64,000 bases of DNA, taken from the NCBI RefSeq assembly GCF_003591035.1, contig NZ_QYUO01000001.1, positions 1,922,001 through 1,986,000 on the forward strand. Direction: 5' to 3'. This DNA is from Noviherbaspirillum saxi (GTDB lineage: Bacteria > Pseudomonadota > Gammaproteobacteria > Burkholderiales > Burkholderiaceae_D). The translations under genes and the position numbers were made by a program. Under the pieces are notes generated by a model, which was not told where the DNA came from, ran no database searches, and saw only the letters and a program-made list of their open reading frames with translations. Position 1 is the stretch's first letter, and the number at the start of each line of letters is the position of its first letter. Positions 1 to 64,000 of this stretch are shown in pieces.

Positions 1-2209
1 CCTGTCTTCGTTCCAGTCCTCCATCTCGGGCTTGAGTGACGTGTCGAAGTTTCAGTCACTCACCGCGTCGGCATCGGATTCCAGCATTCTGTCCGCCTCC
101 TCTACCAGCGCGGCAAGCCCCGGCAATTACACCGTTTCGGTCAGCGCGCTTGCTCAGTCGCAAACCATATCGAGCGCGGGCCAGGCTAGCACCACCGCTG
201 CCATTGGCGGCGCAGGCACGACGACACTGACCTTTCAGTTTGGAACCATCAGCGGCGGTTCGCTTGCAAGCGGCACCTATACCGGCGCGTCGTTTGCACA
301 GGATGCAACACAGGCAACCGGGTCCGTCGTGATCAACAACTCGAATAATTCGCTGCAAGGCATCCGCGATGCGATCAATTCGGCGGGTGTCGGCGTCACG
401 GCGTCAATCGTCAACGACGGAAATCCCACCACACCGTATCGGCTGCTGATCACCTCCAACAGCACCGGCCTGTCCAAGAGTATGAAGATCACGTCGGACG
501 GCGGCGATGCATCGATTTCCAGCCTGTTGAGTTACGACCCGGCGGGTACGCAAAACCTGACACAGACTTCGGCCGCGCAGAATGCTGCGCTATCGGTTAA
601 CGGCCTTGCCATCAGCAGCGCATCAAACTCGGTAACCGGCGCGATCAGTGGTGTGACGCTCAACCTGACAAAGGCGGGAAGCACGAACCTGTCAATCGCG
701 AACAACACGTCCGCAATCGCTTCCGCGCTGCAGTCGCTGGTGCAGTCATATAATTCGATCAACACCACGCTCAATACGCTGACCCGCTATAACGCCACCA
801 CCAAGCAAGGCGGCCTGCTGATGGGAGATGCATCGATGCAGATGATCCAGTCCCGGATCCGAAGCACACTTTCCGGTGCGCTGAGCGGGCTTGGCAGCAA
901 CACGCTGACCAATCTTAGTCAGGTCGGCCTTTCGTTTCTGAAGGACGGCACCCTGTCACTCGACAACGCCAAGCTGCAATCGGCCTTGTCCAGCAACTTC
1001 GGTGATTTTGCTTCTCTGTTCGCGTCGTTCGGCAAGGCAACGGACAGTCTGACCAGTTATGTCAGCGCGACGGGTAACACCAAGGCGGGCAGCTATGCGG
1101 TAGAGGTTACAACGCTTGCGACACAAGGAAAGGTGACCGGATCGGCGCCGGCCACTCAGGCACGGCTGACGGGGTCCGCTGCGGCCGATCTGACGGTAAC
1201 GGCAGGCGTAAACGACAAGTTACTGGTCTCGGTGGATGGCGGCAGCGCAATCTCCGTTACGCTCACTCCCGGAGCACCTTACGCCAACGCCGACGCACTG
1301 GCCGCCCAAGTCCAGGCCGATATCAATACTGCTCTAACTGCCGCAAGCCAGACAGGCCAGGTAACCGTGACCCAAAGCGCCGGCCGACTCAGCATAACGT
1401 CTAACGCATTCGGCTCGGCCTCCGCGGTGAGCGTCACGGACGACGGGGGATTTCCCGGCAATACCGGCGCTACCAGTTTGCTCGGAGGCGCACCGACGAC
1501 GTCCTCGGTCGCAACCATCAAGACCGGGGTCAACGATCAGCTTTCGCTGGGCGTCAATGGAACCACTGCGACCATTACCCTGGCAGCGGGTACCTACACG
1601 GCAAGCACGCTCGCCGCGCTGATCCAGTCGACAGCAAATGCCGCGACGAGCTTTACCTCAGCCGGCATCGCGGTAACCGTGTCCGAGTCGGCCGGAGTGC
1701 TCACCGTGAACTCCAATCGCTACGGCGTCAGTTCCGCAGTAAGCATTGCCGGCGGGTCCGGCGCCGCCAACTTGTTTGGCGCCAGCCCATCGGCAACCAT
1801 CGGCGCAGATATCGTCGGAAAGATAAACGGCGTCGCCGCTACGGGTTCGGGCCAGCTTCTTACAGGCGCAACTGGCAACGATGCCGAAGGTCTGCGGGTG
1901 CAGGTCGTCGGCGGAATACCCGGCGCACGCGGCACAGTCAATTTTTCGAAGGGTTATGCGTACAACCTGAACAAGCTCCTCGATGACGTATTGTCCAGCA
2001 CGGGATCAATTGCCAATAGCACGACCAGTGTCAACAATAATATTGCGGATTTGCAGAAGCGTGCCACGGCACTGAACGTACAACTGGCGGCGACTGAGAA
2101 GCGTTATATGGCACAGTTCACCTCATTGGATACCTTGATCAGCAAGATGAATGCCACGAGTAGTTTTCTGACGCAACAACTAGCTAACCTTCCAAAGATT
2201 GAAGGGTAA
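1..2209 (+). CDS. fliD: Flagellar filament cap protein FliD (5'-truncated by the window edge)
   Basis: FliD (HAP2) caps the growing filament and helps flagellin fold outside the cell. The reading frame is open back to base 2 and encodes typical FliD N-terminal sequence (LSSFQSSISGLSDVSKFQSL), so the TTG at 32 is not the start; the true start lies left of the window. The visible part is already about 735 residues, against roughly 450-480 for common FliD proteins. The extra length is in the exposed middle, where two related beta-rich modules (about 1180-1500 and 1504-1800), each with a GVND motif near its start, lie in tandem. The C-terminal 90 residues look like the FliD coiled coil. A fliT-type gene follows after 2 nt. 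Identification is firm; only the N-terminus is missing. Confidence 0.95.
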   Translation, partial: LSSFQSSISGLSDVSKFQSLTASASDSSILSASSTSAASPGNYTVSVSALAQSQTISSAGQASTTAAIGGAGTTTLTFQFGTISGGSLASGTYTGASFAQDATQATGSVVINNSNNSLQGIRDAINSAGVGVTASIVNDGNPTTPYRLLITSNSTGLSKSMKITSDGGDASISSLLSYDPAGTQNLTQTSAAQNAALSVNGLAISSASNSVTGAISGVTLNLTKAGSTNLSIANNTSAIASALQSLVQSYNSINTTLNTLTRYNATTKQGGLLMGDASMQMIQSRIRSTLSGALSGLGSNTLTNLSQVGLSFLKDGTLSLDNAKLQSALSSNFGDFASLFASFGKATDSLTSYVSATGNTKAGSYAVEVTTLATQGKVTGSAPATQARLTGSAAADLTVTAGVNDKLLVSVDGGSAISVTLTPGAPYANADALAAQVQADINTALTAASQTGQVTVTQSAGRLSITSNAFGSASAVSVTDDGGFPGNTGATSLLGGAPTTSSVATIKTGVNDQLSLGVNGTTATITLAAGTYTASTLAALIQSTANAATSFTSAGIAVTVSESAGVLTVNSNRYGVSSAVSIAGGSGAANLFGASPSATIGADIVGKINGVAATGSGQLLTGATGNDAEGLRVQVVGGIPGARGTVNFSKGYAYNLNKLLDDVLSSTGSIANSTTSVNNNIADLQKRATALNVQLAATEKRYMAQFTSLDTLISKMNATSSFLTQQLANLPKIEG

Positions 2210-2211
2210 AA

Positions 2212-2535
2212 GTGAGTAATTTGCGATTTCTGGAGCGCTACAAGGATATGGAGCGTTTGTCCCGGGATATGCTGAACGCAGCAAGCCAGGCTGACTGGGA
2301 CACACTCGTCGCGCTCGAGCAGTCACGCACTTCGATTGAGCAGGAATTGAAGCTTGTCGACACGCTGTCTTGGCAAGGCGCGCACGGGCTGCAGAAAAGA
2401 ATGCTGCTTGAATCAATTCTTGCGATCGATGCCGACACACGCGCCCTTGCCGATAGCGGAATGAAGGGGTTGCAGGCACAATTGGGCAGCATCGACACAG
2501 GAAAGAAGCTGAAGAAAACTTACGGTCTGCCGTGA
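2212..2535 (+). CDS. fliT: FliT-type flagellar chaperone (first copy)
   Basis: This small protein (107 aa) is predicted to be a cytoplasmic chaperone of FliD; in enterics FliT also modulates FlhDC. It starts with GTG 2 nt after the fliD stop, so it is probably translationally coupled to fliD. It is all-helical, with the N-terminal pattern of FliT proteins (aromatic and Met-rich helix, then a helix with a 'W..L..LE' motif). The tail KKLKKTYGLP resembles the tail of a second FliT-like protein at 17937-18275 (RKLPQTYGV). The two copies are clearly divergent paralogues, so they may serve different export substrates. The family call rests on pattern and position; exact function is inferred. Confidence 0.8.
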   Translation: MSNLRFLERYKDMERLSRDMLNAASQADWDTLVALEQSRTSIEQELKLVDTLSWQGAHGLQKRMLLESILAIDADTRALADSGMKGLQAQLGSIDTGKKLKKTYGLP

Positions 2536-2553
2536 GCTAGCAGGCTCGACAGA

Positions 2554-2596
2554 GCAGGCCGCTGCCGAATACTTCGAGCTTCAATCAGTGGCCTGC
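2554..2596. terminator. Stem-loop between convergent fliT and glycosyltransferase genes
   Basis: An 11-bp stem (arms 2554-2564 and 2586-2596, one G-U pair) with a 21-nt loop sits where the plus-strand fliDT transcript meets the minus-strand glycosylation operon. The right arm is inside the last codons of the glycosyltransferase gene. Neither strand has a T-run, so this is at best a weak bidirectional terminator. Confidence 0.25.
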
Positions 2597-5500
2597 AAAA
2601 CCGCTTTCTGGCGCCTTTGAATCAAGACGATACGTCTTGCAACTTCGTCGCTCGCAAAGCCAGACGCGTGGACTTCCTCAAGTACCGCCAATCCCTCATC
2701 CAGCGTGAAGAAACTTGAAAACGCGCGCAAGCGTTCCCTGCACTCCAGCACCATTGCGACGATCCAATCCGATATGCGCTCACCAGGATCGGTTTGCTCA
2801 TAATGCGCGTCGAGAGCAAAGCATGGTTCATCCAGCGAACAATGCAAGCCTGACTGGATCAGCGAACAAATCTGATTCAAAAGATTGACAGCCATCTCCC
2901 TTCTTCCGGCCTCGATGAGCACACGTGCAAGACTTAGCAGGCGCGGCAGTGTTGCCTTTTCCTGAGCCAATGTAGTGAGGACATTCAAGGCGGCCTGCAG
3001 GCAGGCAAAACGTTCTGCGGCAGGTCGATCGGATTTCGCCATTGCAAAGAGATGCAAGCCCATCCAATACACCTCCCATCCGCTCTGGCGTTCCGCTGGG
3101 TCAATCCAAGCGGCCATCGAACGAACGGCATAGGAAAAACGTTTTAGAAAATCCTGCCAGTCAGTGCGGTCGATACCCGGAAAGCTGCTTAACGCATTGG
3201 CGCTGCGAATCAGCAACCCACGCTGCTCGAGCGCTTCCGCACGTTCTGCTCTGGCTGCGAACAGATTGCGGGAATACTGATCCAGCTCACTGGTGGAAGA
3301 GCACGGAATGAGGAGATTGAGGCCGGGCACCAGCCGATACAATCCATATCCGCGGTTGGCAAACCATTCGACGACCGCGACGTCGAATCCGCCGCCCGGC
3401 GTAATGCCGAACAGAATCAGCGGCGATTGGACAGAGAAAAACCGCATGCTGGCAGAAAGCATATCCATCGTACTCGTGTCGGCGGCGATCCGGACTATCG
3501 ATGCATCACGATAACCCTGGCGATCCATCTCGGTATCGAGTGAAATCACACCGGCTGCGATGGACACGCTGAGCGTCTCCTCGAGTTGGTTCTCTGCCCG
3601 GGACTTCATCAGCAAGCTGGCATGATCGGCAGTACGGGTCAATGCGAACACTTTTCCGTCGCCCACTTTTTTTGCCAAAGGAATCGCGTATTCACCAAGT
3701 CCGGCATCCGTATCCACCACTTGCATGCCCGGACGCGCAACCGCCAGCGCAAAGGCATGCTCTGCCTCCATCCACCCTTGCTGCTCCTTCAATACATAGC
3801 TCGCCATATCACCCACGGAACCGCTTACGGCAATCCGCGTGTGGTCGGAGAGTTCGACGTATTCCGCTTGCTCCACACCGCATACCCGTTCTTTCAACAC
3901 TGCAGCCACGGTAGCCAACTGCGTATCCCAGTCATATTGCGTATGCTGCTGGAACAAGCGTATGGAAGGATGCCACGGCATGCGATCCGAGCATCCAAGG
4001 ACGTCCCAGTGCCGCCCGAAGGGATCGTAACGATACTGCTCGACGCCAACGGCTCCGCCGATTTCCGAAACGGAAGTGGAGGCACAAATCATGAGGTCGA
4101 CACTCGCCATAAGCGCCGCCGAATCGTCGATATCGTTGCGCAGGTCAATGTCGGAATACGAGGCGATCTTTATGCCGAACAGTTGTTCAGCCTCCAGCAG
4201 TTCTTCGGCGCACTCTCCATACTGAAGGTTCACGAAATGCACGCCGGGGACCGCGAAGATGGCGCCCCATTGCGAAATCTGGCTATAGTACTTATGGCGC
4301 TCACCCTTGCGCAGGCCGCTTCGCCAGCAGATACCGACTTTCAAGCCGGGCCCCAGCAAGGCCAGCCGCGAACGCCAATGCTCCACCCGCCCAGCGTCTG
4401 GAATCAGGTATTGCGGGCGAGCAGGAAAACTATCAAGTGTAGGCCGGAAAAAGCGCGGGAGGCTGCCCGCAGGAATCTGTACGTCGATCTTTGGAATGTT
4501 GACGAGCCAGCCGATCTCGAAGCGCGGCGCGCCGACAACTGTCGCCGTCGGAAAGGTGCGGGTAAACAACGGGGCCAAACGCGGCTCGCATTCGATCACA
4601 CAATGCTTCGCCCGTGCAATGATGTCCGCGAAACAGGATGCAAACAGGATTTCATCCCCTAAGCCTTGCTCGGCATAGACGAGAATGGTTTTGTTTTCCA
4701 GAGAACTGCCGTCCCATTGCGGATAAGGAAAACGCTCCAGGACCTGCCCTACCTTCAAGCGCAGCTCATGGGCCTCCCAGCCGCGATCGAGAATGCCTTG
4801 ACGCAGGAATAGAAAGGCCTGGTTCCAGCGCGGCGTCGCCTCGTTCGGATCAAGCTCGACCGCCCTCTCGTATTCGGCGAGCGCCTCATCGAAACGTCCA
4901 AGCTCCTCCAGTACCGCACCGCGGTTATTGTGTGCGCTATAAAGCGAGGGCTTCATCAGTATCGCGCGGTCGAGACAGGTCAAAGCCTCGTCGAAACGCC
5001 CCCAGAATTTGTAAATGCTTCCCAGATGGTCATAGGCGATCGCGACGCCCGGCTTCATTTCCATGCCGCGCAGGAAGCAGTGAACGGATTCCTCGAAACG
5101 ATCCTTGCCCTTAAGCACCATCCCGAGGTTGTAATAAGCATCCGCCAAATGCGGATTGAGAACGAGCGCTTTTCTTAAATACTGTTCGGCTTCGTCGAGT
5201 TCGCCTATGGTTTCCAAAGCGCCGCCGAGGTTGTTATAGGCATCGGCATAGTCGGGCCGCACTGCAAGCGCGCGACGGTAATAGGCGATTGCCTCCTTTT
5301 CCTTGAGCATGCCTTTCAGGGTAAGGCCCAGATTGTTCAGGGCCTCCGGATGATTGGGCGCAAGCTGAAGCGACTTCTTCAGATACTTGACCGCATCGTC
5401 GAACTTGCCCTGCTGGCTGCACACGGTCCCGAGCAGGTACAGCGTCTCCATGTCTGAAGGGCTCTTTTGCAAAGCGCGCCGATACAACTCCTCGGCAGTT

Positions 5501-5604
5501 TCCAGGTCCCCCATCTGATGCGTTGTGAACGCCTTGTGAAACAGGAGATCGGCTTTACTGGGAGTATTTCTGCGAAGATGATTCATGGATATCGGGCCGC
5601 GCAT
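2581..5604 (-). CDS. Large TPR-glycosyltransferase, candidate flagellin glycosyltransferase
   Basis: This 1007-aa protein has four parts. Residues 18-255 are seven consecutive 34-residue TPR units (pattern ADAYNNLGGAL...A..YLRKAL..NP). Residues about 305-570 resemble a GT9/GT41-like glycosyltransferase domain often fused to TPRs (ILVYAEQGLGDEILFA near its start, KVGICWRSG later). Residues about 590-790 look like a degenerate FkbM-type methyltransferase fold (VVDTDAGLGEYAIPLAKKVG aligns with a motif I). The rest is a helical tail. It is the last gene of the pseudaminic-type operon, 38 nt after the amidotransferase, and abuts fliDT, so transfer of the sugar to flagellin is a reasonable inference; TPR-GTs commonly use proteins as acceptors. 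An ATG at 5586 is an alternative start; neither start has a strong ribosome site. Confidence 0.75.
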   Translation of the reverse strand: MRGPISMNHLRRNTPSKADLLFHKAFTTHQMGDLETAEELYRRALQKSPSDMETLYLLGTVCSQQGKFDDAVKYLKKSLQLAPNHPEALNNLGLTLKGMLKEKEAIAYYRRALAVRPDYADAYNNLGGALETIGELDEAEQYLRKALVLNPHLADAYYNLGMVLKGKDRFEESVHCFLRGMEMKPGVAIAYDHLGSIYKFWGRFDEALTCLDRAILMKPSLYSAHNNRGAVLEELGRFDEALAEYERAVELDPNEATPRWNQAFLFLRQGILDRGWEAHELRLKVGQVLERFPYPQWDGSSLENKTILVYAEQGLGDEILFASCFADIIARAKHCVIECEPRLAPLFTRTFPTATVVGAPRFEIGWLVNIPKIDVQIPAGSLPRFFRPTLDSFPARPQYLIPDAGRVEHWRSRLALLGPGLKVGICWRSGLRKGERHKYYSQISQWGAIFAVPGVHFVNLQYGECAEELLEAEQLFGIKIASYSDIDLRNDIDDSAALMASVDLMICASTSVSEIGGAVGVEQYRYDPFGRHWDVLGCSDRMPWHPSIRLFQQHTQYDWDTQLATVAAVLKERVCGVEQAEYVELSDHTRIAVSGSVGDMASYVLKEQQGWMEAEHAFALAVARPGMQVVDTDAGLGEYAIPLAKKVGDGKVFALTRTADHASLLMKSRAENQLEETLSVSIAAGVISLDTEMDRQGYRDASIVRIAADTSTMDMLSASMRFFSVQSPLILFGITPGGGFDVAVVEWFANRGYGLYRLVPGLNLLIPCSSTSELDQYSRNLFAARAERAEALEQRGLLIRSANALSSFPGIDRTDWQDFLKRFSYAVRSMAAWIDPAERQSGWEVYWMGLHLFAMAKSDRPAAERFACLQAALNVLTTLAQEKATLPRLLSLARVLIEAGRREMAVNLLNQICSLIQSGLHCSLDEPCFALDAHYEQTDPGERISDWIVAMVLECRERLRAFSSFFTLDEGLAVLEEVHASGFASDEVARRIVLIQRRQKAVLQATD

Positions 5605-5642
5605 GCAGCGCAGGTTTCACAAGGTGGATCGAACGTACACGT

Positions 5643-6842
5643 CTAGCGTCTGAAGTACTTTTGCCAGGATTCTTTCGGCAGGTGTACCGATCCATAGGCC
5701 GAGGCCTGGCCCCAGATATTGTCCTTCCACCATTGGCCGTCTTCAATCCACCATACACGCGGGTCACGGAAGCGATCTGCCGTTGCCCAGAATTCGTCTT
5801 CGCTCATGCTGACATAGTTGAGCCAGTAATAAAGATCCTGCGAGACGACATGATCATGCTTGCGCACCATCTCGATCCCGCGCGCGCGATCCATGTATCC
5901 GGTCCGGATGTCTTTCGATGCATGGTCGGAAGCGCGGCCATAACCGAACTTGATAAACTTCAGCAAATCATGGACGCCGTTCTCGTAGCGATCATCCAGA
6001 TTGGACATGGTGCGATAAGTCCTTTCAAACGGCCGATCCGCTGCCTTCCAGCCGTATTTTTCCTGCACCATTCGACTATGCTGGTTCGGGTCCCACTTGA
6101 AGAAGTTACCGATATACAGGCCGCGCACACCGACCGACAGTATCTCTTCATCCGATGGATATTTCGCCCAGGACAAATCTTTTTCCCTAAGCGGTTCCTG
6201 CGGATCGTTGAGCATGTCGTACCATTCATAGCCGCGAAGCGCATGTTCATGGCGCATGCGTGCACTGAATTCGACGAAGTCGTCGGGTTCATACATTCCC
6301 GAGATGTCCCATGCCGTCTCGCCCCACATCATGAGGGGAATTTTGAACTTGATCGCGATCTGGATCGGATAGGTCATGATGCCGCAGTGGGCATGCCAGT
6401 TCATGTCCCCCATTTTTCGAAAGCACAGGCGATTGAGTTTCTTCAACACCTCGACGCTGGGCCCGAACACCAGATGATCGGCGTCGAACGCATGGCGCAT
6501 GTGGTCGCGGTTGAAGTCGCCTTCCGGCAGATAATTATTGCCATGATAGGTAACCAGCAAGGGCTTGAGTCCGTATTCGGCAGCCATCATGTGCGTCTGG
6601 AAATAGCTGTCCTTGCCCCCGCTGACGGGAATCAGGCAATCATAATCCGACTTGTTTGTCTTGCGGATTTCCTCGATGGTTTTTTCAAACCGCAGGCGGC
6701 GCTTTTCCCAGAATTCCGGAGTCAGCTTTTCGAACTCTTCAGCAACGCGGCAGCTTGAGCAAATGCCCTCATCGTCCACCGAAAGATTGACCGCCACAGC
6801 GGGATACATGCAGCGGTTGCAGTAGCTCATATGGTCGTGCAT
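5643..6842 (-). CDS. pseA: N-acetyl sugar amidotransferase (PseA/WbpG-type)
   Basis: This family turns a sugar N-acetyl group into an acetamidino group using ATP and ammonia; Campylobacter PseA does this on pseudaminic acid and Pseudomonas WbpG on a mannuronate. The 399-aa protein starts with a zinc-knuckle pattern CNRCMYP...CSSC (residues 8-31) and then a PP-loop ATP-pyrophosphatase motif SGGKDS (about residues 69-74), the hallmark of the family. It starts 9 nt after a HisF-like gene, itself coupled to a HisH-like gene, the same three-gene set used by WbpG systems to supply ammonia. Cytoplasmic. The family is secure; the exact sugar position modified is inferred. Confidence 0.85.
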   Translation of the reverse strand: MHDHMSYCNRCMYPAVAVNLSVDDEGICSSCRVAEEFEKLTPEFWEKRRLRFEKTIEEIRKTNKSDYDCLIPVSGGKDSYFQTHMMAAEYGLKPLLVTYHGNNYLPEGDFNRDHMRHAFDADHLVFGPSVEVLKKLNRLCFRKMGDMNWHAHCGIMTYPIQIAIKFKIPLMMWGETAWDISGMYEPDDFVEFSARMRHEHALRGYEWYDMLNDPQEPLREKDLSWAKYPSDEEILSVGVRGLYIGNFFKWDPNQHSRMVQEKYGWKAADRPFERTYRTMSNLDDRYENGVHDLLKFIKFGYGRASDHASKDIRTGYMDRARGIEMVRKHDHVVSQDLYYWLNYVSMSEDEFWATADRFRDPRVWWIEDGQWWKDNIWGQASAYGSVHLPKESWQKYFRR

Positions 6843-6851
6843 CGTGACTCC

Positions 6852-7658
6852 TCAAATTGCAAGCAGATCCGCGGGCCGTACATTCAGTCCGCGTTCATGC
6901 AGGTATTTTTTCGCCAGATAGACACTCTGGTCGCTATAGTGAAAAATATTGGCGGCCGCGACCGCATCGACGTCCGTCTGTTCCAACGCATCCGCAAGGT
7001 GTTCCCAGTCACCGACACCACCACATGCAATGACGGGAATCCGTACGCGGCGCGCAACGCGATCCAGCAAATCGAGGTCATAACCGTTTTTCATGCCGTC
7101 CCGATCGACCGAATTGACAAGTACTTCCCCTGCTCCCAACTGCTCCACCCTGCCGGCCCAATCTTCGGGTGTATGGTCGGTGACCTGGCTCGTTCCCTTG
7201 GTAACCACGCGATAAGCCTCTCCGTCCAGCCTGACGTCGATTGAAACGACAATGCATTGCGAGCCGAATTCGCGTGCCGCCGCTTCGACGAACTGCGGAT
7301 TGTCGATCGCCGCGGTATTCAGAGAAATCTTGTCCGCGCCGAGCGCAAGCCGCTGCTCGATGTCTTGCAGCGTGCGGATGCGTCCACCGACCGTAATAGG
7401 CATGAATGCGACCTTCGACACGTCGTCGATGATATCCAGGATGCTGTGACGGTTTGGATGTCCCAGATCATCGCGCCGCATGTCGTAGGAATTGTCGCGG
7501 GTAATGTCGAGATAAATCAGCTCGTCGGATGCCCACTCGCTCAGGCGCTTGACTGCCGACACCGGATTGCCGAGATTCTGGTAACGTTTGAATTGCTTGC
7601 TCTGGACCAGCCAGCCGTTACGGAGCAATAGCACCGGAATGAGTCGTTTCTTTTTCAT
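6852..7658 (-). CDS. HisF-like partner of the sugar amidotransferase
   Basis: This is a 268-aa (beta/alpha)8 barrel of the HisF family. In histidine synthesis HisF uses ammonia made by HisH to form imidazole glycerol phosphate. Here the N-terminal strand reads RLIPVLLLRNGWLVQS, where true HisF has the catalytic Asp in a 'CLDV..G' motif, so that Asp is replaced by Leu. The second region (VVSIDVRLDG) keeps its Asp. Phosphate-loop glycines (GGRI, GGVGDW) are present. It overlaps the HisH-like gene by 4 nt and precedes the amidotransferase by 9 nt. The likely role is an ammonia channel or docking partner for sugar amidination, like HisF2 beside WbpG in Pseudomonas; a role in histidine biosynthesis is unlikely. 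Confidence 0.85.
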   Translation of the reverse strand: MKKKRLIPVLLLRNGWLVQSKQFKRYQNLGNPVSAVKRLSEWASDELIYLDITRDNSYDMRRDDLGHPNRHSILDIIDDVSKVAFMPITVGGRIRTLQDIEQRLALGADKISLNTAAIDNPQFVEAAAREFGSQCIVVSIDVRLDGEAYRVVTKGTSQVTDHTPEDWAGRVEQLGAGEVLVNSVDRDGMKNGYDLDLLDRVARRVRIPVIACGGVGDWEHLADALEQTDVDAVAAANIFHYSDQSVYLAKKYLHERGLNVRPADLLAI

Positions 7659-8269
7659 GACAGCGCCAAAAAATTCTTTACCAGGCGAATGCCGGTTCGC
7701 TGGCTTTTCTCCGGATGAAACTGCACACCGAACAGGTTTTCCTTACGAACGACGCTGCAGAATCGCTCGCCGTATTCGGTAGTCGCGATCGCATGTTCAG
7801 CACATTCGGGTTTGAACGCAAAGCTGTGGACGAAATAGAAATCGGGCGCGTCGCCCAGTCCGTCGGTCAAAGGTGTCGATCCGTGCGATGTGACGTTGTT
7901 CCAGCCCACGTGCGGCAACGGCAGCCCGTCGGTAGCCATCTGCTCGACCCGGCCAGGTATCCAGCCCAGACCATCGCATTCGCCGAATTCCCTGCCCTGC
8001 GTTGCCATGACTTGCATGCCGACGCAAATTCCGAGGAAGGGTTTCTTCGCACCCATAACAGCTTCTTCCAAAACCTCCATGGGCAAGGTGTCCCGGATCT
8101 TGCGCATCGCGGCTGCAAAGGCGCCGACACCGGGCAGCACAATATGCGAAGCGCATGCGATATCGGCGGCCGCATTTGATATGACCACGTCCTCCGCAAC
8201 GGAGGAAAACAGATTGAATACCGATCGGGTATTGCCCGACCCGTAATCAAGAATGCAGATACGTCCCAT
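7655..8269 (-). CDS. HisH-like glutamine amidotransferase for sugar amidination
   Basis: This 204-aa class I glutaminase has its nucleophile Cys in LGICVGMQVMA and the His-Glu pair in VQFHPEKSQ, so it should hydrolyse glutamine to ammonia. Its barrel partner is the downstream HisF-like protein (4-nt overlap). No other his genes are nearby; the neighbours make a pseudaminic-type sugar. By analogy with HisH2/HisF2/WbpG of Pseudomonas O-antigen synthesis, it should feed ammonia to the amidotransferase at 5643-6842. It begins 7 nt after the pseI stop, within the same operon. The glutaminase assignment is firm and the pathway assignment is from context. Confidence 0.87.
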   Translation of the reverse strand: MGRICILDYGSGNTRSVFNLFSSVAEDVVISNAAADIACASHIVLPGVGAFAAAMRKIRDTLPMEVLEEAVMGAKKPFLGICVGMQVMATQGREFGECDGLGWIPGRVEQMATDGLPLPHVGWNNVTSHGSTPLTDGLGDAPDFYFVHSFAFKPECAEHAIATTEYGERFCSVVRKENLFGVQFHPEKSQRTGIRLVKNFLALS

Positions 8270-8276
8270 CGTCGCC

Positions 8277-9335
8277 TTATTGCATCATGTCCCATTGAAG
8301 CGCTGTACCTTTGCGCAGCGCCCGTTTTGCCTGACGGCCCAATACGGTGTCGATCTGTTTTGGCGGCAGTCCGTTTCCAGGACGGATTGCGCGCACATTT
8401 TCCCGCGTAAAGCTCTCGCCGGCCGCCATGTCCTTTACCACATACAACGAGCGGCGGTAAGCCATCGACGACTTTTCCGCTTCGGTAGGACCATACTGCA
8501 CCCTACCTAATGCCTGCCATGCGCGCTCCGACTCCACCGCAAGCGAGGCCATCTCTTCCGGCTCCAGCGAAAAGCTAGAGTCCACTCCTCCATCCGCGCG
8601 TCGCAGCGTGAAATGCTTTTCAATTACCGTGGCGCCGAGCGCCACGCTTCCGACCGCAACACCGACTCCCATGGTATGGTCGGACAAGCCGATTTCGCAA
8701 CCGAACAATTGCCGCATATGCGGAATGGTCAGGATATGGGTATTTTCGGGACTTGCCGGATAGGTGCTGGTGCACTTCAGCAGGATCAGGTCTTTGCAAC
8801 CCGCTTCACGCGCTGCACGTACCGTCTCATCCAGTTCGGCAATACTGGCCATGCCTGTGGAGATAATGACCGGCTTGCCAGTCGCAGCGACCCTGCGTAT
8901 CAATGGAATATCCGTATTTTCGAAAGAAGCTATTTTGTAACAGGGTACCTGCAGTTCTTCCAGAAAGTCGACAGCCGTTTCGTCAAAAGGCGTGCTGAAC
9001 CCGATGATGCCAAGTTCCCGGCAGCGATCGAAGATAGGACGGTGCCACTCCCAGGGAGTATAGGCTTCCTGATACAGCTTATAGAGCGACTTGCCCTTCC
9101 AGAGATTGTCCGGATGCGAAATGAAGAACTCGCCCTCGTCCACATCAATCGTCATGGTGTCGGCGGTGTAGGTCTGTATCTTCAGCGCATGCGCACCCGC
9201 TGCTGCGGCGGCTTCCACGATCTGCAGCGCACGCTCCAGTGACTGGTTATGATTGCCTGACATTTCCGCAATGACGAACGGCCGATGACCCAGTCCGACC
9301 GCGTGCTTGCCAATCTGAATGGAATGCGATTTCAT
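8277..9335 (-). CDS. pseI: Pseudaminic acid synthase (NeuB family)
   Basis: PseI condenses 2,4-diacetamido-2,4,6-trideoxy-altrose with phosphoenolpyruvate to form pseudaminic acid, a nonulosonic sugar. The protein (352 aa from this start) has the NeuB barrel (FVIAEMSGNHNQS at the start, ALKIQTY, STPFDE, KIASFE, STGMAS, LLKCTSTYP, GLSDHT) followed by a C-terminal SAF/antifreeze-like domain (about residues 285-345, RRSLYVVKDM...RPGNGLPP). The ATG at 9335 overlaps the stop of the ATP-grasp gene as ATGA; a longer start 24 nt upstream is possible. The SGNHNQS and LSDHT signatures fit PseI better than sialic acid synthases. Cytoplasmic. Confidence 0.93.
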   Translation of the reverse strand: MKSHSIQIGKHAVGLGHRPFVIAEMSGNHNQSLERALQIVEAAAAAGAHALKIQTYTADTMTIDVDEGEFFISHPDNLWKGKSLYKLYQEAYTPWEWHRPIFDRCRELGIIGFSTPFDETAVDFLEELQVPCYKIASFENTDIPLIRRVAATGKPVIISTGMASIAELDETVRAAREAGCKDLILLKCTSTYPASPENTHILTIPHMRQLFGCEIGLSDHTMGVGVAVGSVALGATVIEKHFTLRRADGGVDSSFSLEPEEMASLAVESERAWQALGRVQYGPTEAEKSSMAYRRSLYVVKDMAAGESFTRENVRAIRPGNGLPPKQIDTVLGRQAKRALRKGTALQWDMMQ

Positions 9336-10291
9336 CCTTGCTGACTCCCTATTGTGCAACAGTTGGCCGGAACGACCACCGCTGCATTTTGAACACGTAC
9401 TGCAATAGCTCCCGGCACTACCGAGGCCATCTTAAACGGTCGTCCTTCCACGTCGTCGAGCGCCCAAACCGCATCGCTGAAGCCGAGTCGATGCCGCATC
9501 AAGGTGGTCGATGAGAATCGCGGATTGATTTCAAAAACCCGCGGCCCCTGGGCTGTGAGACGCAGTTGCACATTGATGCTGCCCTTTACGTCCAGGCCTT
9601 CGGCAATCGCCTTGCACATTTCCGCCGTCGCCGCATCATCGATGATCCGTGCCCATCCGGTAAAGCCGCCAACCAGTTTGCGCAGCATTTGCAATGTCGC
9701 GACCCTGCCGTCCTGCGCGCGGAATACCGCACAAGTCACTTCACGATCGGCAGGCAGCAGCAGTTCCTGATACACCGCATCAGGGACACGCTTGAGCAGA
9801 TAGGCGACATCGTCGCTATCCTTGACGACAAAGACCGAGCGCGATCCCGAGCCGGTCCGACTTTTCAAGATACAAGGAAATTGTGGCGGAAGTCCTTCAT
9901 CCGCCGCCAATGTCCAGGGTACCGGCAAGCCGAGCGACGCAAGGCGCTGTGCGGTAGCCAGTTTATCGAGACCGGCGGCCACGGCTTGCTCGCCGCATGT
10001 AAGCCACGTTACGCCGGCAAATCGTTTTCGAGCCAGCACTGCCAGCTCGGGCTCTGAAACCGGCAACACGATATCCACGCCTTCGCGGTCGACCACAGCC
10101 TTCAACGCTTCAAGATAACCGGCGTCCGACGCTGCCGGAATCCGATGGAAGGCGTCGACGAACAGTGTGCCGCCATGCTGGTCATGCAAGTCAACGCCGA
10201 TCAGCCGGTACTCTGGGCGCGCCTCCCGCAAGACTGTCGCCACTCCCTGTGCGATATCGCCGCCTATTGCCGTGATCAGTATGGTTTTCAT
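9332..10291 (-). CDS. ATP-grasp ligase of the nonulosonate operon
   Basis: ATP-grasp enzymes join a carboxylate to an amine through an acyl-phosphate. This 319-aa protein has a Rossmann-like pre-ATP domain (TILITAIGGDIAQGV at the start), a nucleotide-binding region (PCILKSRTGSGSRSVFVVK) and the metal-binding end motif VFEINPRFSS. It is most like the carbamoyl-phosphate-synthase-large-chain-like ATP-grasp proteins found in surface-sugar clusters. It sits between a metallophosphoesterase and pseI, with ATGA overlaps on both sides, so it belongs to the pathway. Its substrate is unknown. Because no PseH acetyltransferase is seen, an attractive but untested idea is that it acylates the 4-amino group of the altrose intermediate. 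An upstream ATG at 10300 is possible. Confidence 0.85.
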   Translation of the reverse strand: MKTILITAIGGDIAQGVATVLREARPEYRLIGVDLHDQHGGTLFVDAFHRIPAASDAGYLEALKAVVDREGVDIVLPVSEPELAVLARKRFAGVTWLTCGEQAVAAGLDKLATAQRLASLGLPVPWTLAADEGLPPQFPCILKSRTGSGSRSVFVVKDSDDVAYLLKRVPDAVYQELLLPADREVTCAVFRAQDGRVATLQMLRKLVGGFTGWARIIDDAATAEMCKAIAEGLDVKGSINVQLRLTAQGPRVFEINPRFSSTTLMRHRLGFSDAVWALDDVEGRPFKMASVVPGAIAVRVQNAAVVVPANCCTIGSQQG

Positions 10292-10986
10292 GTGCGGCAT
10301 AGTACCTCCGCCAGATAAGGAAGCTCAGGATGTCTGCGCCGGGCTTCCTCAATCAATGGCTGCATATCGTAATACTCGCGCCGCAAGGAAATCTCTCCGC
10401 TGACCGAATCCAGCAGGGCCCAGGCCGCGCCGGGTTGGCGGTCCCGAGGCTGTCCCACGGAGCCGGGATTGACGAGAACACGTTTGCCGATTTGTCGCAG
10501 CATCGGATAATGCGTATGGCCGGTAATGACAATGTCCCTTGCTTCACCAATGCAGCGCTCGACGATGCCTTGCGGCGCATCCGGATATATATACTCATCC
10601 AGATTCCACGGGGCACCATGGCAAAGCAGGATCGCGCATGCATCGATCATCACGTGCATAGGATGTGGCAATTCGCAAAGCCCATCCAGTTGTGCGTCCG
10701 ACAATTCGTCCAGGGCCACACGAATACCGCTTCCATAACGGGCTTCAATGTCGGCCAGTCGCAAGCTGCTGACACGCGCCTCGGCCAGCATGGCTTCGTG
10801 ATTTCCTCGCACGATGCATTTATCCCAGGGCTCAAGCAATTCCAGAACGGTGCACGGCGAAAAGTAATACCCAACAAGGTCCCCCGTCACCAACAGCTTC
10901 TCGACACCATCGTTGCGCGCGGCGTCAAGCACGGCATGCAGTGCAGCTGCATTGCCGTGAATGTCACCGAGTATCGCAACGCGCAT
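10288..10986 (-). CDS. Calcineurin-like metallophosphoesterase
   Basis: The 232-aa protein carries the full set of metal-site motifs of the MPP superfamily in order: GDIHGN (residue 7 on), GDLVGYYFSP, GNHEAM, CHG and GHTHYP. It resembles the compact YfcE/MJ0936-type phosphodiesterases, which are about this size. Its ATG at 10986 follows the methyltransferase stop by 16 nt, and its end overlaps the ATP-grasp gene. It is embedded in the nonulosonate operon, so it may remove a phosphate or nucleotide from a sugar intermediate; that is inference, and a housekeeping phosphoesterase cannot be excluded. A longer in-frame start would run inside the upstream gene and is rejected. Confidence 0.88.
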   Translation of the reverse strand: MRVAILGDIHGNAAALHAVLDAARNDGVEKLLVTGDLVGYYFSPCTVLELLEPWDKCIVRGNHEAMLAEARVSSLRLADIEARYGSGIRVALDELSDAQLDGLCELPHPMHVMIDACAILLCHGAPWNLDEYIYPDAPQGIVERCIGEARDIVITGHTHYPMLRQIGKRVLVNPGSVGQPRDRQPGAAWALLDSVSGEISLRREYYDMQPLIEEARRRHPELPYLAEVLCRT

Positions 10987-11002
10987 TTCCAGCGGCTTTC
11001 TA

Positions 11003-11890
11003 TTATTTTTTACGGAAGAATCCGATGACCTGCCGCCCCAGGCCCATATCGGCCATGGCGCGGTAAAGCGCATTGGTTTTTTCCGGGGAGATACCGTGCA
11101 GGAAATTTTCAATGGCGATGCGCTGATGATGGCAAGCCTTTCCGCTAGCCTTGTCTTCGACGAAGTTGGTACGCGGATTGAACAATGAAAGATCAATGGC
11201 GTGGTCCGCCATCAGGTCCTCGCAGCGCAATCCGGCTTCATCACAAAGGGCAAGCAATCCATCCTTGTTGAAATAGGAAATATGCTCGAATGGCGCAATC
11301 CAGTAGCTTTGGGAAATGATGCCTTTGTCCAGAAGGTGATGCTGCACGGCCGAACAATCGTTTGGCACCTCGATCATAAGGACGCCCTCGGGTGCAAGAA
11401 GCTTATGTATGTCACTTAAAATCGCAAGCGGATCGAGCACATGCTCCAGCACGTTGTCGAGCCAGATGCATTCATACTGCATGCCCTTCTCTACCAGGAT
11501 TTTCAGGTTGTGATGTACGTCGCCGGTCGTCACCCGATCCAGACATCCCGGATTCTGGTGACGGCAGCCGAACTCGCTGTAGTCCAGCCCCTGAATCGTC
11601 CAAGCTTTCTCGGCAAAATACTTCAGGCTCCAGCCTTCGCCGCAACCAACATCGAGAAAACGCTGCCCTACGGTATCGGCGCCCGCACGCAGGCTTTCCA
11701 GTACAAGATATTTTTGTGCGATCTTGTTTTCGATGAATGCCTGCTCTTCGGCCGAATACACCTGCTCATATCCGGTGTCCGGCGTATCCTGATAATAGGT
11801 CTGCGCATACCATTGTTCGAGCGCCTCCGGCGTCGGTTTCTCTTTCAGTTCGTGAAAGCCGAACCGGTTCAGTTGAAGCAAGTCGTTCAT
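11003..11890 (-). CDS. Class I SAM-dependent methyltransferase of the glycan operon
   Basis: The 295-aa protein has a clear SAM-binding motif I (RFLDVGCGEGWSLKYF, about residue 77), an acidic turn after strand 2 (IQGLDYSEF) and a post-motif region WLDNVLEHVLDP, as in Methyltransf_11/23 proteins. It overlaps pseG by 4 nt. Such enzymes in nonulosonate clusters may O- or N-methylate the sugar, but the target cannot be read from sequence. It is different in length and sequence from the other methylase in the operon (12984-13613), so two separate methylations are possible. Confidence 0.85.
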   Translation of the reverse strand: MNDLLQLNRFGFHELKEKPTPEALEQWYAQTYYQDTPDTGYEQVYSAEEQAFIENKIAQKYLVLESLRAGADTVGQRFLDVGCGEGWSLKYFAEKAWTIQGLDYSEFGCRHQNPGCLDRVTTGDVHHNLKILVEKGMQYECIWLDNVLEHVLDPLAILSDIHKLLAPEGVLMIEVPNDCSAVQHHLLDKGIISQSYWIAPFEHISYFNKDGLLALCDEAGLRCEDLMADHAIDLSLFNPRTNFVEDKASGKACHHQRIAIENFLHGISPEKTNALYRAMADMGLGRQVIGFFRKK

Positions 11891-12987
11891 GTGTTCACCT
11901 CGATTAACCGAAGGTCATTAAGCATAGCGAAAAGACGGGCCGCGATAGCATCGGCCGCTGAAGCATCGACGGGGCGGTCATCGGCAACTCCCATCACACG
12001 CAACGCGGCTCGGCTCTTCCCGCACACGGCGTCCGAATCGCTCAGGATTTCATCCAGCGCGCACGCTATTGCGTCGGCGGTCACTGTGTCAGCGGTTCCG
12101 AGATTCCATACGGCGCCGATATCCGCCAATGCGCGCGTCGTTTCTGCCTGGTTGTCGGCCACAATGATGGTGAGTGCGGGAAGCCCCAGATAGCAGCGCT
12201 CCCAGGTCGATGCGCCGCCGGCTCCGATGGCGAGGTCCGCACGCGTCATCAGCGTCGCAATATTCGCTATCTGGCAATGAAAAGCCGCATTTGGAATTTG
12301 CGCACACAAGGCTTCGATCCGATCCCGGTTCGGATTCGCATTCCCCACCACGACGTCCAGATGCAGGTCGGCGCGGTCCAGCTTGCGAATGGCGCAGAGT
12401 GCTTTTTCAGTTTCGTTCGTAGGATCGCTTCCGCCGAAAAAAATGAAGATTTGCGATATGGCACCGTCACGCTTCTTCCGATATCTCGCCGCGTCGTTGA
12501 ACTCAGGCCGTAACAATGCATGACGCGGACCGAGTAGCTGAGTGCCATGGGGGGGAACAAGTGCCCGATAACGCAGTTCCGCATCAGGATAGAAGTTTTG
12601 ATCCAGCAACAGATCGCAATCATGCCGGCGATTTGCAAGGTCATCGATCACCATAATCCGTCCTACACTGGGTCGAATTGCGGATTCCCAGCGCGCGTCG
12701 AGCGCGTAATGATCGACGATCAGCCAGTCCGGCGCCGTTGGCTCGCTGGCGAGCAATGCCTTCATATGCGCGGCGTCCTCTTCCCACACCAGGTTTTCAA
12801 TGCCCGCTAATGTATGCACAGCGTAGCCCTTGCTGGAAATATAGGCGTTCAGATTCCCTGGCAGGTCACGGCAGGCGAAGACGACGCGGGCACCTGCGGC
12901 GCGCAATGCGTCTGCAAGCGTCAGGCAACGCATGACATGGCCGGTGCCAATCGCGGTCGAAGAGTCGGTGCGGATGCCGATGTTCAT
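11887..12987 (-). CDS. pseG: UDP-2,4-diacetamido-trideoxy-altropyranose hydrolase
   Basis: PseG removes UDP from the altrose intermediate, giving the free sugar used by PseI. The N-terminus IRTDSSTAIGTGHVMRCL carries the catalytic His in the GTGH motif and the family's conserved R-x-D start. The glycosyltransferase-B-like second half has the nucleotide-binding pattern IFIFFGGSDPTNET and GAGGASTWERCYLG. At 366 aa it is a stand-alone PseG, not a PseG-PseH fusion: nothing at its C-terminus looks like a GNAT acetyltransferase. It overlaps its neighbours by 4 nt on both sides. Confidence is high. Confidence 0.93.
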   Translation of the reverse strand: MNIGIRTDSSTAIGTGHVMRCLTLADALRAAGARVVFACRDLPGNLNAYISSKGYAVHTLAGIENLVWEEDAAHMKALLASEPTAPDWLIVDHYALDARWESAIRPSVGRIMVIDDLANRRHDCDLLLDQNFYPDAELRYRALVPPHGTQLLGPRHALLRPEFNDAARYRKKRDGAISQIFIFFGGSDPTNETEKALCAIRKLDRADLHLDVVVGNANPNRDRIEALCAQIPNAAFHCQIANIATLMTRADLAIGAGGASTWERCYLGLPALTIIVADNQAETTRALADIGAVWNLGTADTVTADAIACALDEILSDSDAVCGKSRAALRVMGVADDRPVDASAADAIAARLFAMLNDLRLIEVNT

Positions 12988-13613
12988 GCGGCAGGCTTCT
13001 CCAGCAGAAACCAGGTAATGTCGTCTTGCGCGAACTGGTTATCTCTCCGGTAGCAGAACGCGTAATCCACCAGCCGCAGCTCCGGGAAGCGGTCGAGCAT
13101 CTCTCCCGCGAAATCCCGCTTGAACAGACGCCCGGCATTGCCGCGGTAAAGTACCTCGACAGGTGCAGGATTGTAGTATTCAGCGATGCAGATATATCGT
13201 CCGGCCGTCTGATACAGCAGGTCATACACTTGTGCGAGGCTGTCCGGGTTTATGTGAATCAGCACGCCCTTGATCAACACCAGATCGCGCTTAACATCCG
13301 GTTGAAAATCAAGAATCGACTGCGGATAAACCTTGATGCCGCCCTGTTGCTCCAACACGCTGGCCGCCTTGGCATTGATTTCAATGGCCGACAAGTCTAT
13401 GCCCGGCGCCAGCAGGCGCAATGCGGCAAGGTTCATCCCGATGTTTGCGCCGAACTCGATCGCGGATCCGACATTACGGGTCCTCTCAAGAATCCGGCTG
13501 AACAGCGCCAGGTTACCCGCCAGCATTGCTGCTCCCTGATTACGCTCGATGTACTGATCGCCAAAATTACCGGCCCAGAACGCTTCCTGCTCGGTTTTAT
13601 ATTCGGATGCCAT
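12984..13613 (-). CDS. Pseudaminic acid biosynthesis-associated methylase
   Basis: The 209-aa protein matches the small methylase family found almost only in pseudaminic acid clusters (TIGR03587-type): it opens with KTEQEAFWAGNFGDQYIERN, has a modified motif I (SAIEFGANIGMNLAAL, about residues 50-65) and ends in DDITWFLLEK. It probably methylates the nonulosonic sugar or an intermediate, but its exact substrate is not established. It lies 9 nt after the cytidylyltransferase gene and overlaps pseG by 4 nt. Confidence 0.9.
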   Translation of the reverse strand: MASEYKTEQEAFWAGNFGDQYIERNQGAAMLAGNLALFSRILERTRNVGSAIEFGANIGMNLAALRLLAPGIDLSAIEINAKAASVLEQQGGIKVYPQSILDFQPDVKRDLVLIKGVLIHINPDSLAQVYDLLYQTAGRYICIAEYYNPAPVEVLYRGNAGRLFKRDFAGEMLDRFPELRLVDYAFCYRRDNQFAQDDITWFLLEKPAA

Positions 13614-13622
13614 TGCGGTTCC

Positions 13623-14356
13623 TTATTCGCCTAATTTCTTCTGCACCACATGGGCATTGATGAGTGCCCAATGGGGATTTTCATTCAGTTTTTCCGCGAT
13701 ATCTTCAAGTCCGAATTCAGGGTTGCCAGGATAGAGCGCCTCGATGATAAGACGTATCAATTCGAAATCCTCGGCCGTATCCACGGTCCAGCGATGGCCG
13801 CTTAAATCCCTTGGATAGGCAAGCTGACCTATGCCGTAACGCTCCGGCCGCAAGTAGATGAAAGGTGTCACATGTTCGCGCTCCGGTTCGGCCGATGCCT
13901 CCCGATAGGCCTCTTCCAGCACCCGGAAGGAAAATACCTCCACCGACATCCCGTTCGGATAGGTCTTGGAAAACGCGTTTGTCACATAATCGAATCGACC
14001 GGCATTGTCGGCATGGTAGCGGATCGCCTGATCGATGATGGCCGGATCGATGACGGGGCAATCGGAGGTGATCCTTACCACCACGTCGGCCCCGTGCGCT
14101 TTCGCAGATTCATAGTAGCGGGCGAGCACATCTTGCTCGGATCCGCGTGTAACCGCAACACCAAGACGGTCGCAAAGTTCCACGATCGGTACATCGGAAT
14201 CATTGGTAGTCGTGGCAATCACAATAACGCTGGCGGCGTTAACACGTTTCAATCTCTCGATCAGGTATTCGAGCAAAGGCTTGCCCAGCACCTCTTTCAA
14301 TACCTTGCCAGGAAGCCTTGTCGACGTCATCCGTGCCTGTACGATGATCGCGACCC

Positions 14357-14360
<4 letters not shown>
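13623..14360 (-). CDS. pseF: Nonulosonate cytidylyltransferase, SpsF type
   Basis: This enzyme should activate the sugar with CTP to give the CMP-sugar donor. The 245-aa protein belongs to the SpsF branch of cytidylyltransferases (COG1861): it starts AIIVQARMTSTRLPGKVL, with the nucleotide-binding signature, and has the metal-binding region VVRITSDCPVIDP (about residues 95-107). This differs from the NeuA-like PseF of Campylobacter, so the symbol is assigned by role and position. It overlaps pseC by 4 nt. Confidence 0.87.
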
Positions 14361-16566
<2,206 letters not shown>

Positions 16567-16644
16567 TCAATCTGCAATGAAACGTTGAAAAAGGGCAACT
16601 GTTCTCGAAATTGGCTTTTTATACAAATAAATGTTGTCGAAGCC

Positions 16645-16671
16645 TAAATTCTTTTCACATGCAGCCGTTAA
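16645..16671 (+). promoter_or_regulatory. Sigma-28 (FliA) promoter of flaG
   Basis: TAAA at 16645-16648, a 15-nt spacer and GCCGTTAA at 16664-16671 match the FliA consensus TAAA-N15-GCCGATAA with one mismatch. The expected transcript start is about 90 nt before the flaG ATG. Confidence 0.8.
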
Positions 16672-16768
16672 TAGTTGCAGGCGCCAAATGGGTTTTCCAT
16701 ACGGCAATTCAGGTATTAGTTTATTTTCCCGGGCAAAAGTTCGGGCTTTCTCTGCAATGGAGGACATC

Positions 16769-17140
16769 ATGGACATTAGCGTGATCGGCAATAACAGCCC
16801 ACCCGGGGCGGCGCGCAGTGAAGGCATCTCTGCCGCCGAGACCCTGCTGGCGGCACGGAGTGCCGCCGCCACGGTGCAGACCGCGGCGGCGGTTGAGCAA
16901 CCGGCAACGGTTCCCAGCCTTGGGCAAGTATCGCAAGCGCTCAAAAGTATCAACAAGGCACTCGAAGAGCGCTCGCAAAGCCTTGAATTTGCGCTGGATG
17001 AGGACACTGACCGCACCGTGGTCAAGGTGCTGGACCGCCAAACCAAGGAAGTGATCCGGCAAATGCCGACTGAGGAAGCGCTGCGTATTTCCAAGACGCT
17101 CGATCAGTCGCATGGCTTGCTAATTCGGCAAAAAGCCTGA
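16769..17140 (+). CDS. flaG: Flagellar protein FlaG
   Basis: FlaG proteins affect filament length in several polar flagellates; the molecular role is not settled. The 123-aa product has a low-complexity Ala-rich N-terminal half and the conserved C-terminal FlaG domain (LEFALDEDTDRTVVKVLDRQ, then IRQMPTEEALRISKTLD). I chose the ATG at 16769 because GGAGG lies 5 nt before it; the ATG at 16757 overlaps that ribosome site. A sigma-28 promoter lies 98 nt upstream. In relatives flaG usually precedes fliD; here fliS comes next and fliD is 14 kb away. Confidence 0.92.
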   Translation: MDISVIGNNSPPGAARSEGISAAETLLAARSAAATVQTAAAVEQPATVPSLGQVSQALKSINKALEERSQSLEFALDEDTDRTVVKVLDRQTKEVIRQMPTEEALRISKTLDQSHGLLIRQKA

Positions 17141-17172
17141 AGCGTTGCAGAGTAAGCGTATAAATTGCCCTC

Positions 17173-17199
17173 TAAAGTTCGATTTGGCAAAGCCGATAA
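17173..17199 (+). promoter_or_regulatory. Perfect sigma-28 (FliA) promoter of the fliS operon
   Basis: TAAA at 17173-17176, a 15-nt spacer and GCCGATAA at 17192-17199 match the FliA consensus at every position. It lies in the 289-nt gap between flaG and fliS and should give fliS a long (about 220 nt) leader. Confidence 0.88.
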
Positions 17200-17429
17200 A
17201 TGGCTATGCTTATCAGCTGAAATCACTGGTGATGGTTTTGTAGGCAAGCCGGGGCGGTCGTAAATCGCCGTCGGCGTGTGCCCGGTCCGTGAAATCGGCA
17301 GTTGGCGAGCGTGCGAAAGTATCAAGTCTGTAAAGTCTGATGCATCAAGCGCCTCGCCTCCCTGCCCCGGCACTGGTAACAGGTACATGATGAAGCAGCA
17401 AGCTGTTGAAGCCGGTAAAGGGGATATAC

Positions 17430-17930
17430 ATGTTTGGATCAACGCGGAGCGGCGCAAACGCTTATGCGACAGTCGGGGTCGAGACCGGCGTGGCGGCGGC
17501 TAGCCCGCACAAACTCATCGTGATGCTGTTCGAAGGCGCGATGGTCGCCGTCGCTTCGGCGCAGCATCACATGCAGACGGGCGATATTGCCGCCAAGGGC
17601 AAGGCGATTTCACATGCGATCTCCATTATCGATAACGGTTTGCGCGCCAGCCTCGACAAAAAGGTGGGTGGCGAGATCGCCCTGAACCTCGATGCGCTGT
17701 ATGAATACATGAGCAACCGGCTGTTGACGGCCAATCTGAAGAACCAACCGCAGACGCTGGACGAGATTTACCAACTCCTGAAGGGCCTGAAGGGCGCCTG
17801 GGATGCCATATCGCCGGCATCCGGCGCTTCCGCTGAAGCGGCGGCCCAACCCGCAGCGGCGCCAGCGCCGGGACAGGCGCAAGCCTATGACCCGCTCGCA
17901 CCGCAACCATCGAGACTGATGAAGGCGTGA
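17430..17930 (+). CDS. fliS: Flagellin chaperone FliS
   Basis: FliS binds the C-terminus of flagellin and keeps it from polymerising before export. The N-terminus MFGSTRSGANAYATVGVETG and the following helix HKLIVMLFEGAMVAVASAQ are diagnostic. At 166 aa it is longer than the usual 120-150 because of an Ala/Pro-rich tail after residue 130. The ATG at 17430 is preceded by AAAGGGG; a TTG at 17406 is less likely. It is the first gene after the perfect FliA promoter, and a second fliT follows after 6 nt. Confidence 0.94.
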   Translation: MFGSTRSGANAYATVGVETGVAAASPHKLIVMLFEGAMVAVASAQHHMQTGDIAAKGKAISHAISIIDNGLRASLDKKVGGEIALNLDALYEYMSNRLLTANLKNQPQTLDEIYQLLKGLKGAWDAISPASGASAEAAAQPAAAPAPGQAQAYDPLAPQPSRLMKA

Positions 17931-17936
17931 TCAACC

Positions 17937-18275
17937 ATGGATAACCAGGAAGTCATCGCGTTGTACGAAACCGTCGCGGATATCACCGACCAGATGCTGG
18001 CCGCAGCCCGTGTCGGCGACTGGGAAAGACTGGCAGCGCTGGAATCGCGCTGTTCCAGCCAGGTCGAGATGCTGAAAAAATCCGAAGAGCCGCGCCAGCC
18101 GCTCTCTCCACTTGCGCGCGAAACGAAAACCAGGATCATCAAAAAGATCCTGGATGACGATCGCCAGATCCGCGACCTTACGGAACCCTGGATGGCCCGC
18201 CTGTCGGCCATCATGAAAAATGCCGGCGGTGATCGTAAACTTCCCCAGACGTACGGGGTCAAGCAAACCAATTGA
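17937..18275 (+). CDS. fliT: FliT-type flagellar chaperone (second copy)
   Basis: This 112-aa, all-helical protein has the FliT pattern (LYETVADITDQMLAAARVGD, then WERLAALESRC, and a basic helix RIIKKILDDDRQIRDL). Its position directly after fliS is the classic fliST arrangement, so it is the better candidate for canonical FliT; the copy after fliD is a paralogue. It lies 6 nt after fliS, and its stop is 5 nt before the ATG of the next gene. It should act in the cytoplasm as an export chaperone. Confidence 0.85.
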   Translation: MDNQEVIALYETVADITDQMLAAARVGDWERLAALESRCSSQVEMLKKSEEPRQPLSPLARETKTRIIKKILDDDRQIRDLTEPWMARLSAIMKNAGGDRKLPQTYGVKQTN

Positions 18276-18280
18276 CGGCC

Positions 18281-19408
18281 ATGCTGCCGCGGGCCGACCT
18301 CAATTCACCGCGGCCGCTGGCCACGCTTGAAGCCGCTTCTCCGGTTACATCGGCAACCGACGCACGCCAGGAAGTCTTTCGGCGACTGACACAGATTGCT
18401 ATCGGACGGGAATTGCAGGCAACCGTCGAATCCATGCTGGATGACGGCAGCTTTGTCGTGAGAGTGGCCGACACTGCGGCGCGCATGGCGCTCCCGGTGG
18501 GGTCGAAAGTCGGCGACATGTTCAACATGGTATTCGTGGCGCGCGAGCCGCGTCCAACTTTTCTGCTGACCCAGCAAGGCGGCAGCGCCCCCGCCACACT
18601 CAGTTCGACCGGCCGTCTGATCGGCCAGCTATTGCAATCCGCACAACAACAAGGCGCTTCGCCTGCTGTGAACGCGCACGCCCCCTTGCTGCCGGCCCCG
18701 GCCATCGACCCGAAACAACTTGCAACGGCGATGCAGGACGGTCTGTCGACCAGCGGTCTGTTCTACGAATCGCATCTGCATGAATGGATCAGCGGTAGCC
18801 GCAGTCTGTCCGATCTTGCGCGCGAACCGCAGTCGAACATGACCTCACCCGGTCAATCGAAGGCAGCCGCGTCTCCATCGGAAGGAGACCGCCTGGACTT
18901 GTCGCGCCTGGCGAACGACTTACGCGAGTTGAGCGAAGGGGCCGGCAAACTGACAACACTCATTCGCGACGCACAGGTGCAATCCGGCGCCAACACGGAC
19001 GCCGACGTGCTCGCACGTGCGCAAGCCCCCTTGCCCACCATCGAACCTGAGGCTGCCCGCATCATTCATTCGCAGCTCAACACTCTGGAAAATCACCAGA
19101 TTCGCTGGCAGGGCGAACTGTGGCCCGGGCAGCAGATGGAATGGGAAATCAACGAAGACACCCCCGAGCGCAGCGGCGGCGAAGCAGCGGAACAATCAGT
19201 ATGGAGCAGCGCGGTACGTTTTGAATTGCCTCATCTGGGTGGCGTGTCGGCCAGCATCCGTCTGGTCGGGGATCGCGTGCATGTGCAGGTCCATGCAGGC
19301 AGCGATAGCGTGGCCGGCATGTTGCACGAGTACCGTAGCCTGCTGGCCGACCGGTTGGATGCGGCGGGCTCGCCACTGGATTCCTTTCTGGTCAAGCGTG
19401 ATGAATAG
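18281..19408 (+). CDS. FliK-like protein with a hook-length-control C-terminal domain
   Basis: The 375-aa protein has an Ala/Gln-rich N-terminal two-thirds and a C-terminal Flg_hook-type domain (about residues 275-365, including WQGELWPGQQMEWEI and VRFELPHLGGVSASIRLVGD). True fliK is present separately at 55880-57124, so this is a second FliK-family protein, of a type often found next to a small FlhB-like protein downstream of fliST in Burkholderiales. Its precise job is unknown; it may act with the FlhB-like protein on export switching. The ATG at 18281 is preferred over a TTG at 18272. It overlaps the next gene by 8 nt. Confidence 0.82.
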   Translation: MLPRADLNSPRPLATLEAASPVTSATDARQEVFRRLTQIAIGRELQATVESMLDDGSFVVRVADTAARMALPVGSKVGDMFNMVFVAREPRPTFLLTQQGGSAPATLSSTGRLIGQLLQSAQQQGASPAVNAHAPLLPAPAIDPKQLATAMQDGLSTSGLFYESHLHEWISGSRSLSDLAREPQSNMTSPGQSKAAASPSEGDRLDLSRLANDLRELSEGAGKLTTLIRDAQVQSGANTDADVLARAQAPLPTIEPEAARIIHSQLNTLENHQIRWQGELWPGQQMEWEINEDTPERSGGEAAEQSVWSSAVRFELPHLGGVSASIRLVGDRVHVQVHAGSDSVAGMLHEYRSLLADRLDAAGSPLDSFLVKRDE

Positions 19409-19700
19409 GCCCCCGCCCACGCAAAATGCGGTCGCCCTCGCCTATCAGACCGGCGATACCGCTCCCACCGTCGTGGCCAAAGGCCGCGGCTTGATCGCCG
19501 AGCAGATCATCAGCCGTGCCCGCGAGCACGGGGTCTTTGTACATGAGTCGAAGGAAATGGTTGCGCTGCTGATGCAAGTCGATCTGGATCGACATATTCC
19601 ACCCGCCTTGTACAGAGTTGTGGCGGAATTGCTTGCATGGCTTTACCATATCGACGCAATCAAGCACACTGGTGAAAAGGGCCCCAAGCCTCGCCCCTAA
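19401..19700 (+). CDS. Small FlhB C-terminal-domain-like protein
   Basis: The 99-aa product resembles the cytoplasmic C-terminal domain of FlhB/YscU export-switch proteins (AVALAYQTGDTAPTVVAKGR, IISRAREHGVFVHES, IPPALYRVVAELLAWLYHID) but has no membrane part. The NPTH autocleavage site of FlhB is absent: the sequence before AVALAY is PPPTQN. Such FlhB2/FhlP-like proteins can partly replace the FlhB C-terminus in some bacteria. It overlaps the FliK-like gene by 8 nt, suggesting the two proteins act together. Confidence 0.85.
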   Translation: MNRPPPTQNAVALAYQTGDTAPTVVAKGRGLIAEQIISRAREHGVFVHESKEMVALLMQVDLDRHIPPALYRVVAELLAWLYHIDAIKHTGEKGPKPRP

Positions 19701-19725
19701 ACAGACAGCAGACAAGTAAAAATAC

Positions 19726-20496
19726 ATGGTACTCAATTCGAAGTTCGGAACGGAAGATGTCAGTCCGTATCAAGTACATTCCCGCCGCGAAATCGTGGGA
19801 TTGCTGCGCGCAATGAGCGAGCGCAATCAGCTCGTCAGCATGCAGGCTGACGGTGGCGCCGAGGCTGTTGTGACTTCCGTGCTGGAGGTGGATGAAGACA
19901 ATGGCATGGTGGTGATCGACCGTGCGCCGAGCAATCTGGTCAACCAGCGTATCCTGGACAGCGACAATGTCTCGTTCGAGACCGTGCTCGACAATATCCG
20001 TATCTTCTTCTTTGCCGAAAGGGTAAAGGAATGCCTGTATGACAATTTACCGGCCTTGTATATCGGTTTGCCGACCAATATGGTCCGCTTGCAGCGCCGC
20101 GAGCACTACCGAGTTCCCACTCCGGTTGCCACACCGTTGCGCTGCACTATCCGCATACCGGCGGACGAAGAAGCGGGCGTAGCAGCCGCGACCGTCGTCG
20201 TCACCTTGAAAGACATCAGCGGCGGCGGCATCGCCGTCATCGATGAAAAAAAGCTGCTCGACAATACCATCGGCCGTATTTACAAGGATTGCCGCCTTGA
20301 ACTGCCCGGCGGAAGCCCGGTCCTGGTAGACCTGCAGATCCGCAATTCGAATGACCTGTCGCTAACGAGCGGCAAATCAATTCGCAAGATGGGCTGCATG
20401 TTCGTGAAGCCTGGACCGCCGATGCTGGCTGCAGTGCAGCGCTACATCACCAAGCTCGAACGCGAGCGCAATGCGCGGGCTACCGGACTGGGCTGA
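19726..20496 (+). CDS. ycgR: YcgR-type flagellar brake protein with PilZ domain
   Basis: YcgR binds cyclic di-GMP and slows the flagellar motor. The 256-aa protein has an N-terminal YcgR domain (about residues 1-115) and a PilZ domain. The c-di-GMP site is visible: RREHYR supplies the RxxxR motif (about residues 123-127) and DISGGG supplies D/NxSxxG (about residue 163). It is the last gene of the fliS group and is followed by a hairpin, after which the catabolic island begins. Confidence 0.93.
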   Translation: MVLNSKFGTEDVSPYQVHSRREIVGLLRAMSERNQLVSMQADGGAEAVVTSVLEVDEDNGMVVIDRAPSNLVNQRILDSDNVSFETVLDNIRIFFFAERVKECLYDNLPALYIGLPTNMVRLQRREHYRVPTPVATPLRCTIRIPADEEAGVAAATVVVTLKDISGGGIAVIDEKKLLDNTIGRIYKDCRLELPGGSPVLVDLQIRNSNDLSLTSGKSIRKMGCMFVKPGPPMLAAVQRYITKLERERNARATGLG

Positions 20497-20513
20497 TAGA
20501 CTTCGATTAGCGA

Positions 20514-20540
20514 GAACATTCAGTTGACGAGAGAATGTTC
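20514..20540 (+). terminator. Stem-loop after ycgR
   Basis: Perfect 8-bp arms GAACATTC (20514-20521) and GAATGTTC (20533-20540) enclose an 11-nt loop 18 nt after the ycgR stop. There is no clean T-run, only a CTCTTT stretch farther on, so termination is plausible but not certain. Confidence 0.4.
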
Positions 20541-20623
20541 CGCTCGTGCTCTTTAGCCTTGTCGGTCGATGTCGTGATTCCGAATCTCGATATGTCTGCA
20601 GAGATAAGAACAGTCAGAATACC

Positions 20624-21100
20624 TCAGCGTCGCATGACCTTATTGCGCGATATTTTTCGCTGCAGCTGCATGATGCCGTAAATGAGCGCTTCTGCCGTCG
20701 GCGGGCAACCGGGCACATACACATCCACCGGAATAATGCGGTCGCATCGTCACACCACGGAATACGCGTAGTGGTAATACCCACCGCCGTTCGCACACGA
20801 CCCCATCGAGATCACATACTTGGGCTCGGGCATCTGATCATAGACCTTGCGTAGCGCAACCGCCATCTTGTTGGGCAGCGTGGCGGCGACAATTATCAGG
20901 TCCGCCTGCCGGGGACTGACGCGGGGCATCATGCCGAATCGATCCATGTCGTAACGGGACGCGGCAGCCTGCATTATTTCGACGGCGCAGCAGGCCAGCC
21001 CGAACGAGAGATACCACAGGCTGTTGCTGAGGCCACGGGCCCACAAGTCTTCTATGCTGGTGAGAATATAACCGTGGCTTTCACGTGAGGTGGCTTCCAT
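20624..21100 (-). pseudogene. nuoB: nuoB copy interrupted by an in-frame stop codon
   Basis: NuoB is the complex I subunit that binds iron-sulfur cluster N2. The first 116 residues ([38 protein letters not shown]) are well conserved, with a good ribosome site (GGAAGGACGAT). A TGA at 20752-20750 then replaces the Arg expected in SVVRGCDRI. The frame continues without a shift as [20 protein letters not shown] to the normal C-terminus at 20624, so all four cluster cysteines are encoded but the last lies behind the stop. No other nuo genes are nearby. It looks like a solitary, recently inactivated spare copy; a sequencing error should be excluded. Confidence 0.82.
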
Positions 21101-21414
21101 ATCGTCCTTCCTAGAGAAAGGAAGACATTAAATGACAGCTTGCGCAGCTCTGCCAGAAGTTGCTTCTGTTCGCGGGTGCAATCGTCAAGGTTTATGGGAG
21201 AAATGCGAGGTTCAAGCACTTTCCAGTCGCCTTCCGGAAGGCCGTCGCGAATGTTCATTGCCTGTTTCTTTCTAAGTTGATGCATAGGGTCAAGCACGAC
21301 GCAACGCACATCCGCCTTCTTTCATGGCAGTACAGTCTGGCAGGTGGATTATTACTGCGCGATGCAGTACCGTATTGCCTTGACCTTCGCTACTTGTTGA
21401 CCTAAGTGCTAGTG
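21101..21414. other. Stretch between nuoB remnant and TRAP protein, with one weak small ORF
   Basis: About 310 nt without a recognisable gene. On the minus strand an ORF running from about 21309 to 21052 (with an internal ATG near 21258) encodes NIRDGLPEGDWKVLEPRISP and overlaps the start of the nuoB copy. I do not recognise it and see no strong ribosome site; it may be a gene remnant or chance. Confidence 0.3.
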
Positions 21415-22512
21415 TCACTTCAGCTTGGAGAAAATTTCGCTCCACAACGCCTCTTCGTACGCCTTGCGGTCACCCTTGGTTTCCGCAACGATCTTTTCCC
21501 ACTTCGCGAGCTTCTCGAGATATGTTTTAACCAGGACGTCCGCGCGCTCCACCCCCTGTTTCTTGTAGCTGCTGACGATGCGCTCGATCTCGGCACTACG
21601 GAACGCCGCCACTTTGTCGGAGTAGCCGCGCACGGGGCTGAACTTCACCCCCTTGCTTTCGGCAAACCGTCGTGCCTCCTGGCCGTCGGCGACGCTGTTT
21701 GCCGTGGCCTCGGCCACCAGGAATGGCAGGTTCCGGGAGATCACCTGCTTCTGTTCAGCACTCAGTTTCTTCCAGAGTTCGGTACTGGCGACAAACGGCA
21801 TGCGGCCGGCGAAGTCATGGCCGGTAGGCTGTTCGACGACAAACTTTGCCACATCGGCGAGGCCATACTGCTTCAGCCAATCAACACCAGCGATAGCGCC
21901 CTCGATCTGGCCGCGTTGCATCGCCTCGAATATCTCCGACGGCGCGGTCGCGGCGGGATTCGCCCCAAGCTGCTGAATGAATACCTGTGACGGGCCGATG
22001 CCCCGGATGAGCTTGCCCTTGAGTTCACCGATGTCATTGATCGGATTCCGGAGGATGGTGTAGAAAGGTGCGCTACCGGAAAACGAGAGTCCCTTGATCT
22101 TGTAACGCGATAGTTCGGCGTCGCACTCGGGGCAGTTCAACAGCACCATCTCGTTCATCGCGGCTGCGCCTGACCAGGGATCGAGCGGCTGAGGGCCGAG
22201 CTGGAGGAACAGACTCAGGGTCTTCAGCTCACTGAAGAAGAAGGCAGGAAACAGTTGGCCCGCATCCACGAGGCCGTCCTTGATGCTGCCCAGCGTGCTG
22301 CGGTAGTTGACGACCTGGCCGTCGAAGCTGGCGTCGAACTTCAATTGTCCGTTGGTCTGCGTTTCCACCCGCTTGAAGAACTGGACGTTGGCGCGCGAGT
22401 TCGCCTCGTTGGTTGGCATCGCGCCACCGAAGGCAATCTTGGTCTGGGCTGTAGCCGTGCCGGCTGCGACCAGTGCAGCAGTGATGAGAAGCGATTTGAT
22501 GATCCGATGCAT
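21415..22512 (-). CDS. dctP: TRAP transporter solute-binding protein DctP (orphan copy)
   Basis: This is a periplasmic binding protein that captures a carboxylate-type ligand for a TRAP transporter. The 365-aa product has a Sec signal peptide (MHRIIKSLLITAALVAAGTATAQ) and the DctP fold (KIAFGGAMPTNEANS, RGIGPSQVFIQQLGA). There are no dctQM genes beside it. A near-twin with about 18 substitutions and one inserted residue by eye lies at 39973-41073, next to a complete dctQM pair; the similarity extends through the ribosome site (AAGGAGACATCTC) and then stops. This copy probably shares that permease or is a redundant duplicate. The ligand is unknown. Confidence 0.9.
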   Translation of the reverse strand: MHRIIKSLLITAALVAAGTATAQTKIAFGGAMPTNEANSRANVQFFKRVETQTNGQLKFDASFDGQVVNYRSTLGSIKDGLVDAGQLFPAFFFSELKTLSLFLQLGPQPLDPWSGAAAMNEMVLLNCPECDAELSRYKIKGLSFSGSAPFYTILRNPINDIGELKGKLIRGIGPSQVFIQQLGANPAATAPSEIFEAMQRGQIEGAIAGVDWLKQYGLADVAKFVVEQPTGHDFAGRMPFVASTELWKKLSAEQKQVISRNLPFLVAEATANSVADGQEARRFAESKGVKFSPVRGYSDKVAAFRSAEIERIVSSYKKQGVERADVLVKTYLEKLAKWEKIVAETKGDRKAYEEALWSEIFSKLK

Positions 22513-22752
22513 GAGATGTCTCCTTGTAAAAAGTTGATATGAACCAGCATGTATTTTGTAGAACGCTTCAATGCTTCAATGATCCCGATGCCCTTATTGC
22601 TTGCCGACGAAGTACGGTCCGCCACGATCGCATTCGTCGCCTGGCTGACCGCATGGCGATCGAGGCGCTGCGAGTTGAGCTGCCCGGCTTCAAGTGTCAA
22701 GCATTGCCATGTGCATCGGATGGCTTCTGACCAGCCGCGAGTATGTAGAACT

Positions 22753-22791
22753 GAAAAATGCCTGGGCTGAATATGCTATCCAGCCCAGGTA
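22753..22791 (-). terminator. Rho-independent terminator of the porin gene
   Basis: On the minus strand an 11-bp GC-rich stem (arms 22791-22781 and 22769-22759; core CCTGGGCTG/CAGCCCAGG) with an 11-nt loop is followed by CATTTTT. It lies about 90 nt past the porin stop. The rest of the 22513-22880 gap shows no gene. Confidence 0.8.
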
Positions 22792-22880
22792 AGGCATCGC
22801 GCAGGCGACGCACACCTTGGAGACAATTGGTCGCTTGGACTCAAGCCGGCGGACCGCCATGGCCCGCCTTGGGGGAGTGC

Positions 22881-24026
22881 TTAGAAAAAGTGTCGAATAC
22901 CGACTGCCAGCGCCTTGATATCTGCGCTGAGTGCGCCGGGAGCTACTGCTCCGTCACCGGAAATCAGGGGGAAGGCCGCGGTCGCGCTGTTGTTCAGTTG
23001 GCCGTAAGAAGCGTACAGCGACGTGCGGCGCGACATCGGATGTACATAACCCAGACCGAATACATTCCCGGTCGCTGCGGCGCCGGCCACCGCTTCCTGC
23101 TTCATTCGCTGCAGGTTGGCGTATACCGTACCTGTGCCAATTTTTGCCGAAGCGCCTAACCAGGCATCACTACTGTCAGCATTGTTAGGCTGCTTCGCCA
23201 GGAAGTAACCCGCTGAAAGCGTATAGGCCCCGAACGTATATTTCGCGCCGATCACGTGATCTTTGCGAGTGCTGCTACCGCCGGTGAATGCCGCTGGCGT
23301 ACCAGCAACCAGCGGCAGTTTGAGTTCCTGATAGGCACCAGCGAGGACCAGGCCGCCCATCGTATAGATGCCACTTGCGCCCCACATGCGGTTGGCATCC
23401 GACGGCGGCATTCCCGCGCCGCCTGCGCTTTCCGAACCGAAGCTGACCATTACCCGAGCCTTGAAGCCATCCAGGTCAGGAGATTCATAGAAGACGGCAT
23501 TGCTCGCGCGTCCAAATCGTTCAGATCCGGTTCCCGACAACGCCACTGTTTGCTGCAGGTTGCCATACAGTCCCAAGGCCATGACATCGGTATCCCTCAC
23601 CACATAATAGTTCGGGGTATAGTCGCGGCCGAGCGTCACGCTGCCGAAGCCACCTTCCAGCCCGACATAGGAGCGGCGATTGAACAGGCCGTTAACAGCA
23701 GCGCCACCAGTCGCAGTCGGGGTGGCCGTCGACGGATTGCCTGCATACGTTTTCATGGCGCCAGTATCGAGATCGAACCCTGCCTCGAGCTGGAACTTGG
23801 CCTTCAAACCGTTACCAAGATCATCAACCCCACGAAAGCCAATCAACGACGCAGTCATCACGCCGGAAGAAAGGCCAACCGAATTCGATCGTGCCGCTGC
23901 GCCGTTGTCGGTAAATGCGACGCCTGCATCGACTACCCCATACATCGATACATTCGAAGCAGATTGTGCGTGACAAAACGGAGCAAACGTTGCAAGCACG
24001 GCCAGTGCCAAGACTGGTTTCATCAT
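22881..24026 (-). CDS. Gram-negative outer-membrane porin (Burkholderiales type)
   Basis: This is a trimeric 16-strand general porin that lets small solutes cross the outer membrane. From the ATG at 24026 (ribosome site GGGAGAC) the 381-aa product has a signal peptide (MMKPVLALAVLATFAPFCHA), then SNVSMYGVVDAGVAF, typical of the OmpC-like porins of this order, then LRNRRSYVGL-like and VTLGRDYTPNYYVV segments, and ends in the C-terminal Phe (GIRHFF) needed for assembly. The longer frame upstream is not supported. It is followed by a good terminator and divergent from an araC-type gene, so it may be induced with the catabolic genes. Confidence 0.93.
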   Translation of the reverse strand: MMKPVLALAVLATFAPFCHAQSASNVSMYGVVDAGVAFTDNGAAARSNSVGLSSGVMTASLIGFRGVDDLGNGLKAKFQLEAGFDLDTGAMKTYAGNPSTATPTATGGAAVNGLFNRRSYVGLEGGFGSVTLGRDYTPNYYVVRDTDVMALGLYGNLQQTVALSGTGSERFGRASNAVFYESPDLDGFKARVMVSFGSESAGGAGMPPSDANRMWGASGIYTMGGLVLAGAYQELKLPLVAGTPAAFTGGSSTRKDHVIGAKYTFGAYTLSAGYFLAKQPNNADSSDAWLGASAKIGTGTVYANLQRMKQEAVAGAAATGNVFGLGYVHPMSRRTSLYASYGQLNNSATAAFPLISGDGAVAPGALSADIKALAVGIRHFF

Positions 24027-24500
24027 ATTGGTGTCTCCCAAATAGTTAGAATAAGAATTGTTTTCCACTTCCGAACCAGACTTCTCGAAGATGCGAGCGT
24101 CTGAAAATGGTTGCCTCTCCATTGCAGGTGAGAACGATTGGATTATTACTGCGGGAATTCACGCTGGTATTGACTGCAACGCAGGCAATCATTGACCCGA
24201 GAAAAAGTGGTCCGACGTGAGTGACGTGATGCTGTGTCGGTCAACTCCGCCGACACGTGGCGAGTGGGCGGAAAGCGAGCAAGCGATGATGCCGCTATTG
24301 CAGGGCCGATCAAGACGTGAACAACCTCACAAAAAAAAGGAACCTTGATCGAAAAATTATGTAATATCGTCCGTGGAGACAAATAAATCGCGTTGCCACT
24401 TCGAGCCAACGCAACATCATGCACTTTTCTCACCAGGGCATGCGGCAGGGCTATGACAAAGGCAAGTAGTTAGCCACCAAATGCCAACTCACACGGCGGT
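24027..24500. promoter_or_regulatory. Divergent intergenic region between porin and araC-type gene
   Basis: About 470 nt without a gene, AT-richer than its surroundings around 24325-24390. It contains an inverted repeat, GCGTTG (24390-24395) and CAACGC (24407-24412), about 90 nt before the AraC start, that could be a regulator site. Promoters for both genes must lie here, but I cannot assign -35/-10 boxes with confidence. Confidence 0.4.
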
Positions 24501-25577
24501 ATGAAATCATCAGAATTGAGCGCGCAATCATCCCCCCCGATTGGAAGCAGATACACCACTGCGACATGGGTTTTGCGTTTGTTGACGGAGTACAGTGAGG
24601 AGCTTGGCCTTCCGGCTGAAGACCTGCTTCGCAGAGTTGGGAATGAACCAGGCCTGCTCGACGATCATGACGGACGTCTGCCCTGTGATGATTTCGTACG
24701 TGCGTGCGCCTATGTCGTCTCGCAATTCGCGATTCCACATCTTGGTCTTCGCCTTGGGGAGCGAATGAGGCCGCGCTACCTAGGCGCTTACGGCTTCGCT
24801 GTTCTCAGCTGCTCCAACATGAGGGAACTTTTTGTTCAGCTGGCGCGCTACACAGCGCTTGCAAGCAATGTCGGCCATATCTGGGTGGAGGAAAACGAAA
24901 CCGCATTCATTCGGTATTGGCGAAGCTTCATGGACCAAGGTGAGCCGACTCCCAATCTATTGGATGAGATGGCAATGGCCAGTTGGATTACCACGGCTCG
25001 CCAAACGACGGGCAATCCTGCCATGTCGCCTCGCTGGGTGGCATTCCGTCATTCGGCACCCGCGGATCTTGCGCCCTACCAGAATTTGTTTCGATGCGAG
25101 ATTCGCTTCGATGCAGACGAAGTAGCGCTATGTTTTGATCGTGAATTTCTTGATGTGAAGCTGCCACAGGGGGATGCGCGAGTCCATGCACTCATGACAG
25201 CCTTGTGTGACCGTCTTCTCACGCAGATTGGGGATCCGTCGGAACCCAAATGGCTCACTGATTGCCGACGAGTCATTATCAACGCGTTCAGGAACGGTGA
25301 GCCAGATGTCGGATATGTCGCGAAGATATTGGGACTGCCACCCAGCGTGTTACGCCAGAAGCTAAAGCAGCATGCATTGTATTTCCGGACGTTTGTTGAC
25401 GAACTAAGACACGATCTCGCGCTAACTTATCTCGCAGACCACACATTGGCCCTCCTCGACATAGCCTACTTGCTGGGATTTTCCGAGCAAAGTGCCTTTC
25501 AACGCGCCTTCAAACGCTGGACGGGAAAGACGCCCGGCGAATATCGCAAGCAATCGTTAGGCAACGCGGATTCGTGA
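24501..25577 (+). CDS. AraC-family transcriptional regulator (OruR/ArgR-like)
   Basis: The 358-aa protein has the long N-terminal Arabinose_bd-type ligand domain (about residues 30-225, including HLGLRLGERMRPRYLGAYGF) and a C-terminal AraC DNA-binding domain (about 255-350) with two helix-turn-helix units; the second contains IAYLLGFSEQSAFQRAFKRW and the end PGEYRK, the family signature. It is transcribed away from the porin gene and probably regulates it or nearby catabolic genes. The effector is unknown. Confidence 0.92.
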   Translation: MKSSELSAQSSPPIGSRYTTATWVLRLLTEYSEELGLPAEDLLRRVGNEPGLLDDHDGRLPCDDFVRACAYVVSQFAIPHLGLRLGERMRPRYLGAYGFAVLSCSNMRELFVQLARYTALASNVGHIWVEENETAFIRYWRSFMDQGEPTPNLLDEMAMASWITTARQTTGNPAMSPRWVAFRHSAPADLAPYQNLFRCEIRFDADEVALCFDREFLDVKLPQGDARVHALMTALCDRLLTQIGDPSEPKWLTDCRRVIINAFRNGEPDVGYVAKILGLPPSVLRQKLKQHALYFRTFVDELRHDLALTYLADHTLALLDIAYLLGFSEQSAFQRAFKRWTGKTPGEYRKQSLGNADS

Positions 25578-25613
25578 TTGTGACGACGACGAAAATATGA
25601 ACCGCCCCTGCCG

Positions 25614-25641
25614 CCAAGCGGTGATTTACGGTGCCGCTTGG
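25614..25641 (+). terminator. Stem-loop after the araC-type gene
   Basis: Arms CCAAGCGG (25614-25621) and CCGCTTGG (25634-25641) pair perfectly around a 12-nt loop, 37 nt past the AraC stop. No T-run follows, so this may not terminate without Rho. The gap 25578-25851 otherwise holds no gene I can support. Confidence 0.4.
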
Positions 25642-25851
25642 GGCTCCGTGCTCCATTCGGCACGAGGCCCGTTGGCGGCGGTACTTAAAGGATGGACGAA
25701 AGCCACTGTGCCAGCGGCGGCCAGGCATAGATCAGCCATGCCAGCACCAGCATCCTGATCCAGAAAGGCGTCGCACCGATAAAGGCGATCAGTGAGGGAA
25801 ATATCGACACAAGGAACTCGAGGCTCGATGCCCGGCATGCATAGATAACGT

Positions 25852-26499
25852 CTAGCTTGATGGCGGGTTCGTTTGCACCAGGCCGGAAAAAAGCAAGTCT
25901 GCTAACAAGTCCTCGTGCAATCCACATTCCTTGCCGATGGACATTTCAGAGGAATGCGACATCGCACTCAGCATCATCGGCGCAACAATGATGCTGGCAC
26001 CGTGGGCTACGTCGTGGATCCGGAACTCGCCACGGTCGACACCACGTAGAAGAACTCGGGTGACAATCGCCTCGATTGGTACCACGACCTCTTCATAATA
26101 AAAGCGTAATAGCTCCGGAAAGTTTCCCGCTTCGGCCACAACAAGTCTGGCAATGTCGGACAACGGCGTACGACAAAGGCGTTCCGATATCTCGTGCAGA
26201 ACAATGCGGAGCAATTGTTGGCAATCCACTTCACTCCGCTCGACAAGGGTTTCAATCTCGGCAGGATTGAAACCGGCGTTCTCTCGCACGACGGCCTTGA
26301 ACAACTCTTCCTTGTTCAGGAAGTGCAGGTATAGTGCCCCCTTCGAGATACCGGCCATTGCGGCAATGTCGTCCATGCGCGTCGCTACATACCCGTGTTT
26401 CGAAAAAACACGGAGCGCGGCCAATAGAAGCTCGCCGTTAGACGTCCTGGCACGGCGTCGTCGAACCTCGTGGCAGAAAGCATCAGGGAACCGCTTCAC
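25852..26499 (-). CDS. TetR/AcrR-family transcriptional regulator
   Basis: The 215-aa protein has the N-terminal TetR DNA-binding domain (LLAALRVFSKHGYVATRMDD, then AGISKGALYLHFLNKEELF, residues about 25-70) and a C-terminal ligand domain of the AcrR type. Its ATG overlaps the stop of a secreted Cache-domain gene, so the two are co-transcribed. TetR proteins are usually repressors of adjacent genes; the ligand is unknown. Confidence 0.92.
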   Translation of the reverse strand: MKRFPDAFCHEVRRRRARTSNGELLLAALRVFSKHGYVATRMDDIAAMAGISKGALYLHFLNKEELFKAVVRENAGFNPAEIETLVERSEVDCQQLLRIVLHEISERLCRTPLSDIARLVVAEAGNFPELLRFYYEEVVVPIEAIVTRVLLRGVDRGEFRIHDVAHGASIIVAPMMLSAMSHSSEMSIGKECGLHEDLLADLLFSGLVQTNPPSS

Positions 26500-26948
26500 T
26501 TGCCCTTGTAAATCCCGCAGTTGATGACCACGTCGCCGACTTGTTCCATGTAGGTCGACTTGTGTTCGATGTTACCTGTCGCTGGGTTTGGCCACTTGTA
26601 GTCGATCCATCCCTTGCCCTTTGTCTTGACCACTTCCATTCCATCCTTGATAAATGCCCGGCCGTCGGCATCTTTCATCAACAAGACATCCTTTCCTATC
26701 AACTTGGGAAAGGTGCCATTGGCAAGCACGACACCGTTCAAGTCGAGGACTGCGACATACAAATCCTTGTCCAGATATTTCGCGCTCTTGTTATTGATTT
26801 CCTCGATCGTCTTGTCGCGTCCGTTTTGCTTCAGCGACGAAATAACCTTTTGTACGAGCGCGACCGCCTCATCGGGCGTTCCTCGTTCTGCGGCGAAGCC
26901 CAAGGACGACGTCAGTACCAGCAATATGGAAGCCAGCAATTTTTTCAT
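26496..26948 (-). CDS. Secreted single-Cache-domain protein
   Basis: The 150-aa protein starts with a Sec signal peptide (MKKLLASILLVLTSSLGFAA) preceded by a strong ribosome site (AGGAGGAG). The mature part is a Cache domain of the sCache_2 type: a long helix, then DLYVAVLDLNGVVLANGTFP, LLMKDADGRAFIKDGMEVVK and GWIDYKWPNPATG. Cache domains bind small carboxylates or amines outside the cytoplasm, normally as part of chemoreceptors or kinases; here the domain stands alone in the periplasm. It overlaps the TetR gene by 4 nt. It may bind and present or scavenge the island's substrate; the function is inferred. Confidence 0.85.
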   Translation of the reverse strand: MKKLLASILLVLTSSLGFAAERGTPDEAVALVQKVISSLKQNGRDKTIEEINNKSAKYLDKDLYVAVLDLNGVVLANGTFPKLIGKDVLLMKDADGRAFIKDGMEVVKTKGKGWIDYKWPNPATGNIEHKSTYMEQVGDVVINCGIYKGK

Positions 26949-27283
26949 TTCTCCTCCTGTCGTTATAAAAAATATATATTTCGAAATCTGCGAGACGCCT
27001 AAGCGCGCTACTGCCATAGCTGCTTCATCGTGATAAGCAAATTATTGATTCTTTGCACGCAACCGTATTGACTTGGTGCACGCTCGCGGCGAACACCTCT
27101 TCCACGAATCTGTGGTGATAGAGCTTCAATACTTCGAGCTGCAGTTTCTCGTTCGATCCGAAATGAAAGACCACACCCCCTTTTCCCCATCGTGTTTTTC
27201 CGGGTGAGCATGATGCGCTTGCTACGCGGATAATTTGTCCCGTCGCCGTTCATCATGGAGAAAACCCCGTATCTCGCACAAAA
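26949..27283. other. Intergenic region upstream of the Cache-tetR operon
   Basis: About 335 nt. Near 26960-26985 it is strongly AT-rich, with a TATATATT run and an AAATATATATTT-like palindrome on the minus strand: a likely promoter and possible TetR operator for the Cache-tetR pair. The rest has a stretch that is open on the minus strand (about 27190-27045) but no recognisable gene. Confidence 0.4.
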
Positions 27284-28183
27284 TCACCTGTCCGCAGGAG
27301 AAGGTGGGACCTCCCGCGACAGAAATTCGATGATCGCTGCGCCGAAGATGTCGTTTCGGTCACCTGCCACCATATGGCTCGCCTTGGTGATATTCACATA
27401 TTGGCTTTTCGGGTAAAGCCGCAGAAATTCGCGCGCGCCCTCTTCACTGACGACGTCTGACATACCGCCGCGCACCAGCAATGTTGGAATTTCTACGCGA
27501 CTTGCACACGTCTCTAGCCGTTGCTGACGTTTGACAAGGTCAAACGTCTTCTCGAGTCCAATCAGAAACTGCGGATCCCAGTGCCAGTAGTATTTACCAT
27601 TCGCGCCAAGACGCACATTCTTGGCAAGCCCACCCAAATCCTTGGGTCGCGTACGGTGCGGCTGATAGTTCGCTATCGCATCGGCCACTTCTTCCAGCGA
27701 GTCGAAGCCATCCCGCTTCTGAAGCATGAATGCGCCAATTTTTTGCACGCCTTCGATTTCGACCTTCGGAGCCGTGTCTACCAGAATCACTGCGCTGGCA
27801 TGAAGTCTCCGTTCACCTGCAGCGATCAAACTCGTTTCTCCCCCCATCGACGCGCCGACCAGTGCTGCGTGCGTCTTGCCCAGCTGGCCGATCACGCATC
27901 TCAAATCCTCGAGCATCGCATCCTGACTGTAGTCTCCATCGTCAACCCAATCAGAGTCGCCGTGGCCCCGGGCATCGAAGGCGACCGCATAGTATCCCGC
28001 CGCACCGAGCTCTTCGCCGATGCGTTTCCAGGCATGGCGTGTCTGCCCGCCTCCATGCAGCAGCACCACCAAGGGGGCTGCCGGATCTCCCCAGGAATCT
28101 CCGGCAATCCGGACATCGCCGAATCCGCGCCAGAAATGCATGGGTTCAGGTGTACCTGCAATCCGCCTTCTAATTTTCATCAT
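27284..28183 (-). CDS. Alpha/beta-hydrolase
   Basis: The 299-aa protein has the alpha/beta-hydrolase fold: oxyanion HGGGQTRHAW, the FDARGHGDSDW loop, the nucleophile elbow GASMGG (Ser about residue 112), an Asp in LVRGGMSDVV and the catalytic His in KASHMVAGD. It probably hydrolyses an ester or a C-C bond of the island's substrate. The ATG at 28183 is preferred because AAGGA lies 6 nt before it. It is 25 nt downstream of the MmgE/PrpD gene, so part of the same transcript. Confidence 0.88.
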   Translation of the reverse strand: MMKIRRRIAGTPEPMHFWRGFGDVRIAGDSWGDPAAPLVVLLHGGGQTRHAWKRIGEELGAAGYYAVAFDARGHGDSDWVDDGDYSQDAMLEDLRCVIGQLGKTHAALVGASMGGETSLIAAGERRLHASAVILVDTAPKVEIEGVQKIGAFMLQKRDGFDSLEEVADAIANYQPHRTRPKDLGGLAKNVRLGANGKYYWHWDPQFLIGLEKTFDLVKRQQRLETCASRVEIPTLLVRGGMSDVVSEEGAREFLRLYPKSQYVNITKASHMVAGDRNDIFGAAIIEFLSREVPPSPADR

Positions 28184-28208
28184 CGCCATTCCTTGTTATA
28201 TGTCTGGC

Positions 28209-29603
28209 CTAGCGTGGCCGACAGGCCAGACTCATCAGCCGCTCAAGCGAGTGCTCCTGCTCGATCGCCAGCACACGAGTGACCAGCTCCCGTGCTGCCG
28301 CTTCCGGAACCACACGCGTGGCATTCGCCATGAACTTGCCGACGATATCCTTCCGCAACCACGGAAACTCGGGCGTGCCGAGGCTGGAAGACTTGCGGCA
28401 GCGCAAGATCTGGCCGGATTTCAGGTGGACGATCACTTCTCCCGGAAAGTGGGCGGGATAGTCGCTCAGGGGGTCGTCAACGCACTGCACCCGCGCAGCC
28501 AGTGCCAACACATCAGGCTCGTCCAGGGGTTCGTCGTGAAATGCGGCAAGGTCGACACGTCCCCGCACCAGCGCGAGCGCCACCACGTACTGGATGCTGA
28601 ACAAGGCGCGGTAAGGTTCAGTCGGGCGAATGCAGTCTTCCCGCGGTTCGGCGATCAGCTTGTGCAACTCCAGTGACAGGGGGCATTCGATTCGCTCGAC
28701 GTCGGCCAGGTTGAAGTGATCGCGCAGTTCGAGCGCCGCATCCACGGCGGCGTGCAGGAAGCCGCAGCACGGATAAGGCTTCAACGCAATTGCCGACGCA
28801 TGCCACACCGCACCCAACGCGTGGGTGGGCGACTGTTCGCCCTGTGGAACGCGCCGAATATGCGTCGCATACAGCCCGCGTGGACCTTCGAGCATCGTGT
28901 CAGGCCCAACGAAGCCGGCCCTGGCCATGCTTGCGGCGATCACGCCGGCATGCGCCGCCCAGCCGCCGTGAAAGCGCTTGAGCCATGACGTGCCGAGTTC
29001 CAGCACGCCGGCCGCCTGGCTGCCACACATGCCCAGCCCCCATGACAGTTGTTGCTCGCTCAGTCCCATGAGCTTGCCGGCGGTCGCAGCCGCAGCGAAC
29101 GTCCCGCAGATCGCGGTCGGATGGAATCCCCCGCGCATGAAATCGCCGGACGCAGCCAAGGCAAGGCGGCAACCGACCTCGAGTCCCAGGACATAAGACA
29201 ACAGCACCTGCTTACCACTCGCGCCCCGAACTTCTCCGACCGCGAGGGCCGCAGGCATGACCGGTGCGCTGGCGTGATAAATGGCGGCGATATGCGTGTC
29301 GTCGTAATCGAGGCCATGGGCGAGGACGCCGTTGACCAATGCGGCAGAGGCGGCCGACATCCGGTCTCCGAAGCCGATTGCCGTCGATGCGCCGCCCTCA
29401 CCGAGCGCCAGAACGCCCTGCAGGGCTGACTTGGCAAAACCAAAACCACTCGACGCGATCGCGACGCCCAGCGTGTCGAGGAGGTGCTCCTTGGCGGAAT
29501 CCCGTAGCGCAGCGGGGATTTGCTCGAACGTCATGCCGGCCGCGAAGCTCGCAAGCCTCTGAGTTTCTGTGGCAGCGACAGTAGTAGAAGAAGCGGTAGT
29601 CAT
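28209..29603 (-). CDS. MmgE/PrpD family protein
   Basis: The 464-aa protein belongs to the MmgE/PrpD family, which includes 2-methylcitrate dehydratase, cis-aconitate decarboxylase and iminodisuccinate epimerase. Typical segments are ALVNGVLAHGLDYDDTH, GGFHPTAICGTFAAAA and LKPYPCCGFLHAAVDAAL. The 2-methylcitrate context (prpB, prpC) is missing, so the substrate is unknown; a dehydratase or isomerase step on a dicarboxylate-like acid is likely. The ATG at 29603 is preceded by AAAGGAGACAC. It is 48 nt after the SDR gene. Confidence 0.9.
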   Translation of the reverse strand: MTTASSTTVAATETQRLASFAAGMTFEQIPAALRDSAKEHLLDTLGVAIASSGFGFAKSALQGVLALGEGGASTAIGFGDRMSAASAALVNGVLAHGLDYDDTHIAAIYHASAPVMPAALAVGEVRGASGKQVLLSYVLGLEVGCRLALAASGDFMRGGFHPTAICGTFAAAATAGKLMGLSEQQLSWGLGMCGSQAAGVLELGTSWLKRFHGGWAAHAGVIAASMARAGFVGPDTMLEGPRGLYATHIRRVPQGEQSPTHALGAVWHASAIALKPYPCCGFLHAAVDAALELRDHFNLADVERIECPLSLELHKLIAEPREDCIRPTEPYRALFSIQYVVALALVRGRVDLAAFHDEPLDEPDVLALAARVQCVDDPLSDYPAHFPGEVIVHLKSGQILRCRKSSSLGTPEFPWLRKDIVGKFMANATRVVPEAAARELVTRVLAIEQEHSLERLMSLACRPR

Positions 29604-29651
29604 GGTGCTGTGTCTCCTTTGGGCATTTATGATTTGCAAGGTAGCGACGCC

Positions 29652-30434
29652 TCAGCGCAGCAGACGCGAGCCGCCGTCCACGGTATATTCCGCGCCAGTA
29701 ATGTATGCGGCATCATCGGAGGCAAGAAAAGCAATCAATGATGCGACGTCTTCGGGCTTGCCAACACCTCCCAGCGGCACGCGGTCGAAGTACTGTTGTG
29801 CGGCATTGGCTGCCGCAGCATCCATGCCTTTATTCAGCTGGGCGGCGATGCTATCAATCATTCGCGTCGCGATCAGACCTGGGTGAACCGAGTTGCAGCG
29901 TACTTTCACGCCACCCTGGCTACCATGAAGCGCAACTGACTTGGTTAGCTGTGTCACGGCACCTTTGCTCGCGCCGTAAGCGACACTGTATGGCGTTGGG
30001 TAGTAGGCCGCGAGAGAGGAGATGTTTACGATGGAACCGCCTCCCTGCTTGCGCATCACCGGCATTACCTCCCTGCACCCCAGGAACGTGCCATCGAGAT
30101 TGACCTGGATGACGCGGCGCCATTCATCCAGCGACATGCGCTCCAGGTTGCCCGATGTGACGTCGCCTTCGATCCCTGCAGCATTCACCAGGATATGGAG
30201 TCCGCCATGACGGGCCGACACGCCGGTGACAACAGACTTCCAGTCCGATTCGCTGGAGACATCCAGTTTGACGTACTCGATACCGGCAGCTCTCATCAAT
30301 TCGGCATCTTCTACGGGGCGCAGGTCACCTACGATAACTGTTGCTCCTTGTTGAGCGAGAAGGTTCGCCGTAGCGGCACCGATTCCATTCGCTCCGCCGG
30401 TGATAAGGGCAACCTTGTTCTTGAACTTTTGCAT
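29652..30434 (-). CDS. SDR-family oxidoreductase (first)
   Basis: This classical short-chain dehydrogenase/reductase has the NAD(P) motif TGGANGIG (residues 12-19), the NAAG motif, and the catalytic Ser, Tyr and Lys (NISS and Y-G-A-S-K). An Asp at the end of strand 2 (VGDLRP) favours NAD+. The length (260 aa) is normal. The ATG at 30434 has AGGAG 8 nt upstream; an ATG at 30440 is also possible. It heads a three-gene unit with MmgE/PrpD and hydrolase. Its likely role is alcohol/ketone oxidoreduction of the catabolic substrate. Confidence 0.9.
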   Translation of the reverse strand: MQKFKNKVALITGGANGIGAATANLLAQQGATVIVGDLRPVEDAELMRAAGIEYVKLDVSSESDWKSVVTGVSARHGGLHILVNAAGIEGDVTSGNLERMSLDEWRRVIQVNLDGTFLGCREVMPVMRKQGGGSIVNISSLAAYYPTPYSVAYGASKGAVTQLTKSVALHGSQGGVKVRCNSVHPGLIATRMIDSIAAQLNKGMDAAAANAAQQYFDRVPLGGVGKPEDVASLIAFLASDDAAYITGAEYTVDGGSRLLR

Positions 30435-30535
30435 CTTCATCTCTCCTTTTGCATGTTTCTGCGATTTAGTTCCGTCATGCCGGATTGGCGTACACCAACA
30501 TCCGCCGCATTCGTGCGACAGAATGATTAACTTTT

Positions 30536-30551
30536 TAAGTCACACGACTTA
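30536..30551. promoter_or_regulatory. Palindrome upstream of the SDR-MmgE operon
   Basis: TAAGTC (30536-30541), four bases, GACTTA (30546-30551) is a perfect inverted repeat about 100 nt before the SDR start, in a 413-nt gap (30441-30853) with no gene. It is a candidate operator, perhaps for the AraC- or TetR-type regulator. I see no convincing promoter boxes. Confidence 0.4.
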
Positions 30552-30853
30552 TGAACTCCGAACTTGCTCTTCGCTATGAAACCGAGCCCAAGGTGTAGCA
30601 TTCGAGTTCGATCGGGTCATGGCGCAAAACAGTTCAACCTCGTCGCTATGGTCCGCTGCCAACTCGCGGAGCCGCGCCTGGTTTTGAAGTCACCTGAATC
30701 GCCGATTAGAAGAAACCCGATAGGAGTGGCATCTGTGGCGTTGCGGTGATCTCGGATTGGTGGTCGTAAGCATCTCCACAGTGCAGCAACTATATTTGTG
30801 TAGTGGTTCCCCAAAAAAGGGGCAAGCCGGCAAGAAACCAGGAAAGTCAGGCC

Positions 30854-31852
30854 TTATCGATCCAGCATCTTCATGATCGCCGCTGGGTACCGGTCTCCAG
30901 CGATACAGCCAGGAGCGAATATGTTTCCGATTTGTTCGATCGTTTCAGTGTCCAGACGAAGCTTCAAGGCGCCGAAGTTCTCATCCAGGTACGCAAGTGT
31001 GTCGCAGCCGCAGATCGCAAACAGCTGGGGATCTTTGTTGAACAGCCAGGCCAATGCCAACTGCGAAAGACTGCAGTGCATGTCCTTGGCAATGTCAGCG
31101 AGTTGGTCGACCAGCATGACGTTCTTCGGAAAGTTCTCGGGTGAAAAGCGCGGGTACAGCCGCCGCACGTCATCCGATTCCATTTGATCGAGGCTGCGCA
31201 GCTTGCCCGAAAGCATGCCACGCGCAAGCGGTGAGAAGGCCATCAGCGACACCCCGAGCTCGTCATAGACGTCGAGCATGCGTTCTTCGGCCTCTCGGGC
31301 CCACAAGGAGTACTCTGCCTGTACGGCGGTGATGGCGTGAACGGCACACGCGCGCCGCAATGTATGCTCCGATACCTCGCACAGGCCCAGGTAGCGGACC
31401 TTCCCTTCCCTGACCAGATCCGCCATTGCACCCACAGTGTCTTCGATCGGCACCTGGGGATCCAGGCGGTGCTGGAAGTACACATCGATACAATCCGTGT
31501 TTAGTCGTCGCATGGAAGCCTCACACGCCGCCCTGACATAGGCTGGATCGCTGCGGAGTCCAAGCCCAAGTCCCTCTCCGCTACGTACATACCCAAACTT
31601 GGTAGACAGCAGCACCCGGTCGCGCCGCCCTTCCAACGCTTTTGCCACCAGTTCCTCGTTGTGCCCCCATCCGTAGAAGTCGGCGGTGTCGATCAGATCG
31701 ATACCCCGATCGATGGCTTGGCGAATGACCTGAACCGACTCGGCGTCGGATCGCGCCCCGTAGGAGTTACTCATCGAATAACAACCGAGTGCCATGGCAC
31801 ACGCGTTCCTGCCAGTCTTGCCAAGCTGACGCTTGAAAAATTTGTCTTGCAT
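30854..31852 (-). CDS. Aldo/keto reductase
   Basis: The 332-aa protein is an NADPH-dependent AKR of the YajO/AKR13-like group. The catalytic residues are visible: Asp and Tyr in DLIDTADFYGWGHNEE, Lys in LLSTKFGY and His in DVYFQHRLDP. It would reduce an aldehyde or ketone in the catabolic pathway. The ATG at 31852 gives the normal start (KRQLGKTG); the far longer frame upstream runs antisense to the CoA ligase and is rejected. It follows the CoA ligase by 19 nt and ends the long operon. Confidence 0.92.
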   Translation of the reverse strand: MQDKFFKRQLGKTGRNACAMALGCYSMSNSYGARSDAESVQVIRQAIDRGIDLIDTADFYGWGHNEELVAKALEGRRDRVLLSTKFGYVRSGEGLGLGLRSDPAYVRAACEASMRRLNTDCIDVYFQHRLDPQVPIEDTVGAMADLVREGKVRYLGLCEVSEHTLRRACAVHAITAVQAEYSLWAREAEERMLDVYDELGVSLMAFSPLARGMLSGKLRSLDQMESDDVRRLYPRFSPENFPKNVMLVDQLADIAKDMHCSLSQLALAWLFNKDPQLFAICGCDTLAYLDENFGALKLRLDTETIEQIGNIFAPGCIAGDRYPAAIMKMLDR

Positions 31853-31871
31853 AGTGGGGGCCTCAGTATGC

Positions 31872-33479
31872 TTATTTGGATCTGGTGTACACGTTGTTCG
31901 CATCGGGGTGGAACGACTCAAGCAGCACACGCTCCAACGGTTTCTCCGATGCCGTCTTGGGTATCTCGTCGACCAACTGAAGGTAGGTCGGCACGCTGTT
32001 CCTCTCCAGGCGCTTCCCGCAGAATGCGAACAGCGATTCGGAATCCCACGTTGCCGGATTGCGGGCAACGATAGCTGCGACCAGGTCCTTTTCCCCCGGC
32101 ACCCCGGACGCGCTCGGTACGCCATAGATGAAGACATCATCGACATCCGGGTGCTCGGAGACCTCCTTCTCGATGAAGCCGGGCGAGATGAACTCCCCAT
32201 TGCGCCGCAGTTCGCTTCCCTTGCGATGCATGAAGTAGAGCCAGCCGTCCTCGTCGCGATAGCCGATATCGCCCATGCGCAGCAGGCCATCCCGGGTTTT
32301 CTTTTCCGAGGCTTCCGAATTGCGGTAGTAGTCGACAAGGATGGGGCTCCCGTCCATATTTGCAAACACGATCTCACCGGGCTGGAAGGGTTCGCACTCC
32401 CGATCTTCTTCATCGAGGATGCGGGCGGCCAGGCCTGGCGGCGGCTTGCCGAGGCTGCCGACGGGGCCGACGCCGGGAAGATTGAACGTAAGCCCTCCTT
32501 CCGCGGCGCCGTACCATTCGACGATCCGTACGCCGAAACGCTGCGCGAAATCATCCCAGAGTTCCTTTGGCATGCCCGAGCAGATGACCATGCGAAGCGG
32601 GTTATCGACTTCCTCCGGGCTTTTTGGCTCGCTGTAGATCGCGGTCGTCATGCCGCCCAGCAGGTTCAGCGTCGTGCAGCGGAATTCACGGATCACGGAC
32701 CACAACCGGCTCTTGGTGAACTTGCGGCTGAGCACGGCCGGGATCTGGTTATACAGCGCGCCACTCAGGGTGAAGAGCAGCGCATTGCCGTGGGTGAGCG
32801 ACAAGCCGGTGTACATCCGGTCGTTGGCGTCGATCCCGCACATCCTGACACCCAGGCTCGCCGCTGCATATCGGCCGTGCGAACAGATGATAGCCTTGGG
32901 GTCGCCCGTCGTTCCGGAGGTGAACAACATCTGCATGGGCGCCTCCGGGCTGAGCGCCGCAATCGGCAGTTCATCGCCCTCATCGACAAGGACTGCGTCG
33001 AGCCAGTCGGCTTTCTCCGGAAGGCTGGCCATACGTGGCCCCTCCGCATGGACCAGCCACATCCACTCCAGCCTCGGCACCTCGGGCGCCACCTCGATCA
33101 ATTGGTCGAGGCAGTAGGAACCGGCGATGATACCTTTGCACTCCACGAAGTCGAGCATGTACTGCAGCTTTTTGCCGCGTGTACGTGGATCGATCGGCAC
33201 GAACACAGTACCGAGAATCGACGACGCGATGATCGCATCGACGAACTCGGCATGGTTCTGCATCAGCAGCGCAAAGCGATCGCCCGGCCCCATCCCCCTG
33301 GAAGCCAATGCGCGAGCCAGCATCTGCCCTCGACGCCAGAGACTGTCGTAGTGACGATGGTCCACGAGGTTGACGCCAGTGTCGTCATGTGCGACGAAGG
33401 TCAGGAGCGGCGATTCGCTTGGCGAATTGACCCTGGACTTGACCAATTGGGCGAGAGAAGCAAAAGATGATGTTTGCAT
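31872..33479 (-). CDS. AMP-dependent acyl-CoA ligase (first)
   Basis: This enzyme of the ANL superfamily activates a carboxylic acid as an adenylate and transfers it to CoA. The 535-aa protein has the A3 P-loop motif MLFTSGTTGDPKA (about residue 185), the aromatic motif EWYGAAEGG, the A7 motif MGDIGYRDEDGW and the hinge/A8 segment, and ends with a C-terminal Lys in KTASEKPLER. The substrate is unknown. An ATG at 33527 would add 16 residues. A second ligase of the same fold lies in the same operon (36392-37993), so two different acids, or two steps, are activated. Confidence 0.92.
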   Translation of the reverse strand: MQTSSFASLAQLVKSRVNSPSESPLLTFVAHDDTGVNLVDHRHYDSLWRRGQMLARALASRGMGPGDRFALLMQNHAEFVDAIIASSILGTVFVPIDPRTRGKKLQYMLDFVECKGIIAGSYCLDQLIEVAPEVPRLEWMWLVHAEGPRMASLPEKADWLDAVLVDEGDELPIAALSPEAPMQMLFTSGTTGDPKAIICSHGRYAAASLGVRMCGIDANDRMYTGLSLTHGNALLFTLSGALYNQIPAVLSRKFTKSRLWSVIREFRCTTLNLLGGMTTAIYSEPKSPEEVDNPLRMVICSGMPKELWDDFAQRFGVRIVEWYGAAEGGLTFNLPGVGPVGSLGKPPPGLAARILDEEDRECEPFQPGEIVFANMDGSPILVDYYRNSEASEKKTRDGLLRMGDIGYRDEDGWLYFMHRKGSELRRNGEFISPGFIEKEVSEHPDVDDVFIYGVPSASGVPGEKDLVAAIVARNPATWDSESLFAFCGKRLERNSVPTYLQLVDEIPKTASEKPLERVLLESFHPDANNVYTRSK

Positions 33480-33533
33480 GGTCTTGTGTAATTTATCGAT
33501 TCGGTCCGATGTCGATAGCGCTCGCATACAGGC

Positions 33534-34772
33534 TTAACGCGCAAGGATCGTGATGCACGCCGACGCTTCCTCGACCCCGATCAGGCCACCGCCGTTCTCC
33601 GCCAGGCCGACGCGGGCATTAGCCACCTGGCGGGAGCCGGCTTCACCACGCAACTGCATCACCAGTTCGTAAACCTGCGCCAGACCGGTAGCGCCGATGG
33701 GATGTCCCTTGGACTCCAGGCCGCCAGAAGGATTGACCGGGATACGTCCGCCGAGCGACGTCTCGCCGCGCTCGGCCAACGGACCGCCTTCACCGATCGG
33801 ACAGAAACCGAGGAATTCGGTCTGGACAATTTCGCCCATTGCGGTCGCGTCATGTACTTCAGCCACGGACACATCGGACGGGCCCAAACCGGCTTTCTCA
33901 TAGGCTTGCCTGGCGGCCAATGCGGTACAGGCATTCGCGTCGTCATGGACATCACGATCCGCGCCGGCCCGCACCACGGAAGCCAAGACGCGGATTGCGC
34001 GCGACCGGTCCAGGCCCAGGCGTTTAAGCGCACTTTCGTTGCAGACGATGGCTGCTGCCGCCCCATCCGAAACGGGCGAGCACATCGGCAAGGTCAGCGG
34101 ATAGGTGATCGGCGGCCCGGCCAGGACCTGCTCGATAGTGTACGGCTCCCGATACTGCGACAGCGGGTTGTGCTGCGAGTGCTGGTGGTTCTTGGCGGCG
34201 ACCGCGGCCAGCTGGCGTTGGGTGGTTCCATAACGTTTCATGTGCTCGCGCGCGAGAGAGGCATAGATGTCCATGAACACGCTGTATGGCTTGGGCGAAG
34301 TCGTGCCCTCGGGAATTTCCAGCCCCTGCCCCAGTTGCAGCAGGCGCCGCTTGTTTTCCTCGACCTGCGTGATATCCCATCCGCTATCGAACGCTGAAAA
34401 CATCTTCGCACGATCTGCCGAATACATCTTCTCGGCGCCCACCGCCAGCGCGATATCGCATTCTCCCGCCTTGATAAAGTTGACCGCCAGATGCATGGCG
34501 GTGCTGGCGCTCGCACACGCATTCTCGACGGTGACGATGGGGATGCCGCCAATACCCATGGCGCGCAGCGCCACCGGCCCCCGGATCATGTGCTGACCCT
34601 CCATGTGCCCCTGCACACAGTTGCCGAAGTACGCGGCCTGAAGGCTCGTGGCCTCCACGCCCGCGTCCTCGAGCGCTGCATCCACAGCGATCTTTGTCAG
34701 CTGCTTGATATTCAGATCCAGCAGCCTTCCGAACAGCGTCATGCCGACGCCGACGACGTATACGTTTTCCAT
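33534..34772 (-). CDS. Thiolase-like protein (SCP-x/lipid-transfer type)
   Basis: Thiolases cleave beta-ketoacyl-CoA. This 412-aa protein is of the SCP-x/'lipid transfer' branch: the nucleophile Cys lies in VENACASASTA (about residue 85) and the catalytic His in ESKGHPIGATG. The start VYVVGVGMTLFGR and EVHDATAMGEI are typical. Members of this branch act in steroid and branched-chain side-chain degradation and often need a small zinc-ribbon OB-fold (DUF35) partner, which is absent here. It lies between the MDR and the first CoA ligase in a co-directional operon. Confidence 0.9.
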   Translation of the reverse strand: MENVYVVGVGMTLFGRLLDLNIKQLTKIAVDAALEDAGVEATSLQAAYFGNCVQGHMEGQHMIRGPVALRAMGIGGIPIVTVENACASASTAMHLAVNFIKAGECDIALAVGAEKMYSADRAKMFSAFDSGWDITQVEENKRRLLQLGQGLEIPEGTTSPKPYSVFMDIYASLAREHMKRYGTTQRQLAAVAAKNHQHSQHNPLSQYREPYTIEQVLAGPPITYPLTLPMCSPVSDGAAAAIVCNESALKRLGLDRSRAIRVLASVVRAGADRDVHDDANACTALAARQAYEKAGLGPSDVSVAEVHDATAMGEIVQTEFLGFCPIGEGGPLAERGETSLGGRIPVNPSGGLESKGHPIGATGLAQVYELVMQLRGEAGSRQVANARVGLAENGGGLIGVEEASACITILAR

Positions 34773-34793
34773 ATTCTTGTTCCTTCAATCAGA

Positions 34794-35768
34794 TTAAGAC
34801 GTGTGGGAGAGAACGATCTTCCCGAAATGGCTGTTTGTCGCCATGTGCTCTAGTGCCTGCGAAATTTCATCAAGTCGATACACCTTGTCGATCGGCATGC
34901 GCAGTTCCCCCTTGCTGATGAAAGGCTCCAGATCGCGTCTGGCGCGAGTGACGACCTCCACTACCTCGACCGGGCTTCGCGTGCGGAAGCTCACACCGAC
35001 ATAGTTGATGCGGCGCATCGAATGCAAGTCGAAATTAAAGTCGCCGCTTTCGCCGGCAATGCGGCCGACGTTAACCATACGGCCGCCGATACGTGTTGCC
35101 GCCAGCCCGCCGTTGACATACGGCCCAGCCACCATGTCGACGAGGAGATCAACCCCGTTCCCCTCGGTGACGTCGAGCACCTGTTTCACCCAATCCGACG
35201 CGCGGGTGTCGACGACGACGTCCGCGCCGAAGTCCTTCAACCGAGCGCGACGATCCGCCGAGGTCGATGAGCCGATAACCAATCCGGCACCTAGCGCTTT
35301 CGCGATTTGCAGACCTGACAGTCCCACGCCTGAACTAGCGCCCTGGACCAGGATCGACTGTCCGGCCTTGAATGCACCATTGGTCGCGATGGCGTCGTGC
35401 ATGGTCTGAAGACCTACGGGCAACGCTGCGGCCTGCTCGTAAGACATGTCTTGCGGAATGGAATACATCAGTGGGGCATATCCTAGAGTGAAGTCAGCAA
35501 ACCCCCCGATGCCTGCACCCATCACTCGATCACCGACCCGCCAGCCGCCCGCATCCTGGCCCAGTTCAACGATCTCGCCGGCCCATTCGACGCCCAGGGG
35601 CACGCCTTGTCCGCCTGCGCTGCCGTGGGCAGCCCCTTTTGCCATCACCAGATCGATGCGGTTCAGCGCACTGGCCTTCACCTGAACCAGAACCTGTCCC
35701 TTGCCCGGCTGTGGCCGAGCGACTTCGGTAACAACGACTTCACTGCCGTTAGAAACTATTGCACGCAT
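34794..35768 (-). CDS. Quinone-oxidoreductase-like MDR protein
   Basis: This 324-aa medium-chain dehydrogenase/reductase lacks the zinc ligands of alcohol dehydrogenases and has the NADPH motif VQGASSGVGLSGLQIAKALG (about residue 145), like quinone oxidoreductases and enoyl reductases. It has the GroES-like N-terminal half (GVEWAGEIVELGQDAGGWRVGD). Its probable role is reduction of an enone or enoyl intermediate. The ATG at 35768 is preferred over the TTG just before it, with GAGGA upstream. Confidence 0.9.
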   Translation of the reverse strand: MRAIVSNGSEVVVTEVARPQPGKGQVLVQVKASALNRIDLVMAKGAAHGSAGGQGVPLGVEWAGEIVELGQDAGGWRVGDRVMGAGIGGFADFTLGYAPLMYSIPQDMSYEQAAALPVGLQTMHDAIATNGAFKAGQSILVQGASSGVGLSGLQIAKALGAGLVIGSSTSADRRARLKDFGADVVVDTRASDWVKQVLDVTEGNGVDLLVDMVAGPYVNGGLAATRIGGRMVNVGRIAGESGDFNFDLHSMRRINYVGVSFRTRSPVEVVEVVTRARRDLEPFISKGELRMPIDKVYRLDEISQALEHMATNSHFGKIVLSHTS

Positions 35769-35810
35769 CAAAAAATCCTCCTAATCCTCGTCACTGTGTC
35801 GTGTATACGT

Positions 35811-36332
35811 TCATACCTTGCGGATCGGGTTGGTTCCATCCCAGTTGAGGGCCGCCAGTCGAACCTGCTCGAAGATCTGGCCCTTGGGACCGCTGATGTC
35901 CGACAGTTCGATCACCGTGCCAGGGGTGGACGCCGATTCGAAATAACAGAAACGTCCGGTCGGTCCGCCGATCTGCCCTTCCTGTGCGACCTTGTGTCCG
36001 AGCGAGCGCGCGCGGTCCAGAACAGCCTGGTAGTCCTTGGTCCAGTACGCGATATGCTGGATCCCCGTTCCACCCGCTTCCACGAACTCTTTCCACATGG
36101 AGGGCCCATCGTTCTTCATCTGGATCAGCTCGATCTGCATGTCACCGGAATTCGCGACAGCGGCACCGATCAAGGCGCTGGAAGCCTGTCCGCGATAGTT
36201 GAAGTAGTCAATGTTGACGTTCTCGGCATGGAACCATGGACCGACGCCCATGGACAGCCAATGCTGCATCGCCGCTTCGATATCCTGTACTACGTAACCA
36301 ATCTGGCAAATCTTTCCAAAGAGAGTGCTCAT
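35811..36332 (-). CDS. VOC-family (glyoxalase/dioxygenase superfamily) protein
   Basis: The 173-aa protein has the paired beta-alpha-beta-beta-beta modules of the vicinal-oxygen-chelate family (Glyoxalase_4 type). Potential metal ligands are the Glu in MQIELIQ, the His in GIQHIAYW and the Glu in GTVIELSD. Relatives include methylmalonyl-CoA epimerase and small isomerases, and an epimerase or isomerase role on a CoA ester is plausible beside the CoA ligases and thiolase. It is co-directional with both neighbours. Confidence 0.88.
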   Translation of the reverse strand: MSTLFGKICQIGYVVQDIEAAMQHWLSMGVGPWFHAENVNIDYFNYRGQASSALIGAAVANSGDMQIELIQMKNDGPSMWKEFVEAGGTGIQHIAYWTKDYQAVLDRARSLGHKVAQEGQIGGPTGRFCYFESASTPGTVIELSDISGPKGQIFEQVRLAALNWDGTNPIRKV

Positions 36333-36391
36333 AAGATTCCTTTGTATAGTTGATGGAACGGCTTCGCCGCCAATGTCAGCAAGCCCCAGCG

Positions 36392-37993
36392 TTACCTGGA
36401 CAGCTTGTATTCAGCCTTCTCCCGGTCCCAGGTCGTCGGGGTGACGCCCTGTTCGCGCAGGCGGTACTTCTCGATGCGGTGGGTCGGTGTCTTGGGAAAC
36501 TCGGTCCGGAAGTCAACAAAACGGGGCACTGCGTAATAAGGCATCAGACCCTCGCAGTGCTTGATCAGGTCAAGTGCCGAGACTTCCTGTCCGGGTTTGA
36601 GAACCATGCAGATCATGACCTCGTCCTCGCCGACTTCGGAGGGGACGGCAATCGCCGCCGATTCCAGCACTGCGGGATGCGAATTGACCACCATTTCGAC
36701 CTCGAACGCCGAGATGTTCTCGCCCCGACGGCGAATCGCATCCTTCTTCCGGTCGACAAAGTAGTAGTAGCCGTCGCTGTCCCGCTTCATCAGATCGCCG
36801 GTGTGGAACCAGAGGTTGCGGCTTTGTGCCATCGTGGCGTCGGGGTTCTTGTAGTACCCGTCCATCATGATGTAAGGCTCCTGCGGCCTGAACACGAGCT
36901 CGCCAATGGTGTCGATACCGACCGGCTCGTCGTTGTCGTCCACCAGGTCCACCTCATAGCCGCAGATCGGCAGTCCGATCGACCCTACGCGCGTTGCGTC
37001 GAGCGGATTGGACAGCGCCACACAGTTCTCGGTTTGACCATAGCCTTCGTGAATGCGCAGGCCGAATCGCTCTTCGAACTGCAGCCACAAATCCTTTGGC
37101 GCTCCGCCTCCCGTGGCCATCCGGACCGAATGCTTTCGGTCTCCCGGGGACGGCGGTTGCTTCATCAGGATGGGGATCATGCCGCCGATGTAGTTGATCT
37201 GGGTAGCGCGGCAGGCACGCAGCCGCTCCCAGAAGGTCGATGCGCTGAAGTAATCGTCGATGATCAAGGTTGCCCCAGCCATCAGGACCGGCATTGCCGT
37301 GACCAACTGGGCGTTGGCGTGGAACAGGGGCAGGCAGGTGTAGAGACGGTCGTCTTGCTTGACGCCCCTCCCTTCTGCGCCCTTGCTGCCATGCCACCAG
37401 AAGTAGTTATGGCACAGCAGGATGCCCTTGGACGGCCCCGTGGTTCCCGACGAATACATGAGTGCCAGCGGATCCAGGTTGGAAATTCTGACATCCGGCA
37501 AGGGAACGGATTGCGTTTCAAGCACATCGAAGGGATGGGCCGGAAGCGGGAGATCCGGGACCTGGGTCGATCCGCGCGACCACAGGATGACCTTCTCCAG
37601 CTTCCCGAAGCCAACCAGCTCATGCTGGAATCGCTCGAGATATTCCTGCGACATCACCGCCATGCGCGAGTCCGAGTGTTCGACGACATGGCGCAGCAGT
37701 GGTCCGCGGTAGCCGGTGTTCAAAGTCACCTCGACCAGCCCAATGCGCGCGCACGCAAACCACAGCGCCATGAACTCCGGGCAGTTGGGAAGCATGATGG
37801 CCAGCTTGTCACCCTTCTTGAGGCCAAGCGCCACCAGCCCGCCGGCGATGGTCGTGACCCATTCGTCGAATTGCCGGTAGCTCCAGGACTGATCGCCGAA
37901 CACGATGAACTCGCTGTCCGGTCGAAGCGACGCCTGCATGGAGAGGCAAGCGCCTAGCGTGCGTTGTTCGTTCTTTAATTCAAATGGGTTCAT
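36392..37993 (-). CDS. AMP-dependent acyl-CoA ligase (second, CaiC-like)
   Basis: The 533-aa ANL-superfamily enzyme resembles crotonobetaine/carnitine-CoA ligases (CaiC) in layout. Motifs: MYSSGTTGPSKGI (A3, about residue 182), HEGYGQTEN (A5), HTGDLMKRDSDGYYYFVDRK (A7) and IRRRGENIS (A8), with a C-terminal Lys-containing PTHRIEK. The CaiC likeness does not prove a carnitine substrate; no other cai genes are present. It starts 84 nt after dctM, linking substrate import to CoA activation. Confidence 0.92.
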   Translation of the reverse strand: MNPFELKNEQRTLGACLSMQASLRPDSEFIVFGDQSWSYRQFDEWVTTIAGGLVALGLKKGDKLAIMLPNCPEFMALWFACARIGLVEVTLNTGYRGPLLRHVVEHSDSRMAVMSQEYLERFQHELVGFGKLEKVILWSRGSTQVPDLPLPAHPFDVLETQSVPLPDVRISNLDPLALMYSSGTTGPSKGILLCHNYFWWHGSKGAEGRGVKQDDRLYTCLPLFHANAQLVTAMPVLMAGATLIIDDYFSASTFWERLRACRATQINYIGGMIPILMKQPPSPGDRKHSVRMATGGGAPKDLWLQFEERFGLRIHEGYGQTENCVALSNPLDATRVGSIGLPICGYEVDLVDDNDEPVGIDTIGELVFRPQEPYIMMDGYYKNPDATMAQSRNLWFHTGDLMKRDSDGYYYFVDRKKDAIRRRGENISAFEVEMVVNSHPAVLESAAIAVPSEVGEDEVMICMVLKPGQEVSALDLIKHCEGLMPYYAVPRFVDFRTEFPKTPTHRIEKYRLREQGVTPTTWDREKAEYKLSR

Positions 37994-38077
37994 GACAATT
38001 ACGTTTCAAATTAGTTGGATTGAGTGGGTCGATTTCAGGCCGGGAAACAACATCAGATCGGCGTTGTCGTCACCGCA

Positions 38078-39388
38078 TCAACCCCGGACGAGGCGCGGCA
38101 ACCAAAGGCTGATTTCCGGGAAGATGATGAGCAGTGCCAGAATGATCAGTTCGATCCCCAGGAACCACAGCAGACCGCGGAAAATTGTTGTCAATGGGAC
38201 GCTGTCCCGTACGACACCCTTGACCACGAAGGCCTGGATGCCAATCGGCGGGTGCATCAGCCCCAACAGGATCAGCTTGACGACCACCACGCCCAGCCAG
38301 ACCAGGTCGAGGCCCAGCGTGCGGCAGATCGGCACCAGGATGGGCAGGGTCAGCATCATGATCCCGATACCCTCAAGGAACATGCCAAGCACGATGTAGG
38401 TACCGGTGACAATCAGCATGAAAGTCGTTACGCTGGGCTGCCAGCTGGTGATCAGCTTTCCGAGCTCATGGGGCAAACCCGACACCGCCATGAACCGCGT
38501 GAAGAGGGCCGCACCGATCACGATGAAGAAGAGCGAGGCGGTCGTCAGTGCAGACTCGGACAGGCTCTCACGTAGCACTTTCCAAGTCATCTCTCCACGC
38601 ACGATTGCGATCAGGCACGCCAGCATCGCGCTGCCGGCAGCGGCTTCCGTCGAGGTCATTACGCCGCTGTATAGCGTACCGAAGATGCCGATGAAGAGGA
38701 CAGGCAAGGGCCAGGCGTCAAAGTTGGCGGCACGCCGCTCCGCAGCGGTGAAATCCTTTTCGCCGCGCGGGCCGAGACTGGGATTCAAGGTACAGCGAGT
38801 GACGATCATTACCGTGTAAAGCACAGCGGTCAACAGCCCGGGCACGACCCCGGCCATGAACAGATCGGTGACCGGCACTTCGGCATACCACGAGTAGATA
38901 ATGAACGCGATGCTCGGAGGAATGAGAGCGTCAATCGTTCCGGACGCCGCCACCACCGACGTCGCCAGCGATTTGTCGTAGCGGTACTTCAGCATCTCCG
39001 GAATCGCGATCTTGGACATTACCGCGGTGACGGCGACGCTCGATCCCGACACTGCGCCAAATGCCGTGCTGGCCCAGTTCGTGGCGACAGCCAGTCCGCC
39101 AGGCACCCACCAGAACCACATCCGGCAGACCTTGTAGACCGATGCGGTCATGCCGGAGTGGAAGGCGAACGCCCCCATCAGGAGGAACATCGGCACGGCC
39201 GACAACGTCCAGTTGGCAGCAAAATCATATGGCAATGTGCCCAACGAGCCCAAGGCCGCGTTCGCGCCACGGATCGCCGCCATGCCGCCGACGGATACGA
39301 GCGCAAGGCTGATGGCGATCGGCATGCGCAAAAGGAGGAGGACGAAAAGTACGCCGATGCCCCACATGCCAATTTCAAAGTTGCTCAT
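38078..39388 (-). CDS. dctM: TRAP transporter large permease DctM
   Basis: This is the ion-coupled large membrane subunit of a TRAP transporter. The 436-aa protein is highly hydrophobic with about 12 predicted membrane segments and the DctM signatures SGSSVAVTAVMSKIAIPEM, ASGTIDALIPPSIAFIIYSW and LGMFLEGIGIMMLTLPILVP. It overlaps dctQ by 4 nt, and dctP is just upstream, so a full transporter is encoded here. Confidence 0.95.
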   Translation of the reverse strand: MSNFEIGMWGIGVLFVLLLLRMPIAISLALVSVGGMAAIRGANAALGSLGTLPYDFAANWTLSAVPMFLLMGAFAFHSGMTASVYKVCRMWFWWVPGGLAVATNWASTAFGAVSGSSVAVTAVMSKIAIPEMLKYRYDKSLATSVVAASGTIDALIPPSIAFIIYSWYAEVPVTDLFMAGVVPGLLTAVLYTVMIVTRCTLNPSLGPRGEKDFTAAERRAANFDAWPLPVLFIGIFGTLYSGVMTSTEAAAGSAMLACLIAIVRGEMTWKVLRESLSESALTTASLFFIVIGAALFTRFMAVSGLPHELGKLITSWQPSVTTFMLIVTGTYIVLGMFLEGIGIMMLTLPILVPICRTLGLDLVWLGVVVVKLILLGLMHPPIGIQAFVVKGVVRDSVPLTTIFRGLLWFLGIELIILALLIIFPEISLWLPRLVRG

Positions 39389-39951
39389 ATTGCGTCCCCC
39401 TTCAAGCCCGGTGTAAAGGTTTCAAATTCAGGTTCAAGCCCGGTTTCAGGTTCCGTGTCGCTAAAGGCGGAACGCAAATCGGAGACCGCTTGTACGGCGA
39501 GATAAGCAGCCGCCAGTGCCGCGCCGGCCACGACCATCCAGCGCGCAGGCCAGATGGGAACCGGGTTCAACTCGGAAGGTGCGGTTTCGAAGATGAGTGT
39601 CTTTTCCAACGCATCCCAACCGGCGTACCAAGCCAGTACGGACATGAAGACGCAACCGACGATAGCAACCGTGCCGTCGAGGAACGCCAGTACTCTCTTG
39701 GGCAGCAGCTGGTTGAACACCTCTACGATGATCTGCTGCCGCTGGCGCTGCACCACGGCCATGGGCAGAAAGGCGACTGCGACCATGTAGATGTAGGTGA
39801 CGACCTCGAGTGTTCCGCCGATCGGACGGCTGAAGATCAGGCGCCCAAGGATGTCCGCACAGACGTGCAGCATCATCAGCAAGGTCGCTGTGCAACCGAG
39901 CACAAGCAGCAGCGACGAAATTCGGTCCATGAGACCAATGGTGAACTTCAT
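39385..39951 (-). CDS. dctQ: TRAP transporter small permease DctQ
   Basis: The 188-aa protein has the four membrane helices expected for DctQ and the pattern RPIGGTLEVVTYIYMVAVAF and QRQRQQIIVEVF seen in the family. It pairs with DctM (4-nt overlap) and lies 21 nt after dctP. The C-terminal 30 residues are a soluble acidic tail. Inner membrane. Confidence 0.93.
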   Translation of the reverse strand: MKFTIGLMDRISSLLLVLGCTATLLMMLHVCADILGRLIFSRPIGGTLEVVTYIYMVAVAFLPMAVVQRQRQQIIVEVFNQLLPKRVLAFLDGTVAIVGCVFMSVLAWYAGWDALEKTLIFETAPSELNPVPIWPARWMVVAGAALAAAYLAVQAVSDLRSAFSDTEPETGLEPEFETFTPGLKGDAI

Positions 39952-39972
39952 GACATGGCTCCTTCACTGATC

Positions 39973-41073
39973 TCATTTCAGCTTGGAGAAGATCTCGCGC
40001 CACAACGCTTCTTCGTACGCCTTGCGGTCACCCTTGGTTTCCGCATTGATCTTTTCCCACTTCGCGAGCTTCTCGAGGTAGGTTTTAACCAGAACGTCCG
40101 CGCGCTCCACCCCCTGTTTCTTGTAGCTGCTGATGATGCGCTCGATGTCGGCACTACGGAACGCCGCCACTTTCTCGGAGTAGCCGCGCACGGCCGGGCT
40201 GAACTTCACCCCCTTGCTTTCGGCAAACCGTCGTGCCTCCTGGCCGTCGGCAACGCCGTTTGCCGTGGCCTCGGCCACCAGGAATGGCAGGTTCCGGGAG
40301 ATCACCTGCTTCTGTTCAGCACTCAGTTTCTTCCAGAGCTCGGTGCTGGCGACGAACGGCATGCGGCCGGCGAAGTCATGGCCGGTAGGCTGTTCGATGA
40401 CAAACTTTGCCACGTCGGCGAGGCCATACTGCTTCAGCCAATCAACACCAGCGATAGCGCCCTCGATCTGGCCGCGTTGCATCGCCTCAAACACCTCCGA
40501 CGGTGCGGTCGCAGCCGGACTGGCCCCAAGCTGCTGAATGAATATCTGTGACGGTCCGACACCCCGGATGAGCTTGCCCTTGAGTTCACCGATGTCATTG
40601 ATCGGATTCCTGAGGATGGTGTAGAAAGGTGCGCTACCGGAAAACGAGAGTCCCTTGATCTTGTAACGCGATAGTTCGGCGTCGCACTCGGGGCAGTTCA
40701 ACAGCACCATCTCGTTCATCGCGGCTGCGCCTGACCAGGGATCGAGCGCCTGAGCGCCGAGCTGTACGAACAGACTCAGGGTCTTCAACTCACTGAAGAA
40801 GAAGGCAGGAAACAGTTGGCCCGCATCCACGAGGCCGTCCTTGATGCTGCCCAGCGTGCTGCGGTAGTTGACGACCTGGCCGTCGAAGCTGGCGTCGAAC
40901 TTCAATTGTCCGTTGGCCTGCGTTTCCACCCGCTTGAAGAACTGGACGTTGGCGCGCGAGTTCGCCTCATTGGTTGGCATCGCGCCGCCAAAGGCAATCT
41001 TGGTCTGGGCCGCAGCCGTGCCGGCTGCGACCAGTGCAGCAGTGATGACAAGCGATTTGATGATCCGATGCAT
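39973..41073 (-). CDS. dctP: TRAP transporter solute-binding protein DctP (operon copy)
   Basis: This is the periplasmic binding subunit of the DctPQM transporter. The 366-aa product has a signal peptide ending in AAAQ and is a near-twin of the orphan protein at 21415-22512; it has one extra residue (SPAVRGYSE against SPVRGYSD). The ATG at 41073 is set by that twin and by the shared ribosome site. An upstream extension in the same frame is not supported. The high similarity suggests the same ligand class or a recent gene duplication. Confidence 0.93.
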   Translation of the reverse strand: MHRIIKSLVITAALVAAGTAAAQTKIAFGGAMPTNEANSRANVQFFKRVETQANGQLKFDASFDGQVVNYRSTLGSIKDGLVDAGQLFPAFFFSELKTLSLFVQLGAQALDPWSGAAAMNEMVLLNCPECDAELSRYKIKGLSFSGSAPFYTILRNPINDIGELKGKLIRGVGPSQIFIQQLGASPAATAPSEVFEAMQRGQIEGAIAGVDWLKQYGLADVAKFVIEQPTGHDFAGRMPFVASTELWKKLSAEQKQVISRNLPFLVAEATANGVADGQEARRFAESKGVKFSPAVRGYSEKVAAFRSADIERIISSYKKQGVERADVLVKTYLEKLAKWEKINAETKGDRKAYEEALWREIFSKLK

Positions 41074-41128
41074 GAGATGTCTCCTTATTGAAATTTGTTG
41101 CGAATACGTGAGTAGCAGATAGAAGGCT

Positions 41129-42022
41129 TCAGCGCTCTGGCGCCGCCTTGATGCCAGCACGCGCAGCGATGCTGGCCGGATATGCCGGCAGCATCCGAGG
41201 CCCGTGGCCGTCGTCGATTGCCCGGCGCAGTTCTGCCAGTACGGTTTCGAATACCGGGCCGGCGGTGCCGGCACCGCGCGCAAGCTGCAGGTAATAGTCG
41301 ACGTCCTTGAAGGCCGTGGCGACGGTTACCTGCGGTCGCGATGCATCACCCTCGAGCAGCCACGGTGTCAACCCCTGCAGCACACGATTCTGTCCGCCAC
41401 TGCGCGCGATCATTGCCAATAGCGCCGGCATGTCGAGGCGTTGCTGCAATGCCGTCGCAATGACTTCGCTGACGACACCGAGAATGCCGAATCCGAGGCC
41501 GTTGTTGATGAGCTTCGCGGCGTGACCGCAGCCGATGCCGCCAAAGACCTGCAGCGACTCGCAGAATGCGGTGAGAAGCGGCCGTGCGCGCTCGATCGTC
41601 TCCGGCTCGCCACCAACCAGGCCAAGCAATTGACCGTTCATCGCCTCGGCCGGACCACCTGTCACCGGCGCGTCGACGAATGCATGGCCCTGCTGTTGCA
41701 GCCGCTTGGCGAAATCGCGCGAAGCATCGGGAAGCGAGGTCGAACAGTCGATCACCAGCAGCCCCCGCGCCGCGCCGGCGGCGCCGTCCGCGTCAAAGAG
41801 CACCGCCTCGACGGCCGCGGTGCCGGGCAAGCAGGTTATGACCGCATCGCTTTCACGCGCCAGCGCGGCCGGCGTCGCGAATTCACGCGCACCTGCGGCA
41901 ACCAGCTCGTCGATCACCTCCCGCTTGTGGTGCGCCACCACGCCCAGCGAGTGGCCTGCGGCGATCAGCCGATGTCCCATGCCTCGGCCCATGAGGCCGG
42001 CACCAATCAGTCCGACACGCAT
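41129..42022 (-). CDS. 3-hydroxyisobutyrate dehydrogenase-like NAD(P)-dependent oxidoreductase
   Basis: The 297-aa protein belongs to the beta-hydroxyacid dehydrogenase family: Rossmann motif VGLIGAGLMGRGMGHRL at the start, the substrate-binding DAPVTGGPAEAMNG (about residue 115) and catalytic Lys in GHAAKLINN (about residue 167). Relatives include tartronate semialdehyde reductase and 3-hydroxyisobutyrate dehydrogenase. The ATG at 42022 has an excellent ribosome site (GGAGGTGAC). It is the first recognisable gene of the operon downstream of operator 1 and just before dctP. Confidence 0.93.
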   Translation of the reverse strand: MRVGLIGAGLMGRGMGHRLIAAGHSLGVVAHHKREVIDELVAAGAREFATPAALARESDAVITCLPGTAAVEAVLFDADGAAGAARGLLVIDCSTSLPDASRDFAKRLQQQGHAFVDAPVTGGPAEAMNGQLLGLVGGEPETIERARPLLTAFCESLQVFGGIGCGHAAKLINNGLGFGILGVVSEVIATALQQRLDMPALLAMIARSGGQNRVLQGLTPWLLEGDASRPQVTVATAFKDVDYYLQLARGAGTAGPVFETVLAELRRAIDDGHGPRMLPAYPASIAARAGIKAAPER

Positions 42023-42171
42023 GTCACCTCCCATGGTGAGCACTGATCGTTCTGGATACAAGAGACGCGGACCCTGCTTTGCAAGGCAATAGCGCAAGCG
42101 TTTTGCTGGCGCCTGGAATGCGGATGGGGGGCGATCGGCGTGGAGAGGCCGCGCCGGGTGAATGCATGCAT
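42007..42171 (-). CDS. Possible 54-aa leader ORF before the dehydrogenase
   Basis: An ATG at 42171 with a strong ribosome site (AAAGGAGACAACC) opens a 54-codon frame that ends 16 nt inside the dehydrogenase gene. The peptide (MHAFTRRGLSTPIAP...) resembles nothing I recognise. It may be a leader for translational coupling or the remnant of a lost first gene. Confidence 0.3.
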   Translation of the reverse strand: MHAFTRRGLSTPIAPHPHSRRQQNACAIALQSRVRVSCIQNDQCSPWEVTCVSD

Positions 42172-42275
42172 GGTTGTCTCCTTTGCATTACGTTGTGAAT
42201 GCAATGTTCGATGTGATTTATCTGCGTACTCGCCGCAGAACGGTACTTTCGATTTGTGAACACACTCTAGCATTA

Positions 42276-42289
42276 TGGAATCGATTCCA
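42276..42289 (-). promoter_or_regulatory. LacI-family operator 1
   Basis: TGGAATCGATTCCA is a perfect 14-bp palindrome with the central CG typical of LacI-family operators. It sits between lacI copy 1 and the dehydrogenase-TRAP-catabolic operon, in the 407-nt gap 42023-42429. Read toward that operon it is ATTGTGGAATCGATTCCATAAT, whose end could be part of a -10 box, so repression by LacI is likely. Confidence 0.75.
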
Positions 42290-42429
42290 CAATAGGTTGG
42301 AAAAAATTTTTGGCCATATCGGTTCACACATAGAGATTTAAGCTGTTCACACGGGAGACGGAGCCGCTGGCGAGAGCAGGAAACGGGAATCGTTACCATA
42401 TTGTCCCGCCGACGACGGCGGCAGATGGG

Positions 42430-43461
42430 TTACTTCGCGCCCATCTGCAGCTCGGCCGGCGGCACGCACGAGCGGCGCAACACCAACTCGGTCGGGAATG
42501 TGACGGTGCGATAGGTGCCGGCACGGCCTTCGATGCGCTCGATCAGCAGCTCGGCGGCCGTGCGGCCGAGCTGCTTCAGATCCCAGCGAAGTGCCGTGAT
42601 CCCTGGCGCAGCGAATTGGGCCAGTGTCGTGTCGCCAATGCTGACGACCGATATGTCTTCCGGAATGCGCAAGCGGTTTGCCTCAATCGCCGACAACGTG
42701 CCCGCGAGCATCGCCGTGCCGAGCGTGACGATCGCAGTCGGGCGCGACGGCCTCGCCAGCTCCTGCAGCACGTCGCTGAACACGTGCGGCTGGGACAGGT
42801 CGACATGGTCGCTGACCTTCAGCACGGACGGCGGCAATCCGGCATCGCGTACGGCCGCCTCGGCGCCGGCGATGCGTTCGCGTCCCGGCCGCACCCTATG
42901 CGACGGCGTCTCGAGCAGGATGCTGCGATGGCCCAGACTGAGCAGGTACGACACTACCGCATACGCACCCTGGCGGTGATCGACACCGACACGGTCGCAC
43001 GAGAGGTTAATGTCGCGATCGAGCAGCACCAGCGGCACGCCGGAATCCTTCAGCACCGCGAGCACATCCTCGCGCGTGTCGTCGTCCAGCGTGACCAGCA
43101 GGCCGTCCATGCGGCGGCGGCGAAACATGTTCAACAAGTCAAGTTCACGCGAGCCGCTTTGGGAGTTGGCGACGACCATCAGGTAGCCCGCCTCCTGCAG
43201 GCGGGCCTCTGCTGCGCCGATGATCTCGGCGTACAGCGGGTTCGCCACGTCCGAGACCATGCATCCGATGGTCCGGCTGGATTGGACACGCAAGCTCTGG
43301 GCGAATGCGTTGGGTTCATAGCCCAGCTTGGCCACCGCCTCGGCGACGCGAGCGCGCAGTTCTTCGCTCGCGTAGCGGTCAGGGTTCAGGGCACGCGAAA
43401 CACTGCTCGACGACACTCCGGCGAGCTTCGCGACGTCGCCAATCTTTACCGGCTCCTTCAT
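42430..43461 (-). CDS. LacI-family transcriptional regulator (copy 1)
   Basis: The 343-aa repressor has the LacI helix-turn-helix (VKIGDVAKLAGVSSSSVSRA, residues 4-23), hinge helix (EPNAFAQSLRVQSSRTIG) and a periplasmic-binding-protein-like ligand domain. The ATG at 43461 fits the family start. By eye it differs from copy 2 (44518-45579) at about a dozen positions, plus a different C-terminal tail; the recognition helix differs by only one residue (SSSS/SASS), so both should bind the same operator type. It probably controls the downstream operon through operator 1. Confidence 0.94.
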   Translation of the reverse strand: MKEPVKIGDVAKLAGVSSSSVSRALNPDRYASEELRARVAEAVAKLGYEPNAFAQSLRVQSSRTIGCMVSDVANPLYAEIIGAAEARLQEAGYLMVVANSQSGSRELDLLNMFRRRRMDGLLVTLDDDTREDVLAVLKDSGVPLVLLDRDINLSCDRVGVDHRQGAYAVVSYLLSLGHRSILLETPSHRVRPGRERIAGAEAAVRDAGLPPSVLKVSDHVDLSQPHVFSDVLQELARPSRPTAIVTLGTAMLAGTLSAIEANRLRIPEDISVVSIGDTTLAQFAAPGITALRWDLKQLGRTAAELLIERIEGRAGTYRTVTFPTELVLRRSCVPPAELQMGAK

Positions 43462-43515
43462 GCACGAACGTGCAATGATGATCTGCAAAACATCGGTAGC
43501 GCCCCGAATCGACGA

Positions 43516-44298
43516 TCAGAGCGACAGGGCGCCGTCGACGACGAGCTCGATTCCCGACACGTATCTGGATTCGTCGGAAGCAAGGAAGAGCGCGGCATTG
43601 GCGATATCCCATGCCGTCGCCTGGCGCCCCATGGGGCAGGCCGCATTGCGCATCTCGCGGCCCTTGCGTGCTTCTTCCTCGTTTTTGAAAAGTGCTGCGG
43701 CATGGGGTGTATCGACCAACCCGGGCACGATCACGTTGCAGCGCACCTGGTGCTTGGCATACTGGCGCGCGACGACTCGCGTCATGTGATTCAGCGCCGC
43801 CTTCGAGGTGCTGTATGACAGGAACTGCATCGGGCTCCACCTGTGGCTGGCAATCGAGGAGATGTTGATGATAGAGCCACCGCCCTGCCGAATCATATGC
43901 GGGACCACCTCGCGACTGGCCAGCATTGCGCCCTTGAGGTTGATGGCGTGCACCCTGTCCCAGGATTCCTCAGTAACATCAATGAGCTCGCCAAACTCCT
44001 CAATACCCACATTGTAGTGAAGCACATCCACCCGGCCGAACCTTTGCAGGCAGTGATCCACCATTGCCTTGATCTGCTTCGCACTTTGAACTTCGGCTTG
44101 AAATGCTTCAGCTGCGCCACCGACCTCTTTTACACGGCGCACAGTTTCCCGCGCCGCATCAGTCGAACGATCCGCGCAAAGCACAGTGGCTCCTTCGCGA
44201 GCGAAAGTTACGGCACAGGAAGCACCGTTGCTGACGTCGCTACCGATAGAGCCGGCACCAACTACGATCGCGATCTTGTCCTTAAGTCGTTGTGTCAT
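43516..44298 (-). CDS. SDR-family oxidoreductase (second)
   Basis: The 260-aa SDR has an unusual nucleotide motif, GAGSIGSDVSNGASCAVTFA, longer than the usual TGxxxGxG but known in one SDR subgroup. The catalytic Ser, Tyr and Lys are in NISS and Y-S-T-S-K, and the end reads VSGIELVVDGALSL. LHYNVGIEE replaces the usual NAAG motif. The ribosome site is AAGGAGATG. It sits between operator 2 and lacI copy 1, so it should be LacI-controlled. Confidence 0.9.
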   Translation of the reverse strand: MTQRLKDKIAIVVGAGSIGSDVSNGASCAVTFAREGATVLCADRSTDAARETVRRVKEVGGAAEAFQAEVQSAKQIKAMVDHCLQRFGRVDVLHYNVGIEEFGELIDVTEESWDRVHAINLKGAMLASREVVPHMIRQGGGSIINISSIASHRWSPMQFLSYSTSKAALNHMTRVVARQYAKHQVRCNVIVPGLVDTPHAAALFKNEEEARKGREMRNAACPMGRQATAWDIANAALFLASDESRYVSGIELVVDGALSL

Positions 44299-44375
44299 GC
44301 GAACATCTCCTTATTTGATTTATTTGTGAACCTGCACAAGAATGCGCTTCGATATGTGAAGGAACTCTAACATGC

Positions 44376-44389
44376 TGAAATCGATTCCA
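44376..44389 (-). promoter_or_regulatory. LacI-family operator 2
   Basis: TGAAATCGATTCCA differs from operator 1 at one base. It lies 78 nt before the SDR start and just downstream of lacI copy 2. The flanks (CTCTAACATG...CCACAATAG) also match those of operator 1 (CTCTAGCATT...CCACAATAG), showing that operator and regulator were duplicated together. Confidence 0.7.
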
Positions 44390-44517
44390 CAATAGTATCC
44401 ACGGGGAATATCCAGAAGACACAGGTGAATAGCCGGACGAGCCCGAGGGGAGCGGGCCACAACAAGGCGAGAAAAGGGAATCGTTATCCGATGGTCGCGC
44501 CTGCGGCGGCGCGTCGA

Positions 44518-45579
44518 TTACTTGGCGGCGGCCGTCTGCACCGCCGGGCGCGCGCCCTTCGACGGCTTCGCGGCAGGCGGAACGCACGAGCGGCGCAACA
44601 CCAACTCGGTCGGGAATGTGATGGTGCGATAGGTGCCGGCACGTCCTTCGATGCGCTCGATCAGCAGTTCGGCGGCCGTGCGGCCGAACTGCTTCAGGTT
44701 CCAGCGAAGAGCCGTGATCCCTGGCGCAGCGAATTGGGCCAGTATCGTGTCGCCAATGCTGACGACCGATATGTCTTCCGGAATGCGCAAGTGGTTTGCC
44801 TCAATCGCCGACAACGTGCCCGCGAGCATTGCCGTGCCGAGCGTGACGATCGCAGTCGGGCGCGACGGCCTCGCCAGCTCCTGCAACACGTCGCTGAACA
44901 CGTGCGGCTGGGACAGGTCGACATGGTCGCTGACCTTCAGCACGGACGGCGGCAATCCGGCATCGTGTACGGCGGCCTCGGCGCCGGCGATGCGTTCGCG
45001 TCCCGGCCGCACCCTATGCGACGGCGTCTCGAGCAGGATGCTGCGATGGCCCAGACTGAGCAGGTACGACACTACCGCATACGCACCCTGCCGATGATCG
45101 ACGCTGACGCGGTCGCACGAGAGATTGACGTCGCGATCGAGCAGCACCAGCGGCACGCCGGAATCCTTCAGCACCGCGAGCACATCCTCGCGCGTGTCGT
45201 CGTCCAGCGTGACCAGCAAGCCGTCCATGCGGCGACGGCGAAACATGTTCAGCAAGTCAAGTTCACGCGAGCCGCTTTGGGAGTTGGCGACGACCATCAG
45301 GTAGCCCGCCTCCTGCAGGCGAGCCTCTGCTGCGACGATGATCTCGGCGTACAGCGGGTTCGCCACGTCCGAGACCATGCATCCGATGGTCCGGCTGGAC
45401 TGGACACGCAAGCTCTGGGCGAATGCGTTGGGTTCATAGCCCAGCTTGGCAACCGCCTCGGCGACGCGAGCGCGCAGTTCTTCGCTCGCGTAGCGGTCGG
45501 GGTTCAGGGCACGCGAAACACTGCTCGCCGACACTCCGGCGAGCTTCGCGACGTCGCTAATCTTTACTGGACCATTCAT
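44518..45579 (-). CDS. LacI-family transcriptional regulator (copy 2)
   Basis: The 353-aa paralogue of copy 1 has the same domain layout: helix-turn-helix (VKISDVAKLAGVSASSVSRA), hinge (SLRVQSSRTIG) and ligand domain. It differs mainly by scattered conservative changes and a 14-residue Lys/Ala-rich tail. Ligand-domain residues are almost identical, so both copies probably respond to the same molecule. It lies upstream of operator 2 and the second SDR. Confidence 0.94.
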   Translation of the reverse strand: MNGPVKISDVAKLAGVSASSVSRALNPDRYASEELRARVAEAVAKLGYEPNAFAQSLRVQSSRTIGCMVSDVANPLYAEIIVAAEARLQEAGYLMVVANSQSGSRELDLLNMFRRRRMDGLLVTLDDDTREDVLAVLKDSGVPLVLLDRDVNLSCDRVSVDHRQGAYAVVSYLLSLGHRSILLETPSHRVRPGRERIAGAEAAVHDAGLPPSVLKVSDHVDLSQPHVFSDVLQELARPSRPTAIVTLGTAMLAGTLSAIEANHLRIPEDISVVSIGDTILAQFAAPGITALRWNLKQFGRTAAELLIERIEGRAGTYRTITFPTELVLRRSCVPPAAKPSKGARPAVQTAAAK

Positions 45580-46250
45580 GCGCGCAGTATAGCATCCGCC
45601 ACCGAACGCAGCCCCACGCCCGTAGTAGCGGCGCAGGTGAGACCAAGCATGTTGATGTTGTACGACCCAATCGCTACCCGACTCATCATGCCTCCCATCT
45701 GGATTCTGATCCCGCCGGTGGATTGAGCGACGCCCGCGGTACGCTGGTACGCATCTTCACGGCTGAACTTGAATCCACAGCACTATGCCAGGCGTTGCAT
45801 CACGGAATACGAAAAGCAGGAAAACAAGCGACCCATCCTCGAGAACCGAGCATGGATTTCGCCGAGTTTGGGCTGTTTGTGACAGTCGCGACCGCGATGT
45901 GCGCGATAGGAATCTACTTGATGCTTTCGGCTTTGTCGGAGATACGCTGGGCGTGGGGCTGTTCGATCCTTCGCACAGTCAAGCGGTCATCACGACCTAC
46001 TACTTGTTCGGCTTCGCCAGCGTCCACAGAAATGTCTGAAGAACCCCTTTTCTGGTTTTGCCGCAGCACGCATCCCTCGGGCCTGCTCATCTATCATCTA
46101 TTTACACATGAATTAGATGCTTCATTGCATCATATTGTGGAATCGCTTCCATCATTTATGAGGATGGATAGCGCGGGCAGCATTTTGCGGTCGATCGGGG
46201 CCATAGCCGAACAGCGTTGGGAATGGCCCAGCAGCGACAGGCGGCACTAC
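45580..46250. other. Long upstream region of the HxlR gene with a frame-broken remnant
   Basis: About 670 nt between lacI copy 2 and the HxlR promoter. On the plus strand MDFAEFGLFVTVATAMCAIG (from 45852) looks like a membrane-protein start, and the neighbouring frame then reads AFGFVGDTLGVGLFDPSHSQ up to 46039, as if one gene had been broken by a frameshift. I cannot name the family. From about 46080 on the DNA is AT-richer, and an operator-like palindrome lies at 46138-46151. Confidence 0.35.
46138..46151 (+). promoter_or_regulatory. Third LacI operator-like site
   Basis: TGGAATCGCTTCCA differs from operator 1 at one central base. Read toward the downstream genes, its context ATTGTGGAATCG is identical to that of operator 1 and in the same orientation. 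It lies about 100 nt upstream of the HxlR promoter. Confidence 0.55.
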
Positions 46251-46279
46251 TTGACAGCAGTGACTATACTTTTTATAGT
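46251..46279 (+). promoter_or_regulatory. Sigma-70 promoter of the hxlR-molybdoenzyme operon
   Basis: TTGACA (46251-46256), a 17-nt spacer and TATAGT (46274-46279) form a near-consensus promoter. Transcription should begin near 46286, about 28 nt before the HxlR ATG at 46314. Confidence 0.75.
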
Positions 46280-46313
46280 TAATGAAGAAAATCATGATGC
46301 AAAATGGAATGAC

Positions 46314-46871
46314 ATGAAAAGAAGCGACTTGGCTGATAGATATTGCTCAATTGCGAGAGCTGGGGCCGCCTTAACCGATGGTTGGTCTTTCGTAATCTTG
46401 AAGGAGATATTTCTATCGAACACGAGATTTGATGGCCTTCAGATGCAAACCGGAATGTCACCGCGCTCATTGACCTTACGCCTGAATTCGCTTGTTGAAG
46501 CCGGGATACTTAATCGGGTCTCCTATCAGGAGTCACCGGTGCGCTACGAATACCGGCCAACCGTCAAGGGCATTGAACTGTGGCCCGCGTTGGTGGCATT
46601 GAAAGAATGGGGCGACAAATGGAGCGGTCCCTGGAAAGACGAAGATCCCCCACTGATCCTGCACCACAAAGCTTGCGGCCACAGACTAGAGCTCGGTTTC
46701 ATCTGCAAGGCCTGTAAAGAACCGGTGGACGCCTATTCGAGCAGAATCACCATGACTCCAGGCATGCGCGAAGAGCGCGATCAATTCACCGACAAGCATC
46801 GAAAGGCCGTGCGCACCAAGCGCTCGGAGGCAGCAAGAGCTCTCAATCACTCCGGAGAAGAATCACCATGA
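46314..46871 (+). CDS. HxlR-family winged-helix regulator
   Basis: The 185-aa protein has the HxlR winged helix (CSIARAGAALTDGWSFVILK, FDGLQMQTGMSPRSLTLRLN, VRYEYRPTVKGIELWPALVA; residues about 8-100) and a C-terminal zinc-ribbon-like segment (HHKACGHRLELGFICKACKE). The ATG at 46314 is chosen because a strong promoter ends just before it; the same frame is open far upstream but unlike the family. It overlaps the molybdopterin enzyme gene by 4 nt, so it is probably its direct regulator. HxlR proteins often sense reactive aldehydes or redox state. Confidence 0.85.
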   Translation: MKRSDLADRYCSIARAGAALTDGWSFVILKEIFLSNTRFDGLQMQTGMSPRSLTLRLNSLVEAGILNRVSYQESPVRYEYRPTVKGIELWPALVALKEWGDKWSGPWKDEDPPLILHHKACGHRLELGFICKACKEPVDAYSSRITMTPGMREERDQFTDKHRKAVRTKRSEAARALNHSGEESP

Positions 46872-49057
46872 CCGAATTTAAGCGTACTTTGTGCACCAGC
46901 TGCGACGTATTCTGCCAGGTGCGTGCCGAAGTTCCAGCATCTGGTCAAGTTGGCGATGTACATGTCAAGGCTTCCGATAACAAACAATGGCGCGCAAATA
47001 TTTGCATTAAAGGTGTACATGCCCCGCAGGGATTCAGCCACCCGAATCGGGTGCTTTATCCACTGAGACGCATTGGCGAACGCGGATCCGGTCAGTGGCA
47101 ACAGGTAAGCTGGGACGAGGCGCTAGACGACATCGCTTCGCGCCTGTCAAAAGTCATCGATAAGTACGGTCCGGAAGCCTTTGCCGTTTCTGCCTCGTCG
47201 TCGAATCTGCAGACAGATCATGGCATGACCCGGCGCTTCATGAATCTGCTCGGGTCGCCAAATTGGATCAGCGGTGTTTCGCTGTGCATGGGCAACACGT
47301 CGGCTGTCAATCGCATGGTCTATGGATGGTATCCGTATCCAGATTACAACCAGACTCAGTGCATCGTGTTGTTCGGCCACGATCCAAAGCCGCATTCCTG
47401 GACGTCAATTTACAACGCGATCCGACGCGCTCAGGATCGCGGGGCAAAATTGATTGTCGTCGATCCGCGCAAAAGCGAGAGTGCTCAACGTGCCGACTTG
47501 TGGCTGCCGCTCAAACCCGGGTCCGATGCCGCCATGTGCTTCGGATGGATCAAAGTGATTCTGGACGAGGAGCTCTACGATAAAGACTTCGTCGCGCGTT
47601 GGACCGTCGGCTTTGACGATTTCAAACGACGGGTAGACGAATTTCCATTGGAGCGAGTTGCTCAACTTACTGGTGTGCCTGCTGAGTTGATTGCACAGGC
47701 GGCGCGTATGTATGCCACCAGTGGCCCTGCGGTGATCCCCTGGACGCCCATAACCGATCAACAACGCAATTCGACGTCAGCCATCCGGCTGCACAGCGCA
47801 CTCCGGGCAATCTGTGGATATCTAGACGTGCCTGGTGGGGAAGTCTTCCATGGACTTCACCCGGACATCATCTGTGAATCAGAGTTGGAACTCCATGAAG
47901 AGCTTCCGGAGGCTAAGCGCGCTTTGCAACTCGGTGCCGACCAATATCCTGTTTTCACCCACAGAGGTATGGAACCGCTGCGACAGGCCACCAAACGAGT
48001 GTGGGGGCGCGAATGGACCAACCTTATCGGCGGCAACTACATGGCTCACCCTTCGGCAGTATTCCGGGCGATGCGCGACGGTATGCCGTATCCAGTGAAA
48101 GCGTTCTTTGCATTAGGCAACAACGTGTTGATGAGCTATGCCAACATGCGACAGACCTACGACGCAATGATGAACCAGGACTTGATCGTCGTATTTGAAC
48201 AATTTCGCACGCCAACGGCACAACTGGCCGACTATATATTGCCGGGTGACAGCTGGCTCGAGCGCAACGCGTTGAATGACAGCCAAGGCTGGCTTTCTAT
48301 CGTGCGGCCGTCGCAGAAGGTAGTGGAGCCACCTGGCGAATGCCGTGGAGTACTCGATATCTGGTTTGGCCTAGCCCATCGCATGGGGTTGGGCGAACAT
48401 TTTCCTTGGTCGACAACGGAAGAGCTTTTGGACTATCGACTAAAACGCTTGGGAATGACTTACGAAGAATTTGCGGAAAAACATGTCTATCACTTTCCCA
48501 AACCCGAGTTCAAGAAATATGAGCGTACGGGATTTGCAACCCCTTCGGGAAAAGTCGAATTGCGGTCGAGTGTCCTGGAATCATTGGGATTCGATCCGTT
48601 GCCATATTGGCGCGACGGCCCGCCACGCGACGAAAGGTTTCCGCTCACGATGTTTATCGGTGTACGTGAAGATGAATATTTTCAGACTGGGCACCGGCAC
48701 ATCGGCAAACTGCGCAAGCGCAATGCAGAGCCACGTTTCTTCGTTTCGCCGTCCGATGCGGAGGTCGCGGGCGTCGAGCATGGCGAATGGGCCGAGGTCG
48801 TCACTGCACTGGGCAAGGTCAAGGCGCGAGTGGAGGTGCGGCCCGAGATGCCTACCGGAGTGGTCAGGGTACCCCACGGATGGTGGCAGCCTGAGCGTGC
48901 CGAAGGCGATGGTAGCCTCTCCGGCGCGTGGGAATTTGCCGACGCACAAATCTGCCCGGATGATCCCGATCACATGGACCTCGAACAGGGGGTACCACAG
49001 TTCAAAGGCGTAGCGTGCCGACTCCAGGCGATTGAAAACGCCGAGGGGGCGAAATGA
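46868..49057 (+). CDS. Acetylene-hydratase-like molybdo/tungstopterin enzyme
   Basis: This 729-aa protein of the DMSO-reductase superfamily binds one [4Fe-4S] cluster and a bis-pterin Mo or W. Cluster cysteines are C9, C12, C16 and C46. The key residues known from Pelobacter acetylene hydratase (C9, C12, D13, C16, C46, K48, metal-ligand C141, W179) appear here as C9, C12, D13, C16, C46, K48, C140 and W178, and RRFMNLLGSPNW precedes the metal Cys as in that enzyme. Length is almost the same (about 730 aa). There is no Tat signal and no FeS or membrane partner gene, which suits a soluble, possibly non-redox enzyme. Pocket residues differ (V14, S112 and M141 for I14, I113 and I142), so the substrate may not be acetylene. 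Comparison is from memory and needs alignment. Confidence 0.8.
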   Translation: MTEFKRTLCTSCDVFCQVRAEVPASGQVGDVHVKASDNKQWRANICIKGVHAPQGFSHPNRVLYPLRRIGERGSGQWQQVSWDEALDDIASRLSKVIDKYGPEAFAVSASSSNLQTDHGMTRRFMNLLGSPNWISGVSLCMGNTSAVNRMVYGWYPYPDYNQTQCIVLFGHDPKPHSWTSIYNAIRRAQDRGAKLIVVDPRKSESAQRADLWLPLKPGSDAAMCFGWIKVILDEELYDKDFVARWTVGFDDFKRRVDEFPLERVAQLTGVPAELIAQAARMYATSGPAVIPWTPITDQQRNSTSAIRLHSALRAICGYLDVPGGEVFHGLHPDIICESELELHEELPEAKRALQLGADQYPVFTHRGMEPLRQATKRVWGREWTNLIGGNYMAHPSAVFRAMRDGMPYPVKAFFALGNNVLMSYANMRQTYDAMMNQDLIVVFEQFRTPTAQLADYILPGDSWLERNALNDSQGWLSIVRPSQKVVEPPGECRGVLDIWFGLAHRMGLGEHFPWSTTEELLDYRLKRLGMTYEEFAEKHVYHFPKPEFKKYERTGFATPSGKVELRSSVLESLGFDPLPYWRDGPPRDERFPLTMFIGVREDEYFQTGHRHIGKLRKRNAEPRFFVSPSDAEVAGVEHGEWAEVVTALGKVKARVEVRPEMPTGVVRVPHGWWQPERAEGDGSLSGAWEFADAQICPDDPDHMDLEQGVPQFKGVACRLQAIENAEGAK

Positions 49058-49244
49058 CTTACAGAAATTTTGTCTACGATGTTAGTGACAACATTGCAAG
49101 CACGCATTTGGCGGGGTGAAAAAGAAGCTGATGATGTCGGGAAACGACACTTTGGAATCGCAGATGGAACGCGAGACCCGTATAGCAGGCTATTTAAAAT
49201 GGTATCAAACAAGAAGGACGCAAACCGTCCCCAAGGAGAAATGA

Positions 49245-49877
49245 ATGACCACCACGTACGACCCCAAGCTCACGGCTCTGCTGTGCATTGACCTATACAA
49301 CGATTTTCTCAGTGAGGGTGGCAAGCTGTTCCCATGGGTGAAAGACATCGCCCAGGAGAACAACATGCTCGAGAATCTGCGCACTATCGTCAAGACGGCA
49401 CGTGCGGCAGGAATCGCCATCTATCACGTGCCTCACCATCGCTCGCAGCCGGGAGACTATGAAACCTGGAAGTATCCATCGCCCTACCAGTTGGGTACTG
49501 CCAAGGGACAAGTCTTCGCCAAGGACACTTGGGGCGGCTCGTTCCATGACGACTTCCAGGTCCAGCAAGGCGACATCGTCGCTACCGAGCACTGGGCGTC
49601 AAGCGGTTTTCCGAACACAGACCTCGAACACCAACTCAAGCGCTTCGGCAAGGAAAAGATCATCTGCATCGGACTACTGGCCAACACCTGTTTGGAAGCG
49701 ACCGCCCGCATCGGCATGGAACTGGGCTTTCACGTTACGCTAGTGCGTGATGCCACAGCAGCGCGATCCCACGAGGCGCTGCGCGCGGCCCTGGATATTA
49801 ATGCTCCGACCTATGCCCACGAGATCCTCACCACCGCGGAACTCGTCGCTGCCATCAGTAGGACGACGCCAATCTGA
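49245..49877 (+). CDS. Isochorismatase-family cysteine hydrolase
   Basis: The 210-aa protein has the isochorismatase fold: catalytic Asp in LLCIDLYNDF (residue 16) and the nucleophile Cys in GLLANTCLEATAR (about residue 149). Where the catalytic Lys usually sits ('EKH' after a DIV strand), it reads DIVATEHWASSGF, so Glu replaces Lys; this variant recurs in a subgroup of the family. Substrate unknown; amide or isochorismate-like hydrolysis is possible. It lies 187 nt after the molybdoenzyme with a ribosome site (AAGGAG) and may be co-transcribed with it. Confidence 0.85.
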   Translation: MTTTYDPKLTALLCIDLYNDFLSEGGKLFPWVKDIAQENNMLENLRTIVKTARAAGIAIYHVPHHRSQPGDYETWKYPSPYQLGTAKGQVFAKDTWGGSFHDDFQVQQGDIVATEHWASSGFPNTDLEHQLKRFGKEKIICIGLLANTCLEATARIGMELGFHVTLVRDATAARSHEALRAALDINAPTYAHEILTTAELVAAISRTTPI

Positions 49878-49942
49878 GCGAACCGACTCAAGCTCCACTT
49901 GGGCTGATGATGGTTAAGACCGGCTACTCTGTTCCGTCCGGA

Positions 49943-50296
49943 TTACACCTGCATGTTCATGATGTCGTGATACGCCGACACCAACTTGTTGCGCACCTGG
50001 ACGGTTGCCTGAAACGCAATACTGGCCTTCTGTGAATTGATCATGACGTCGGACAGATTGACGCTATCATCGCCAAGGACAAAACGCTTGGTCATGTCTT
50101 CGGATCTTTTCTGCGCGCCGTTCACCTGATCCAGCGATGCCTTCAAGGCGCTGGCAAAATCGACCTTGGCCGCCGGCTCGCCTCCGGCGACCTCATCATG
50201 GATGCCCTTGACGCCGTTTTCCGGACGCGTGGCAGCCGCCTTGAGCTGCGAAATCATCGCTTCGATCCGGCTTGCGTCAATCATTCCCGTCTTCAT
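49943..50296 (-). CDS. fliE: Flagellar hook-basal body protein FliE
   Basis: FliE links the MS ring to the proximal rod and is the first substrate of the export apparatus. The 117-aa length is usual and the C-terminus (SVNLSDVMINSQKASIAFQA, then VRNKLVSAYHDIMNMQV) is diagnostic. The start has a strong ribosome site (AGGAGGATGC). It is divergent from fliF; the 254 nt between (50297-50550) hold their promoters, but I cannot assign boxes. Confidence 0.95.
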   Translation of the reverse strand: MKTGMIDASRIEAMISQLKAAATRPENGVKGIHDEVAGGEPAAKVDFASALKASLDQVNGAQKRSEDMTKRFVLGDDSVNLSDVMINSQKASIAFQATVQVRNKLVSAYHDIMNMQV

Positions 50297-50550
50297 GCAT
50301 CCTCCTCTGGCGCTGGCGGCGTGTCACGACGCCCTTTTTCACAGCGCTAAGTTATCACGCGAAAAACACCCTTTTTCACTCGATAAAGGCGGAAAACAGT
50401 CCTCTGTTCCAGCGATCAAATTTCATTAACAGGAAGAAAATGCCACACTAAGGAAAATACTTCGGATCTTTCGCCTTCACTCAGGCGGCGGACTTGATGA
50501 AAAAACATGAACAGGATACTCATGAGCGGCAGCAGCCACAGAGGCGGATC

Positions 50551-52218
50551 ATGGCGGTAACCGGCGAAAACGCCGTTGTTCCGTCCGCGTCCGGCATCGT
50601 CGGCTTTGCGCAGACCCCGGGAGGGCGGAATTTTTTCCTGATGCTCGGCGTGGCGGCAGTCCTTGCCGTCATGTCGGGCGTCTGGCTATGGAGCCAGACG
50701 CCCGACTATCGCGTACTGTTTTCCAATTTCTCCGACCGCGACGGAGGAGCGATCGTCGCTTCGCTGCAGCAGATGAACGTGCCGTACAAGTTTTCGGAAG
50801 GCGGCAGCGCCATCCTGGTGCCGGCCGAGCAGGTGCATGACGCACGCCTGAAGCTGGCATCCCAAGGGCTGCCCAAAGGTGGCAGCGTCGGCTTCGAGCT
50901 GATGGAAAACCAGAAGCTCGGCGTGTCGCAATTCCTTGAACAGGTCAATTTTCAACGTGCGCTCGAAGGGGAGCTTGCGCGCTCGATACAGGCGGTCGGC
51001 GCAGTGCAGGCAGCGCGCGTGCACCTCGCCTTGCCCAAGGCTTCTGTCTTCGTACGCGACCAGCAAAAGCCGACCGCGTCGGTACTGCTGAACCTGCATC
51101 CCGGTCGCAACCTCGACCAGCAGCAAGTCAGCGCGATCGTTCATCTGGTTGCCAGCAGCGTTCCCGACCTGCCGACAAAGAATGTCACCGTGGTCGACCA
51201 GAACGGCAACCTGCTTTCCGAGAATGACAAGAAAGCCAACAGCAATGGCCTCGATCCGACACAGCTCAAGTACGTGCATGAGCTGCAGCAGAGCATCGTC
51301 AAGCGCATCGAATCGATCCTGACACCCATCGTCGGCCAGGCCAATGTGCGCGCCGAGGCAACCGCGGATGTCGATTTCTCCAGCAGCGAACAGGCGGCGG
51401 AAACCTATAAGCCGAACGGCGCGCCGAATACCTCGGCCATCCGCAGCCAGCAAAGCAGCGAAACGCAGAGCGGCGCACCCCTGAATGCATCGGGTGTGCC
51501 GGGCGCATTGTCGAACCAGCCCCCTGCTCCGGCCACCGCTCCGTTGACCGCCGCCGCATCTGCGCCGGGTGCCGCGCCGAACGGAGCAACAGCTGCCGCC
51601 GCCAACGCGCAGAAGGACATGACCGTCAATTACGAGGTCGACAAGACTGTGCGCTATGTTCAACAGCCGATGGGCGGCCTGAAGCGCCTGTCCGTCGCGG
51701 TGGTGGTCAACTACAAACGCGAAGTCGGCAAGGACGGCAAGGTCACGATGACACCGCTGACCGATGCCGAGAAAACCCAGATCACCGATCTCGTCAAGGA
51801 AGCAATGGGCTTCAGCAAGGACCGTGGCGATTCGCTCAATGTCGTCAATAGTCCTTTCGCGGGTCAGGAAAAGGAAATCATTCCGGAAGTACCGCTCTGG
51901 AAGCGTGCGGAGGCCATTCCGTTGGCGCTGAGCGCGGGTAAATATCTGCTCGGCGCCATCATCCTGGCCTATCTGTTCTTTGGCGTGCTGCGCCCGCTGA
52001 TCCGTCGGATCGCAGCGCAGTTCGCACCGCCGCCTCCGCCGCCGGCCGAAGAGGAAGATGAAGACGCAGTTGTGCATATCGGGCATGAAGCGCCTGAACC
52101 GATGGGAACCAAGCCACGCACGTATCAGGACAACCTGGACGCGGCAAAGGAACTGGCAAGAAATGACCCGAAAATGGTCGCAAACGTAGTCAAGGCATGG
52201 GTAGGAACAAATGAGTGA
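50551..52218 (+). CDS. fliF: Flagellar MS-ring protein FliF
   Basis: FliF forms the MS ring in the inner membrane. From the ATG at 50551 (GAGG 6 nt upstream) the protein has 555 residues: a first membrane helix (FFLMLGVAAVLAVMSGVWLW), the YscJ-like domain (YRVLFSNFSDRDGGAIVASL), a FliF_C domain, a second membrane helix (LALSAGKYLLGAIILAYLFF) and a C-terminal tail that binds FliG. An Ala/Pro-rich insert lies at about residues 310-360. An ATG at 50497 would add 18 residues. It overlaps fliG by 8 nt. Confidence 0.95.
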   Translation: MAVTGENAVVPSASGIVGFAQTPGGRNFFLMLGVAAVLAVMSGVWLWSQTPDYRVLFSNFSDRDGGAIVASLQQMNVPYKFSEGGSAILVPAEQVHDARLKLASQGLPKGGSVGFELMENQKLGVSQFLEQVNFQRALEGELARSIQAVGAVQAARVHLALPKASVFVRDQQKPTASVLLNLHPGRNLDQQQVSAIVHLVASSVPDLPTKNVTVVDQNGNLLSENDKKANSNGLDPTQLKYVHELQQSIVKRIESILTPIVGQANVRAEATADVDFSSSEQAAETYKPNGAPNTSAIRSQQSSETQSGAPLNASGVPGALSNQPPAPATAPLTAAASAPGAAPNGATAAAANAQKDMTVNYEVDKTVRYVQQPMGGLKRLSVAVVVNYKREVGKDGKVTMTPLTDAEKTQITDLVKEAMGFSKDRGDSLNVVNSPFAGQEKEIIPEVPLWKRAEAIPLALSAGKYLLGAIILAYLFFGVLRPLIRRIAAQFAPPPPPPAEEEDEDAVVHIGHEAPEPMGTKPRTYQDNLDAAKELARNDPKMVANVVKAWVGTNE

Positions 52219-53206
52219 GGATGGCGTTCTCAAGGGAGCAATCCTGATGCTCGCTCTGGGCGAGGAAGAAGCGGCGGAGGTCATGAAATACCTCGGCCCG
52301 CGTGAAGTACAGAAGCTTGGCGCAGCCATGTCGAGCATGAAGGCGGTCGCCAGCGAACAGCTCGAAGCGGTGCTCGATGATTTTCGCACCGAGACCGAAC
52401 AGAACACGTCCTTCGGTCTCGATTCGGATGAGTACATCCGTACCGTGCTCACCAAGGCGCTGGGCGAAGACAAGGCTTCGTCCCTGCTCAACCGCATCCT
52501 AGGCACACGCGATGCCAGCGGCATCGAAAGCCTGAAATGGATGGATTCACAATCGGTCGCCGACCTCATCCGCAACGAACATCCGCAAATCATTGCGACC
52601 ATTCTGGTGCATCTGGAGCGGTACCACGCCTGCGAAGTATTGACCTTCTTTACCGAGCGTCTGCGTAACGACGTGGTGCTGCGCATCGCCACGCTGGACG
52701 GCGTGCAACCGGCGGCATTGCGCGAATTGAATGAAGTGCTCACCAAGCTGATGGCCGGTAATGAAAACCTGAAAAAGAAACCTATCGGCGGCGTGCGTGC
52801 GGCGGCGGAAATTCTCAACTTCCTGTCCGGCGATATCGAGACTTCAGTGATGGACAACCTGAAGAATTACGACAACGACATGGCGCAAAAGATCATGGAC
52901 GAGATGTTCGTGTTCGACAACATCATCGACATCGACGATCGCGGCATCCAGGTATTGCTGCGCGAAGTGCAGTCCGAATCGCTGATCGTTGCGCTCAAGG
53001 GCGCCAGCCAGGATCTGCGCGAAAAGATCTTCAAGAACATGTCGCAGCGCGCGGCCGAAATGATGCGCGAAGACCTGGAATCGAAAGGTCCGGTGCGGCT
53101 GTCCGAAGTCGAGGCCCAGCAAAAGGAAATCCTGCAAATCGTCCGCCGTCTCGCCGACGAAGGCCAGATCATTCTCGGCGCCAAGGGCGACGATGCATTT
53201 GTGTAA
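52211..53206 (+). CDS. fliG: Flagellar motor switch protein FliG
   Basis: FliG is the C-ring protein that interacts with MotA for torque. The 331-aa length is normal. The middle EHPQ motif is present (NEHPQIIATILVHL, about residue 130), and the charged torque helix of the C-terminal domain lies in DDRGIQVLLREVQSESLIVA. It overlaps fliF by 8 nt. Confidence 0.97.
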   Translation: MSEDGVLKGAILMLALGEEEAAEVMKYLGPREVQKLGAAMSSMKAVASEQLEAVLDDFRTETEQNTSFGLDSDEYIRTVLTKALGEDKASSLLNRILGTRDASGIESLKWMDSQSVADLIRNEHPQIIATILVHLERYHACEVLTFFTERLRNDVVLRIATLDGVQPAALRELNEVLTKLMAGNENLKKKPIGGVRAAAEILNFLSGDIETSVMDNLKNYDNDMAQKIMDEMFVFDNIIDIDDRGIQVLLREVQSESLIVALKGASQDLREKIFKNMSQRAAEMMREDLESKGPVRLSEVEAQQKEILQIVRRLADEGQIILGAKGDDAFV

Positions 53207-53344
53207 TTTGTGTAAAAAGCGACGATCCGATTCCTCCTTCCGCCTCTCAGGGGGAAGGTCGGTATGGGGGTCAAAAGGCCAAACAGTCGACTCCGTCGGT
53301 CCCCTCCTACCCTACTGCAGCTGAAAACAACCCGGGCCAGCACC

Positions 53345-54004
53345 ATGAGTTCCACAGTCATCCCCAAAGAGCAATTATCCGCCTACCAGCGCTGGGAAAT
53401 GGCATCCTTCGGCGATGAGCGCGCCAGCACCAAGCAGGATAATGTACTCGCGGCCCAGCAGGCCGCTGAACAACTCGCACTCCAGCGCGAAGAAGCACGA
53501 CGCCAGGGACATGACGAAGGTTATGCGGATGGCTTTGCACAGGGTCAGGCTGCCGGGATGGAAGCCGCACGCGCCGAGATCGTGCGCGAACTCCTACCCC
53601 TGCAGCAGATTGCAAACAGCTTCGGTGCCGAACTGGCGCACGCTACCGATAACGTCGCGGTCGACATGCTCAATCTGGCGCTCGATCTTGCCAAGGCCAT
53701 GCTGAAAACTTCGCTCAAGATCAAGCCGGAACTGGTGCTGCCGGTGGTCAGCGAAGCCATTCGTTATCTGCCGACCGTTCAGCAGCCGGCACTACTGGCC
53801 CTGCACCCTCAAGACGCTGCGATCGTGCGCGAATACATGGGCGACGACTTGCAGCGCACCGGCTGGCGCATCACGGAAGACACACAGATGGAACGCGGCG
53901 GCTGCCGGGTCGAAACCGCCAGCAATCAGATCGATGCAACGCAAGAGGTGCGCTGGCAACGCATTGCCGACGCTCTCGGCAAGCAAAACGACTGGCTCGA
54001 ATGA
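53345..54004 (+). CDS. fliH: Flagellar assembly protein FliH
   Basis: FliH is the stator-like partner of the FliI ATPase. The 219-aa product has the family's GxxxG-type repeats ([20 protein letters not shown], about residues 59-78) and a C-terminal domain that binds FliI ([20 protein letters not shown]). The ATG at 53345 is 138 nt after fliG; longer frames are unlike the family. It overlaps fliI by 4 nt. Confidence 0.93.
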
Positions 54005-55401
54005 ACGGATCGCATACCCAGCGCTGGCAATCCTATCTGCGCGACTGCAGCGCACTTGCCTCGATTCCCGAGCCCATGCTGGTCTCCGGCCGCGTTACCC
54101 GTGTAGCCGGTCTGGTGATGGAAGCGGTCGGTCTCAAGCTGGCGGTCGGCAGCGCCTGTACCGTTCCGCTCAGCAGCGGCGCAAGAATCGAAGCGGAAGT
54201 GGTCGGATTCGAAAACGACAAACTGTTCCTGATGCCGCAGAGCGATGTCGAAGGCGTCGTGCCCGGCACGCGTGTCTTCCCGATCGAAGTTGTGCAAAGC
54301 CTGCCTCGTCCCGGCACCGTGGACCATCCGCGCCGTCGCCCAAGCGATCGCGGCCGTCATCTCCCGGTCGGAGACGAACTGCTCGGCCGCGTGCTCGACG
54401 GCGCCGGCCGGCCGCTCGATTCGCTTGGCCCGCTCAACGCCGTGCATTCCGCTCCGCTCAATGTACGCGCCGCCAATCCGCTGACGCGTGCACCGATCAC
54501 CGATGTGCTCGATACCGGCGTGCGCGCGATCAACAGCATGCTGACCGTCGGTCGCGGCCAGCGCATGGGCCTGTTCGCCGGCTCCGGCGTCGGCAAGAGC
54601 GTACTGCTTGGCATGATGGCCCGCTATACGAGCGCGGATGTGATCGTGGTCGGGCTGATCGGTGAACGGGGACGCGAGGTCAAGGAATTCATCGAACAGA
54701 TTCTCGGCACGGTCGGCCTGGCGCGCTCTGTCGTCGTGGCGGCGCCCGCCGACACGCCACCGCTGATGCGCCTGCAGGGTGCAGCGTACACGCATACGAT
54801 TGCCGAATACTTCCGCGATCAAGGCAAGAGCGTGCTGCTGATCATGGATTCGCTCACGCGTTATGCGATGGCACAACGCGAGATTGCGCTGGCAATCGGT
54901 GAGCCGCCCGCGACCAAGGGCTACCCGCCTTCCGTGTTTGCAAAACTGCCGACACTGGTCGAGCGTGCCGGCAACGGCAGGCCCGGCGGCGGCTCGATCA
55001 CCGCTTTCTATACCGTGCTGACCGAAGGCGACGACCAGCAGGACCCCATTGCCGATTCGGCGCGTGCGATCTTGGACGGACATATCGTGCTCAACCGCAG
55101 CCTGGCCGAAGCCGGCCACTATCCGGCGATCGACGTCGAACAGTCGATCAGCCGCGCGATGCACAACATCACCACCGACCAGCACCAGAAGCTGATGCGG
55201 CGGGTCAAGCAACTCTATTCGCGTTATCTGCGCAACCGCGACCTGATCAGCGTAGGCGCCTATAGCGCCGGCTCGGATCCGGTGCTGGATCAGGCCATTG
55301 CGCTCAATCCGAGAATCGAAGCCTTTCTTCAGCAAGACATCGGTGAACGAGCCGGCATTGCCGAGAGCTTGGGCCAACTTGCTGCGCTATTCGAAGGATA
55401 G
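54001..55401 (+). CDS. fliI: Flagellum-specific ATPase FliI
   Basis: FliI is the export ATPase, related to F1-beta. The 466-aa protein has the Walker A motif [14 protein letters not shown] (about residues 191-204), Walker B in [17 protein letters not shown] and the [17 protein letters not shown] segment typical of FliI/YscN. It overlaps fliH by 4 nt and precedes fliJ by 30 nt. Confidence 0.97.
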
Positions 55402-55431
55402 ATTTGCAAAACGCAGACCTATAATTGAACC

Positions 55432-55872
55432 ATGGCAACAAACTCCGCACTCGACACACTTATCGAACTGGCAACGTCCCAAACCGACGATGCAGCCAAA
55501 CGGCTGGGCAAGGCGGTTCGCGCATGTGAAGACACGGAACAAAAACTCAACCTGCTGCTGCAATACCGCGACGATTACGAAGCTCGCCTGAAGGCGGGTA
55601 TGGCCGCAGGCATCACGGCAATGGGCTATCGGAATTTTCAGCTCTTTCTTGAAAAACTCGATACCGCCATCGCAGGCCAGCAACAGATTGTCGATACTGC
55701 AAAACGTCGCATCGTCGACGAACGCAATGCGTGGCAGACATCCGAACGCAAGCGCATGTCCTACGACACCCTGGCCACGCGCATGCAGCAGGTGGAACAG
55801 CGCAAGGAAAACAAGCGCGATCAGAAAATGATGGACGAGTACGCAACCCGCCTGGCAAATTACAAACGGTAG
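55432..55872 (+). CDS. fliJ: Flagellar export protein FliJ
   Basis: FliJ is a coiled-coil protein that sits in the FliI ring. The 146-aa length is normal; the sequence is two long helices rich in charged residues, Gln and Ala, with the family end (YDTLATRMQQVEQRKENKRD, then MMDEYATR). It lies between fliI and fliK. Confidence 0.92.
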   Translation: MATNSALDTLIELATSQTDDAAKRLGKAVRACEDTEQKLNLLLQYRDDYEARLKAGMAAGITAMGYRNFQLFLEKLDTAIAGQQQIVDTAKRRIVDERNAWQTSERKRMSYDTLATRMQQVEQRKENKRDQKMMDEYATRLANYKR

Positions 55873-55879
55873 GCCACAC

Positions 55880-57124
55880 ATGCAGACATCACAGGTTACC
55901 AATCCGGCAAATATTTTTTCGACATCCGCTCCCGCCAAGCAGGCAGAAGCGAACAATGCGAACGAAGCCTTCAGCCAGGTCTTGTCGCGCGAAGTCGCGG
56001 ATCGCGGCAATGCCGCGCCGGCAAAAGAAAAAGACCTTCCTGCCGCACCCAAGCAGCAGGCTGGCGTCAAGCCATCCAAGTCGTCCGAGGCTAAAGCTCC
56101 AAGCGACACCAAAACCGGTACGCGCTCGAACGTGAAATCCGGCGACAATACGAAAACTGCAGACGAAACCGAAGAGCCGGCATCCCAGGTATCGGATGAC
56201 ATGCTCGCCCTGGTAGCGAATCTCAGCCAGTTGAACATGTCCGAGGCTGCGGATACAGCAAAGACTACGCCTGAAGACGCAAGCGCGGTCGATCCGGCGC
56301 AATTGCTTGTTGCCGCCGGACTGGTGCGCGCCGAGTCCACTACGGCTGGCGCCATACCGGATGTGGCATCCGGCGATATTGCGCTTGCCAAATCCGATGT
56401 CGGTATGCCGTCGCTTGCCGGCACGGTAGACGCCGGCAAGTTCGTATCCGAGGCCAAAACAGAGGACAGCCAGGCATCTGTCACCGCTACCGATTTCGCG
56501 GCAAAAGGTCGTGAACTGTTGAATATCGTTCCTCAGGGCGCCGAAGGCAAAGAGTTCATGGCACAACTGAAGAGCTCGCTGACGGAAGCTGCCGCCATGT
56601 CGGAACCCGCTGCGCCAGCCATGCAAATGATCCAACCTGTCGCCATGCAAACCATTCAGACGCAGGCCGCACTCGCGGTTCATGCAAGCGAAAAACTGAC
56701 GCCGGCCGTCGGTACGCCGGCATGGGACCAGGCGCTCGGACAAAAGGTGGTCTGGATGGTCGCCGGCGAACAGCAGTCCGCCTCTCTGACCCTGAATCCG
56801 CCCGATCTCGGTCCGCTGCAGGTGGTATTAAGCGTCAACAATTCGCAGGCCAATGCCACATTTATCGCCGCCCAGCCGGAAGTTCGGCAGGCACTGGAAG
56901 CAGCCATGCCCAAGCTGCGCGACATGCTTGGCGAAGCCGGCATACAGCTTGGCCAAGCCACGGTCAACAGCGGCTCGCCAAACCAACAGGGCGCGCAGGA
57001 TCAGCATGGCTCTCAGTCGCGCCGCGGTTTCAACCAAGGTGCGGCAGCTAGTGACGAAGCGCCAAAAATCGGCCGGGTCCTGCCCGCTTCCTCGGGTAAC
57101 GGCCTGGTCGATACCTTCGTTTAA
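55880..57124 (+). CDS. fliK: Flagellar hook-length control protein FliK
   Basis: FliK is a secreted ruler that stops hook growth and triggers the export switch. The 414-aa protein has a poorly conserved Ala/Lys/Ser-rich N-terminal region and the C-terminal Flg_hook domain (ASLTLNPPDLGPLQVVLSVN, then NATFIAAQPEVRQALEAAMP, about residues 290-360). It is the canonical copy by position; a second FliK-like protein is at 18281-19408. The following 192-nt gap may hold a fliL promoter. Confidence 0.93.
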   Translation: MQTSQVTNPANIFSTSAPAKQAEANNANEAFSQVLSREVADRGNAAPAKEKDLPAAPKQQAGVKPSKSSEAKAPSDTKTGTRSNVKSGDNTKTADETEEPASQVSDDMLALVANLSQLNMSEAADTAKTTPEDASAVDPAQLLVAAGLVRAESTTAGAIPDVASGDIALAKSDVGMPSLAGTVDAGKFVSEAKTEDSQASVTATDFAAKGRELLNIVPQGAEGKEFMAQLKSSLTEAAAMSEPAAPAMQMIQPVAMQTIQTQAALAVHASEKLTPAVGTPAWDQALGQKVVWMVAGEQQSASLTLNPPDLGPLQVVLSVNNSQANATFIAAQPEVRQALEAAMPKLRDMLGEAGIQLGQATVNSGSPNQQGAQDQHGSQSRRGFNQGAAASDEAPKIGRVLPASSGNGLVDTFV

Positions 57125-57316
57125 TGCGACGGCACGAAAAAACGTCACAGGACGGATGCGCGACAACACGGATGTGCGCCAGCGTGAAGATTGATATGCG
57201 TTGACATCACCCTTCTTTTCCGCGCATCCTGACAGCACAGTTCTCGCGATAATTGCGGACATGAATACCCAGGACGAGCCCCGCTATGCGGGCTCAAGCC
57301 GGACAGAGGAAAGAAC

Positions 57317-57850
57317 ATGGCAACCGCCCCGAAAGCAAGCCCCAAGGTCGTACCGATCGACGAAAGCGCGGCAGCCCCCGCAAAGAAGTCAAAGAAAAAA
57401 CTGATTTTGATGGTCGTCGGCGCACTGGTATTAACGCTGGGCGGAGCCGGCGGCGCATGGTTCTTCCTCGGACAATCCAAAGAGAGCCATGCAGATGGCA
57501 GCGCGCCACCGCCACCCAAGGTCGATCCGGGCAAGCCGCCGGTATTCATTGCGATGGAACCGTTCACCATCAACCTGCAACCGGAAAACGGCGAACAATA
57601 CCTTCAGGTCGCGTTTACCCTGCAAGTCGCCGATCAGGCCCAGGTCGATTTGATCAAGATGTACATGCCAGCACTGCGCAGCCGCATTCTGCTTCTGCTG
57701 GCAAGCAAGAAGGCATCCGAACTGTCGCCGGTCGACGGCAAGAAAAAACTGCAGGACGATATCATCGCGCAGGTGAAGCAGCCATTTACGCCCCAGGGCC
57801 AGCCGCAGGTCGTGTCCGGCGTATTCTTTACCTCGTTCGTCATCCAGTAA
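57317..57850 (+). CDS. fliL: Flagellar basal body-associated protein FliL
   Basis: FliL surrounds the stator and supports torque. The 177-aa protein has a short cytoplasmic N-terminus, one membrane helix (LILMVVGALVLTLGGAGGAW, about residues 30-49) and the periplasmic FliL domain (FIAMEPFTINLQPENGEQYL). It lies 4 nt before fliM. Confidence 0.94.
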   Translation: MATAPKASPKVVPIDESAAAPAKKSKKKLILMVVGALVLTLGGAGGAWFFLGQSKESHADGSAPPPPKVDPGKPPVFIAMEPFTINLQPENGEQYLQVAFTLQVADQAQVDLIKMYMPALRSRILLLLASKKASELSPVDGKKKLQDDIIAQVKQPFTPQGQPQVVSGVFFTSFVIQ

Positions 57851-57854
57851 CACC

Positions 57855-58856
57855 ATGGCTGATAATTTCCTATCCCAGGAAGAAGTCGATGCCCTGCTCA
57901 AGGGCGTCACCGGCGACCAGGACGAAAGTGCCGCGCCGGAAGACGACTCGGGAATACGTCCCTATAATCTGGCCACGCAAGAGCGTATCGTCCGTGGCCG
58001 GATGCCGACGCTGGAAATCATCAACGAGCGTTTTGCCCGCCTGTTGCGTATCGGCCTGTTCAACTTCCTGCATCGCAGCGCCGAAGTATCGATCGGCCCG
58101 GTCCGCGTGCACAAGTACAGCGAATTCATCCGCAACCTGGTGGTGCCGACCAACCTGAACCTGGTGCACATGAAGCCCTTGCGCGGCACCGCGCTGATGG
58201 TCTTCGATCCGAATCTGGTGTTTCTGCTGGTCGACAATCTGTTCGGCGGCGACGGACGCTTTCATACGCGTGTCGAAGGACGCGATTTCACGCAGACCGA
58301 GCAGCGCATCATCCAGCGCATCCTGGGTATCGTCTTCGAAACCTATGCCAAGTCGTGGGAGCCGGTGTATCCGGTCGAGTTCGAATACGTGCGCTCGGAG
58401 ATGAATACGCAGTTCGCCAATATCGCGACACCCAACGAAGTGGTGGTCGCGACCACGTTTACCATTGAACTCGGTCCGGTCAGCGGCGAAATGCATTTCT
58501 GCACGCCTTACTCGATGATCGAGCCCATCCGCGACATCCTCACCAGCAGCCTTCAGGGCGAAACGCTGGAAATGGACAAGCGCTGGGTGCGCCTGATGAC
58601 GCAGCAGATCCAGACCGCGGAAGTGCAGATCATTGCGGACCTCGGCACCGCCAAGGCGACGCTCGGCGATATCCTGAACATGAAGGTCGGCGACGTGATT
58701 CCAATCGCAGTGCCGGAAACCGTGGCGGCCAAGGTCGATGGCGTACCCGTCATGGAATGCAGTTATGGAAAATTTAACGGCCAATACGCGCTAAGGGTGG
58801 AAAAGCTTCTTACCTACAGCAATCAAGAATTCACGCAAGGAGAAGATAATGGCTGA
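57855..58856 (+). CDS. fliM: Flagellar motor switch protein FliM
   Basis: FliM carries the CheY-P binding segment and forms the middle of the C ring. The N-terminus MADNFLSQEEVDALLKGVTG is the conserved CheY-P site; GGDGRFHTRVEGRDFTQTEQ and the C-terminal SpoA domain follow. The 333-aa length is normal. It overlaps fliN by 8 nt. Confidence 0.97.
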   Translation: MADNFLSQEEVDALLKGVTGDQDESAAPEDDSGIRPYNLATQERIVRGRMPTLEIINERFARLLRIGLFNFLHRSAEVSIGPVRVHKYSEFIRNLVVPTNLNLVHMKPLRGTALMVFDPNLVFLLVDNLFGGDGRFHTRVEGRDFTQTEQRIIQRILGIVFETYAKSWEPVYPVEFEYVRSEMNTQFANIATPNEVVVATTFTIELGPVSGEMHFCTPYSMIEPIRDILTSSLQGETLEMDKRWVRLMTQQIQTAEVQIIADLGTAKATLGDILNMKVGDVIPIAVPETVAAKVDGVPVMECSYGKFNGQYALRVEKLLTYSNQEFTQGEDNG

Positions 58857-59265
58857 CGAAAATGGCCAGACGAGTGCCGACGATGACTGGGGTGCCGCGA
58901 TCGCCGAACAGGCACAGGCGGAAGCCGCTGCACTCGCTGCCAAGCAGGCCCAGGCATCCGTCTTCCAGGACTTCGGAACCAGCAATATCAAGACCGGGAC
59001 GCATAACGACATCGATTTCATCCTCGACATTCCGGTCCAGCTGACAGTGGAACTTGGCCGCACCAAGATTGCGATCAAGAACCTGCTGCAACTTGCGCAA
59101 GGATCGGTAGTGGAGCTCGACGGTCTTGCCGGCGAACCGATGGACGTACTGGTCAACGGCTGCCTGATCGCCCAGGGCGAGGTGGTGGTCGTGAATGACA
59201 AGTTCGGTATCCGCCTGACCGACATCATCACGCCGTCGGAGCGCATCCGCAAGCTCAACAAATGA
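58849..59265 (+). CDS. fliN: Flagellar motor switch protein FliN
   Basis: FliN is the lower C-ring protein, also a docking site for FliH. The 138-aa protein has an Ala/Gln-rich N-terminal half and the SpoA domain (ILDIPVQLTVELGRTKIAIK, then LVNGCLIAQGEVVVVNDKFG, about residues 58-125). It overlaps fliM and fliO. Confidence 0.96.
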   Translation: MADENGQTSADDDWGAAIAEQAQAEAAALAAKQAQASVFQDFGTSNIKTGTHNDIDFILDIPVQLTVELGRTKIAIKNLLQLAQGSVVELDGLAGEPMDVLVNGCLIAQGEVVVVNDKFGIRLTDIITPSERIRKLNK

Positions 59266-59681
59266 TGATTCGCTCCATACTGCCCGCTGCTGCCTTGCTG
59301 GTTTGCACTTTTGCGCAGGCTGCCGAATCGGCAGCGCCAGCGGCCTCGGCGGGCAGTCTCTTTCAAGTGTTGCTGGGATTGGCCCTTGTCCTCGGCTTGA
59401 TGGCCGCGGCTGCATGGCTGCTCAAGCGCATGGGCGTGGCCGGCGCAGCCGGAAGCAATGTGGCCCGCGTGGTCGGCGGCGTCAACGTCGGCAATCGCGA
59501 GCGTGTACTGGTGGTAGAAGTGGCCGATCAATGGATTGTTGTCGGCGTCGCTCCCGGACGTGTCAACGCCTTGTCCACCATGCCGAAACAGGAGAGCGCT
59601 CCCACGATCGAAGCGCTGCCGCAACAGGCGAATTTTTCCAGCTGGCTCAAGCAAACCATAGACAAGCGCAATGCCAAATAA
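59262..59681 (+). CDS. fliO: Flagellar biosynthesis protein FliO
   Basis: FliO is a membrane protein that helps assemble the FliPQR pore. The 139-aa protein has an N-terminal signal-like segment, one clear membrane helix ([20 protein letters not shown]) and the cytoplasmic FliO domain ([20 protein letters not shown]). It overlaps fliN by 4 nt and fliP by 11 nt. Confidence 0.93.
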
Positions 59682-60456
59682 ACAAGGCAAGGCGCCTACC
59701 GTAGTGAATACCGCAACAAAAACCCTTTTCCGTCTGCTTCCGCTGGCCCTGCTCGGCCTGCCGTTGCTCGCCGCCGCCCAGACCGGCATGCCGGCCGTGA
59801 CCAGCACGCCCGGCCCTGGAGGCGGTCAGACTTATTCGCTCAGCCTGCAGACGCTATTGCTGCTGACGGCGCTGTCCATGTTGCCGGCGGCCCTGCTGAT
59901 GATGACGAGTTTTACCCGCATCATCATCGTGCTGTCGCTGCTGCGCCAGGCGCTTGGTACGCAGACCGCGCCACCCAATCAGGTGCTGATCGGTCTCGCG
60001 CTTTTCCTGACGCTGTTCGTGATGGGACCGGTGTTCGACAAGGTCTATACGGATGCCTATCAGCCGCTGTCCGAGAACAAGATCACGATGCAGCAGGCTC
60101 TGGAGCGCGGCACGGCACCGCTCAAGACCTTCATGATGAAGCAGACGCGGCAGGCCGATCTCGCGCTGTACGTCAAGCTGTCGAACACGCCCTCGCTGAA
60201 TGGTCCGGAAGATGTGCCGCTGCGCGTACTGATCCCGGCTTTTATTACCAGTGAATTGAAAACGGCGTTCCAGATCAGCTTTGCGATTTTTATTCCGTTC
60301 CTGATCATCGACATGGTGGTGGCAAGTATCCTGATGTCGATGGGCATGATGATGATGTCGCCCGCGATTGTGTCGCTGCCGTTCAAGCTGATGCTGTTCG
60401 TGCTGGTGGATGGCTGGCAGTTGCTGATTGGTTCGCTGGCGCAAAGTTTTTATTGA
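59671..60456 (+). CDS. fliP: Flagellar export gate protein FliP
   Basis: FliP forms the core of the export gate with FliQ and FliR. The 261-aa protein has a cleavable signal peptide (about 35 residues) and then the conserved segments [40 protein letters not shown] and [20 protein letters not shown]. It is followed by a 300-nt gap with an inverted repeat before fliQ. Confidence 0.97.
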
Positions 60457-60529
60457 GGACGCCGGCGGGATGACTTGACAGCGGATTTGCACGCGGGCGA
60501 CGCAGATCATGGCTACACATCCCCCTACA

Positions 60530-60640
60530 CCGTCATCCTCGCGCAGGCGAGGATCCATAGTGAAACCGCACTTCAGTGGTGTAAATAGCGGAGACACCGC
60601 GCAACCCGATGATGGATCCCCGCTTGCGCGAGGATGACGG
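60530..60640. repeat. MITE-like inverted repeat between fliP and fliQ
   Basis: Two 29-nt arms, 60530-60558 and 60612-60640, are inverted copies with two mismatches, enclosing 53 nt. The arms contain GTCATCCTCGCGC and GAGGATCC, like the widespread 'GTCATCC...GCGAGGATCC' palindromic elements dispersed in many proteobacterial genomes. It fills most of the 60457-60756 gap, which has no gene, and could fold into a long hairpin in the mRNA. Confidence 0.75.
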
Positions 60641-60756
60641 GGAAAAAGGATTCGACATATCGGAATGTCGATGCCCGCAATCGAACGTGCCTGATATTTA
60701 GTTAGTTACCGTGCATTGCATCTTGCCATTGCCGGCGACATTGATAAGGAATCACC

Positions 60757-61026
60757 ATGACACCTGAAAGCGTAATGACCATCGGCCGCCAAGCCATGGA
60801 GGTCACCCTGATGGTAGCGGCCCCGATGCTGCTGGTTGCGCTTGCCGTCGGCCTGCTGGTCAGCATCTTCCAGGCGGCAACGCAGATCAATGAAATGACC
60901 CTGTCTTTCATTCCCAAACTGATCGGCGTCTTTGTCACCATGATCATCGCCGGACCGTGGATGCTGACAGTCATGCTCGATTACATGCGGCAAATGTTTT
61001 CCAGCATTCCAGGGATGGTGGGCTGA
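60757..61026 (+). CDS. fliQ: Flagellar export gate protein FliQ
   Basis: FliQ is a two-helix membrane subunit of the export gate. The 89-aa length is standard; MTPESVMTIGRQAMEVTLMV and FQAATQINEMTLSFIPKLIG are diagnostic. It lies 300 nt after fliP, an unusually long gap for this operon. Confidence 0.96.
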   Translation: MTPESVMTIGRQAMEVTLMVAAPMLLVALAVGLLVSIFQAATQINEMTLSFIPKLIGVFVTMIIAGPWMLTVMLDYMRQMFSSIPGMVG

Positions 61027-61050
61027 TATTCCTGGCGTGAGCATGCATTC

Positions 61051-61836
61051 GTGATTACGCTGACCAGCGCCGAACTCAATACCTGGATCGCCGCCTTTCT
61101 CTGGCCGCTGACGCGTATCCTGGGATTGATCGCGACTGCGCCGCTGTTCGGCAATCTCGGTATTCCCATACGGGTAAAACTGGGACTCGGCATCATGCTG
61201 TCCCTCGTGATAGCACCGACCGTCCCTGCCCTGCCGGCCGCCGACCCGATGTCGCTGGCCGGGCTGCTGATCGTCATGCAGCAGCTGGTGATCGGCCTGG
61301 CCATGGGTTTTGCGATGCGCATCGTCTTTGCAGCGATGGAAATGGCCGGAGAGATTTGCGGACTGACCATGGGCTTCGGTTTTGCGACCTTTTTCGATCC
61401 GCAGACACGTGCCCGCTCGTCGGCGATTGCGCAATTTCTTGCTCTGCTCACCTTGATGGTGTTTCTTGCCGCCGACGTGCACCTGATGATGCTGTCAACG
61501 CTGGCGGAAAGTTTTATCAGCATCCCCATTTCCGCGCAGCCTGCAGGCGCGGGCGGTTTTCGTACGCTGGCTGTCTGGGGCGGCCAGATTTTCAGCGCCG
61601 GAGTACAGCTGTCGCTGCCTATCATTGCCGCGCTCCTGATCACCAACATCGCGCTTGGTGTGCTCACGCGTGCGGCGCCTCAGCTCAATCTGTTCGGCAT
61701 CGGCTTTCCTGTCACGCTGGGAGTAGGTTTTATCGTGATTGCATTGATGCTGCCTTATCTGGCAACGCCGATAGGAAAACTGTTCAATGAGGGCCTGAGC
61801 GTCATGCTGCAGGCTGCATCGGGCGCAAGGAGATAA
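61051..61836 (+). CDS. fliR: Flagellar export gate protein FliR
   Basis: FliR completes the export gate. The 261-aa protein is hydrophobic with the family segments FLWPLTRILGLIATAPLFGN, CGLTMGFGFATFFDPQTRAR and LGVLTRAAPQLNLFGIGFPV. It starts with GTG, 24 nt after fliQ, and ends the plus-strand cluster, facing flgL. Confidence 0.95.
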   Translation: MITLTSAELNTWIAAFLWPLTRILGLIATAPLFGNLGIPIRVKLGLGIMLSLVIAPTVPALPAADPMSLAGLLIVMQQLVIGLAMGFAMRIVFAAMEMAGEICGLTMGFGFATFFDPQTRARSSAIAQFLALLTLMVFLAADVHLMMLSTLAESFISIPISAQPAGAGGFRTLAVWGGQIFSAGVQLSLPIIAALLITNIALGVLTRAAPQLNLFGIGFPVTLGVGFIVIALMLPYLATPIGKLFNEGLSVMLQAASGARR

Positions 61837-61870
61837 GCCAAATTCGGCTGCTCTAATGTCCTGAGTCTAA

Positions 61871-63082
61871 TCAGGAAATGAAATTAAACAGCGTGAGTCC
61901 GGTCGTCTTCACAAAAGCCTGCTGTGCCGCTTCAAGCATGATCTTCTGCTTGCTGAAGTCGGTAATGGCCTTGGTGTAGTCCAGGTCTTCGAGATTGGAC
62001 AGGGCTTGGGCATACGAGAGGTCGCGGTCGTCGCCTTGCGAATCCAGGGAATCCAGTTCTTTCAGACGGGCACCGACCGACGACCGCACGGTCAGTACGC
62101 TATCCAGTGCACTGTCGATGTTCGCATGCGCCGTATTGAGGCCGTTGGTCAGGTTGGCTTTTGACGTAGCGTCGGTCGCCGGCATATTGAGCAGATTGAT
62201 CAGATCGGTCAATGCCGTGAAGATGCTCTGATTTTCACTGGGTTCAACGGTGAACGAATCGCCGCTGGCGGGTGTACCGGCAATATCCATCTGCATGCCA
62301 TCGAATACGATTGCCTGTCCGCTGACATAGGCATTGCCGGACGACAGTGTTGTCGCCGTTGGTGTCGTGGAATTGTCGACAACGTCGAAGGTCGTGGCGG
62401 TGGTGAAAGTGATGGTATAGCTATGTCCCTTCAGCGCCGCGGTATTCACGATCGAACCGGGCGAGATCACGCCGGAACCGGAATTGCTTGTTGTCGCGGC
62501 ACTTACGAACGTACCATTTCCGTTGCGGTTGCTGTCGAACACGGTGTTGCCGTTGTCGCTTAATGCAATCTGCCGCTGCGGACCGACCTGCAGCATGCGC
62601 GCGCCCTGATCCCCGACATAGTTTGCACCGCTGGTGGTCTTGGTATACGGCTGGGTCGTCGTCTGGTATCCGGAAAAGATATAGTTGCCTGCCCCGTCGC
62701 GGCTATTGGCCAGTGACAGCAGTTCGTCGAAACGACCGCTCAGCTCGGTTGCGATGTATTTGCGCTGGGTGGAGTCGAGCACGCCATTACCGGCGTTGAC
62801 GGCCAGGGTCTTGACGTCGTGGAGCAGCGTGGTGACGCTCTGCAAGGCGTTTTCGACGATGCCGAGCGAAGCTTTCGCACTGTCGCGATTGACGGCGTAC
62901 TGGGCATTGAGCGCTTGCGATTGCTTGAGCTCCAGCATCTGTGCGGAAGCGACCGGATCGTCCGAAGGCGTCAGCAGGCGCTTGCCCGCCGTCATTTGCA
63001 GCTGCGTCTTGTTCAGGCTGTTTTGCAGCTCGCTCATGCGTGCCGAACCGGTGTTGAACAATGAGTTGGTGCTGATTCTCAT
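61871..63082 (-). CDS. flgL: Flagellar hook-filament junction protein FlgL
   Basis: FlgL (HAP3) joins hook and filament. The N-terminus RISTNSLFNTGSARMSELQN, the flagellin-like helix LMTAGKRLLTPSDDP-type segment and the C-terminus (DLDYTKAITDFSKQKIMLEA) are typical. The 403-aa length is usual. The central exposed module (VFDGMQMDIAGTPASGDSFT) resembles a module in the neighbouring FlgK (VSFTLTGTPSDNDTFTV). It follows flgK by 21 nt. Confidence 0.95.
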   Translation of the reverse strand: MRISTNSLFNTGSARMSELQNSLNKTQLQMTAGKRLLTPSDDPVASAQMLELKQSQALNAQYAVNRDSAKASLGIVENALQSVTTLLHDVKTLAVNAGNGVLDSTQRKYIATELSGRFDELLSLANSRDGAGNYIFSGYQTTTQPYTKTTSGANYVGDQGARMLQVGPQRQIALSDNGNTVFDSNRNGNGTFVSAATTSNSGSGVISPGSIVNTAALKGHSYTITFTTATTFDVVDNSTTPTATTLSSGNAYVSGQAIVFDGMQMDIAGTPASGDSFTVEPSENQSIFTALTDLINLLNMPATDATSKANLTNGLNTAHANIDSALDSVLTVRSSVGARLKELDSLDSQGDDRDLSYAQALSNLEDLDYTKAITDFSKQKIMLEAAQQAFVKTTGLTLFNFIS

Positions 63083-63103
63083 GGAGCGTCTCTGCGTTGA
63101 AGA

Positions 63104-64000
63104 TTAGGTGCCAAGGGTTAGCAGGGTATCGAACAGGGTACCCGCCGTCTGCATCACTTTGGCTGCGGCCTGGTAAGCCTGCTGGTAGCGCAGCAGATTG
63201 GTTGCTTCCTCATCCAGGTTGACGCCGGACTCGGCTTCGTGCGCGGTGACAGCCTGCTCCAGATAGGCGGTATCGGCCCTGCTGGTGACTTCGAGTTCGC
63301 GTGTCTTGTTGCCCACCATGCTGACGAGCTGCGCGTATGCGCCCTGATATGTGGTCGTTTTGCCGCCGAGCGTATTCTCGGTTTGCAGCGCGCCCAGCAG
63401 TACTGCGTTACGGGTATCGCCGAGCCCATTGCCGTTCGGCGACACCGTGAACGTATCGTTATCGGATGGCGTACCGGTCAGTGTGAAGCTGACGCCGCCG
63501 TAGCTGATCGTGTCTCCCGGCTGATAGGCGACTGTCGTGAGCGCCGGCGCAGTGGCGCCTGCATACGGGACCACGGTGCCGTTGGCGCGCGTCACCTTGA
63601 CATCGACGTTTGGCGGGAATCCGGTCAGGTTGCCGCCACTGTAGGTCAACGTCGTATACGGACGCGCTATCGTGTGTGTGCCGGCCGTGGTTGGCACACT
63701 CAGGTTCACGCCGTCGACGGCAAAGGTATCGCCCGCAGCGAACGGAATCGGGCCGGCAGCTCCGGCCGGATAGGAAGTAGTGACGCCCCCACTGGTGACC
63801 GAGAATGGCAGGCTGGACGGAAATGCGGTCAATGCTCCCGCGCCATTGTGCGTAAAGCTCATCTGGGCCGGCTGCAACAGCACCGTGGAGCTGATGGAGC
63901 CCGCCGTAATCTTGCCTGAACCGGTATTGGTCACCGGCGCCGCGGTAGTCACCGAAGTTCCGGCTGCGATCTTGGAAATATCCTTGATGGCGACTGCAAA
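63104..64000 (-). CDS. flgK: Flagellar hook-associated protein FlgK (C-terminal part; 5' end beyond the window)
   Basis: FlgK (HAP1) sits between hook and FlgL. The frame is open to the right edge of the window (AVAIKDISKIAAGTS), so the start at 63952 is not real. The C-terminal NLDEEATNLLRYQQAYQAAA and the last helix are diagnostic. The visible outer part has beta-rich modules with GDTFAVDGVNLSV- and GDTISYGGVSFTL-type repeats, joined by Gly/Thr-rich linkers. Confidence 0.95.
   Translation of the reverse strand, partial: FAVAIKDISKIAAGTSVTTAAPVTNTGSGKITAGSISSTVLLQPAQMSFTHNGAGALTAFPSSLPFSVTSGGVTTSYPAGAAGPIPFAAGDTFAVDGVNLSVPTTAGTHTIARPYTTLTYSGGNLTGFPPNVDVKVTRANGTVVPYAGATAPALTTVAYQPGDTISYGGVSFTLTGTPSDNDTFTVSPNGNGLGDTRNAVLLGALQTENTLGGKTTTYQGAYAQLVSMVGNKTRELEVTSRADTAYLEQAVTAHEAESGVNLDEEATNLLRYQQAYQAAAKVMQTAGTLFDTLLTLGT

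Follow-up and report, generated by a model that had tools for sequence, protein, structure and literature searches.

The open reading frame at 46868–49057 (+ strand) of the 64,000-nucleotide stretch of Noviherbaspirillum saxi DNA analyzed here (the window) encodes a predicted bis-MGD/4Fe–4S metallopterin protein of the acetylene hydratase (AH) subfamily, and its product is probably a lone, inducible, hydratase-type Mo/W enzyme for an alkyne-like substrate. Sequence, tree, and predicted fold all give good support to membership of the subfamily. The function is most likely hydratase chemistry, and this, together with the metal, cofactor, cytoplasmic location, reaction type, and induction of the enzyme, is what we infer from the sequence.

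The reading frame begins with ATG, has exact borders, and encodes 729 aa, as anticipated by the original prediction (about 730 aa), which had also placed the protein in this subfamily; alignment, tree, and model agree with that placement. A sequence search of the PDB returned AH (2e7z) as the best match (693 bits, E 3.4e-207, residues 5–714), followed by thiosulfate/polysulfide reductase (2vpw) at 227 bits. The protein has at least 120 homologues, which among the matches listed share 61–87% identity with it and include proteins from Cupriavidus, Paraburkholderia, Hydrogenophaga, and Variovorax, names that do no more than suggest the betaproteobacterial setting of the original prediction; given the E value for 2e7z and these 120 listed homologues, a chance match is excluded. 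Only two Pfam domains, PF00384 and PF01568, were matched, and the predicted fold is nearer to AH than to other members of the superfamily by a wide margin.

The models that score highest in NCBIfam are those for PhsA (273.5 bits) and Fdh-alpha (269.7 bits), and an AH model is absent from the 25 shown of the 27 families matched, as might be expected of a PhsA/Psr- or formate dehydrogenase-type redox enzyme whose partner subunits had been lost. Both scores, however, fall far below their cut-offs (694 and 666.25, respectively), and the PDB search, the tree, and the fold all favor AH by a wide margin, making such an enzyme highly improbable. PhsA/PsrA (2vpw) carries F at position 13 and works with partner subunits; among the genes at 44.5–50.3 kb, no electron-transfer partner subunit lies adjacent to the enzyme gene, and a simple twin-arginine pattern was absent from the first 45 residues in all 75 AH-clade rows, the window protein included, so that the lack of partner genes and of a Tat signal noted in the original prediction was borne out. 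The sub-cut-off PhsA and Fdh-alpha scores may lie behind the database names "molybdopterin-dependent oxidoreductase" and "selenocysteine-containing dehydrogenase"; the name "acetylene hydratase" is attached to only a few relatives (P0108, P0208, P0253, and P0285).

In the alignment, C9, C12, D13, C16, C46, K48, C140, and W178 of the window protein correspond to C9, C12, D13, C16, C46, K48, C141, and W179 of AH, each residue being present and aligned as had been predicted. All lie on the + strand: codons C9-T10-S11-C12-D13-V14-F15-C16, covering predicted 4Fe–4S ligands and the AH-specific Asp13, at 46892–46915; C46-I47-K48, with the fourth predicted 4Fe–4S ligand and Lys48, at 47003–47011; C140, the predicted Mo/W ligand, with M141 (I142 of AH) at 47285–47290; W178 at 47399–47401; and the span from W292 to D297 (W293 and D298 of AH) at 47741–47758. 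C141, W179, W293, and D298 (AH numbering) were each found in 75 of 75 AH-clade rows. Asp13 was present in all 74 AH-clade rows with a letter at that position and in none of the 11 outside rows; the metal Cys141 also occurs in several outside rows and is thus not AH-specific. The accessible text of PMC12096430 describes Asp13 as specific to the AH subfamily, its exchange for Ala abolishing activity and Glu being tolerated.

The original prediction had proposed a tree and a full alignment as checks, and neither spoke against the placement. An 86-row tree put the window protein within an AH clade of 75 rows (SH-aLRT 100). The MES-like, Psr, FdhF, and DmsA rows and three host paralogues lie outside this clade, so that the protein does not group with the redox rows; the PhsA/Psr family is represented in the tree by the partial 2vpw row, and several outside rows are long, such that joins of these rows may be false. 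D13 and C140 stayed aligned throughout. A careful 41-row tree concurs on the AH clade (support 100/99), which has three parts: a branch with the Rhodococcus opacus DSM 44186 plasmid protein and Bradyrhizobium sp. I71 P0143, the Pelobacter AH branch, and the large branch of the window protein. In the 41-row tree, the window and Pelobacter branches are sister groups (100/99), and a topology that joins the Pelobacter branch to that of R. opacus and leaves out the window branch was rejected (AU p 0.0026); the window branch therefore lies between two branches linked to growth on acetylene, a link that has an assay behind it for the Pelobacter branch only.

Pelobacter (Syntrophotalea) acetylenicus AH shares 46% identity with the window protein (318/697) and belongs to a separate branch. 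The R. opacus DSM 44186 protein shares 44% identity (313/719) and differs in a 3-residue gap at the 113 loop, L142, and W472; both it and P0143 belong to the AH clade and share D13, C141, W179, and W293 with the window protein. DSM 44186 and I71 are, we assume, aerobic acetylene-using strains, and the R. opacus plasmid protein is taken from its strain to be that strain's acetylene hydratase; literature searches returned no paper on DSM 44186, none on I71 with acetylene, and no assay of any window-branch member, while PMC7858054 supports acetylene use for R. opacus in general. On the R. opacus plasmid (L044, 11998–18876), the AH-like gene is followed by AurF/ferritin-like and fdxA genes, with moeZ beyond an IS5 transposase gene and further transposase and integrase genes nearby; these neighbors differ from those in the window. 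An R. opacus AH is described as Mo-dependent, from an aerobe, and distinct from the Pelobacter enzyme in the part of PMC7858054 available, in contrast to the obligate W dependence of AH given in the available part of PMC12096430, where AH also figures as the only known Mo/W enzyme without redox catalysis and other subfamily members as not biochemically characterized.

Pocket residues vary from branch to branch, and the window protein has neither of the pockets linked to acetylene. We take I14, I113, and I142 of AH to be pocket positions; the changes I14V, I113S, and I142M named in the original prediction were confirmed, and a fourth, which it had missed, was found at W472, which aligns with Q473 (48284–48286, +), a Trp standing two residues further on in the window protein. 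Positions 14/113/142/472 thus read V/S/M/Q in the window protein (V14, S112, M141, and Q473, S112 being at 47201–47203, +), I/I/I/W in Pelobacter AH, and I/gap/L/W in the R. opacus protein. Across the 120 listed homologues (rows shorter than 600 or longer than 820 aa were left out of residue counts), position 113 is W in 100, A in 18, and S in 2; position 142 is A in 92, M in 20, and S in 8; and position 472 is F in 98, W in 9, Y in 9, L in 3, and I in 1. In the P0121–P0149 group of 29 proteins, 28 were scored, one being too short; L142 was found in 28 of 28 and W472 in 27 of 28. Position 472 deserves little weight, because Cys occupies it in P0218, a protein with 81% identity to Pelobacter AH whose position 113 is also changed.

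From the first three changes, the original prediction had suggested a larger substrate. This argument was not supported: positions 14, 113, and 142 all vary within the AH clade, and the alternation, in the window set, of a small residue at 113 with Met-142 and of Trp-113 with a small residue at 142 resembles an exchange of side-chain sizes more than a widening. In the window set (n = 121, the 120 listed homologues and the window protein), the 113–142 pairs are W–A (92), W–S (8), A–M (18), and S–M (3); the S112/M141 pair places the window protein in a subgroup of 21 among these 121, which a single change on the tree sets apart. The exchange has exceptions, with Trp-113 found alongside Met-142 in 10 proteins outside the window set, and given this and the single change, the pairing was discarded as evidence on packing, having no statistical weight. 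The changed residues suggest that the substrate may differ from acetylene.

A strict acetylene hydratase (EC 4.2.1.112), converting acetylene to acetaldehyde in a host that uses or removes acetylene, would be in keeping with the conserved catalytic residues, with a branch that the tree encloses between Pelobacter AH and the R. opacus DSM 44186 protein, and with the Mo-dependent enzyme reported from an aerobe in the accessible part of PMC7858054. The pocket does not follow suit: the residues I14, I113, I142, and W472 are V, S, M, and Q here (113 and 472 vary in P0218 too), and W472, nearly constant in P0121–P0149, gives way to F as the commonest residue of the window set. According to the same part of PMC7858054, Fe–S-binding protein genes are nearly adjacent to all but one of the acetylene hydratase genes in that study; unlike those loci, the window has no Fe–S protein gene beside the enzyme gene. 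An aldehyde dehydrogenase gene stands just upstream in one of 16 genomic copies, part of the neighbors having been scanned. A strict acetylene hydratase is thus considered unlikely; acetylene is a possible substrate that is not favored over others, another alkyne-like compound being at least as likely, because the pocket differs from those of both branches linked to acetylene growth.

The single aldehyde dehydrogenase comes from genome G645 (L038, 5034–18136; L039, 33–3063), in which two AH-like genes, whose products share 53 and 70% identity with the window protein, lie about 10 kb apart. The aldehyde dehydrogenase (best model succinate-semialdehyde dehydrogenase, below cut-off) precedes one copy; nearby are an ActP-type symporter (788.1 bits, above the subfamily cut-off of 750 and below the ActP equivalog cut-off) and an acyl-CoA synthetase (726.4 bits, cut-off 677), all of which could also serve a strict acetylene hydratase. 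The cluster further includes HxlR, SDR, flavodoxin-fold protein, and crotonase genes. In this single cluster, the genes would fit hydration to an aldehyde followed by oxidation and CoA activation, and small alkynoates may be named from it as one candidate substrate of the window branch. Acetylenecarboxylate hydratase is an old reported activity. That the window branch consists of non-redox Mo/W hydratases, from many Proteobacteria and some Actinobacteria, acting on alkynes other than acetylene is a tentative and somewhat doubtful extension; were it true, the branch could supply a gene for this activity. By keeping the catalytic Asp, metal Cys, and Trp and changing the pocket, the branch allows a direct look at whether the metal site hydrates anything beyond acetylene. 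Attempts to use higher alkynes as substrates of AH have been unsuccessful to date, according to the portion of PMC5687055 available.

Sulfur chemistry was also considered, since MES, a metallopterin ergothioneine synthase that is related to AH and performs sulfur transfer (PMC9516567, accessible part), shares an N-terminal AH-related module and the metal Cys with the window protein. Under such non-hydration metallopterin chemistry, e.g. sulfur transfer or heterocycle desulfurization, the neighboring isochorismatase-family hydrolase (49245–49877, +; relevance uncertain), whose best models, RutB and biuret amidohydrolase, both score far below cut-off, would perhaps act on the product. An MES-like fusion (L015, 7968–11375; 1135 aa; 509.8 bits, cut-off 530.75) of a metallopterin module and a NifS-like C-terminal desulfurase, from a Candidatus Zixiibacteriota MAG, branches outside the AH clade but near to it. 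This row and L013, however, lack D13, W179, and W293, all of which the window protein has; MES carries a fused cysteine desulfurase, and no such domain was matched in the 729-aa window protein; and none of the 16 AH-like loci that were fetched, that of R. opacus among them, has a homologue of the hydrolase, two of these loci (L039 and L045) being shorter than 4.5 kb. Sulfur chemistry is accordingly judged improbable. Thiohydantoin/ergothioneine catabolism, an idea raised by MES and the amidohydrolase-type neighbor, was dropped as a lead on the same loci and on the missing D13 of the MES-like rows; literature searches found nothing relevant on such a link.

For the preferred hydratase-type enzyme, the following mechanism may be proposed. 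The protein would act alone in the cytoplasm, with Cys140 holding a bis-MGD cofactor (Mo or W) and C9/C12/C16/C46 holding one 4Fe–4S cluster. As in AH, activation of water (or of the substrate) would fall to Asp13, positioned over the metal, and water would be added to a C–C triple bond or a group of similar chemistry, leaving the overall redox state unchanged. Expression would presumably be controlled by the upstream HxlR-family regulator. A 919-aa AH-like protein, P0230, carries a fused N-terminal NADPH-dependent FMN reductase/flavodoxin domain, a possible sign that such proteins require activation by reduction; with the flavodoxin-fold gene of G645, it suggests that electrons may matter, if only for activation.

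The "catabolic island" of the original prediction proved to be an insertion. In four congeners (G010, G001, G008, and G012; four fetched of 14 in which fliE was found), FliS, FliK-like, and YcgR-like genes lie 64–243 bp from the fliE-matching stretch; in the window, where these genes occupy 17.4–20.5 kb and FliE and FliF were identified by Pfam, the distance is 29.4 kb. The roughly 29.4-kb stretch from the YcgR-like gene to fliE (20499–49941), absent in all four congeners, is best read as an insertion splitting the flagellar cluster. Its catabolic-type genes include those for a TRAP transporter, LacI, SDR, acyl-CoA ligase, and thiolase, among others. Direct or inverted repeats of at least 12 bp were not found at its ends (20380–20900 versus 49780–50060), nor was an integrase or transposase among the part of the island ORFs scanned. 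The G+C content is 0.546 for 45,723–49,941 versus 0.601 for 27,000–45,722, from which separate arrival of the former segment may be suggested. Carriers of the AH-like gene (E ≤ 1e-120) are scattered. With the window genome counted each time, the genus has 1 among 15 genomes, the family 1 among 392, the order 5 among 399, and the phylum 3 among 398; the class of G423 has 10 among 240 (G423 included), and the genus of G645 has 1 among 60, G645 itself. These counts come from overlapping sampled sets, with two first-look candidates scored per genome (up to four in one survey), so that carriers may have been missed.

Gene order at 44.5–50.3 kb is LacI regulator, HxlR regulator, AH-like enzyme, isochorismatase-family hydrolase, and fliE. 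The HxlR-family gene (46314–46871, +; likely start 46314, reading frame open from 45723) overlaps the enzyme start by 4 bp at its stop (ATGA), and its product has a Cys-containing C-terminal tail (CGH...CKAC) past the HTH domain. A one-component regulator gene adjoins the enzyme gene in 12 of 16 genomic copies (that of the window and 15 more, drawn from 14 further genomes): HxlR in the window, G1343, G1248, and G1223; TetR in G1250, G1345, G1270, and G1151; MarR in G423, G1179, and G645 copy 2; and GntR, on the 3′ side, in G1252. These 12 span eight genera, G1343/G1248, G1250/G1345, G1270/G1151, and G423/G1179 being same-genus pairs. For G645 copy 1, an HxlR gene lies about 4.4 kb away, and in G915, G977, and G1130, with one neighbor each scanned, no adjacent regulator was seen. 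Compared with the window HxlR, the AH-associated HxlR is the best match in G645, the sole match in G1223, and the second best in G1343 and G1248; this association is not a proof of orthology. No recurring catabolic partner was seen across the 16 copies. A MobA-like gene lies past the TetR gene in G1270 and G1151 (L058, 7008–8807; L060, 11221–12416), with MobB beyond it in G1270 (L058), and such genes near AH-like genes fit an MGD cofactor. A small ORF of about 82–105 aa stands just 3′ of the AH-like gene in four loci (L054, 10927–11184; L056, 8473–8790; L058, 11186–11434; L060, 8591–8842), with 34–82% identity among them and no Pfam match found for that of L060. In G915 (L041, 11382–12716), a RuBisCO-large-chain-type gene lies upstream of the AH-like gene in divergent orientation.
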